Shown: in pieces, positions 1 to 42,006 of the stretch
Layout: the number at the start of each line of letters is the position of its first letter
Numbering within the stretch: the first letter of the stretch is position 1
Assembly: GCA_002868925.1 (NCBI GenBank)
Contig: PKTZ01000080.1
Location: 1-42,006, forward strand
Length of the DNA stretch: 42,006 nt
Source of the DNA: Desulfuromonas sp.
Lineage (GTDB): Bacteria; Desulfobacterota; Desulfuromonadia; Desulfuromonadales; UBA2294
Reading direction: 5' to 3'
Notes under the pieces: generated by a model
Database searches by the model: none
What the model was told of the DNA's origin: nothing
The model's input: the letters and a program-made list of their open reading frames with translations, nothing else
Translations under genes and position numbers: made by a program

Positions 1-168
<168 letters not shown>

Positions 169-260
169 TTAAAGTTTCAAAACTCCGAATCCAGAAAACC
201 TATCTATTCATTACTTATATAAAGGGGTACTGCAATCCGACTCCAGAAACGACAGGTAAA

Positions 261-336
<76 letters not shown>

Positions 337-365
337 TTATCCTGCAACCTGGAGTGTTTAAATTA

Positions 366-443
366 TGGAGCGGGAAACGGGACTCGAACCCGCGACCCTC
401 AGCTTGGAAGGCTGATGCTCTAAGCCAACTGAGCTACTCCCGC
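366..443 (-). tRNA. tRNA-Gly(TCC)
   Basis: Reverse strand GCGGGAGTAGCTCAG...TCAGCCTTCCAAGCTGA...GGTTCGAGTCCCGTTTCCCGCTCCA; anticodon TCC. Confidence 0.95.
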
Positions 444-546
444 TCAAACTATTCTTAATTTATGGACCTGCTTCCGTTCGTCGTCCCAGTTCCTGCGGCC
501 CGTGACCTCCTGGTTTACGCCGTACAGATTACTACCGGCAAGTAAA

Positions 547-631
547 TGGTGGAGGGGGGAGGATTCGAACCTCCGAAGGCTACGCCGTCAGATTTACAGT
601 CTGATCCCTTTGGCCACTCGGGAACCCCTCC
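547..631 (-). tRNA. tRNA-Tyr(GTA)
   Basis: Reverse strand GGAGGGGTTCCCGAGTGG...CAGACTGTAAATCTG...GGTTCGAATCCTCCCCCCTCCACCA; long variable arm, anticodon GTA, encoded CCA. Confidence 0.95.
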
Positions 632-692
632 ATGGGAAACCGATTTATTCTATTTTCCTGCTGCTTTAATGGGGGCGACCCCTTAAGCTCAA

Positions 693-768
693 TGGAGCTG
701 GCGACAGGAATTGAACCCGCAACCTGCTGATTACAAGTCAGCTGCTCTACCTATTGAGCTACGCCAGC
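693..768 (-). tRNA. tRNA-Thr(TGT)
   Basis: Reverse strand GCTGGCGTAGCTCAATAGGTAGAGCAGCTGACTTGTAATCAGCAGGTTGCGGGTTCAATTCCTGTCGCCAGCTCCA; anticodon TGT. Confidence 0.95.
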
Positions 769-885
769 ACAGACGGCGATATATACAACAGCTCCCTGTC
801 GATTGCAAGGAAAAATTTCATTTTTTTTCGATTTCAGAAGACGTCTTTGCAAAGCGAATAAACTATTAGGAATTATAGGGAAAAG

Positions 886-1386
886 TCAACCCTGAAGATC
901 GGTCGGGAAACGGATCTTCTCCATCAGAATGACAAATTTAAATGAGGCCCAAAAGGCGACGAAAGAGTAGAGCAGCGCCAGCACGGCCGGCACGATAAAA
1001 CCGAGACTCGACGAGGTCTCCATGATCATCACCACGCCGCCGATCCAGGCCAGAACCAGAACAACGCCTATGGTACAGCGGATCAGGGTCTTGATACCGA
1101 CGAAGACGCAGAGGGCGACCCAGTCGTCCGGCTCATGTTCTTCACGATCACCGTACTGCCGCAGCTCGACCACCGTATCGTGGATGAGTGAACCGAAAAC
1201 CCCGGCAAAGACGAAGAAGAGCAGGCCGGCGACAAAGGCGTTGCGTAAAAAGGTGTCGGCGCTCAACTGTCCATCACGATAGTAATCGTAACAGACCAGG
1301 CAGAAAACGATGATGCTCAGGACAGCTCCGGGGATCCATCCTTTATCAAACCGTTTCCATAACTCGCGCAACTGTTTCGGCAGCAC
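886..1386 (-). CDS. Predicted multi-pass membrane protein, function unknown
   Basis: 166-aa ORF with several hydrophobic segments (VLSIIVFCLVCY, GLLFFVFAGVFG, GVVLVLAWIGGVVMIM, PAVLALLYSFVAFW). Confidence 0.7.
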   Translation of the reverse strand: MLPKQLRELWKRFDKGWIPGAVLSIIVFCLVCYDYYRDGQLSADTFLRNAFVAGLLFFVFAGVFGSLIHDTVVELRQYGDREEHEPDDWVALCVFVGIKTLIRCTIGVVLVLAWIGGVVMIMETSSSLGFIVPAVLALLYSFVAFWASFKFVILMEKIRFPTDLQG

Positions 1387-1411
1387 CAGTAAGACCCGAC
1401 CTTCCTAAAAA

Positions 1412-1463
1412 TGAAAATGATTCTCAAAAAATACTTGACAATTATGATCGGGTTAGTTATAAA
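1412..1463 (+). promoter_or_regulatory. Fur-box-like inverted repeat plus near-consensus sigma70 promoter
   Basis: TGAAAAT-G-ATTCTCA (1412-1426) compared with TGATAAT-N-ATTATCA has 2 mismatches; TTGACA (1435-1440), 17-bp spacer, TATAAA (1458-1463). Confidence 0.6.
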
Positions 1464-1468
1464 TAAAG

Positions 1469-1537
1469 ATACCTACCAACCCTACTTTTCGGGATGCTCC
1501 TTCCCCTCCTGGGAGCATCCCAATTTTTTGTCTTTTT
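1469..1537 (+). ncRNA. Candidate short sRNA ending in an intrinsic terminator
   Basis: Predicted start ~6 nt after the -10; stem GGGATGCTCC/GGAGCATCCC (1491-1500/1512-1521), loop TTCCCCTCCTG, then AATTTTTTGTCTTTTT. No plus-strand gene follows until 6261. Confidence 0.5.
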
Positions 1538-1575
1538 CAGCCGAGAAAACCATCCATATCCCGACACAGCTCCGT

Positions 1576-2316
1576 TCAGCCGGCACGCTGGCGAACAACC
1601 TCGAACATCGAGATCGCCGCCGCCACCGAGGCGTTGAGCGAAGAGACGCCGCCCTGCATCGGGATCGAGAGCAGCAGGTCACACCGTTTGCGCACGACCG
1701 GTCTCAACCCACTCCCCTCGCTGCCGACTACCAGCACCAGGTCCGATTTAAGGTCGGAGTCGAACAGTGAAACCGCCTCCTCCTCACCGGCCAGACCGTA
1801 GATCCAGGCGTTCTCGCCCTTGAGCTGATCGAGGCAACGGGCCAGGTTCGTCACCTGGCAGAGCGGCAGGTGCGACAACGCTCCGACCGCCGCCTTTTCG
1901 ACGGTAGCGCTGACCGGGCAGGAGCGATCCTTGCCGACGATCACGCCGTGGCAACCGGCGGCATCGGCGCTGCGCAGGATCGCCCCGAAATTATGCGGGT
2001 CGGTGATACCGTCGAGGACTAAAAGGAAAAGCGGCTGGTCGGTCCGGCGGGCGGTCTGCAGCAGCTCCTCTAGCTGAACATACGAAAACGGGGCAACCTT
2101 GAGTAGCGCCCCCTGGTGGTGGGAATGGCCGATCAGCCGATCGAGTTCCTGTTTGCGACAAGACCGAACAGGGACGCCGCGCTCTTTGGCCAACTGCTGC
2201 AGCTGCTGTAGCCGGGGCGATGAGCCCCCCTCCTGCAACAGCAGCTCCTGCGACCGGCGGCGGCTCCCCTTAAGCCCTTCACTGACCGGGTTGATGCCGT
2301 ACAGGAAATCGGCCAT
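1576..2316 (-). CDS. rlmB: 23S rRNA (guanosine-2'-O-)-methyltransferase, SpoU/TrmH family
   Basis: MADFLYGINPVSEGLKG start; motifs DGITDPHNFGAILRSADAAG and VVGSEGSGL...LSIPMQGGVSSLNASVAAAI. Confidence 0.93.
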   Translation of the reverse strand: MADFLYGINPVSEGLKGSRRRSQELLLQEGGSSPRLQQLQQLAKERGVPVRSCRKQELDRLIGHSHHQGALLKVAPFSYVQLEELLQTARRTDQPLFLLVLDGITDPHNFGAILRSADAAGCHGVIVGKDRSCPVSATVEKAAVGALSHLPLCQVTNLARCLDQLKGENAWIYGLAGEEEAVSLFDSDLKSDLVLVVGSEGSGLRPVVRKRCDLLLSIPMQGGVSSLNASVAAAISMFEVVRQRAG

Positions 2317-2318
2317 GG

Positions 2319-3041
2319 TCAGCGCGCCGCCAGCGCCGTCTCTATCTCTTCGAGGATCAGCTCGGCGGCGGCTACTGGATCATCGGCGGCCGATATCGGG
2401 CGGCCGATAACGAGATAATCGGCACCGGCGCGGATTGCGTCGGCCGGAGTGGTGACCCGCTTCTGGTCATCGAGAGCGGCAAAGGCCGGGCGCACACCGG
2501 GCGTGATAATGACAAAATCATCGCCGCAGGCTTCACGGATCAGCTTGACCTCTTTCGGTGAAGCGACAACGCCGTCCATGCCGGCATCCTTGGTCAATTT
2601 TGCCAGCCGCGGCACCATCTCTTCGACCGGGCGGTCGATCCCGACCCCCTTCAGCGTCTCTTCGGTCGAGGATGTCAGGATTGTTACGGCGATACGTAGT
2701 GGACGGTTGCCGCAATCACAGGCATCAGTCTCGGCGACGACCTTCTCCATCATCTCACGGCCACCGAGGGCATGCACGTTGAAGATCCTGGCCCCGAGGC
2801 GACACGCTTCGACACCGGCCTTGGCAACCGTATTCGGGATATCATGATATTTCAGGTCGAGGAAGACTTCACCCCCGGCATCTTTGACCATCCGGACCAT
2901 TTCCGGTCCGCACTTGGTGAACAACTGCTTGCCGATCTTGAACAGGCCGACCTTGTCATGCAGCAGCTCGACCCACCGTTTGGCCTCTTCGTAGCTGTCA
3001 ACATCGAGGGCGAAAATCAATCTCTCTTTTGCCGTACTCAT
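2319..3041 (-). CDS. pyrF: Orotidine 5'-phosphate decarboxylase
   Basis: IFALDVDSYEEA, VFLDLKYHDIPNTV and ITPGVRP motifs. Confidence 0.95.
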   Translation of the reverse strand: MSTAKERLIFALDVDSYEEAKRWVELLHDKVGLFKIGKQLFTKCGPEMVRMVKDAGGEVFLDLKYHDIPNTVAKAGVEACRLGARIFNVHALGGREMMEKVVAETDACDCGNRPLRIAVTILTSSTEETLKGVGIDRPVEEMVPRLAKLTKDAGMDGVVASPKEVKLIREACGDDFVIITPGVRPAFAALDDQKRVTTPADAIRAGADYLVIGRPISAADDPVAAAELILEEIETALAAR

Positions 3042-4267
3042 CCTTCACTTCTCCCAATCAGGCTTTTAATCCGCTCGGAGATCTTCTGAACCCGCTTGAT
3101 CAACTCCGCCGACTCCTCGGCTGGCAGATTCTCCTTGGCGGAAATACATTCCATGTAGACGACCTCGCTCAGGGCATCGGCGAGAAGCCGCTTCTTGTCT
3201 CCCTCCTCCAGGCCATCGAGGTTGGCCATGATCCGGCTGCCATCGACCGAGCCGTTGTCGGCGACGGTTACATCCCGGAAAACGTAGGAGTAAGGTTGCG
3301 GCAGGTCGCGGATAAAGACTCTTACCTCGTCGACGAAAGCGGTATTAACCGTCGCAATCTGCCGACTCATTACGGTCAGGGCACCGTTAAAAACAGCCAG
3401 CAGCTCGCCGAGTTCACCTTCGACCTCGACCACGATCGGCTCTTCGAGAGAGATGACCTTCTTGCGCAGCAGCTGGTAGACATTCCTTAATCCATCGAAC
3501 TCGCCGAAACCGGAACGCCGGATCAGCTCTCTGACGTTACTGCTCTCCTCGCGGATCAACTCGACGATTTTTTGCTCGCCCTCGGTCAACTTCTGACCGC
3601 GCTGGTTACCGAGCACCGGGATAACCTCGAAAGAGGGGATCTCGCGCAGATAAAGCGCTTTCTCGTCGACGCGGCGCAAACCCTCCATGATCATGTTCTG
3701 GGTGCTCATCGCCAGCCGGACGCTCTCCTCCTTGCCGACGCCCTGATCGAACAGGACGAAGTCCCCCTCGGCAAAGGTGAACAGGCTGTAAATGATCGCC
3801 TCGACCTGCTGACGTGTCGCCAACCAGAGGTCCTTGGGGCTGACCATCCCTTTCTCGACCAGGACCTTCCCGGCCGGGGCGGCCGCCTTGCCGACCTCGC
3901 GAATCTTTTTCAGGGTCTCATGATTGATCTTGCCGAGCTCGTAAAGGACTTCCGAGATATCGTCCTGCGGAAAACTGCTGGTCGCAAATACGATCTCGCC
4001 CTCATCAAAAAAGAACTCCTTCTGCCCCCCTTTCAGGGCGAACCGCAGAGCACCACTTTTTCTAAACATGTTGCAGAACGACAGCAGGTCGGTCACCGTC
4101 ACATCGCCGAGACAGCCGGCAAAGAGCGGCTTGCCGTCCCCGTTAACGGAGAACAGGATATGACCGGTCGAAAACGAACTGATCTCAAGTTCGCGATTGC
4201 CGACGGCGGCGGCGACCTGCGATGGCAGGCGGATTCTGCTGGTACTGTCGATTTTCTGTTTCGTCAT
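3038..4267 (-). CDS. DUF4388 (PatA-N-like) domain protein
   Basis: N-terminal segment LFAGCLGDVTVTDLLSFCNMFRKSGALRFALKGGQKEFFFDEGEIVFATSSFPQD is typical of DUF4388. Confidence 0.75.
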   Translation of the reverse strand: MTKQKIDSTSRIRLPSQVAAAVGNRELEISSFSTGHILFSVNGDGKPLFAGCLGDVTVTDLLSFCNMFRKSGALRFALKGGQKEFFFDEGEIVFATSSFPQDDISEVLYELGKINHETLKKIREVGKAAAPAGKVLVEKGMVSPKDLWLATRQQVEAIIYSLFTFAEGDFVLFDQGVGKEESVRLAMSTQNMIMEGLRRVDEKALYLREIPSFEVIPVLGNQRGQKLTEGEQKIVELIREESSNVRELIRRSGFGEFDGLRNVYQLLRKKVISLEEPIVVEVEGELGELLAVFNGALTVMSRQIATVNTAFVDEVRVFIRDLPQPYSYVFRDVTVADNGSVDGSRIMANLDGLEEGDKKRLLADALSEVVYMECISAKENLPAEESAELIKRVQKISERIKSLIGRSEG

Positions 4268-4292
4268 TTCAGATCACTTCCCGCAAGTGCAT

Positions 4293-6011
4293 TCAGCTCT
4301 GTGCCAGTTCTGTTTTGACCCGATCGATAAGGGTCGCAGCCGCCTGCTCGACCGGCAACATTTCTCTTTCGCCACCGGCCCGGCGTTGGAACTCGAAAGC
4401 CCCTTCCTTCAGCCCCCGGGCGCCGACGGTCACCCGCAGAGGAATGCCGATCAAGTCGGCATCCTTGAACTTGCTCCCCGGCCGTTCGTCACGGTCATCG
4501 AGCAACACCTCGATACTGGCGTCAACGAGTTCCCGGTAAAGCTTCTCGGATGCCGCACTCACCTCCTCGTCCTTCGGATTGAGCATGGTTATCAGAACCT
4601 GGAATGGTGCGATCGGCAACGGCCAGATGATACCGTTCTCGTCGTTATTCTGCTCGATTGAGGAAGCGACGGTGCGGCCGATGCCGATGCCGTAGCAACC
4701 CATAACCAGGGTCCGTTCCTGACCCGACTCGTCCTGCACGGTGGCGCCGAGCGCCTCCGAATACTTGGTTCCAAGCTTGAACACGTGTCCGACTTCGATG
4801 CCGCGCCAGACCTCGAGTTTGCCGGCACAACGCGGGCAGGGATCGCCGGCGATCGCCTCGCGCAGGTCGGCAAACTCTGCAACCTCGAAATCGCGCCCGA
4901 CATTGACCCCACTCAAGTGGGTGTCTCCCTTGTTGGCGCCGACCACGAAATCGGCCATCGTCTTGACCGCATGATCAGCCAGGATGCGCAGATTCAATCC
5001 GACCGGGCCGGCAAAACCGCTCGGGGCGCCGGTCAGTTTCAATACCGTCTCTTCGTTGGCGAGCTCGACATGGTTGCAGCCGAGAAGACGACAGAGCTTG
5101 ATTTCGTTCAGATCGTGATCGCCGCGCATCAGCACAGCCACCTGCTCGTCCTCATCGGTGGTGACGATCAGAGTCTTGACCAGTTGCTGCGGTGCAATCT
5201 TCATGAAGTCGGCGACCTCCTCGATGCTCTTCTTGCCCGGGGTCGCAACTTCCTACAGTTCGGCCTGTGCCATCGGGGTCTGCTCGCCGCTCGGCTTGAT
5301 TTCAGCCTTTTCGACGTTGGCCGCATATTCGCAGCTGTCACAGGAGACGATCGCGTCTTCGCCCGATTCGGCCAACACCATGAACTCGTGCGACGAGCTG
5401 CCACCGATATTGCCGGTGTCGGCCTCGACCGCCCGGAACCTGAGCCCGCAGCGCTCGAAGATACGGCGGTAGGCCTGGTACATCTTTTCGTATGCGGCAT
5501 CGGCGCCGGCGTCGTCGACATCGAAGGAGTAGGCATCCTTCATGATGAATTCACGGCCCCGCATCAATCCGAAGCGGGGACGGATCTCATCGCGAAACTT
5601 GGTCTGGATCTGGTAGAGGTTGATCGGGGTCTGCCGGTAGGACTTGATCTCGCGACGGACGATATCGGTCACGACCTCCTCGTGGGTCGGTCCGAGGCAG
5701 AACTCGCCATCCTTGCGATCGCGCAAGCGGAGCAACTCCTTACCATACTGCCCCCACCGCCCCGATTCGATCCAGAGCTCTGAGGGAGTCACCATCGGCA
5801 TGAGCAGTTCGACGGCGCCGGCCCGGTTCATCTCTTCGCGGACGATCTGTTCGACCTTGCGGATCGCCCGCAGACCGAACGGCATGTAATTGTAGATACC
5901 GGCGGCGACCTTGCGGATCATGCCGGATCGCAGCATTAGTTTATGACTGACGACCTCGGCATCGGCCGGGGTCTCCTTGGTAGTGGGGAGAAAATACTGT
6001 GTAAAACGCAT
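4293..6011 (-). pseudogene. proS: Prolyl-tRNA synthetase reading frame interrupted by one in-frame TAG (5253-5255)
   Basis: ORFs 5253-6011 and 4293-5204 share a frame and join as ...MAQAEL*EVATPGKKSIEEVADFMK...; [46 protein letters not shown] and the C-terminal half are both ProS. Without the TAG the product is about 572 aa, normal ProS length. Confidence 0.88.
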
Positions 6012-6260
6012 CGGCAGACCTCAAACTTTTTTGTTGGATAACATATCAGAAAAACGGTTCAAAACAGGCTCAGAAATTAGCTTATTTCCGGTGATATTGC
6101 AAGGAATCTCGACCCGGACAGCCTTTCGTTGAAAACAAGCTATCTTAACGCCCGATCACCAACTTTACCGTCTGACGGAAATTAAATTCATTATTTCCGC
6201 GACGCCGTTGCTTTACTTACCTGAATATGATGTTTTACTTATTAATAACGAGGGACTTTC

Positions 6261-7175
6261 ATGGCCAACACCATCCTGATCATCGACGATTCGATCACGG
6301 TTCGCCGCATGATCCACCAGATGCTCGAAACCGCCGATCTGTTTGATGTCTTCTTGGAAGCGGAAGACGGGGAGCAGGGGTACGAGATGATGCAGGAACA
6401 TGACATCGATGTCATCCTCTGCGACCTCGACATGCCCGGCATCAACGGCTTCGACCTGCTGCGACGCATGGCGAACGCCAAGGAGCTGCGCGACATCCCG
6501 GTCATCATCATCACCGGCCATGAAGACCGGGAGCAGAAACTGCTCGGCCTCAACCTCGGGGCTAGTGACTTCATCACCAAACCGTTCGACCCTGCCGAAC
6601 TGAAAGCCCGGGTCAAAATCCAGCTCAAGCTGAAGATCCTGCAGGATCACCTGCGCGAACTCGCCAACACCGACGTTCTGACCAAACTCTGCAACCGCCG
6701 CTGCATGCTCAACATGCTGACCCGGGAGACCGACCGGAGCCTGCGGACCGGCAAACCGCTCTCGCTGGCGATGATCGACATCGACCACTTCAAGAAAATC
6801 AACGACACCTACGGCCATAGCCTCGGCGACAAGGTCCTGATCGAATTCAGCCGCCAGGTTCAGCTCAGCCTGCGCCCCTACGACCAGGCGGCCCGCTTCG
6901 GCGGCGAGGAGTTTGCCATCATCCTGCCGGAGACCAACCTCGAACAGGCGGCCCATGTCGCCGAACGGGTGCGCAGGGATGTCAGCGAGCTATCGTTCCA
7001 GGACGACCTGAAAAATTTAAAAATGACCATCAGCATCGGCGTCGCCCCCTTCCCTGCTACCGGCATCAGGAGCCTCGACGACCTGATCCGCGAAGCGGAC
7101 AACGCCCTCTACCTGGCCAAGACGAACGGCCGCAACCGGGTCGAGCTCTGGCGCGAGCGGCGACGGGCAAGTTAA
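6261..7175 (+). CDS. Response regulator receiver - GGDEF diguanylate cyclase
   Basis: REC domain (ILIIDDSITVRRM...DVILCDLDMPGINGFDLL...) plus GGDEF domain with RPYD-QAARF-GGEEF (I-site plus active site). Confidence 0.93.
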   Translation: MANTILIIDDSITVRRMIHQMLETADLFDVFLEAEDGEQGYEMMQEHDIDVILCDLDMPGINGFDLLRRMANAKELRDIPVIIITGHEDREQKLLGLNLGASDFITKPFDPAELKARVKIQLKLKILQDHLRELANTDVLTKLCNRRCMLNMLTRETDRSLRTGKPLSLAMIDIDHFKKINDTYGHSLGDKVLIEFSRQVQLSLRPYDQAARFGGEEFAIILPETNLEQAAHVAERVRRDVSELSFQDDLKNLKMTISIGVAPFPATGIRSLDDLIREADNALYLAKTNGRNRVELWRERRRAS

Positions 7176-7199
7176 ACACACACCAGGTCTAAGTACAAG

Positions 7200-7228
7200 A
7201 AAAGGATGCCCTCATTGGGCATCCTTTT
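7200..7228. terminator. Bidirectional intrinsic terminator
   Basis: AAAAGGATGCCCtcattGGGCATCCTTTT between convergent genes. Confidence 0.85.
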
Positions 7229-7260
7229 CTTTCCGTTTAAGGTCGACTCTAACGAGAATA

Positions 7261-8322
<1,062 letters not shown>

Positions 8323-8454
8323 GGCAGCTCCTTGAGGTTTCTGCTCCGCATTTAGCCACGCGCGAAAAATGAAGTCAAGCCGTCTGCGCTTGCATTCACC
8401 GGGCGGCGCAGCTATGATTCCTCCATTATTCATTACTTACCAAGGATACACAGT

Positions 8455-9039
8455 ATGAAAGAACTCGACCTGCGCGCCCAACAATGCCCATATCCGGTGG
8501 TCCAGACCCGCAAGGAGCTGCTCAACAACCCGGAACAACCGTTGACCGTACTGGTCGGCGACGAGACCGCCCGCGACAACGTCACCCGCCTCGCAACCGG
8601 CATGGGCTTCGGCATCGAAACAGCAACGATCGACGGCGGCTATTCTCTCGCCCTCACCCGGAACGGCGAAACGGCAAAAGAGCAGGACTCTCCGGCTGTC
8701 ACCGGCAAGACTATCGCCCTGATCGATTCCGACTGTCTCGGCCGCGGCGATGACGAGCTCGGTCATATCCTGATGAAGAACTACCTGATCACCCTGACCG
8801 AAATGGAGCAGGTTCCGGACAAGATGCTGCTGCTCAACGCCGGAGTCAAGCTTGCCTGCGCCGGTTCTGACGCGATCGAGGCGCTGGAAAAGATCGCCTG
8901 CATGGGGGTCGACATCGCCTCCTGCGGACTCTGCCTCGAATTCTTCGGGCTCAAGGAAAAACTGCAGATCGGACGGACCACCAACATGATGGAAGTCGCC
9001 GAGTCGCTGCAGACGGCAGGACGGATCATCCGGCTGTAG
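8455..9039 (+). CDS. yedF: Selenium-metabolism-associated YedF-type protein (TusA-like plus DsrE-like)
   Basis: MKELDLRAQQCPYPVVQTRKELL (CPxPV TusA-like N-terminus) and IALIDSDCLGRGDDELGHILMKNYLITLTE...LLLNAGVKLACAGSDAIEALEKI. Confidence 0.85.
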   Translation: MKELDLRAQQCPYPVVQTRKELLNNPEQPLTVLVGDETARDNVTRLATGMGFGIETATIDGGYSLALTRNGETAKEQDSPAVTGKTIALIDSDCLGRGDDELGHILMKNYLITLTEMEQVPDKMLLLNAGVKLACAGSDAIEALEKIACMGVDIASCGLCLEFFGLKEKLQIGRTTNMMEVAESLQTAGRIIRL

Positions 9040-9103
9040 TTCAAAAAACACCGGCGAGATGTCTTTCAGGAATCATTTGGCTCACCTATGGGTGGAGGTA
9101 GAT

Positions 9104-9820
9104 ATGAGTGACAGCTTCCGCATCGAATATCGTTTCGAATTCCCCGACGGGGAAAAGAAAGATTTCCGCATCGACCTCGACCGCTCCAACCTGCTGATGC
9201 CGGTCGCCGAAATTGACCCGCTACCCTCCTGGGCCACGATCGATTTCGAGACCTGCTCGGTCTGCAAGCTCGATCCGGAGAAGCACCCGGCCTGCCCCAT
9301 TGCCCTGAACATGGTCAGCCTGGTTGATGCCTTCCAGGATTTCTTTTCCTACGAAGAGGTCAGTGTCACCGTGACCATCGAAGAGCGGAGCTATCATAAG
9401 GAGACCTCGCTGCAGTTCGGGCTCAGTTCGCTGGTCGGCATCATCATGGTCAGTAGCGGCTGCCCGACGATGGAGCTGCTCAAACCGAACGTCCGCTTCC
9501 ACCTCCCATTCTCTTCGCTCGAGGAGATGGCCTACCGTAGCTTCACCATGTACCTGCTCGGGCAATTCTACCGGCAGCGCAAGGGGCTTTCGACCAACTG
9601 GACTTTTGAGGATTTCGAAGAGATTTTCAACCAGGTCGGGGAGGTCAACCGCGCCTTTTCGGCACGCCTGCTCGCCGCATCGAAGAAAGATGCGAACATC
9701 AACGCCCTGGTCAACCTGCACTGCCTGGGGGAGATGACACCGCGGGTGGTTCCGGAAATCCTCGACGAGATGGAGAAATACTTCACCGCCTACACGGAAC
9801 CGGCGAATGCTTCTTCCTGA
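9104..9820 (+). CDS. Conserved hypothetical protein
   Basis: Start placed at the ATG after GGTGGAGGTAG; conserved-looking TCSVCKLDPEKHPACPIALN cysteine motif. Confidence 0.6.
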   Translation: MSDSFRIEYRFEFPDGEKKDFRIDLDRSNLLMPVAEIDPLPSWATIDFETCSVCKLDPEKHPACPIALNMVSLVDAFQDFFSYEEVSVTVTIEERSYHKETSLQFGLSSLVGIIMVSSGCPTMELLKPNVRFHLPFSSLEEMAYRSFTMYLLGQFYRQRKGLSTNWTFEDFEEIFNQVGEVNRAFSARLLAASKKDANINALVNLHCLGEMTPRVVPEILDEMEKYFTAYTEPANASS

Positions 9821-9925
9821 TATCGAATTTCCCAAAATCCATTTCAAGGAAGGCAGGTTAACTATCGAGGATGATTCTTTTGTTTGACATCCCTCGCTCA
9901 AAACATTAAGGTGTTTTTACATACG

Positions 9926-10000
9926 TAAAAAGCAAAACTGGAGCGATCCAGTGACGCAAAGCCACGGGCCTCATGCAGGTAGCCGGGCTGCCGAAGAAAG
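9926..10000 (+). promoter_or_regulatory. GEMM-I class riboswitch aptamer (c-di-GMP or cGAMP)
   Basis: GCAAAACTGGAGCGATCCAGTGACGCAAAGCCACGGGCCTCATGCAGGTAGCCGGGCTGCCGAA: P2-type hairpin with GCGA tetraloop, ACGCAAAGCC core, and helix AGCC-a-CGG-GCCU...AGGU-AG-CCG-GGCU. Confidence 0.85.
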
Positions 10001-10035
10001 AATATCTGAGAATCACGTATTCAAAAGATATTTAC

Positions 10036-10072
10036 AGGGTCTGCCTTCGGCAAGAAGTCAGGCCCTTTTTTT
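10036..10072 (+). terminator. Riboswitch expression-platform terminator
   Basis: GGGTCTG...CAGGCCC stem followed by TTTTTTT, upstream of the cytochrome ATG. Confidence 0.75.
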
Positions 10073-10154
10073 ATTTAATGATATAGAAATTATCAACACG
10101 GCACAAAGCAAGTCTCGTAACTGGACCAATGAAGCAACAGTGCGCGGAGGGACT

Positions 10155-10484
10155 ATGCAAAAGCACGGGATGATCTTAGCGGCAATCGTAATGGTTTTCT
10201 TCTGTACGACCGCCTATTCAAAAGACGGCAACCTTAACTTCACCAAAAAATACCTGACCTCATACGGCACGGTTAACTTCAACCACCAGAGCCATGCTTC
10301 GGATCGGGTTGAAGAGTGTGCCCATTGCCATAGCGCCCTGGAAACCTTCGGCGGTAAAATCAGCCAATTATTCGCTCACAACTATTGTCAAACCTGCCAC
10401 AAGGCGAACAGTGGTCCGACCGATTGCAACGGTTGCCATGAAGGAACACAAGTTACCAGGAACAAGCAAGAGCCATCGAAGTAA
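10155..10484 (+). CDS. Small periplasmic triheme c-type cytochrome (c7/c3-like)
   Basis: MQKHGMILAAIVMVFFCTTAYS signal peptide; CAHCH, CQTCH, CNGCH heme motifs; GGAGGG SD before ATG 10155. Confidence 0.88.
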   Translation: MQKHGMILAAIVMVFFCTTAYSKDGNLNFTKKYLTSYGTVNFNHQSHASDRVEECAHCHSALETFGGKISQLFAHNYCQTCHKANSGPTDCNGCHEGTQVTRNKQEPSK

Positions 10485-10567
10485 TCGTGTTCCCAATTAC
10501 AAGGTACTGACACACTCCTGGTAAAGTTCTTTTCAGCAAAAACCAGACAAACCAAGAAACCTAACAA

Positions 10568-12394
10568 TCAATGGTCGTGATCGTGCGGTTCGTCCTCGTG
10601 TCCAGGATGGTCGTGCTGGTGCGGTTTGTCGGCGCGTGGCAGGTGGCCATGCTCCGGCGCTGCCACCGGCTTTTCCGGATGGGCGTGGTGGGTATGACTG
10701 AAGGTATGGGCATGCTCGTGTTCGTGCTCGTGCGGGTGGCTGTGCACCTGATCGCCGTGGCGATGTTCGTGCTCATGCAGGTGACTATGCAGGTGGGTAT
10801 GCTCGTGCTCATGCTGCAGCTTCATGATCTCCAGCCCGCAGCGATTGCGGTAGGTAAAATCGAGCTGGTTGAGTGTGGTCAGGTTGGCGTCGTTGAAAAA
10901 AGATTCGGTACTGTAATCCTGCACCAGCATGCCGTCGTGCAGCACCACGGTCCGCCGGGCAAGCTGGCGGACGAAGAAGAGATCGTGACTGACCAGCACC
11001 AGGGTCACATCGAGATTACGGATGATGTTAAGCAGCCGCTCCTCGCCGTCCGGATCGAGCCCGGCGGTCGGCTCGTCGAGGATCAGAACATCGGGCTGCA
11101 TGGCGAGCACCGCCGCCAGTGCCAGCCGCTTGCGCTCACCGCCGGAAAGGTGCAGCGGCACCCGTTCCTCGTACCCTTCCAGCCCGACCTGTCGCAGCGC
11201 AGACCCGACCCGTCGTTCGGTCTCAACCTTGTCCAGACCGAGCTGACGCGGACCGAAAGCGACCTCCTCGGCGCAACTCGGGCAGAAGAGCTGATCGGCT
11301 GAATCCTGAAAGACGAGACCGACCGTCCGGCAGCTCTGCTTCCGGTTCGACGCACTCACCGTCTCCCCATTCAGGCGGTAGAGCCCGCGGCCGAGCTGCA
11401 AACCCATTAAACAGGAGACGAGGGTGGTCTTGCCGGCGCCGTTTTCACCGACGATGGCGAGCTTCTCACCCGGCCTGATCTGCAGGTTGACTCCGTTGAG
11501 CGCCTCGGTGCCGTCCGGGTAGGCAAAACTGTAATCGTGCAGGCTGACCAACGGCTCCGCCGCAACGACCGACTCCTCGCTTCCGGGTGAAGTCGTTACC
11601 TCGGAACCACCGTTCTCCGGCAGTGCCTGCTCGACGAAGCGGAAGGAGAAATCGAGACCGTGGCCACGCAACGCCGCCCGGTGCGAGACCAGTTCGCGCA
11701 AGCTGAAATCGTGGTGAATGCGGCCCTGCTCGAGGACCACCGTCCGCTGGCAGAGCTCGTAGGCGAACAGCAGGTTGTGGGTGATGCAGACGATCGTACC
11801 GGGATAATCCTTGAGCCGTTGCAACAGCAGCTCCTCCTGTTGCGGATCGAGGTTTGCGGTCGGCTCGTCGAGCAGCAACACCTCCGGCTCCATGGCGAGC
11901 AGCCCCGCCAATGCGGCCCGCTTGCGCTGGCCGTAGCTGAGCCGATGCGGCGGCCGCGCCCCCAGCGCTTCAAGGCCGACATCGGCCAGCGCCGCTTCGC
12001 ATTTCGAGCGGGCAACATCCGGCGCCAACCCCTGGTTGAGGGGGCCGAACAACACATCTTCCTCAACACTGTTACAGAACAGTTGATCGTCCGGATCCTG
12101 AAACAGAAGGCCGATCTCGAGCCTCGCCTTGCGCAGATGATCGGGATCGAACGGCAATCCCTTGTAGGTCAAGGTTCCATCCTGGGTTGGCAACAGCCCG
12201 TTGAGATGCTTGAGCAGGGTCGACTTGCCGGCACCGTTTTGGCCGACGATGGCGATCCGATCACCCGGCGCGATATCGAGGCTGATCGTATCGAGGGCAG
12301 CGGTTCCATTCGGGTAGCTGAAGCTGACGTCACGTAGCGAGAAGAGTGTTTCTCCCGTTTGGTCTAATGGCGGACGACTGGCGAGTTGATGCAT
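10568..12394 (-). CDS. Fused double-ATPase ECF transporter subunit (CbiO/NikO-like) with His-rich C-terminus
   Basis: Two ABC cassettes (VGQNGAGKST...LLLDEPTANLDP and VGENGAGKTT...LILDEPTAGLDP) and an ~80-aa tail with about 30 His. Start at 12394 overlaps the upstream stop (ATGA). Confidence 0.92.
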   Translation of the reverse strand: MHQLASRPPLDQTGETLFSLRDVSFSYPNGTAALDTISLDIAPGDRIAIVGQNGAGKSTLLKHLNGLLPTQDGTLTYKGLPFDPDHLRKARLEIGLLFQDPDDQLFCNSVEEDVLFGPLNQGLAPDVARSKCEAALADVGLEALGARPPHRLSYGQRKRAALAGLLAMEPEVLLLDEPTANLDPQQEELLLQRLKDYPGTIVCITHNLLFAYELCQRTVVLEQGRIHHDFSLRELVSHRAALRGHGLDFSFRFVEQALPENGGSEVTTSPGSEESVVAAEPLVSLHDYSFAYPDGTEALNGVNLQIRPGEKLAIVGENGAGKTTLVSCLMGLQLGRGLYRLNGETVSASNRKQSCRTVGLVFQDSADQLFCPSCAEEVAFGPRQLGLDKVETERRVGSALRQVGLEGYEERVPLHLSGGERKRLALAAVLAMQPDVLILDEPTAGLDPDGEERLLNIIRNLDVTLVLVSHDLFFVRQLARRTVVLHDGMLVQDYSTESFFNDANLTTLNQLDFTYRNRCGLEIMKLQHEHEHTHLHSHLHEHEHRHGDQVHSHPHEHEHEHAHTFSHTHHAHPEKPVAAPEHGHLPRADKPHQHDHPGHEDEPHDHDH

Positions 12395-13338
12395 CAGGCA
12401 GCCCCCCCGGCCAATCGGTCGCCGATCAGCAGTATCAGCCCGACCACGACCAGCAGAATCATCTTTAACCAATCTGCAGCTTTGGCCTTGCCGACCTCTT
12501 GCTGCGGCATCAACCCGGCATAGCCCCGCGCCTGCATCGCGTCGTAGACCCGGTGAGTCCGCTCGAAGCTGCGCACCAGTAGCATCCCGACGAAATTGCC
12601 GTAATCGCGCAATGCCCCCAGCCGGAAACCGGACCGGAAGGCGCGGGCTTCCATGCCGCAGCGCATCCGCTGCAGCTCGCCGAAGAAAACATGGATATAT
12701 CGATGGGCGATCAGCAACAGCTCGGCAACCTTGTCCGGAACGCCGAGCCGGGTCAGTCCGGCGAGGGTCGAACCGAGCGGCGCGGTCGCCAGCAGCGGTT
12801 CCATAAGCAGCGCCACGGTCCAGGCCTTGCCGACGATCTGCACGGCCAGCTCCAGCCCACGCAGGTTGAGCGGCCAGCTTGACAGGGCGCCAAACTGGAT
12901 CAGGGTATCGTCCGGGTGGATGATCGCGGTAAACGGCATGACCACCAGGAACATTGCCAAAAAACCGTTCATCGCCATGATCCGTCGCAGGGAACGGGAC
13001 CAGGACAATCGCGCCAAGCTTACCAGGCCGGCCGCGACCAGAAGCGCTGCACCAATATAAAGGCTACGATGCAGGGAGACGGTCAGAAAAGCGAAGCCGA
13101 TAATGGCGGCGATCTTGAACCGTGCATCCCATCGATGCAGGGGCGTTGTCCCCGGCTTCGTAGCGTCGACCAACGGCAGCATTGCGTCCGGCTGCTCCTG
13201 CAAGGCTGCCGCCATGTTCTTGACCGCCTTCATCGCCAGAACGAAACAGCCCGCCAGCAGGCACAACAGAACCAGCAGGATGTAAAGGGGAAGCTCGATT
13301 GTCGGGTTGATCACCTCGGGCATGGTCGTTGCGGTCAA
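12394..13338 (-). CDS. ECF transporter transmembrane component (CbiQ/NikQ-like)
   Basis: HRWDARFKIAAIIGFAFLTVSL...AHRYIHVFFGELQRMRCGMEARAF...SFERTHRVYDAMQARGYAG. TTG (13338) or ATG (13323) start possible. Confidence 0.88.
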   Translation of the reverse strand: MTATTMPEVINPTIELPLYILLVLLCLLAGCFVLAMKAVKNMAAALQEQPDAMLPLVDATKPGTTPLHRWDARFKIAAIIGFAFLTVSLHRSLYIGAALLVAAGLVSLARLSWSRSLRRIMAMNGFLAMFLVVMPFTAIIHPDDTLIQFGALSSWPLNLRGLELAVQIVGKAWTVALLMEPLLATAPLGSTLAGLTRLGVPDKVAELLLIAHRYIHVFFGELQRMRCGMEARAFRSGFRLGALRDYGNFVGMLLVRSFERTHRVYDAMQARGYAGLMPQQEVGKAKAADWLKMILLVVVGLILLIGDRLAGGAA

Positions 13339-13949
13339 TCCTTCAGGGTAAAGGGCGCCGTCAACATCTCCGGCTTGACCCGGGCCAGGAAGCGCACAAT
13401 GAAAGCGGCAACCAGCGTCTCGATGATCGCCACCGGCAGGTGAGCGGCCAGGGCAAACTTGGCGACAACGAGGAAGTCCTCACCGCTCGCTGCCAGCAGC
13501 AGGGCGAGCAACAGTGCCGAACCGATAATGCCGAGGCCGCCACTGAGTCCGCCGACCAGCATCTGCCGACGTATCGTCGTCCCTTTCAGCAGTTGAAACA
13601 AGAGCCCGCAGCCGAGCGCCGGCAGCCCCATCAGCAAAGCATTGCCACCAAGCGCGGTCAGCCCCCCGAATTGAAAGAGCAGGCTCTGCAGTACCAGCCC
13701 GATGGCGATGGCGATAAACGCGGAGGGCCCGAGCAGGGCGCCAACCACACCCGGCAGCACCAGGTGGACACTGGTCGGGCCGAGCGGAACGTGGATCAGG
13801 GCGGCGACGAAAAAAGCGGCGGCAACGACCGCCACCTTCGGCAGGTCACGGTTACGGGTCCGGTGTGCGCTCCAGGCGGTCAGCGCCAAACTGACGACAC
13901 CGCTGCCGATGGCGAGCGAGGTCGGCATCACCCCGTCGGAGATATGCAT
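13335..13949 (-). CDS. ECF transporter substrate-specific component (CbiM/NikM-like)
   Basis: MHISDGVM N-terminus (Met-His metal-binding signature), IHVPLGPTSVHLVLPGVVGALLGP. Confidence 0.92.
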   Translation of the reverse strand: MHISDGVMPTSLAIGSGVVSLALTAWSAHRTRNRDLPKVAVVAAAFFVAALIHVPLGPTSVHLVLPGVVGALLGPSAFIAIAIGLVLQSLLFQFGGLTALGGNALLMGLPALGCGLLFQLLKGTTIRRQMLVGGLSGGLGIIGSALLLALLLAASGEDFLVVAKFALAAHLPVAIIETLVAAFIVRFLARVKPEMLTAPFTLKD

Positions 13950-14308
13950 CAGTCCTTCGCCTCCAGCCCTGCTTCGACTTCAGCCTTTTCAAGCATGAAA
14001 CTGCTACGGTGCCCGAGGATCTCCCGAACTACGATCTCCAAACGATCGACCTTCGGTATCGGAAACCGGGCCATCCCCTCGCGATCGGTCCTGGTCTCGA
14101 GTAACTGATTCTCATTCGAGTCGAAAACCATGACCCGGCTCTCCATCACCGGCCGGCCGTCGGCGAAGTAAGATTCAACTATCACCTCTCCCTTCTCGAC
14201 CGAGGCGAACACATTGATTTTGTGTGCCTGCGCCGTGGAGACAGCCAGGCCGATCAGGAGCAAACTGCATACTGCGATACGATTTATCATCTTCATAACA
14301 ATCAGCAT
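13949..14308 (-). CDS. Small exported accessory protein of the Ni/Co transporter (NikL-like)
   Basis: Signal peptide then AHKINVFASVEKGEVIVESYFADGRPV; sits between the CbiM-like and DUF4198-like genes. Confidence 0.65.
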   Translation of the reverse strand: MLIVMKMINRIAVCSLLLIGLAVSTAQAHKINVFASVEKGEVIVESYFADGRPVMESRVMVFDSNENQLLETRTDREGMARFPIPKVDRLEIVVREILGHRSSFMLEKAEVEAGLEAKD

Positions 14309-14311
14309 CCG

Positions 14312-15100
14312 TTACGGCATATCGACGGTTTTGACCCAGTAGACCGCGCCAATCTCTATATTCTTCTCGACCCCGGCCCTGGGCAGGGTCCGGTCAGCCT
14401 CGTTGAGCGCCGAAAATCCCCACCAACCGGCCCGTGGCATGGCGTAGCTGAAAACACCATCGGCATCGGCCTTGACCACCTGAGTCACGTAGGGATCGGA
14501 CGGGGCGACAACGATATCCGTATTGCCGGGCGACTCGTTGAGATATTCGACCTCGACCTCGGCATGGGGTACCGGCTTGCCGTTAAGCAGCACCTGACCG
14601 GTGAAAAGGTTGTTGGTCCAGAGTCCGTAGGGGCGGGTCAACGGAATAATTTCGGTCTCGAGCCCGACCGGCTGATCCCAGCCGTCCTCCAGGCCGAAAG
14701 CGCTGATGCAAACCTTGGCGTAATGGATGATGTAAAGATCCTCGGCCGGCTCCCAGTATGGCTGCGGTTCGACGAAGAAGGTGAGATCGCCGGGCCTTTT
14801 GATCCGGTAGTCGGTGGTCCAGTAGGTCGACAGTTCCTCCTGGTCGGCGCTCTTACCCTCGGCCCGTTCGAGGGAACCAAGCAGGTCGGTCACCGTGCCG
14901 CGCTGCATCACTCCGAACCGCTGCGGCCGAACCATATCCATGTAATGCATCTCGAGCGGGTGCAAAAATTTAAGCTGCAATGAAATGGTTCGATCTTCGT
15001 CGGTCGTAACAATGTCATCGGAAGGGATGATCGTGCCGAAATGGGCCAAAGCCGATGACGTCCACAGCATGATCGTACAAAGCAAAACAAACTTTTTCAT
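14312..15100 (-). CDS. DUF4198 (NikK-like) periplasmic protein
   Basis: Signal peptide plus HFGTIIPSDDIVTTDEDRTISLQLKFLHPLEMHYMDM; GQVLLNGKPVPHAEVEVEYLN, typical of DUF4198. Confidence 0.75.
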   Translation of the reverse strand: MKKFVLLCTIMLWTSSALAHFGTIIPSDDIVTTDEDRTISLQLKFLHPLEMHYMDMVRPQRFGVMQRGTVTDLLGSLERAEGKSADQEELSTYWTTDYRIKRPGDLTFFVEPQPYWEPAEDLYIIHYAKVCISAFGLEDGWDQPVGLETEIIPLTRPYGLWTNNLFTGQVLLNGKPVPHAEVEVEYLNESPGNTDIVVAPSDPYVTQVVKADADGVFSYAMPRAGWWGFSALNEADRTLPRAGVEKNIEIGAVYWVKTVDMP

Positions 15101-15287
15101 ACAAATCCAAACCTCGTAACATGATTATCTATTTCGTAACACCCTAGCACTTGCTTCGTGGCAGGTAAAGAAAAATATCACGATTTCAATAATCGTGCTA
15201 CTGGCGTTTTAAATCGTGTGACGAACTCGATTGGACCGTGACAGAGATGATTGGTTGAAGGAAAAGGCTGGGCTGGTTTTGGTTCTT

Positions 15288-16241
15288 TCAGACCACCCGG
15301 ATAATGAATTCGGGGCAGGCGGCGCCGCAGTAGCCGCAGAGAATGCAATCGTCGCGGTTGACCCTGGCCTTGCCCTCTACGATTGATATACCGTTATTGG
15401 TGCAGGCCGGGACACACTGGCCGCACCCCTTGCAGAACTGCTCCATGATCCGGATGTCCCGTTTTCTCGATTCGAGTTTTTCCCACTCTTCGGGCTCGGC
15501 GACATCCTGATTGAACAGTTTCAGATTTCCGTCGATCTCCTCTTTCGAGAGCAGACCGACCGCAAGGGCATGCACCCCCGGCAGGTCGAGGACGTAACGG
15601 AAACTGGCCCGCGCCTCGCTGATCAGGTTGCCGCCGGCAAGCGCCTTCATGGCGTAGACCCCCTTGCCAGCATCGGCGCACTTTTTAATCGCGGCCGACA
15701 TCTGTTCGGCGCTGCCGTCGAGAATCCCCATCCCGGTCCGATTGATCAGGGGATGCACGACCTCGATATCGGGATGATCGGCCGCCTTTTCGATAGCACA
15801 GATGTAGTGGCCGGAAAGACCGAGATGCCGGACCATCCCCTCCTGTTTCATTTTAAGCAGTTCAAAAAACACTTCAGCCCGCTCTACGAAAGGATCCTGC
15901 AAGCGGGCGCCGTGCAGGTGGACGATATCGAGACAGGAGAGATCGATCTCGCGCAGGGCCCGCTCAATATGGGTACGGGCCGCGTCGGCGGTTGTCGCGT
16001 GGGTCTTGCTGGCGACCAGGAGATCACCGGTGTAGCCCTTGATCCCCTGGTTGATATGGCGATAGGTACCGTAAAGCTCGGCCGTATCGAGTAGCGTCAC
16101 CCCCTGCTCCAGCGCGTAGCGGATCAGTTCGCCCCCCGCCTCCGGTGTCAGGTCGGCCTGCAGCGGACCGAGCGGCAGGGTTCCGTAGACCAAGGGATTG
16201 ATTTCCAGGCCGGTCTTGCCGAGCAGTTTTTTCATTCCCAC
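15288..16241 (-). CDS. Aldo/keto reductase with C-terminal ferredoxin domain
   Basis: AKR segments (LLDTAELYGTYRHI, VASKTHATT, IVHLHG) and two 4Fe-4S motifs CKGCGQCVPAC and CILCGYCGAAC. Confidence 0.9.
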   Translation of the reverse strand: MGMKKLLGKTGLEINPLVYGTLPLGPLQADLTPEAGGELIRYALEQGVTLLDTAELYGTYRHINQGIKGYTGDLLVASKTHATTADAARTHIERALREIDLSCLDIVHLHGARLQDPFVERAEVFFELLKMKQEGMVRHLGLSGHYICAIEKAADHPDIEVVHPLINRTGMGILDGSAEQMSAAIKKCADAGKGVYAMKALAGGNLISEARASFRYVLDLPGVHALAVGLLSKEEIDGNLKLFNQDVAEPEEWEKLESRKRDIRIMEQFCKGCGQCVPACTNNGISIVEGKARVNRDDCILCGYCGAACPEFIIRVV

Positions 16242-16286
16242 GTGTCCTTTGCTATCAAGAGAATAACAGTTTGTACCGCAACAAAT

Positions 16287-16313
16287 AAAAAAGGCAGATC
16301 AACTCTGCCTTTT
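16287..16313. terminator. Intrinsic terminator
   Basis: AAAAAAGGCAGAtcaacTCTGCCTTTTATTT just after the YggU-like gene stop. Confidence 0.75.
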
Positions 16314-16617
16314 ATTTCGCTTTCATCGCCTGTTCAAAGAGCTTTTGAACCGAATCGGCAGACCGGCCCGATATCTTTACCCGCTTGTGGCGCGATTTAT
16401 CACCGGAGATGATGGCGACATCCCGTTTCGGGACACCGCAGAGCTTGGCGATAAAACTGCAGCAGAGTTTGTTGGCGGCACCCTCCACCGGCGGCGAGGT
16501 CAGTCGAACCTTGAGCGCCTCGCCTTGCTCGCCTACGACTTCATTCTTACTGGCCCGGGGCTGAATGTGGAGGGCAACCACCGCACCGTCGGTCGTCGCC
16601 TGCAGCCAATCCGGCAT
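16312..16617 (-). CDS. DUF167/YggU family protein
   Basis: LHIQPRASKNEVVGEQGEALKVRLTSPPVEGAANKLCCSFIAKL. Confidence 0.9.
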   Translation of the reverse strand: MPDWLQATTDGAVVALHIQPRASKNEVVGEQGEALKVRLTSPPVEGAANKLCCSFIAKLCGVPKRDVAIISGDKSRHKRVKISGRSADSVQKLFEQAMKAK

Positions 16618-17198
16618 TAAAGATCCTCCGGATCGAAGCCGTTGTCGTCGAGATCGAATTCGACCCCGTTCAGTTCGCTGGCGGTGATTTCGTCGAACGG
16701 CAGGGAATCCTCGAGCAGGTGATCTTCGGCGTTACTGTGTCCACCCTCGACCTCGACAACCTCGAGATCGAGCAGCTTGATATGACTCATCACCAACGCC
16801 CGAAGGCTGGTCTCGAAAGAGATCTTCTGCCGCTTGATCTCCTGGATCTCGTTGATCAATTGAATCCGCCGATCCTCGGCATCGCGCACCACCCGCTCCG
16901 CCTTGATCTGGGCGTCGCCGATAACGATTTCGGCTTCCTTGTGAGCGTTCGCCTTGATATCGGCCGAGATCTTCTGGGTCGTGACCAGCGTCTCCTTGAG
17001 GGTCGCCTCGCGCTTTTTCATCTCGTCCAGCGCGGCCCGGGTCCGGGCCAGCTCCTCGCGCAACTCCTGGTTGAGCCGGAGGATCCTCTCCATCTCCGTC
17101 GCCACCTGTTCGAGGAACTCATCGACCCCGTACTTCTCGTAACCGAAGGGGCGGCTCTTGAACTGGTGCTGCTGAATATCGATCGGCGTAATAGCCAT
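16617..17198 (-). CDS. DivIVA domain-containing protein
   Basis: MAITPIDIQQHQFKSRPFGYEKYGVDEFLEQVATEMERILR followed by a coiled coil. Confidence 0.9.
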   Translation of the reverse strand: MAITPIDIQQHQFKSRPFGYEKYGVDEFLEQVATEMERILRLNQELREELARTRAALDEMKKREATLKETLVTTQKISADIKANAHKEAEIVIGDAQIKAERVVRDAEDRRIQLINEIQEIKRQKISFETSLRALVMSHIKLLDLEVVEVEGGHSNAEDHLLEDSLPFDEITASELNGVEFDLDDNGFDPEDL

Positions 17199-17211
17199 GG
17201 TCTTTATATCC

Positions 17212-17508
17212 TCAGCTGATAGTGTAAGCGATCTGGATCAGGGCGGCCTTGATGACCCGTTGTAAAAACGTCAACGCGATCAGCAGCACCAGGGGAGTCA
17301 GGTCAAAACCACCGAATACCATCGGGACGAGGCGCCTGACCCGGTAAAAAACCGGCTCGGTCGCGTTATGCAGGAAGCGGACGATCGGGTTGTACGGATC
17401 GGGATTGACCCAGGAGATGATCGCCCGACCGATAATAATGAAGATATAGAGTTGAATGACCAGGTCGACGACCTGGGCCAGAGCCATAATGACTTCACGT
17501 AGGAACAT
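17212..17508 (-). CDS. YggT family membrane protein
   Basis: ISWVNPDPYNPIVRFLHNATEPVFYRVRRLVP; next to the YggU and DivIVA genes, a common arrangement. Confidence 0.9.
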   Translation of the reverse strand: MFLREVIMALAQVVDLVIQLYIFIIIGRAIISWVNPDPYNPIVRFLHNATEPVFYRVRRLVPMVFGGFDLTPLVLLIALTFLQRVIKAALIQIAYTIS

Positions 17509-17579
17509 AAAACCTCTCGTCTTTGAATAGATGCGCAACGGCGCGCAACTTGTTAAATTTTATACAGTATCGGGCCAAA

Positions 17580-17641
17580 AGGTGTCAAACGCTTTCCCCG
17601 GATGCGTTTGATGCTATCAAACGCTTGTTTCTTTGACACCT
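17580..17641 (+). promoter_or_regulatory. Nested inverted repeats in the aroF/G leader
   Basis: Outer arms AGGTGTCAAA (17580-17589) and TTTGACACCT (17632-17641); inner TCAAACGC (17585-17592), GCGTTTGA (17604-17611), TCAAACGC (17617-17624). Confidence 0.6.
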
Positions 17642-17702
17642 CCGATGAAAACGGCTAAAGTTACGGATTGGAACAACAATTTGAACGAAAAGAGGCGCAA
17701 GA

Positions 17703-18767
17703 ATGGTACGCACTAACAACCTGAAAATCACCGGTATCAGCCCAATCATCGCTCCGGCCGAACTGAAGCAGGTCTTCCCGCTTTCCGGCGAGTCGGCCGA
17801 GTTCGTCACCGAGTCACGAACCGCTATCCAGAACATCCTGAGCAACCGTGACCGTCGGTTGATGGCGGTGGTCGGCCCCTGTTCGATCCACGATCCGGAC
17901 GCGGCGATCGACTACGCGAAGAAACTGGCGACGTTGAGCAAGGAACTCGAAGATCAGCTGCTGCTGGTCATGCGCGTCTATTTCGAAAAGCCGAGGACCA
18001 CGATCGGCTGGAAGGGGCTGATCAACGATCCCGACCTCAACGGAACCCATCAGATCTCGAAGGGGCTCGGTGTCGCCCGTCGACTGCTCTGCCGCATCAC
18101 CGATCTCGGCCTGCCGGTGGCGACCGAAATGCTCGACCCGATCACCCCGCAGTACATGGCTGACCTGCTCAGCTGGGGTGCGATCGGCGCCCGGACCACC
18201 GAATCACAGGTCCACCGCGAGATGGCAAGCGGCCTCTCCTTCCCGGTCGGATTCAAGAACGGGACCGACGGCAGCCTGCAGATCGCGCTCGACGCCATGA
18301 AATCGGCCCTGCATGCGCATAATTTCCTCGGCATCAACAGCGAGGGCAAAACCTCGATCATCAAGACCACCGGCAACTGTGACGTCCATATCGTGCTGCG
18401 CGGCGGCAACAACGGACCCAACTTCAGCGCGGCCGACATCCGGAGTACCGAAGAGATGCTGGAAAAGGCCGGCCTCGGCAACGGCATCATGGTCGACTGC
18501 AGCCACGCCAACTCGAGCAAGGATCACGAAAAGCAGCCTGCCGTCCTTTCCGAAGTAATCGAGCAGATCGTCAGCGGCGACAAGTCGATCAACTCGGTCA
18601 TGATCGAAAGTAATCTCGAAGCCGGGAACCAGCCGATGGCTGATTCCCTGGAAGAACTCAAGTACGGGGTCTCGATCACCGACAAGTGCATCGACTGGAC
18701 TACCACCGAGGCGATTCTGCGTGACGCCCACGCCAAGTTGAAAGAAATCGGGGGACGTAAGGTTTAA
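17703..18767 (+). CDS. 3-deoxy-7-phosphoheptulonate synthase, class I
   Basis: VVGPCSIHDPDAAIDYAKKL, RVYFEKPRTTIGWKGLINDPDLNG, GARTTESQVHREMASGLSFPVGFKNGTDG, MVDCSHANSSKDH. Confidence 0.95.
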   Translation: MVRTNNLKITGISPIIAPAELKQVFPLSGESAEFVTESRTAIQNILSNRDRRLMAVVGPCSIHDPDAAIDYAKKLATLSKELEDQLLLVMRVYFEKPRTTIGWKGLINDPDLNGTHQISKGLGVARRLLCRITDLGLPVATEMLDPITPQYMADLLSWGAIGARTTESQVHREMASGLSFPVGFKNGTDGSLQIALDAMKSALHAHNFLGINSEGKTSIIKTTGNCDVHIVLRGGNNGPNFSAADIRSTEEMLEKAGLGNGIMVDCSHANSSKDHEKQPAVLSEVIEQIVSGDKSINSVMIESNLEAGNQPMADSLEELKYGVSITDKCIDWTTTEAILRDAHAKLKEIGGRKV

Positions 18768-18858
18768 TCGACCCATGGCAGCAAATAAAGCCGATACAAA
18801 AACGAACAAAGAGAGTTGTTGACCGCCAAAAGCGCCGCCGGGAGCGGCGCCCGACAAC

Positions 18859-19956
18859 ATGCGTGAGCCGTCAACCGATACATCCACCTGCTGTCCCTCC
18901 CCGGCAGACCGGGAACTACCCGGTTATACCCTTTGCAGCTACGTCACCGCCTGGATTGAGACTGAGGCCGGTCCGGTTCCGCAGGTTTCCGGCCGCCTGA
19001 CCCGCCGCGACCTCTTCGGCCGCTGGGCGATGCGCTGGGGATTCGGCCGCGACCGTTACCGGGTTACACCGGGGCTCTACGCCATCGGCAACCCGAGCGC
19101 CGACTCGCCGGTTCTCGTCTCCGCCAACTACAAACTCAGCTTCGATCTCCTGCGCCGCGAAACGGCAACCCTGGATGCATGGATCCTGGTTATCGACACC
19201 AAGGGGATCAACGTCTGGTGCGCCGCCGGCAAAGGAACCTTCGGGACCGAAGAGATCATCGCCCGGGTCAAGGCGACCGACCTGGACAAGGTCGTCAGCC
19301 ATCGGCAGCTGATCGTGCCGCAGCTCGGCGCCCCCGGCATCGCCGCCCACGAGGTCAAGAAAGGGTGCGGTTTCAGCGTGGTCTACGGTCCGGTCCGGGC
19401 CGAAGATCTCCCCGCTTTTCTCGCCGCCGGAAACACGGCGACGCCACAGATGCGCCGGGTCACCTTCAGCACCTGGGAGCGGTTCATCCTGACCCCGGTC
19501 GAAGTGACCATCCTCTGGAAAAAAATCCTCTGGGCGCTACTCGCCCTGTTTCTTCTCGGCGGTATCGGCCCCGACATCTTTTCACTCGGGGCTGCCTGGC
19601 ACCGGGGACTCGCCGCGGCGGCGGTCGGGTTGTCCGGCGTTATCGCCGGAGCCGTGATCACACCGGTCCTGCTGCCGTGGATACCGGGCCGCACCTTCGC
19701 CCTCAAAGGGGCGATTACAGGCGGCGCGATCGGACTGCTCGGCCTGATCGTCATGGCCGGCAAACTCGGCTTCGGCAACAGCCTGGCCGGGCTGCTGACT
19801 CTACCGGCCGTCTCCTCCTTCATCGCCATGAACTTTACCGGTTCGTCGACCTTCACCTCACCAACCGGGGTTGAAAAAGAGATGCGACAGGCGATCCCGA
19901 TGCAACTGGCAGCTCTGCTGGTCGCCGCCGTCGCTTTTATCTGGGCAGGATTTTAA
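18859..19956 (+). CDS. hgcA: Mercury methylation corrinoid protein HgcA
   Basis: Signature NVWCAAGK at 19210-19233 (KGINVWCAAGKGTFGTEEII), VVSHRQLIVPQLGAPGIAAHEVKKGCGFSVVYGPVRAEDLPAFL, C-terminal membrane helices; adjacent hgcB. Confidence 0.95.
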   Translation: MREPSTDTSTCCPSPADRELPGYTLCSYVTAWIETEAGPVPQVSGRLTRRDLFGRWAMRWGFGRDRYRVTPGLYAIGNPSADSPVLVSANYKLSFDLLRRETATLDAWILVIDTKGINVWCAAGKGTFGTEEIIARVKATDLDKVVSHRQLIVPQLGAPGIAAHEVKKGCGFSVVYGPVRAEDLPAFLAAGNTATPQMRRVTFSTWERFILTPVEVTILWKKILWALLALFLLGGIGPDIFSLGAAWHRGLAAAAVGLSGVIAGAVITPVLLPWIPGRTFALKGAITGGAIGLLGLIVMAGKLGFGNSLAGLLTLPAVSSFIAMNFTGSSTFTSPTGVEKEMRQAIPMQLAALLVAAVAFIWAGF

Positions 19957-20247
19957 ATGGCTGAATTACGTTACATGGAAGGGGTCGTCACCCTGCAATA
20001 CGATGAGCCGACCTGTATCGGCTGCGGGCTCTGTGCCACCGTATGCCCGCACGGCGTATTCAAGATGAACGACAAAAAAGCAGCGATCACCGACCGGGAT
20101 CGCTGCATGGAATGCGGTGCCTGTGCCAACAACTGTCCGGTGGAGGCGATTGCGGTCGAAGCCGGCGTCGGCTGCGCCAGTGCCATCATCTATGGCTGGC
20201 TGACCGGCAACGAACCGAGCTGCGACTGCGCCGGCGGCGGCTGTTAA
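19957..20247 (+). CDS. hgcB: Mercury methylation ferredoxin HgcB
   Basis: CIGCGLCATVCPHGVF and CMECGACANNCPVEAI motifs, VGCASAIIYG, Cys-containing C-terminus CDCAGGGC; starts directly after the hgcA stop. Confidence 0.95.
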   Translation: MAELRYMEGVVTLQYDEPTCIGCGLCATVCPHGVFKMNDKKAAITDRDRCMECGACANNCPVEAIAVEAGVGCASAIIYGWLTGNEPSCDCAGGGC

Positions 20248-20432
20248 CCTTCACCCCGGACGAATGACTCCACCTCGAGCTTGATATCGTCGGCGTTTAC
20301 CCGGGCGACCTGGTCACCCTCACGCTCACACCGGACAAGACCTTCCTCCACCCACTCCAGAATCGTCGCTTCCGGGACTCCGAACTTGTCCGCCGCCACT
20401 TTCGGTTCGTACCAGGTTTTGATCAGGGCCAT
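20244..20432 (-). CDS. Small MerR/excisionase-type helix-turn-helix protein
   Basis: 62 aa: WYEPKVAADKFGVPEATILEWVEEGLVRCEREGDQVARVNADDI; HTH_17-like; SD-like GGAGCGG upstream. Confidence 0.7.
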   Translation of the reverse strand: MALIKTWYEPKVAADKFGVPEATILEWVEEGLVRCEREGDQVARVNADDIKLEVESFVRGEG

Positions 20433-20520
20433 AAGTCCGCTCCTTTCAACATCTATAGGGTATATTTAGAAGATTAACTCCCTTACATTCTACCATTAAT
20501 TTGACGTATCATGTCAGACG

Positions 20521-21438
20521 ATGAAAACTTCGATCCTGATCATAGATGACACCAAGGCAATACGTCAGCAGATCCTCGACACTTTGAAATCGGCCGAGCT
20601 CTTCTCCGATTACTATGAAGCTGGCGACGGGATAGAAGGGTTCAAGATCCTGCTGGCAAAAGAGATCGATATCGTCCTCTGCGATCTTGAGATGCCGGGC
20701 ATGGACGGGTTCAAGTTCCTACGCATGGTCGCCTCGCGCGAAGAGCTGTTCCATATCCCGGTGATCATGCTGACCAGCCACGAACATCAGGATGCCAAAA
20801 TAAAAGGTCTCGAAGCGGGTGCCTGCGACTACATCACCAAACCATTCTTCCCGGCGGAACTGCTCGCCCGGGTCAAGGTCCAGCTCAAGATCAAGTCACT
20901 GCAGGACCGGCTCAAGGAGAGCAACCGCCAGCTGCTGGAGCTCTCCCAGACCGACGCCCTGACCGGGCTCGCCAATCGGCGCCGCCTGATGGAGACCCTG
21001 CACATCGAATGCGACCGGAGCGAGCGCAAGGGGGATCCGCTGTCGCTGCTGATGATCGACCTCGACCATTTCAAGCGGGTCAACGACACCTACGGCCACC
21101 AGGACGGAGACGTTGTCCTGCGCTGCCTCGCCGAAACCCTGCAGGCGCATCTACGTAAATACGACACTGCCGCCCGTTTCGGCGGCGAGGAGTTCTGTCT
21201 GGCCCTGCCGCAGACCCCGCAAGACGAGGCGGTTGCGGTTGCCGAACGCCTCTGTGCCGAAATTAAAAAGATGCGATTCACCGGCAGCAGTTGCGAAATC
21301 CGGATAACGGTCAGCATCGGCGTCGCCACGGCTCCGCACAAAGAAATAAAAGATTGCGAAGACCTGATCCGATTTGCCGACAACGCCCTCTACCGGGCAA
21401 AGGAGAACGGTCGCAATCGGGTCGAAACCGCAACCTGA
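20521..21438 (+). CDS. Response regulator receiver - GGDEF diguanylate cyclase
   Basis: Same architecture as 6261-7175; RKYD-TAARF-GGEEF. Confidence 0.93.
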   Translation: MKTSILIIDDTKAIRQQILDTLKSAELFSDYYEAGDGIEGFKILLAKEIDIVLCDLEMPGMDGFKFLRMVASREELFHIPVIMLTSHEHQDAKIKGLEAGACDYITKPFFPAELLARVKVQLKIKSLQDRLKESNRQLLELSQTDALTGLANRRRLMETLHIECDRSERKGDPLSLLMIDLDHFKRVNDTYGHQDGDVVLRCLAETLQAHLRKYDTAARFGGEEFCLALPQTPQDEAVAVAERLCAEIKKMRFTGSSCEIRITVSIGVATAPHKEIKDCEDLIRFADNALYRAKENGRNRVETAT

Positions 21439-21456
21439 AACCTCTGCACCGACAAT

Positions 21457-21495
21457 AAAAAAGCGGGGTCCGGACATATCCGGCCCCGCTTTTTC
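21457..21495. terminator. Bidirectional intrinsic terminator
   Basis: AAAAAGCGGGGtCCGGAcatatCCGGCCCCGCTTTTT. Confidence 0.9.
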
Positions 21496-21538
21496 AATAA
21501 GCAGTTATTACCTTTTTCAGAATTGAGCCTGGCAGAGG

Positions 21539-21991
21539 CTACTTCTTGCCTTTCCCGTGCCCTGGACCCTTGCCTTTCCCTTTACTTTTGAAGGTGTCTT
21601 GCCGGCCATAAAGGTCCCGACCGTTTTTCAGCGCATGGAACGCGGCCGAGCCCGGTTTGATTCCGAGGTCGTGCGCAAGCGCTCCCCATCCTTTTGTTTT
21701 TGTCATCCGGTAGCGCTGCAGAACATCTCGATAAGGCCGCGAAGACATCTCCCCCAGGCGCAGGACCATATAGGCATCGGCCGGGCGTTCGACGTTACCG
21801 AGCACGAGACCGACATCGGCATCACCTATTTTGAACCGGGTGGCAAGCCGCATCCGGAAACCGGAAGGATCGGCCTGGGCCGTCACATTCATGTCCCTCA
21901 TCCAGTCAAAATCAGCCGCCGAAACGAGGGTCGCTGACAATGAAAAAACCAGCACGCATAACAGAGGGAGTATAAGTTTCTGTCGTTTCAT
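21539..21991 (-). CDS. Exported hypothetical protein with Lys/Gly-rich tail
   Basis: MKRQKLILPLLCVLVFSLSATLVSAADF signal peptide; C-terminus KSKGKGKGPGHGKGKK. Confidence 0.7.
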   Translation of the reverse strand: MKRQKLILPLLCVLVFSLSATLVSAADFDWMRDMNVTAQADPSGFRMRLATRFKIGDADVGLVLGNVERPADAYMVLRLGEMSSRPYRDVLQRYRMTKTKGWGALAHDLGIKPGSAAFHALKNGRDLYGRQDTFKSKGKGKGPGHGKGKK

Positions 21992-22063
21992 CGATGACCT
22001 CCTCAATAAAAGATATAACAGCTAAATCGACTGACTACTAAATTGCAGGGGGGGTGGATTTGA

Positions 22064-22282
22064 TCAGGAGACGTTCTCGTCATCCTTCTTTTCGGCAGAG
22101 AACGGGCAATTTGTGGCAACGGCAACAAAGATCAGGACAACCCCGACCGGCAGGAGCAGTGTTCCAGGCAGCGTAACCCCCGTCCCGAGCGGGAGGTCCT
22201 CCCCGAAAACCCAGACACCGAAGACGATCAGGGCGAGCCCGAACCAGAACAGACCACTTTTAAAAACAGAGCAAAAACGCAT
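22064..22282 (-). CDS. Small membrane protein
   Basis: 72-aa ORF with two hydrophobic segments. Confidence 0.5.
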   Translation of the reverse strand: MRFCSVFKSGLFWFGLALIVFGVWVFGEDLPLGTGVTLPGTLLLPVGVVLIFVAVATNCPFSAEKKDDENVS

Positions 22283-22487
22283 CGTTCAGGGTCCTTTTAG
22301 CGAGAGGAATTGTGCCAGTCTACCACATGAGAGTCCCCCGAGAAACCCCTGCTCCCCGAGGGACTCAAACTTCATATTCTTCCAGAGGAAGAAAAATGAA
22401 GAAGGTATAAATAATTTATCATTAAAGAGCCACCTGTCAATTTCACCACGGCAAGAGAGGACATCATATAATCGTTCTAAAAACTGG

Positions 22488-23000
22488 TCAGTCGAGCGCC
22501 CACGGGGCAATCGTTTCGGCCACTGTTTCCAGATCGGACAGTTGCTGTTCGGTAAAATCGGGGCCGGCCTCCTCCAGCGTCTTTCCCTTGCGCGAAACCT
22601 GGATGATCCAGCGCAGTTTTTCGCCATCGAGGCATGGCGCCGACATGATCTTCTGCAGTGGAATACGCTGTTCGCGCTCCGACAGGGTATGTTCCAGCAT
22701 TTTAAGATGTGAGGTGCTGGCGAAGGTGTTGTTGATCTGGCCGACACCCTTCTTGGCGGTCGACGAAACGAAGGAGGCACCGAAAGACTTAATCGGAATC
22801 TTGAACCCGCCCCCCATATTCGATTCCGGCCAAACGAAAGTTGCAAACGATGCCCGCTCGTCCAGCTTGAAAAGTCCGATCTCGTGCGATTCGACGCCGA
22901 AAAAAGCGGCCAGTTCGTTGGCCAGGATCTCCAGGCGGCGCTCCGTGTCAACAGCCGGCACAACCGTTTTCAGATGCTGGCAGAATTGCTCGATATTCAT
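22488..23000 (-). CDS. GAF-like domain hypothetical protein
   Basis: Start at MNIEQFCQHL (23000) after AGGATGGT; the upstream ORF extension only runs through palindromic repeats. Confidence 0.6.
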   Translation of the reverse strand: MNIEQFCQHLKTVVPAVDTERRLEILANELAAFFGVESHEIGLFKLDERASFATFVWPESNMGGGFKIPIKSFGASFVSSTAKKGVGQINNTFASTSHLKMLEHTLSEREQRIPLQKIMSAPCLDGEKLRWIIQVSRKGKTLEEAGPDFTEQQLSDLETVAETIAPWALD

Positions 23001-23085
23001 ACCATCCTCCCCTTTATTCCAGATCGCATCATAGCGTGATTTTCGAAAATTGTCACGAATGCGCTGTTTCCTGCGATGGATCACA

Positions 23086-23113
23086 GGGACTGTCCCCGAA
23101 TGGGGGCTGTCCC
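23086..23113. repeat. REP-like palindrome copy 1
   Basis: GGGACTGTCCCCGAATGGGGGCTGTCCC. Confidence 0.85.
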
Positions 23114-23160
23114 GAAGCTTTACGTATGGCACTAGTTTAAGGACGGATGCCAGCAAAACC

Positions 23161-23188
23161 GGGACTGTCCCCGCACGGGAGCTGTCCC
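23161..23188. repeat. REP-like palindrome copy 2
   Basis: GGGACTGTCCCCGCACGGGAGCTGTCCC, flanked by GCAAAACC/GGTTTTGC. Confidence 0.85.
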
Positions 23189-23236
23189 TGGGTTTTGCGG
23201 TGCAAACCACCATTGTCCCGTTGTCCGTAAATATCT

Positions 23237-23264
23237 GGGACAGTCCCCATTCGGGGACAGTCCC
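23237..23264. repeat. REP-like palindrome copy 3
   Basis: GGGACAGTCCCCATTCGGGGACAGTCCC, starting 6 bp past the DUF3047 stop and followed by TTTT. Confidence 0.85.
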
Positions 23265-23269
23265 TTTTC

Positions 23270-23915
23270 TCAATCGCCCTGCAGAAACCGGATATCATCG
23301 TACCAACTTTGGGCCGAGCTGCCGGTATTGTCGGAATCACACATGATGGCAACCCCGCCGACCAGGGGCGGTTCCTCGCCGAAAATTTGCTTAAAATCCT
23401 CAAATACGTTGCGCCGCTCTTCGACCCACTGCCCCGCCTTACTGTTGCCGCTTTGCACCGCCAGCATCATGGCGTTGGCGGTAAAAGGGTTCGGCACCAC
23501 CGCCCCTTGAGCCAGGCGGTTGGCCCAGATGTAGTTGATGGCGCGGGTCTTGAAGAAAAGCCAGTGCGGGAAGACGACGTAGACGCGGGCGGCGTAGTCA
23601 TCCCCTTCGCGCCGACTGGCGTCGCCTTTTTCCAAGGTGGATTCGATCTTCCAGCGCCAGGTGAGGACTGGCGTCTTTCCGAGGTCGATTTTCTTACGGA
23701 AATAGAGGCTCGAAGCGGTGCCGTCGCTCCGACAGGAGAGAACCTGCTCTGCTCCGTCCCGGACCGGCCGGTACTCGCTGTGACCGGCGAATTCCTTAAT
23801 CGCCCAGCCGGAGTCGATCCCGTTTTCGAAATCATCGATCAGGAGATCGCCCAAAGCCAGGGAAGCAGATGCCAACAGCACCAGGGTAAGACAGGATATC
23901 AGGGTGGTTTTCAAC
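23270..23915 (-). CDS. DUF3047 domain protein, exported
   Basis: Likely TTG start giving MKTTLISCLTLVLLASASLALG; LTWRWKIESTLEKGDASRREGDDYAARVYVVFP; AVQSGNSKAGQWVEERRNVFEDFKQIFGEEPP. Confidence 0.8.
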
Positions 23916-25479
23916 CGTAACCTCCGCTGTCGATGGCGTTGCGTTGACGGCGGCTCTCCCCCTCGTTGGTGGTCAGGATGGCACTGCGCCCTTCGACCGG
24001 GCACTTGGTTTCGCAGATGCCGCAGCCGATGCAGCGCTTCTTGACCACCTTCGGGAACTTGAGGATGCGCACTTCACTGTTGACCAGCACCTCCTTGCGC
24101 TCGAAGACGATCGCCTTTTCCGCTGTCGGGCAGTGCTCCTCGCAGACCAGACACTCTTCGCTGCGGGCGTAGGGGAGACAGCGGTTCTTGTCGATCACCG
24201 CCAGTCCGATCACCTCTTTTTTCTTCTGCTCCAGCTTCAACTCGCGGATCGCGCCGGTCGGACAGACCTGGCCGCATAGGGTGCAGTTGTACTCGCAGTA
24301 ACCGAGACGGGCAACCAGCAGCGGAGTCCAGAGACCGCTCGCACCGGCCTGAAGGAATGCCGGATGCAGGGCGCCGCCGATGCAAACCTTCATGCACTCG
24401 CCGCAACGGATACAACGACGCAAAAACTCCGCCTCGTCTACCGCCCCGGGCGGGCGGATCAAGAACGAGTCATACCGGGTTGGGTCGGGCGTAATCCGCA
24501 CCACCGGCGCGACCAAAGCGCCGCAGGCGATGGCACCGGCGACGTGGCGACGACCCAAGTCGATGCCGGCCGCCGTTGTCGGCTGCAGGCTCCAGCGATA
24601 AGAAACCCGTTCATCGGGGCAGTCATCAACGCAATCAAGGCATAGAAAGCACTCCTGCTTGCGGTAGCCCTGGTCGGTAACGGCGCGACTGCGGCAACGG
24701 CTTCCGCAGAGGGAGCAGTCGTTGCAGACCGACGCCGGGGTCCGTTCGAGCAAGGTACGGCTGCTGCAGAGACCGAGCAGTCCGCCGAGCGGGCAGACGT
24801 ACTTGCACCAGAAACGGCGATCGACCTTTTCCAGCAGCACGATCAGCACGAACACCGCGAAGGTGAACAGCGCCAGCTGGAAATAGGGTTGGTGAAAAGC
24901 CATCAGGTTGTCGCGGAAGAACGGGTAGGCTCAGTTGAGTAGCGGTGAGACGACCGGGATGTCGCTGCCGTAACTGAGATCGAACAGCCTGTTCAGAAAA
25001 AGGTTGTAGGCCGGGTAGACGGCGAAGGTGAGACTGCGCAGGAAGATACTGAGCGGATCGAACAGGCCGAACAACTGAACCCCGAACAGGGCTGCGGTCG
25101 TTAGCGAAAAGAGCAGGATGTACTTGAAGCGGCGCCAGCCGGCACCGAGCTGACGGTTGCCGCGGCCGATAATCCGGCCGAGTCCGTCGAGGGTGGTGCC
25201 GAGCGGACAGATCCAGCCACAGAAGAAGCGTCCGACGACGGCGGTCAGCACCAGCAGGAGCAGCGCCGGCCAGAGCAGTTGCCAGCCGAAATCACCGGGT
25301 GCCAGAAAATCGGCCAGAGCGGCGAGCGGGTCGATGCGGAAAAGTAGAGAGACCGGGTAAGGGAGCTGGTCGACACCCCGATACTCAGTGACCAGGAACA
25401 GCCACAGAAAGCCGACCAGACAGATAACCTGAGAGGCGATGCGTAACCGGTGACGACTATTTTTTACGCCTTTACTCAA
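23911..25479 (-). pseudogene. Membrane-bound polyferredoxin (NapH/YccM-like) interrupted by one in-frame TGA (24931-24933)
   Basis: ORFs 24931-25479 and 23911-24903 share a frame: ...DIPVVSPLLN*AYPFFRDNLMAFHQPYFQ...; CGWICPLGTTLDGLGR, CKYVCPLGGLLGLCSSRTLLERTP and several CxxCxxC clusters. Confidence 0.85.
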
Positions 25480-26387
25480 ACCATCCTCGCCTTGCTCAGA
25501 TCCATGCTGCCGAGACCGCGCCGGGCGCCGGCGACGATGGTCGGGATATCCTGCGGTTTGTGACCGAACAGAGTCGCCGCATAGCTGTCGGCGGCAACGA
25601 TATCGGCCGAAACGATCAAGATCTCCGGATGGCGAACATCTTTAAGGCTCCCCCCCTGCGGACCGTTGGCAACAAGAATGCGGGTCGCGTCGACGATAAC
25701 CAGGTCGGAATGGATGACACTGTTGATGTCGGCCAGCGACTCGTCGATCCGGCGGTGCAGCACCCCGCGGTTACCGCCGATCACCCCCATGATGTTTTTC
25801 ATCCCGAGGGTCAGGGTCGAAATCGAATGATGCTTGGCGATCGGAACGTTGATCAGCCGGTCCGCCTCGAGCGCCGGCTTGTAGAACGACCACTTGTCGA
25901 GAGCGACGCCGCCATCAAGCAGGACGTCCTGGTAAGCGCGCCGGTCCATAAACTCGATCTTTGCCCGGTCGGAGCCGAGCGCCTCGATCGCAGCACGGAT
26001 ACCGCTCTGGGTATAGCAGCGTCGCGGATCGTTACAGGTCCGATCGAAGACCCGGACCGAGGCCGCTCCCGCCTCGAGGCAGTGCTCGACGACCGCCCGC
26101 ACCACGTCGGGATGGCTGTTTGCCGCCTGCTCCACCGTTCGATCCCAGCCGATGTTCGGCTTGACCACCACGTGTTCTCCCCGCTTGACGAAGCGACCGA
26201 TACCGCCGAGGGCAGCCAGGGTCGTGTCAACCAACTTCGGGATAGCCTGCCCCTTGCGCACCGCCAGTTCCGGGCCGGCTGGCCCGGACGCCAGGCTGGC
26301 GAGATCGAGGATCGGCAGAGAACCTGTAGCGGCGCCGGCTATGGCCAGTTGCAGGGAACGACGGATAAATTGGCGACGATCGATCAT
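25476..26387 (-). CDS. DUF362 domain protein with Tat-like signal
   Basis: MIDRRQFIRRSLQLAIAGAATG; VVVKPNIGWDRTVEQAANSHPDVVRAVVEHCLEAGA; TLGMKNIMGVIGGNRGVLHRRIDESLADINS. Confidence 0.88.
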   Translation of the reverse strand: MIDRRQFIRRSLQLAIAGAATGSLPILDLASLASGPAGPELAVRKGQAIPKLVDTTLAALGGIGRFVKRGEHVVVKPNIGWDRTVEQAANSHPDVVRAVVEHCLEAGAASVRVFDRTCNDPRRCYTQSGIRAAIEALGSDRAKIEFMDRRAYQDVLLDGGVALDKWSFYKPALEADRLINVPIAKHHSISTLTLGMKNIMGVIGGNRGVLHRRIDESLADINSVIHSDLVIVDATRILVANGPQGGSLKDVRHPEILIVSADIVAADSYAATLFGHKPQDIPTIVAGARRGLGSMDLSKARMV

Positions 26388-26401
26388 ATAAATGGCTCCG
26401 C

Positions 26402-27010
26402 TTAGATCAGCCGGTTCTGGCGCAGGAAATCGCGCGCCACCTTTTTCACCTGTTGCTCTTCACCCTTGGCGGACTGTTCCTCGAGCTTGTGGATCGTGGC
26501 GGTGTCGACTTTGCCACCAAGCTTATTGATCAGCCGGGCCAGGGCCGGGAATTTCTTCAGGGTATCCTTGCGCACCACAGGGGCCGCCTCGGCCACGGTT
26601 CCGTCCGGGGCCAGTTTCTTCTCTTCGAAACCGAACGGCTTGAGCCAGACCAGGTTCAGCTCCTGGTTGTAGACGTCCTTGACCGCCTTGTAGAGTTCCG
26701 GCGCTTCGGCAATCGCCGCCTTGCCGAGGATCTTCACCTGGCCGACGCCGGTATACTCGACGTACATATCGAGGTCGGCCTTGAGCAACGCCTGGTGCGC
26801 CTCCTCGTTGCTCTTGAAATTGACGATCTTGACCGTGGTCCCGGTCCGCTCGGTAATCAGCAACGAGAGCATCTGGGCCATCAGGTTCTGTTGCAGGCTT
26901 CCGGTCGTGCCGACCATCAGGGTCTTGCCGACACAGGCATAGGATGAGCCGGATGAGAGCAACAACACGGCCAGTAAAAGGGTCATCGTTTTTTTCATTA
27001 TTCGCGCCAT
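26402..27010 (-). CDS. OpuAC/ProX-like substrate-binding protein, short
   Basis: TLMVGTTGSLQQNLMAQMLSLLITERTGTTVKIVNFKSNEEAHQALLKADLDMYVEYTGVG; signal peptide at N-terminus. Confidence 0.78.
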   Translation of the reverse strand: MARIMKKTMTLLLAVLLLSSGSSYACVGKTLMVGTTGSLQQNLMAQMLSLLITERTGTTVKIVNFKSNEEAHQALLKADLDMYVEYTGVGQVKILGKAAIAEAPELYKAVKDVYNQELNLVWLKPFGFEEKKLAPDGTVAEAAPVVRKDTLKKFPALARLINKLGGKVDTATIHKLEEQSAKGEEQQVKKVARDFLRQNRLI

Positions 27011-27022
27011 CGGTCCATCTCC

Positions 27023-27955
27023 TTACTCGCGCAGTTCTGTTTCAATTTCCATCGGTCCAGGTAACGAATCGGGTGTCTGTACCCGGCCGAGCGTTTCATC
27101 CTGTTTCTGATCGAACATCAGTTCTTCAATCGCGGCAGGATTGGTCGTTCCCCACCAGTTGCCGGGGAAGGTGACGTCCTCTTTTTGGGTCAAGCCCATC
27201 TTGACCGAGTATTGCCTGCTGTCAACGATGTTGTTGCCGCTGATCTTTGCCTTATCCTCGGAGCGGGTCACGACGAAGATGCCGATATCGTTGTTGCGGA
27301 TATCGTTGCCGACCACCACCGCTTCGCTGCGTCGCTCCTCGTAACGCAGGCCATGCCGGTTGTCGTAGATCCGGTTCCCCCGAACCTTGATGTTGACCGT
27401 CGAGAAGCGGACGCCGTCAACATTGTGCCGGAACACCGAATTCGCGACCACGGCCTTACAGAAATGAACCTGGATGCCGCTGTATGCATATTCCGAAATC
27501 ACGTAGGCGACCTCGGCCCGCTTGGCAAAATCGAGGTAGAGATATTTCCAGTCGGCCGGTTGCGGATTCTCCTCACCGCTGGTAAAACGGATCGGCTGCC
27601 CGGCGGTGCCGCGGGCCAGCAGTGTTCCTTCCACCAGCAGTTCACCGTCGCCGATACCGTCGCCGTCCCGATCGAATCGATCGAAAATCACCTCTGTCCC
27701 GGGGGCGATGATCAACTGCCCCTCCTTCTTGACGGTAACGATGCCGTTGATCCGCACCGTCCCGGACCAGGTAACCTTGCCGGAGATCGTTGTATCGCCC
27801 AGCTTTGTTTCGACGGCAGGTGTCAACAGACACCCGCTGACGAAAACGGCGACCAGCAGTCCGCCGAGGGAAACCAGTCCGCAGCAGACTCTCTGTATCG
27901 ACCGTCGTTTAATGATAGTTCCCCGTCGGCTCGATAACATCTCCCGGCTCGACAT
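27023..27955 (-). CDS. Right-handed beta-helix lipoprotein
   Basis: Lipobox-like LVAVFVSGC; repeats such as NRIYDNRHGLRY, NDIRNNDIGIFVV, NNIVDSRQYSVKM; NWWGTTNP. Confidence 0.78.
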   Translation of the reverse strand: MSSREMLSSRRGTIIKRRSIQRVCCGLVSLGGLLVAVFVSGCLLTPAVETKLGDTTISGKVTWSGTVRINGIVTVKKEGQLIIAPGTEVIFDRFDRDGDGIGDGELLVEGTLLARGTAGQPIRFTSGEENPQPADWKYLYLDFAKRAEVAYVISEYAYSGIQVHFCKAVVANSVFRHNVDGVRFSTVNIKVRGNRIYDNRHGLRYEERRSEAVVVGNDIRNNDIGIFVVTRSEDKAKISGNNIVDSRQYSVKMGLTQKEDVTFPGNWWGTTNPAAIEELMFDQKQDETLGRVQTPDSLPGPMEIETELRE

Positions 27956-28214
27956 CGATCGGACCGAACCGCTTTTCGTACTCCTTCAGGTTCGCATCCA
28001 TCGCCGCCAGGAATTTTTTCAGGTGGCGCGGCGAGGTGATCACCCGCGACCGGACCTTGGCCCGCGGTGCCTGCGGCTGCATGAATATAAAGTCGAGGAC
28101 GAACTCGGCGTCGCTATGGTTCATCACCACCAGGTTGGAATATACCCCCTGGGCGACATCTTCGTCGATCTGGATTTCCAGCTTGATCTCCTGCTGTTCC
28201 GCTTTTTTACTCAT
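27909..28214 (-). CDS. DUF3467 domain protein
   Basis: QGVYSNLVVMNHSDAEFVLDFIFMQPQAPRAKVRSRVITSPRHLKKFLAAMDANLKEYEKRFG. Confidence 0.88.
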   Translation of the reverse strand: MSKKAEQQEIKLEIQIDEDVAQGVYSNLVVMNHSDAEFVLDFIFMQPQAPRAKVRSRVITSPRHLKKFLAAMDANLKEYEKRFGPIDVEPGDVIEPTGNYH

Positions 28215-28236
28215 CTTCTCTCCTTGGCAATCGATT

Positions 28237-29271
28237 TTATTGCAGGCTGATCGGTTCGACGACGATCTCTATACGATCGATCGAACTATCAGCGTTTATA
28301 GTCAGTCCGTGATCGGCGCTTTGATCGTACATGCCGAACAGTTCGCCCGGTGCCGGTGAATCGCCGTACTCCTGGCGGGCACCGATGTAATAGGTGCCGG
28401 GCTGCCCGAGGTTCAGCTGAAACCGACCGTCGGTACCGGTTGCGACCGACAGGGCAGCCGGCCGTTTGTGACCGATAACCCGATCGGTATAAGCGAAAAC
28501 ATGCAGGCCGGCAACCGGCTCCCCCCGATCATCGACCACCCGGCCGGTCACGACCTGGCCGGATGCCGTTGTGATCGTCTCGCTGGCGGCCTCCGATTTC
28601 ACCTTCTCGACCACCGGGATCGTAACCCGGGTGACCGTACCCGATCTGGCGATCACCGGGTTGCCACCGTAGACACCGAGCAGATCCCCTTCCCGTACCG
28701 GGCCGACCCGGTTTCCGTCCAGCCGCTTGCGCACCATGAGAAAGTAGCTGCTCTCCGGCAGGCCGTCGAAATAGAATTGCCCGTCCGGCCCCGTCGGCAT
28801 TGACAGGCGATAGCCCTGCCCCTTGAGCCCCTCGTCAACATCGAGGTAAAGGTAGGCGTAGGCATCGGTCACCGGCTCTCCCCGGGAGGTGATGCGCCCC
28901 TCGATCGCCGCGCTATATTCGTCATCGTAGCGCCGAATCTCGGCCGTCGGCAGCGGCACCGCCTGCAATCCGGCCCAGACCGTTCCGTTCTCGACCGTAA
29001 CCGGGTTGCGTCCGCAAAAAGCGAAGAGCCCTTGCTCGACATCTCGTACGAACAGGGCATAGGTCCCGGCCGGGACCTCGATCCGGTAGTAGCCTTCGCT
29101 ATCGCTCGGCGCCGCGACCAGCAGCGGTTCACCGCTGTAGTCAAGGCCCGGGTAGAGCACAACCCGGACACCGGAAACCGGCCCATCATCGGCAACGATC
29201 CGCCCCTCGATCAGCGCGGCGTGCACCGGCAGCGTCAGCAGAAGCAGACATATGGCGAGAAGGGTTCTCAC
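28237..29271 (-). CDS. Carboxypeptidase-regulatory-like (Ig-fold) repeat protein, exported
   Basis: GTG start, MRTLLAICLLLLTLPVHAALIEGRIVADDGPVSGVRVVLYPG; later GRVVDDRGEPVAGLHVFAYTDRVIG. Confidence 0.8.
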   Translation of the reverse strand: MRTLLAICLLLLTLPVHAALIEGRIVADDGPVSGVRVVLYPGLDYSGEPLLVAAPSDSEGYYRIEVPAGTYALFVRDVEQGLFAFCGRNPVTVENGTVWAGLQAVPLPTAEIRRYDDEYSAAIEGRITSRGEPVTDAYAYLYLDVDEGLKGQGYRLSMPTGPDGQFYFDGLPESSYFLMVRKRLDGNRVGPVREGDLLGVYGGNPVIARSGTVTRVTIPVVEKVKSEAASETITTASGQVVTGRVVDDRGEPVAGLHVFAYTDRVIGHKRPAALSVATGTDGRFQLNLGQPGTYYIGARQEYGDSPAPGELFGMYDQSADHGLTINADSSIDRIEIVVEPISLQ

Positions 29272-30656
29272 TGCGCCTCCCGTGGGCCGACAGCAGCGAC
29301 CGGAGCTTCGAGCCACGGCCGGTATCCGACCAGGTCGATCCGGTAACTCTCCGGGCCGAAGCCCTCGTAGGTGACCCACTCCTTGTCGAGCCGGTCGTAG
29401 AAGAGATCGAGGTTCTGGCCTTTTTCGGCCTGTTGCAGGGTCGATGTTTTGTCGTTCCACCAGTTGCCGCTGACATCGACGATATCGTTGAACGTCTCCG
29501 GCGCCCGATCGAGCATGGTGTTGCGGCTGTTGCGGGCCTGCGCCTCTTTCTGCATCAGCTTTTTCGAACCGGAGCGCTTCTCCCAGTCAGCGCTCTGGTA
29601 GATACCGAGCTCGACCGCCAGCCGGTTATCCGAGAAGTTGTTCTGCTTGACCCGTGGGTAAGACGAGTAGTCGCAATAGAGGGCGACCCCGCTCTTCTCG
29701 ATCCGGTTGTTTTCGATCACCGGGTTCGACTTGCGGTAGTTGTAGATGGCCGTTTCGTTGCCGCGGAACAGATTATACACCAGGCGGGGTGAACCGTACT
29801 GGTCGTTGCGTACCGCCATCTTGTTGTCGATGAAACTGTTATCCTCTATTGCCGGGTAGGCAAAGGCGTAGTTGACGATCGCTACTTCGTTCTTCTCGAA
29901 CCGGTTGCCCTTGATCATCGGCGTGTTCTTGGTCTGGTTACAGTAAAGGCCGATCCGGTTCTCTATAAAAATGTTATCGACGATCCGATCCTGGTAGGTC
30001 TGCAGTAGGCCGATCCCCTGTTCATTCCCTTCAAACCGGTTGCCGCGAATCTCGCCCCGGCTGTTGTGCGATGCCAGGATCGCGGTCTTGTGCTGCCCCT
30101 TGAACAGGTTGTCGCGGATCAGCGGCACCGATTTCATTTCGTTGTCGATCGCCATGTCGTTCTCTTCGAACCGGTTCCGCTCGATCAGCGGATTCGACTC
30201 GCGCAGCAGCTTGATCGCCGTCACCCACCCGGAAAAGTGAGCATCGGTCACCTCGAAATCGGTAGCGACACTGCTGAGCGCGGTTTCACCATTATGAAAG
30301 TGGGCATGCCGGATCACGCTCCCCTTTTCGGCCTCGATGAAGTGGATTCCCTGCCAGCCCTCGATCCCGGTCACGACAACCGGACTCTTAGCTCTCCCTT
30401 CAATCGCCAGAATACCGCTGATCGTAATCTTTGCCGAAGGCGAAGCTACCGTAATTTCAACCCCGGGCCGGACCAGAAGTCGGCTGCCACGTGGAATGTT
30501 CAGCGGCTGATCGAGCTGCACATTTTCCTGCCAGACGGTCTCACCGGCCGGCAGATTCTGTGCTACCGCCAGCCCTGCGCACAGGAATGTGAACAGGCAG
30601 GCGACCAGGAGAATACAGCTCGGGGCAATGCTATTTTGCAGACTGCGCTTCGACAT
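29268..30656 (-). CDS. Right-handed beta-helix (NosD-like) exported protein
   Basis: Signal peptide plus tandem NRFEENDMAIDNE, NRFEGNEQGIGLL, NRFEKNEVAIVNY, NSFIDNKMAVRND repeats; NWWNDKTST. Confidence 0.88.
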   Translation of the reverse strand: MSKRSLQNSIAPSCILLVACLFTFLCAGLAVAQNLPAGETVWQENVQLDQPLNIPRGSRLLVRPGVEITVASPSAKITISGILAIEGRAKSPVVVTGIEGWQGIHFIEAEKGSVIRHAHFHNGETALSSVATDFEVTDAHFSGWVTAIKLLRESNPLIERNRFEENDMAIDNEMKSVPLIRDNLFKGQHKTAILASHNSRGEIRGNRFEGNEQGIGLLQTYQDRIVDNIFIENRIGLYCNQTKNTPMIKGNRFEKNEVAIVNYAFAYPAIEDNSFIDNKMAVRNDQYGSPRLVYNLFRGNETAIYNYRKSNPVIENNRIEKSGVALYCDYSSYPRVKQNNFSDNRLAVELGIYQSADWEKRSGSKKLMQKEAQARNSRNTMLDRAPETFNDIVDVSGNWWNDKTSTLQQAEKGQNLDLFYDRLDKEWVTYEGFGPESYRIDLVGYRPWLEAPVAAVGPREAQ

Positions 30657-31674
30657 CTATCTCGATCTCCAAAACGTTTTTCTTATCGTCCAGTTTAACA
30701 GCATGATCGGAATTACCATCGAACTTGCCGTAAAGCTCGCCATCACCGGCCGGGCCACCGAAGCTCTCCCGGGCCAGCAGGTAGTAGGGACCGTTGCCGG
30801 GGAGTTTCAATTCGAACCGTCCGTCCAGGCCGGTGGGCGGTGAAAAAAAGTCGGGGGTGCCGGTCATCTCAGCTTCGAGGTAGGCGAAGACATGCAGGCC
30901 GGCGACCGGCTTGCCGTCGTGACCGGTCACGACCCCTTTGATCCCGCGGAAGGGAGCAGCCTCTCCCTCTTCGAGCATCGGCATCCGGGTAATCGTCTCG
31001 ATCTTGACTTCGGCTACCCTGTTTTTTTCCACCGTCACCGGGTTGCCGTAGTAGTAGTTGAAATAATCACCGATCTCGATCGGCCCGAACTGTCCTCCCT
31101 TGGCCCGCTTGCGGGCGAGCAGGTAGTATTCTCCCGGCGGCAACCGCAGGCGGAAATCCCCCTTGGCCACCGGCTGCACGAAATAACCCGGCCCCTTGAA
31201 CCCCTTGCTTGGATCCTTGTAGACGTAGAGGTAGGCTCGCTCCAGCGGCTCACCCTGGAAGCTGAGTTCGCCGCTGATACCGGAAGATGAAGCTTCAACC
31301 GGTGGCGCCTCCGTGGGGATCTTGATCAGGTTGAATCCGACCGTGGTCCGGTGGTCGGCGCTGACCCGGATCGGGCTGCCGCTGTAGTAGCAAAAATAAT
31401 TTCCCGGCTGCGGTTGCCCCTCGTAATCACGCGCAGTCAAGAAGTAGCTGCCGGGGGGAAGATCGAGGGAATAGGTCCCGTCGACCTTTGAGGGGGCTGC
31501 CACCGCGACATGCTTGCCGGCGGCGATATCGGCAATCTGGCGATAGGCGCGCACGGTAATTCCGGGAACCAGCTCGCCGCGCCAGGCGATCCGCCCCCGG
31601 ATGCCGCTTTCGGCGAAGGCCGCCGTTGTCGTGACCAACAACAGCGCGGTTATGATCAGAGCGACTCTTTTCAT
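30631..31674 (-). CDS. Carboxypeptidase-regulatory-like repeat protein, exported
   Basis: MKRVALIITALLLVTTTAAFAESGIRGRIAWRGELVPGITVRAYRQ; GVVTGHDGKPVAGLHVFAYLEAEMTGTPDFFSPPTGLDGRFELKL. Confidence 0.83.
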   Translation of the reverse strand: MKRVALIITALLLVTTTAAFAESGIRGRIAWRGELVPGITVRAYRQIADIAAGKHVAVAAPSKVDGTYSLDLPPGSYFLTARDYEGQPQPGNYFCYYSGSPIRVSADHRTTVGFNLIKIPTEAPPVEASSSGISGELSFQGEPLERAYLYVYKDPSKGFKGPGYFVQPVAKGDFRLRLPPGEYYLLARKRAKGGQFGPIEIGDYFNYYYGNPVTVEKNRVAEVKIETITRMPMLEEGEAAPFRGIKGVVTGHDGKPVAGLHVFAYLEAEMTGTPDFFSPPTGLDGRFELKLPGNGPYYLLARESFGGPAGDGELYGKFDGNSDHAVKLDDKKNVLEIEIDVEAQSAK

Positions 31675-32855
31675 TCTTTCTCTTTACCCTGCAAAGACGA
31701 TTGTTGCAGCCAAGGGCTGAAGATAACGGTATCGAGAGGATAGTCCTGCCCTTCTTCGACGAAGGTCGGACGGTCTCGCCCGTCATCGATAAAACCGGGG
31801 TTGCCGTCCGCACCGATCTTTTCCAGTTCGGCCGTACCGGCTTTGCCCCACCAGTTGTCACGGGCATCGACCGTGCCGTCCATGCTGCGCGGCGGCGGAA
31901 GCTCGGTTGACGACTTGTCGAGGCTGCCGAAGGCGGAGCGACTGCTCGTCGCCTGCCGGGTCGACGCCCCTTTCGTTTTCTCCCAGTTGCTCGACTGGAA
32001 TTCGAGGTAAAGCGCCTTGCCGTTATCGACAAAATCGTTGTGCCGGATCTCCGGATAGGAGGAGAAGGCGATCTCGATGCCGGTTTCATTGTTGGCCAGC
32101 AGGTTGTTCTCGATGACCGGGTCGGCCCGGCGATAGAGCGAGATACCGACTTCGTTGTTGCTGATATCGGAGCCGGTGATCCGCGGCCGGGCCGCCTTCT
32201 CGACCCTGAGGGCGACCTTGTTCTGGTCGAAGCAGTTATCGCGTAGCTCCGGATCGCTGCCCGAGTAGGCGACCATCAGGCCGGTGTCGTGCCGACTGAA
32301 AACATTGCCACTGAAGCGCCGCGGCGTCGAGCGGAAGATATAGGCGCCATAACGGCCGTTCTCTTCGAACTTGTTATTGAGCACCGCCGCCTTCACCCCG
32401 TCCTTGAGGAAGAGACCGACCTTGCGGTTCTGCTTGAAAACCGAGCCGGCGACCGTCGCATCACTCTTCTGGCGGAGCTCGATCCCGACGTCATTGCCGA
32501 CAAGAGTTAACTGCTCGAGCCGTGGCTCGCCGCCGATGACCTGGATGCCGATTTTGGCACCGGAGACTTCGCTCTCGGTCAGCAGGGTCGCAAGGGTGCA
32601 GCCTTTGAGCACGATCCCTTCCCATTTCTTTCCTTTGAAAACGGCACCGCGAGCCGACATCCGCCCGGCTACCTCGAGTCCGCCGGCGGTGAAGATTACG
32701 GTCGTGCCCGGTTTAACGACGAGTTCGGCGCCCGGTTCGACCCGGACCTTTTCGTCGATCCGCTTCTCACCCTCCCAGACAACCTTGCCGGTAAGCAGGA
32801 CAGCGCCGGAGACGGATGGAAGTAACAACAGGATGATGACAACCAACAAGCGCAT
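31671..32855 (-). CDS. Right-handed beta-helix exported protein
   Basis: Start MRLLVVIILLLLPSVSGAVLLTGKVVWEGEKRIDEKVRVEPGAELVVKPGTTVIF; NCFDQNKVALRVE, SDISNNEVGISLY, NLLANNETGIEIA repeats. Confidence 0.87.
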   Translation of the reverse strand: MRLLVVIILLLLPSVSGAVLLTGKVVWEGEKRIDEKVRVEPGAELVVKPGTTVIFTAGGLEVAGRMSARGAVFKGKKWEGIVLKGCTLATLLTESEVSGAKIGIQVIGGEPRLEQLTLVGNDVGIELRQKSDATVAGSVFKQNRKVGLFLKDGVKAAVLNNKFEENGRYGAYIFRSTPRRFSGNVFSRHDTGLMVAYSGSDPELRDNCFDQNKVALRVEKAARPRITGSDISNNEVGISLYRRADPVIENNLLANNETGIEIAFSSYPEIRHNDFVDNGKALYLEFQSSNWEKTKGASTRQATSSRSAFGSLDKSSTELPPPRSMDGTVDARDNWWGKAGTAELEKIGADGNPGFIDDGRDRPTFVEEGQDYPLDTVIFSPWLQQSSLQGKEKE

Positions 32856-33943
32856 TACCAGACCTCGCGCACGATAATATCGGCAAGATCTACCGCCTTG
32901 CCGGTTTCGATGGCGACGGAGTGATCGGCCGCGACATCGTAGGTACCGACCCACTCGCCCGGTTCCAGCGGCCCGCCGAAGGTGCTGCGGGCGCCGAGGA
33001 AATAGGTGCCGCCATCGGTCAGGTTGAGCCGGTACTGTCCGTCGTCGCCGGTCGGGGCCGAGATGAAGGTCGGCTTGCCGACCATGCGGCTGTCGAGGTA
33101 GGCAAAGACGTAGATACCGGAAATCGGTTCGCCGTCGCGGTTGACCACTTTGCCTTCGAAACGGGTCGTGGTCTTCTCGAACTTGCCGGCGGCCAGCCGT
33201 TTCTCCTTCTCGGTCGCATCGACCCGGGTCAGAGCCAGGTCGCCCAGTTCAACATACTGACCGGAGACCACCTCGACCGGATTCCCGGCAAAGCTGCCGT
33301 TGAGATCATCAGCTTCCGGTTCTCCCATCTGCTCGCCGTCGGCCCGCTTGCGCGCCGACAGGAAAAAACGGCCGGAAGGCAGTTCGATCCGGAAGTTGCC
33401 GGAGTCGTCGCTCTGTACCGCCTCGCCGTAGGAAGGGCCGATCAGCCCAGACTCCCTGGCCGTGTAGACGTAAACGAACCCTGAATCGACCGGCTGATCA
33501 GCATAGACCAGGCGGCCCTTGACTCCGGTTTGCGGTTCCGGAACCAGTCCGGCATCCCGTCCCATCTCGCGCAGCGGAAACGGCGCTACTGAAAGGAGGC
33601 TGTCCTTCACCTCGACCGGATTGGCCGGGCACTCGGCCATCAGCATCCGGGTCCGCCCGCCCTCGATGGTCTTCTTTTTGCCGATAATGAAATAACTGCC
33701 AGCAGGCAGGCTGATACGGTAATGCCCTTCACTGTCGGTCGAGGTCGTCGCGAACGGCAGGGTCGAACGATCCTTCTCCGCCTTGAGGTAGATTTCGACC
33801 GATGCCCCGGCCAGCGGCACATCCTCGAACTGAAGTTCGCCGCGCAGCCCGCTCTCGTCACTGCCGCGGCAGGAGAAGAGTAGTACCGTCAGCACAAAAA
33901 CCGATATAAAAATCGAGCAACGTCGCATCGATGTTCCGTCCAT
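32855..33943 (-). CDS. Carboxypeptidase-regulatory-like repeat lipoprotein
   Basis: FVLTVLLFSC lipobox-like; GKVVNRDGEPISGIYVFAYLDSRMVGKPTFISAPTGDDGQYRLNLTDGGTYFLGARSTFGG. Confidence 0.82.
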   Translation of the reverse strand: MDGTSMRRCSIFISVFVLTVLLFSCRGSDESGLRGELQFEDVPLAGASVEIYLKAEKDRSTLPFATTSTDSEGHYRISLPAGSYFIIGKKKTIEGGRTRMLMAECPANPVEVKDSLLSVAPFPLREMGRDAGLVPEPQTGVKGRLVYADQPVDSGFVYVYTARESGLIGPSYGEAVQSDDSGNFRIELPSGRFFLSARKRADGEQMGEPEADDLNGSFAGNPVEVVSGQYVELGDLALTRVDATEKEKRLAAGKFEKTTTRFEGKVVNRDGEPISGIYVFAYLDSRMVGKPTFISAPTGDDGQYRLNLTDGGTYFLGARSTFGGPLEPGEWVGTYDVAADHSVAIETGKAVDLADIIVREVW

Positions 33944-36384
33944 CAGTTAGCAGAAATCTGTCGTCGCGGCAGAACGACCACCAGCAGCGCCAGCAAGTAA
34001 ACCATTTCGCCGAGCAGCAGGGTTATGGTGAATCCAAAATTCATTGCCAGCACTACCGCGATCAGTGCTCCCCAGACGCTGGTGGCGCTGTTGATCCCCC
34101 AACTCCAGGGGATGCCGTCCGGCGTCCGGTGCAGCAATTTCATTCCGACCGGCAACGGCATGCCGAGCAGCATCCCGAGCGGCGCCAGCAACAGCACAGA
34201 GACCAGGCAGCGCGTCACCAACGATGCCGTCATCGCCAGGTCGAGGATATGCGGCAACCCGAAAATATAAAGATTAGAGAGCAAAACCAGTGCCAACAGA
34301 ATCCGCGGCAGAGCCCGCTGTTCACGGCCGGAAGAGAGCCGTCCGGAGAGCAGGCTACCGAGCCCCGAAAAGATCAGCAGGGCACAGAGAATAACCGCCA
34401 GGGCGTAGATCGGCTGACCGAGAATAAGGATAAAGCGGCGCAGCAGTCCGATCTCGATCAACATGAAGCCGAGCCCGAGGCAACTGAAGTAGACGATACG
34501 GTGCAAGGCACCCTCTTCCCGTAGCGCCTGACGGCGCCAGATCAACAGCGGCAGCAACAGGAAAACGGCGACCGCAACCGTGACCACGAGCAGCAGGTTG
34601 CGCAGGGTCAGAAGCGCCCGATCCTCGAAGGAACTCTTCTCAGGAAAAGAGAAAAGCTTAATAAAGTCAGACGGTTTGAGCATGTAGTAAAAAAATGGAC
34701 GATCATCGGTGGTGGCACTCAGATCGAACGGCAGGGAATTGTGAAACGCTTCGCTGCCGCCGGAAGCGATGAGGCGATTAAACAGACCATCGCCGCCCCG
34801 TTCATCCGGCAGGTAGACGACGCGGAAGCCCTTGCTGCGCGCTTCCCGGCGCAGGGTTTCGACCTGCTCGGGACTAAATGGTGAGCGCTTGAGCATAACG
34901 TTGGCCAGACCCCGTTCCTTGATCACCGCCAGGTGAGCACCGGGGTCGGCAGCCCCCTCTTCCTCGAGCAATGCCAGAGCCAGAGAGACTAGGCGCAGGG
35001 TTTCACGTTCAAAAATAAAGCGGGAGATCGTCAGAATTCCGTCTTGTGACAGATGATCCCAGTAGTCCCGGAACGCCTCGAGGGTGTAGAGGTTGTTCTC
35101 CGACAGGGTAAAGGCACCGGCGGCCGGAGCGGTCCGCCCGAAAACGGCCGAAGCCTGGATTACGTCAAAACTCTCGGGAGAGCGTCGGACATAGTTGCGT
35201 CCTTCGTCGATGGCGAGTTTCACCTTCGGTCGGCGATAGAGCTTACCGGTGAAGGCGGCGAACTGGTCATTGACCGCCTCGGCGATCAGCGAGTTCATCT
35301 CGACCGCCCGCACCTCGGAGGCGCCCATCGCCAGCGCCACCAGCACATCCTTGCCGCCACCCGGCCCGATCACCAGCGACTTGGCCAGGGGATGAAACAG
35401 GTATGGCAGGGCGATGACGTTGCTCCGGAAAAAGTCATCGTAGCGGCCATCGCCGTCCCGGAACATGGTCGTGTAACCGGTATCGTCGACGACCATACCG
35501 AGCTGCTCCGGGATCGGTCCACGGTAATTGCGCGACAGGCCCCAGGCCTGCCCCATCTCCTGGCTCTGCGAAGGATAGACCGCGACCCGGGAGAAAGAGT
35601 TCCAGCCGCTCCAGAGCAGGTTCGGCTCGTAACGCCCCCGCACGAAGCGGATCTCTGCAAAACCGGTCGTCACATTGCCGATGGCTGCCGCCAGCAACAA
35701 TAGCCCCGCCACCATGATAAACAGACGTCTCCCCGGCGCCGGAGCGGGTGGATAGAAGAACAGCGCGGCGCCGAGTCCGAACAGGGCGATCGCCAGGATG
35801 GCGGTAATCCCGCCGAGCAGGTGCAGCAGTACGATGATCAACAGACAACCGATACCGGCTCCGAGCAGATCCCAGAAATAGAGGCGGTTGATATCGGCCA
35901 GGTAACGACCGAGCAGCAGCGCCAGCACCAGTCCGCTGAAGAAGAACGGCAAGGCGGTCACCAGGTAGAGGGCAAACAGGGCGGGCAACATCGACAGCGC
36001 CATCCCCTGCTCGTAGAACCCCTGCTTGAACGGCTGGTAAAACGGCTGGTGGAAGAACGAAAGGACCTTGAATCCGATTAAAGGCTGCAATCGGAAGAGT
36101 ACGAAAATGGCAAAGAAGAGCGCCACCGAAAGAGCGAACAGGACGCTGCAGCTCCCCGCAATCTGCCGGGTCCGTTCCGGTGGGAACCAGCCGGGTCGAA
36201 GGTAGACCAGCAGGGCGGCGCAGCCCATCCCGAACAGGGCGAGCGAGATCGCCATCGACGCAAAGTGGTACCACATCAGGACCGAGAAAATCCTGGTCAG
36301 GGCGATCTCGTACATCAGGGTGGCGAGGCAGAGAAGGAAGATGCCTCCGAAAAGCCGGCCGTCGGGGCGATCAATCGAGGGCAT
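33943..36384 (-). CDS. Membrane-fused spermidine-synthase-like methyltransferase-fold protein
   Basis: N- and C-terminal multi-TM segments around SLVIGPGGGKDVLVALAMGASEVRAVEMNSLIAEAVND and ...LAIDEGRNYVRRSPESFDVIQASAVFG. Confidence 0.85.
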   Translation of the reverse strand: MPSIDRPDGRLFGGIFLLCLATLMYEIALTRIFSVLMWYHFASMAISLALFGMGCAALLVYLRPGWFPPERTRQIAGSCSVLFALSVALFFAIFVLFRLQPLIGFKVLSFFHQPFYQPFKQGFYEQGMALSMLPALFALYLVTALPFFFSGLVLALLLGRYLADINRLYFWDLLGAGIGCLLIIVLLHLLGGITAILAIALFGLGAALFFYPPAPAPGRRLFIMVAGLLLLAAAIGNVTTGFAEIRFVRGRYEPNLLWSGWNSFSRVAVYPSQSQEMGQAWGLSRNYRGPIPEQLGMVVDDTGYTTMFRDGDGRYDDFFRSNVIALPYLFHPLAKSLVIGPGGGKDVLVALAMGASEVRAVEMNSLIAEAVNDQFAAFTGKLYRRPKVKLAIDEGRNYVRRSPESFDVIQASAVFGRTAPAAGAFTLSENNLYTLEAFRDYWDHLSQDGILTISRFIFERETLRLVSLALALLEEEGAADPGAHLAVIKERGLANVMLKRSPFSPEQVETLRREARSKGFRVVYLPDERGGDGLFNRLIASGGSEAFHNSLPFDLSATTDDRPFFYYMLKPSDFIKLFSFPEKSSFEDRALLTLRNLLLVVTVAVAVFLLLPLLIWRRQALREEGALHRIVYFSCLGLGFMLIEIGLLRRFILILGQPIYALAVILCALLIFSGLGSLLSGRLSSGREQRALPRILLALVLLSNLYIFGLPHILDLAMTASLVTRCLVSVLLLAPLGMLLGMPLPVGMKLLHRTPDGIPWSWGINSATSVWGALIAVVLAMNFGFTITLLLGEMVYLLALLVVVLPRRQISAN

Positions 36385-38221
36385 GCGTTGCGCTCCCCGG
36401 CTTGACCAGTTTCAGGCCGTAGAGGTTGTGGTCACGGCTGCCGATGACAATTTGATCGGCATCGATCAACGGCGAACTCTGCACGGCGCCGTCGACCCGG
36501 AACTGGCTGACCACGGTGCCGCTCTGTTGACCGACCGCCGACAGGTTGCCGTCGTTGTCACCGAACAGGACCAGGCCGTCGGCAACGACCGGGGTCGAGT
36601 AGATCGGTCCGAAACCGGTCTGGCGCCAGGAGGTGCGGCCGTCTATTGCATCCAGTTTCCAGAGCGTTCCGGCGGCTGTCCCGACAAAAAGGGTGCCGTC
36701 GATATAAACCGCGCCCGCGTAGTAGGCAGATTCGTCGAGTTGCCGTTCCCAGCGCACGCTCCCGTCACGACTCAGACCGAAGACCGCACCGCTGCGCGTC
36801 AGCAGCACCGGACCGTGCGGAGTCACGGCCGGCGTAGAGAGCAGCGCATCACCGGTATCATACTGCCAGAGAAAGCGTCCCTCGAAATCGAGCGCGGTGA
36901 GGATACCGCCGCCGCTGGCGATATAGATCCGATCCCCATCGATGGCCGGAGCCGCCCTGAGCGGCAGCCCGGCATCGTATTGCCAGAGCCGCTGGCCGCT
37001 CGATGCGTCGAGGGCATAGAGGGTACCGTTCCAGGCCGGCAGCAACACCATGCCGGCGTTGACAACGATACCGCCCTGGCGGTGGTCGTCGGCCGGAGAC
37101 GGAGAAAAACTGAAGCGCCAGACATCGCTGCCGGTCGCCGGATCGATGGCGAACAGCTCACGCCCCCAGCTCTGCGCAAACAGGAGCTTGCCGTCGGTCG
37201 CCGGGGTCGCATCGATGACATCGCCGAGCGAGCGCGACCAGAGCTTCATGCCGGCCCGATCGAGGGCCGAGATCCGGCCGTCCCATGATGCGGCGATTAT
37301 CCTCTCGCCGACCGAGACCGGGTTCGCATCGATAAAACCGTCGGTAGCATAGCGCCAGGACTCTTCGAACCTCGCCACGATCCGTGGACCGGTCCGTTCC
37401 ACCCACTGCTCCGCCGGCTCGACGAACACTTCACCGATATGCGGATCGACCCGCCGGTCATGAATCCGGCCGCGGATCGCTTCCGGGTCGGCACTCCCCC
37501 ACCAGTTCGACTTGAGATAAACCTCACCACTGAAGAAATCACCGAGGCGGATATTGTCAATGTTGTCGTGAATGTTGTTATGGTGGATCGACGACTCGCG
37601 ATCGGTTTCGAAAAGGAAGATACCGGAGCCGTTATTGCGGATGATGTTGCGACTGACCTCGACGGTCGCGTTGCGGAAATTGATCGCCTTGCCCTGGTTC
37701 TGCTCGAACAGGTTGTTGCGGAAGATGAAGCTCGCTTCGCCCAGGCGACAGCCGTCGATGTTGTTACGGACGATGCTGTCCTCCATCAGCCCGCGGGTAA
37801 AATGGGCATGCAGGGTGTAGGCGGAGTCGCGGATCTCGCAATACCGGAAATGGACCTCTTTTGAGAAATCGACCCGGATTTCGAGCCAGTCTCCCGGCTT
37901 CGGCTCCAACTCGGCACTGCGAAACCGGATCGGCAGCTCGCGGGTCCCGGTCGCCTCCAATTCCCCTTCGATGACCAGGGTCCCGTCACCGAGCCCATCT
38001 TTGTCACGGTCATGCCGGATAAAAGAGATATCGCTGCCTGGCATGATGGTCAGGGTCGCTCCCTTGGCGACCTTGACCGAACCAGCGATGACGATCTCAC
38101 CTTCCCAGACGGTGTCGACCGCGATGTGGGCATCGCTCAACCGTAATGGTCGGCCGGCACCGAACGGGCTGCAACCGATCAACATTACTGTCATTATGGT
38201 AAAAAGAATAAAGCGGAACAT
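36371..38221 (-). CDS. Right-handed beta-helix fused to PQQ-like (BamB-like) beta-propeller, exported lipoprotein
   Basis: MFRFILFTIMTVMLIGCS lipobox; beta-helix repeats and NWWGSADPEAIRGRIHDRR, then AGMKLWSRSLGDVIDATPATDGKLLFAQSWGRELFAIDPATGSDVWRF propeller blades. Confidence 0.87.
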   Translation of the reverse strand: MFRFILFTIMTVMLIGCSPFGAGRPLRLSDAHIAVDTVWEGEIVIAGSVKVAKGATLTIMPGSDISFIRHDRDKDGLGDGTLVIEGELEATGTRELPIRFRSAELEPKPGDWLEIRVDFSKEVHFRYCEIRDSAYTLHAHFTRGLMEDSIVRNNIDGCRLGEASFIFRNNLFEQNQGKAINFRNATVEVSRNIIRNNGSGIFLFETDRESSIHHNNIHDNIDNIRLGDFFSGEVYLKSNWWGSADPEAIRGRIHDRRVDPHIGEVFVEPAEQWVERTGPRIVARFEESWRYATDGFIDANPVSVGERIIAASWDGRISALDRAGMKLWSRSLGDVIDATPATDGKLLFAQSWGRELFAIDPATGSDVWRFSFSPSPADDHRQGGIVVNAGMVLLPAWNGTLYALDASSGQRLWQYDAGLPLRAAPAIDGDRIYIASGGGILTALDFEGRFLWQYDTGDALLSTPAVTPHGPVLLTRSGAVFGLSRDGSVRWERQLDESAYYAGAVYIDGTLFVGTAAGTLWKLDAIDGRTSWRQTGFGPIYSTPVVADGLVLFGDNDGNLSAVGQQSGTVVSQFRVDGAVQSSPLIDADQIVIGSRDHNLYGLKLVKPGSATHALD

Positions 38222-38377
38222 GGCGGATTATCATAGCACGTTCCGTTCCAAGGACGAATCTTAAGAACAAGTTTCCGGGGATTGCCGAAAAGCCGATCAG
38301 GGGAGGCGAAAGCAACAGAAAAGTGCCGGGAAAATCCCGACCCTCTTACTGTCAATCCAATTGTGTCTTACTCGTTT

Positions 38378-38434
38378 TTAGCAGGGGTGAACGTTACCGC
38401 TGCCAACCACTTTCGGCTTCATGTACTTTTTCAT
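38378..38434 (-). CDS. Candidate 18-aa peptide MKKYMKPKVVGSGNVHPC
   Basis: AAAGGAG (plus 38441-38447) 6 nt before ATG; ORF ends TAA; not in the supplied ORF track because of length. Confidence 0.5.
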   Translation of the reverse strand: MKKYMKPKVVGSGNVHPC

Positions 38435-38477
38435 AACATGCTCCTTTGGTTATAACGCTAGAGAACTGTTCCTATGT

Positions 38478-39905
38478 TTATTGACTGATCGTAATTATCT
38501 TACCGGTATCGGCCTTGACCGACTTGCTGCTGCCATCGGCAAAGACGACCGTTACATCATAGCTACCCGCCTGCAGTCCGAAATGCGCGACATTGGGTGA
38601 CTGGGCACAGAAGCCGTCGGCCGACTTGATTTCACGAACTGCAAGAGCCTTGCCGTTCTGACTGACCGAAACCTTGGCACCGTAACCGCTCCCCTTGCCG
38701 GCAACCTTCACCTTCAGGTAGTTGCCATCGTTCTGCTGGTTCAGGTAGAGCTTGTTCGGAGCACCCCAGTTGACCACGTAGAGATCGAGGTCGCCGTCGT
38801 TGTCAACATCGGCGAAGGCGGTCCCCTTGGTACGCACGGTCGAGCACTGCAGGACCGGCTGGGCATCGGCGACATTCTTGAAGCTGCCGGCGCCGTCGTT
38901 GACGTAGAGCTGGTTGGCCAGCTTGCAGTCACCCTCGTAAAGGTCGAGGTCGCCGTCATTATCGATATCGCCGAAGGTCGGGCCCTTGCCCCAGCCCTCA
39001 TGGGCACCGGCAATCTGGGCAGTCGCCTCGGTGAAGGTCCCGTTGCCGTTGTTCAGGTAAAGATTGTTTTTACCGACATAGTTGGAGACGAAGAGATCTT
39101 GATCGCCATCGCTGTCGATATCGGCAAAGGAGGCTCCGAGGCCCCAGTTGCCGTCAGCAACACCCGCTTCACGGCCGACATCGCTGAAGGTGCCGTCGCC
39201 GTTGTTGCGATAAAGCTTGTTCGCCTCACCGACCGGGTAGCGACCGTTGACGACGTAAAGGTCGACGTCGCCGTCGTTGTCGATATCAGACCAGACGCCC
39301 ATCCAGCTCCAGGAGCGATCGCCGACACCGGCAGCATCGGTCACGTCGCTGAAGGTGCCGTCGCCGTTGTTGCGATAAAGGACGTTCTTGGCGCCGACGC
39401 CGTAGTTGGCGCAGTAGATGTCGAGGTTGCCGTCATTGTCATAGTCAGCGAACGAGGCGGCGTAGGTGAAGGCCTTCAGCCCGACTCCCGCTTCTGCGGT
39501 AACGTCGGTGAAGGTTCCGTCGCCGTTTCCTTTGAACAGACGGTTAGCTTCGATCTCGTGACGACCGCCGGTCGCGATGTAGAGGTCGGCGTTGCCATCG
39601 TTGTTGTAATCACCAAAGACGCTCCCCATGGCGAAACCGGGGTAATCAACACCGGCACCGGCAGTATCGGTGATATCCTCGAAACGACCGTTGCCGTTGT
39701 TCAGGAAAAGCTTGTTGGCCCCACCCTTGTTGGAAACATAGAGATCGACCAACCCGTCATTATTGACATCGGCGAAGGCAACACCTTTACCGAGGCCATC
39801 GTCGGCAACGCCGGCCGCATCGGATACGTCGGCGAAGTTGGCGGCGTAAGCCGAACCGGCCAACAGGGCCAACCCCAGACCCAGAGATAAAATCTTCTTG
39901 AACAT
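38478..39905 (-). CDS. FG-GAP/VCBS repeat beta-propeller exported protein with C-terminal ASPIC/UnbV-like domain
   Basis: MFKKILSLGLGLALLAGSAYAANFADVSDAAGV; repeated FADxDNDGxxDLYVxN...NKLYxNNGDGTFxDVT; C-terminal NYLKVKVAGKGSGYGAKVSVSQNGK. Confidence 0.9.
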   Translation of the reverse strand: MFKKILSLGLGLALLAGSAYAANFADVSDAAGVADDGLGKGVAFADVNNDGLVDLYVSNKGGANKLFLNNGNGRFEDITDTAGAGVDYPGFAMGSVFGDYNNDGNADLYIATGGRHEIEANRLFKGNGDGTFTDVTAEAGVGLKAFTYAASFADYDNDGNLDIYCANYGVGAKNVLYRNNGDGTFSDVTDAAGVGDRSWSWMGVWSDIDNDGDVDLYVVNGRYPVGEANKLYRNNGDGTFSDVGREAGVADGNWGLGASFADIDSDGDQDLFVSNYVGKNNLYLNNGNGTFTEATAQIAGAHEGWGKGPTFGDIDNDGDLDLYEGDCKLANQLYVNDGAGSFKNVADAQPVLQCSTVRTKGTAFADVDNDGDLDLYVVNWGAPNKLYLNQQNDGNYLKVKVAGKGSGYGAKVSVSQNGKALAVREIKSADGFCAQSPNVAHFGLQAGSYDVTVVFADGSSKSVKADTGKIITISQ

Positions 39906-39992
39906 ACAGATTCTCCTTTTCACCAGTTCAAACCTGATGTAGAGCGAAATGGCGACACTGTCCAAATAAAAGTATCTAGATAACAAACCAAC

Positions 39993-40051
39993 TTTATAAA
40001 ATTTACCAGACCCCTGCAACAAGTACAAGTATCTGTAATATATTACGATAC
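39993..40051 (-). promoter_or_regulatory. Putative promoter and upstream palindrome for the FG-GAP gene
   Basis: Minus-strand TATAAA (plus 39993-39998), TTGTTG/TTGCAG -35 candidates (40014-40022), palindrome GTATC-t-GTAATATATTAC-GATAC (40029-40051). Confidence 0.4.
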
Positions 40052-40189
40052 ATGCATTATGAATTTATTTCAACAGTTCAGGCCAATGACCCGAACCACA
40101 TATTAAAAAAAATTATTCATGCAAAAATGGGGCCGACACATTTCTGGCAAAAAGCCGTCACCTGTCTTTCCGTGACGGGCAAAACTCCA

Positions 40190-41143
40190 TCAGAACAGTG
40201 ACTGACCAACCAGACCGACAAGCATCGCCAATCCGAGCACCACTCCAAGAAAAACGAGGACCACCCTTTTTTTGAACATGCCACCCAGAGCGATCATCGC
40301 CGGCAGGCTCGAAACCGGCCCGGCCAACAGGAACGTCAAACCGGCGCCCGGGTCGATGCCGCGCTGCAGCAGACCGGCCAGAACCGGGATCGCCGGGATC
40401 TGGTTCAGCGGCAGCGGCAAACCGATCAGCGCCGCCATGACGATCGAAACAATATCGTTACGGCCGACCAGAACGGTGACCCATGCCATCGGCACCAGGG
40501 TCACGATGATCGCCTCGATAACGATCGCCAACAACAGGAACTTGCCGACGAAAAGAGCGGCATCAAGGCTGCGATCGAAGATGAATCGGAGCTGGCTCTT
40601 GCGCGGGATGATCTGCATCCGCTTGACGTGGATGCCGGCTTGGGCACCAATCTCCGCCGCCGGCGCCAGATTGCCCTCATCAGTATAAACCGGCTTGAGC
40701 AACAACAGGTCGCCGGCAAGATACCCTTGCAGGATCAGGAGCTGCGTCACAACGCCAGTACCGATACCGATCACGCCGGCACCGACCAGCTTCCAGATCG
40801 CCCAGTCGGCCCCGAGGCCGCGCCAGGTCAGCAAAAAGGCATCCGGCCCCATCACCGGCGAGGTCGCCAGCAGCGCCAGCAGCGGCGGCAGCGGCGTGCC
40901 GACCATCGCCAGCGAGATGGCGACCGGGAGGATGCCGCAAGCGCAGAGCGGCGAAACCATACCGACCCCGGTCGCGATAAAGATTCCGGCCATGCCGGCC
41001 CGGTTGACCGCATCGCGGATCTTGAGATCGAGCTTATAGCCCTTGATCAAACCGACCAGCAGCACCGAGAGCAGGAAGAACCACCACATGCGGGTGACCT
41101 CCTCCCAGACTACGCCGGCGATTTGAATCAGCACCTCGCTCAC
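40190..41143 (-). CDS. Permease of the UPF0718/ArsP-like family
   Basis: Multi-TM protein with GVGMVSPLCACGILPVAISL and LLATSPVMGPDAFLLT. Confidence 0.82.
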   Translation of the reverse strand: MSEVLIQIAGVVWEEVTRMWWFFLLSVLLVGLIKGYKLDLKIRDAVNRAGMAGIFIATGVGMVSPLCACGILPVAISLAMVGTPLPPLLALLATSPVMGPDAFLLTWRGLGADWAIWKLVGAGVIGIGTGVVTQLLILQGYLAGDLLLLKPVYTDEGNLAPAAEIGAQAGIHVKRMQIIPRKSQLRFIFDRSLDAALFVGKFLLLAIVIEAIIVTLVPMAWVTVLVGRNDIVSIVMAALIGLPLPLNQIPAIPVLAGLLQRGIDPGAGLTFLLAGPVSSLPAMIALGGMFKKRVVLVFLGVVLGLAMLVGLVGQSLF

Positions 41144-41622
41144 AGCGCCCCCTTGCCGACCCGTATAGTCAATAGATCTTCATCAGGCGCCTGCCAGAGC
41201 GCCGGCAGGATACGATCGAGGGCGAGTTCCTTTTGCTGCTCACGCTCCGAACGTTCCTGGTCAGACAAGGACTCCCACCCTTTTTCCAGCTCGTTACTCA
41301 AGTAGCGATACTCACCGGCGATCTGCATGGCGTTGTCACTCAGCCCGACTTCGACGACCTCACCGGATGAAAAGAAGATTTCGAGCACGTGCCGCCCTTC
41401 GGTGGTCACTTTCAGGCTCCCATTTTCCTCGCTGCACCCGGTAGTCAGGGCGATGCCGTCGAGGGCGCAGGTCCGGTTATGGTAGACGGCGGTCAACTCT
41501 GCGTCCGGCGACGAAAGTGCTGCCAGCGCTGCCAATCCGAGCCGACCACCGAGGGTACTCATCGGACAGCGGTGACCGTGCCGTGCGTAAATCCGGGCGA
41601 ATATTTCGGGTGCTTCGATCAT
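41140..41622 (-). CDS. FmdE-like (formylmethanofuran dehydrogenase subunit E family) protein
   Basis: FARIYARHGHRCPMSTLGGRLGLAAL...CALDGIALTTGCSEENGSL. Confidence 0.82.
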   Translation of the reverse strand: MIEAPEIFARIYARHGHRCPMSTLGGRLGLAALAALSSPDAELTAVYHNRTCALDGIALTTGCSEENGSLKVTTEGRHVLEIFFSSGEVVEVGLSDNAMQIAGEYRYLSNELEKGWESLSDQERSEREQQKELALDRILPALWQAPDEDLLTIRVGKGAL

Positions 41623-41637
41623 CTATTAACCGTTAAC

Positions 41638-41700
41638 CACGAAGGGCACGAAGAAAAACTTTAAATCTTTGCCTCACGCAAAGCCGCGAAGTCGCGAAGA
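41638..41700 (+). repeat. CACGAAG-type dispersed intergenic repeat
   Basis: TTAACCACGAAGGGCACGAAGAAAAA...CACGCAAAGCCGCGAAGTCGCGAAGAAAAGC; resembles a repeat seen across many genomes. Confidence 0.6.
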
Positions 41701-41766
41701 AAAGCAAGGCTAGTTGAATACCAAATCAAGAAAATTTCAAAACCTTCAACCTTGCACAATGGTTAA

Positions 41767-41886
41767 GGAGCGAGGAGTTTTGCACTCAATCAAGGCGGGC
41801 GGTTGAGCCGCGCGGAGGCGTAGCAGAGCTACGTCGCACAAGCGGATCAGCCAACCAACGCCGAGTGAGGGCAAAAGAACCGCTCC
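41767..41886. repeat. 120-bp imperfect palindrome
   Basis: GGAGCG...AGTTTTGC.CTCA...GGCG...GGTTG...GCGTAGC-AGA-GCTACGT...CCAACC..CGCC..TGAG.GCAAAA...CGCTCC; the outer arms and the central GTAGC-AGA-GCTAC share a midpoint near 41826. Confidence 0.75.
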
Positions 41887-42006
41887 TAGAACTCGTAGTG
41901 GTGCGGGCAGTCCGTATCCCGTATCTCATGATACTTCTTGACCATATCCGGGGTCAGAAACTGCCGCACCTCTGTGAGCGCCTTTTCGAAGTGCTGCTGT
42001 GTCACC
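41886..42006 (-). CDS. C-terminus of a protein, probably AAA-family ATPase (partial)
   Basis: Reverse translation VTQQHFEKALTEVRQFLTPDMVKKYHEIRDTDCPHHYEF* resembles the C-terminal tail of CDC48/FtsH-like AAA proteins. Confidence 0.45.
   Translation of the reverse strand, partial: VTQQHFEKALTEVRQFLTPDMVKKYHEIRDTDCPHHYEF

Follow-up and report, generated by a model that had tools for sequence, protein, structure and literature searches.

What is the role of a block of about 17 co-directional Desulfuromonas genes whose products are exported, lipid-anchored and membrane redox proteins? The block lies in a stretch of 42,006 nucleotides (the window), and an earlier note, made from the sequence alone, had proposed an undescribed envelope or redox system, either a surface structure or a modification or maturation pathway that needs electrons from a polyferredoxin. 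We describe here evidence that the block is conserved and modular, and that one of its modules may be connected with giant multihaem cytochromes, proteins whose export, assembly and anchoring are, to our knowledge, largely unknown.

The features are collected in Table 1. Between positions 38,221 and 23,270 of the minus strand no intergenic gap exceeds 27 nt, and genes often overlap, as the earlier note had claimed; the overlaps measure 1 nt (SpdS/CP1), 4 nt (BH2/CP2 and DUF362/polyferredoxin), 14 nt (BHPQQ/SpdS), 26 nt (CP2/BH3) and 47 nt (DUF3467/BH4), and there are gaps of 22 nt at CP3/DUF3467, 12 nt at BH4/OpuAC and 14 nt at OpuAC/DUF362. A gap of 256 nt sets the FG-GAP gene apart, and one of 284 nt the FmdE-ArsP pair; this pair, located just upstream, travels with the block and is counted as part of its conserved form. 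Starts later than that of the longest open reading frame were assigned to BH2, CP3 and DUF3047. A scan for the sigma-70 consensus did no better than chance, and terminator-like sites exceeded the shuffled expectation (32 vs 18.5). Genes lie at the coordinates given in the earlier note, and Pfam agreed with the three pairs of beta-helix and carboxypeptidase-regulatory-like proteins that had been noted and bore out the FG-GAP/ASPIC protein as well as the fusion of beta-helix and PQQ domains. Almost all products are exported or membrane-located, as had been claimed. The domains taken for Ig-like are in fact transthyretin/CarboxypepD_reg domains, and the gene list had overlooked the OpuAC-domain protein and a small open reading frame that we presume to be DUF3467-like from its motif rather than from a Pfam scan.

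Table 1. Features of the block and its surroundings (positions in the window).
Feature	Position	Strand	Evidence
FmdE-family protein, module B	41140..41622	-	PF02663 E 1.4e-19; directly upstream of ArsP in many relatives
ArsP-type permease, module B	40190..41143	-	PF03773 E 7.8e-39; same-place orthologues 62-75%
Exported FG-GAP/ASPIC beta-propeller protein, start MFKKILSL	38478..39905	-	PF13517 4.5e-68, PF07593 1.1e-6; adjoins SpdS in relatives
BHPQQ, lipoprotein-like fusion of beta-helix and PQQ/BamB-like propeller, module B	36371..38221	-	PF13360 3.8e-53, PF05048 2.1e-8
SpdS, module A	33943..36384	-	PF01564 barely above cut-off
CP1, transthyretin/CarboxypepD_reg domains, lipoprotein-like N-terminus, module A	32855..33943	-	PF13620 8.8e-15; conserved Cys25
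BH2, exported parallel beta-helix, start MRLLVVII, module A	31671..32855	-	PF13229 4.5e-34
CP2, exported transthyretin/CarboxypepD_reg, module A	30631..31674	-	PF13620 3.9e-13
BH3, exported parallel beta-helix, module A	29268..30656	-	PF13229 6.5e-25
CP3, exported transthyretin/CarboxypepD_reg, start VRTLLAIC, module A	28237..29271	-	PF13620 1.2e-16
Small protein, presumably DUF3467-like	27909..28214	-	Same-position homologous ORF in relatives, 26 sequences in all
BH4, beta-helix, lipoprotein-like N-terminus, module A	27023..27955	-	PF05048 1.3e-9; conserved Cys42
OpuAC-like exported protein, one lobe, module B	26402..27010	-	PF04069 in two stretches
DUF362, twin-arginine signal, predicted LarA fold, module B	25476..26387	-	PF04015 1.6e-47; invariant RR-x-F
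Polyferredoxin, fused NapH-like and NapG-like domains, module B	23911..25479	-	Split here by in-frame TGA
Exported DUF3047 protein	23270..23914	-	PF11249 2.9e-63; absent from some relatives
Response regulator-GGDEF, adjoining module B in several families	20521..21438	+	PF00072, PF00990

The same gene order was found in about 30 Desulfuromonadales genomes and is retained in distant lineages at 34-43% identity, with differing flanks, and the pairwise distances of block proteins track those of SpdS (r = 0.87-0.97). The block is therefore not a chance arrangement. A check of neighbourhood conservation, as the earlier note had suggested, found the genes kept together in relatives rather than scattered, and no description of the set was found in the open-access literature searched, in keeping with an undescribed system. 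One could envisage that the genes have no single function and are merely neighbours held together by slow rearrangement, given that synteny around hgcAB and DAHP synthase is likewise preserved over long distances; we regard this as highly improbable, however, because the order persists in those distant lineages where the flanks differ, because the genes overlap, and because the block, where it has split, has done so into intact parts.

The block consists of two separable modules. Module A comprises the SpdS-like membrane protein and three exported pairs of transthyretin-like (TTR)/CarboxypepD_reg and beta-helix proteins; module B comprises FmdE, ArsP, a fourth pair, the OpuAC-like protein, DUF362 and the polyferredoxin. 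Two families carry the modules apart, each of them coherent, with module A sitting among giant multihaem cytochromes in five genomes and module B adjoining a response-regulator/GGDEF gene. In genomes with a divided block the BHPQQ gene is found with module B, and this rules out a swap of BHPQQ for a haem-protein-like gene. The latter (a sub-threshold match to DMSO_red_II_gam) belongs to a divergent unit that lies beside module A in other families, together with a HEAT lipoprotein and a second polyferredoxin. G003 and genomes of other orders carry the DUF362-polyferredoxin pair but no module A. A surface structure of beta-helix and TTR proteins, whether an adhesin, S-layer-like or glycan-modifying, with the redox genes incidental, would fit the number of exported repeat proteins and the adjoining GGDEF response regulator, but it appears improbable given that the redox genes are among the best-conserved parts and persist in the absence of module A, and that other families add the second polyferredoxin and the haem-protein-like gene.

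The connection to giant cytochromes rests on co-occurrence and on physical linkage. Within the order, PF09698 giant cytochromes were detected in 32 of the 37 genomes with an orthologue of SpdS (module A) and in 11 of the 80 without (Fisher 2e-14; within-family CMH p about 2e-6), where the genomes are not independent and stratification by family is a partial correction. On approximately quality-filtered genomes the counts were 25/27 and 6/56, and a second probe, 400 aa from the N-terminal part of a single giant cytochrome, was matched in 29/37 SpdS carriers versus 7/80 others. A LarC control had no within-family link to module A (p 0.3). In five genomes (G016, G032, G040, G050 and G006) no more than about 25 kb separates module A from genes for giant cytochromes of 1,225-3,272 aa with 15-54 CXXCH motifs, and the first four also have nearby what is, judged by eye from its sequence, a ResB-like gene for cytochrome c synthesis. 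This linkage is limited to families f15 and f5; the window's own genus shows none around the block, and G002 has the block and lacks a giant cytochrome by both probes. Other orders of the class, in genomes that we take to be Geobacterales, have many PF09698 cytochromes and no block orthologue, with weaker homologues only (217-375 bits); the block is thus not generally required for giant cytochromes. The co-occurrence may also reflect a common lifestyle instead of a direct function.

A weaker association of the same kind was observed for hgcA, which was found in 31/37 carriers versus 26/80 others, and hgcAB lies near module B not only in the window but also in G001 and in members of families f8, f13 and f5. 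These observations could be explained if ArsP, FmdE, DUF362 and the polyferredoxin process or export a methylated metal(loid) in connection with mercury methylation. We consider this quite improbable, as the association is weaker once stratified by family (CMH p 0.02, or 1e-3 with the filtered genomes), the block occurs without hgcA in G006, G007 and G040, and SpdS and the beta-helix genes are left unaccounted for. Moreover, other housekeeping genes, for DAHP synthase and for YggT-like and DivIVA-like proteins (by eye), keep the same neighbourhood, which suggests inherited synteny.

We tentatively favour a reading, to which we give a probability of roughly 40%, in which the block is an undescribed, quinol-driven periplasmic envelope system that supports giant extracellular multihaem cytochromes. 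The earlier note had left the structure served unnamed, and for module A the evidence now points to these cytochromes. We infer the electron flow, the scaffold and all biochemical steps as follows. The polyferredoxin would draw electrons from the quinol pool into the periplasm, and a need for these electrons, as the earlier note supposed, is plausible. DUF362 and the OpuAC-derived protein would there act on, or pass over, a redox factor or one that depends on a metal. The beta-helix and TTR proteins, which alternate and of which several are lipoprotein-like, would make up a scaffold between the two membranes, where the giant cytochromes, or else a partner, might be matured, anchored or wired. 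SpdS would serve as an inner-membrane nucleotide-binding or transport component rather than as an aminopropyltransferase.

The polyferredoxin is a single frame of 522 codons, broken by an in-frame TGA at 24931-24933, with about 30 conserved Cys positions, 4Fe-4S Cys motifs and a membrane NapH part; it scores 98 bits against the NapG equivalog (cut-off 269) and 37-42 against NapH (cut-off 234). Selenocysteine at the TGA is ruled out by relatives that carry Ala, Gly, Gln or Arg there; as other matches in the genome are weak only, a nonsense mutation or an assembly error remains. SpdS has a spermidine-synthase-like Rossmann domain, and both hmmsearch and Foldseek (AF2 model, pLDDT 74.9) reach spermidine synthases. 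It keeps the glycine-rich nucleotide-binding motif GPGGGKD, yet the synthase segment IIDSTDP aligns with QASAVFGRMAP, so that the catalytic Asp of DSTDP is replaced, and the SpeE equivalog score is 33.8 bits against a cut-off of 260. When the OpuAC-like protein is compared with full-length solute-binding proteins, residues 31-137 of its profile fit one end of them and residues 142-200 the other; the middle segment of solved relatives is missing, and with it the second lobe and a two-lobe ligand cleft. An invariant Cys stands where its signal peptide ends.

The AF2 model of DUF362 (pLDDT 88.8) indicates the fold of LarA, the nickel-pincer racemase: the top 19 PDB matches in Foldseek are without exception LarA-type, with a best E of 2.9e-8 and TMq near 0.5, and the two families share Pfam clan CL0471 (PMC11770544). 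Aligned to LarA sequences at low scores through an HMM of DUF362 proteins that includes block members, H187 and K197, invariant within the block family, correspond to His174 and Lys184 of LarA, and the catalytic His and cofactor Lys thus appear to be retained. Invariant H211 and R83, outside the HMM alignment, are candidates for the nickel ligand His200 and the phosphate-binding Arg75, and the position of the first catalytic His, His108, appears by eye, in a region that no alignment covers, to hold Asp115. Profile-profile comparison with LarA, on shallow alignments, gave nothing useful. It is conceivable, although very improbable, that DUF362, in the periplasm, holds a hydride-transfer cofactor of the nickel-pincer type or one related to it, is driven by quinol electrons via the polyferredoxin, and modifies or assembles the giant surface cytochromes on the scaffold. 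If true, extracellular electron transfer would involve periplasmic redox chemistry of a new type; a LarA-fold protein with a twin-arginine signal beside a quinol-linked polyferredoxin was not found described in the open-access literature.

The LarA fold also bears on a different explanation, in which a NosR-like polyferredoxin and NosD-like beta-helix proteins build the metal centre of a periplasmic metalloenzyme or cofactor encoded elsewhere and unrelated to the giant cytochromes. Pfam matches to NosD/Beta_helix and to NapH/NosR-type ferredoxins are in line with it, as is the presence of LarC, a gene for nickel-pincer cofactor synthesis, in 36/37 carriers, although LarC is nearly universal in the order and its phylogenetic profile is uninformative. 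This explanation seems to us possible but doubtful: NosD equivalog scores are only 27-57 bits (cut-off 300), NosZ and a NosFY-type ABC pair were unseen among the open reading frames of the block loci (partly by eye), and it leaves unexplained why the block is linked to, and co-occurs with, giant cytochromes. Under the reading in which the block supports those cytochromes, it may represent a new accessory system in metal- or electrode-respiring bacteria, and a conserved putative operon that tracks giant cytochromes in a metal-respiring order makes the question of their assembly testable.

The block resembles several known systems in part. It shares with the porin-cytochrome conduits (Pcc, Ext, Mtr) an association with the multihaem cytochromes of metal reducers, but neither an outer-membrane porin nor a cytochrome was recognised inside it, the block having no CXXCH-rich frame and no Pfam match to a barrel family. 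With Nos (NosR, NosD, NosFY) it has in common a periplasmic parallel beta-helix protein and a membrane polyferredoxin feeding the periplasm, whereas four beta-helix proteins are here paired with TTR proteins and no NosL is visible. DUF362 is a putative member of the LarA superfamily by predicted fold, catalytic His and cofactor-binding Lys; it differs in its Tat signal and in the lack of a LarA_C match (the Pfam scan of the window protein returns DUF362 only). The polyferredoxin has the NapH-like membrane part, NapG-like ferredoxin part and conserved Cys quartets of the NapGH/MauMN quinol dehydrogenase ferredoxins, but the two parts are fused in one protein and no nitrate reductase was seen nearby. 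Finally, SpdS has the layout of the fused MFS/spermidine synthase-like proteins, a Rossmann domain between two bundles of transmembrane helices, and differs from them by VFGRMAP in the catalytic-Asp motif and by an operon context of its own.

The earlier note had proposed an undescribed block of exported and membrane redox genes, overlapping on the minus strand, and the genes that it listed were borne out when ORFs were called and scanned against Pfam. Between 38,221 and 23,270 the gaps between neighbouring frames are all 27 nt or less, and the majority of the frames overlap. The run also holds two genes absent from that note, and FmdE and ArsP are its conserved neighbours (see table). Inspection by eye detected a signal sequence or a lipoprotein-type N-terminus in the FG-GAP, beta-helix (BH), transthyretin/CarboxypepD_reg (CP), OpuAC-like and DUF3047 proteins; the DUF362 protein carries a twin-arginine motif at its N-terminus, which was kept in all 24 aligned sequences. 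Just beyond the lower end of the run, judging from sequence, what looks like a REP-type repeat lies within an over-long ORF call.

Features of the window, and of loci in relatives where so marked
Feature	Position	Strand	Remark
hgcA and hgcB	18859-20247	+	mercury methylation genes
Repeat	23050-23270		codes for GTVP-type repeated peptide; GTCCC/GGGAC inverted repeat; start of ORF 22488-23273
In-frame TGA of polyferredoxin	24931-24933	-	gene otherwise a single frame
OpuAC-domain protein	26402-27010	-	
DUF3467-like ORF	27909-28214	-	named from its motif
FmdE and ArsP	40190-41622	-	
Cytochrome-like lipoprotein (relative)	L039:1640-2722		conserved CHH and CX3CH motifs
Shorter fourth CP-type gene (relative)	L028:18670-19332		similar genes at other loci

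Orthologues of SpdS, the spermidine-synthase-like membrane protein, were found at 60-78% identity in roughly one-third of 118 genomes from the order Desulfuromonadales, clearly set apart from paralogues at 30% identity; the carriers include Geothermobacter hydrogeniphilus HR-1, one Malonomonas MAG and Geopsychrobacter MAGs. Approximately 30 SpdS loci were read directly, with gene losses recorded locus by locus, and gave the order FmdE-ArsP-[FG-GAP]-[CP4]-BHPQQ-SpdS-CP1-BH2-CP2-BH3-CP3-DUF3467-BH4-OpuAC-DUF362-polyferredoxin-[DUF3047], where BHPQQ is a beta-helix-PQQ fusion. Much of this order is kept at 34-43% identity in distant lineages, namely a Deferrisomatales MAG and MAGs that bear the label Proteobacteria or Deltaproteobacteria. 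For nine proteins of the block, pairwise distances are correlated with SpdS distances, in part because near and distant lineages were pooled. The block is a real, conserved system.

The block is split in two families of the order (f5 and f15), in which modules A and B lie at separate places. Module A consists of SpdS-CP1-BH2-CP2-BH3-CP3-BH4 and adjoins a divergent unit that comprises a haem-protein-like gene, CP4, HEAT and another, NapH-like polyferredoxin; the haem-protein-like gene matched DMSO_red_II_gam below threshold. The L039 lipoprotein has weak kinship to the haem b subunit of type II DMSO reductase, and the shorter CP-type gene of L028 lies within the divergent unit. Module B consists of FmdE-ArsP-CP-BHPQQ-OpuAC-DUF362-polyferredoxin and adjoins a response regulator-GGDEF gene. 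One relative (G003) retains FG-GAP, DUF3467, DUF362, polyferredoxin and DUF3047 without SpdS. Among five loci read from the class's other orders (probably Geobacterales), DUF362 was present in all five, and polyferredoxin lay near it in three.

Five relatives (G016, G032, G040, G050 and G006) encode cytochromes of 1,225-3,272 aa with 15-54 CXXCH motifs at a distance of no more than about 25 kb from module A. Across 117 relatives, PF09698 was detected in 32 of the 37 genomes with SpdS versus 11 of the 80 without it, and the link held within families (CMH p 2e-6); a second probe, the N-terminal stretch of one giant cytochrome, gave 29 of 37 versus 7 of 80. A quality-filtered rerun, with genomes listed by hand, is approximate. 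In the same 117 relatives hgcA was associated with SpdS more weakly than the giant cytochromes were, and LarC showed no association. Giant cytochromes are present without the block in the class's other orders, and none of the ORFs listed next to the block in G001, G015 and G048 was recognised as a giant PF09698 gene (an ORF with 17 CXXCH lies in the G015 flank); the association thus holds at the level of the order and is correlative. The best reading, to which we assign a probability of about 0.4, is that the block would support giant surface cytochromes via a quinol-linked periplasmic pathway; its main rival is a Nos-like maturation role.

Giant cytochrome families with 24-51 CXXCH share the start HNFDCKNCH (L028, L029, L040, L047; flanks L134-L139 and L150), and a ResB-like gene lies near them. 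Three of the four genomes also have a second fusion gene nearby, either SpdS-like or MFS-like. In the window, hgcA scored 450.8 bits (cut-off 275) and hgcB 133.9 (cut-off 99). In G001, and also in members of families f8, f13 and f5, hgcA again lies close to module B, probably as inherited synteny.

At the position of the polyferredoxin TGA, relatives have Ala, Gly, Gln or Arg codons. Selenocysteine was rejected, and we regard the TGA as a nonsense mutation or an assembly error. The OpuAC-like protein retains both ends of its family and lacks the middle lobe.

The AF2 model of the DUF362 protein (pLDDT 88.8) had LarA family members as all of its best 19 PDB matches. One LarA from the class matched the DUF362 model just under the cut-off, and a DUF362-ferredoxin protein matched Lar_N just over it. 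A local HMM alignment matched H187 with LarA His174 and K197 with Lys184; the roles of both LarA residues are described in PMC11770544 and PMC7583248. DUF362 and LarA belong to one Pfam clan, CL0471 (PMC11770544), and their kinship itself is therefore already known. In SpdS, helix bundles flank a Rossmann domain whose closest PDB folds are aminopropyltransferases; however, the block protein has VFGRMAP at the catalytic Asp motif, whereas many wider relatives retain a VDTWAA-type motif. The mechanism itself is a proposal; the novelty claimed lies in the system's composition.
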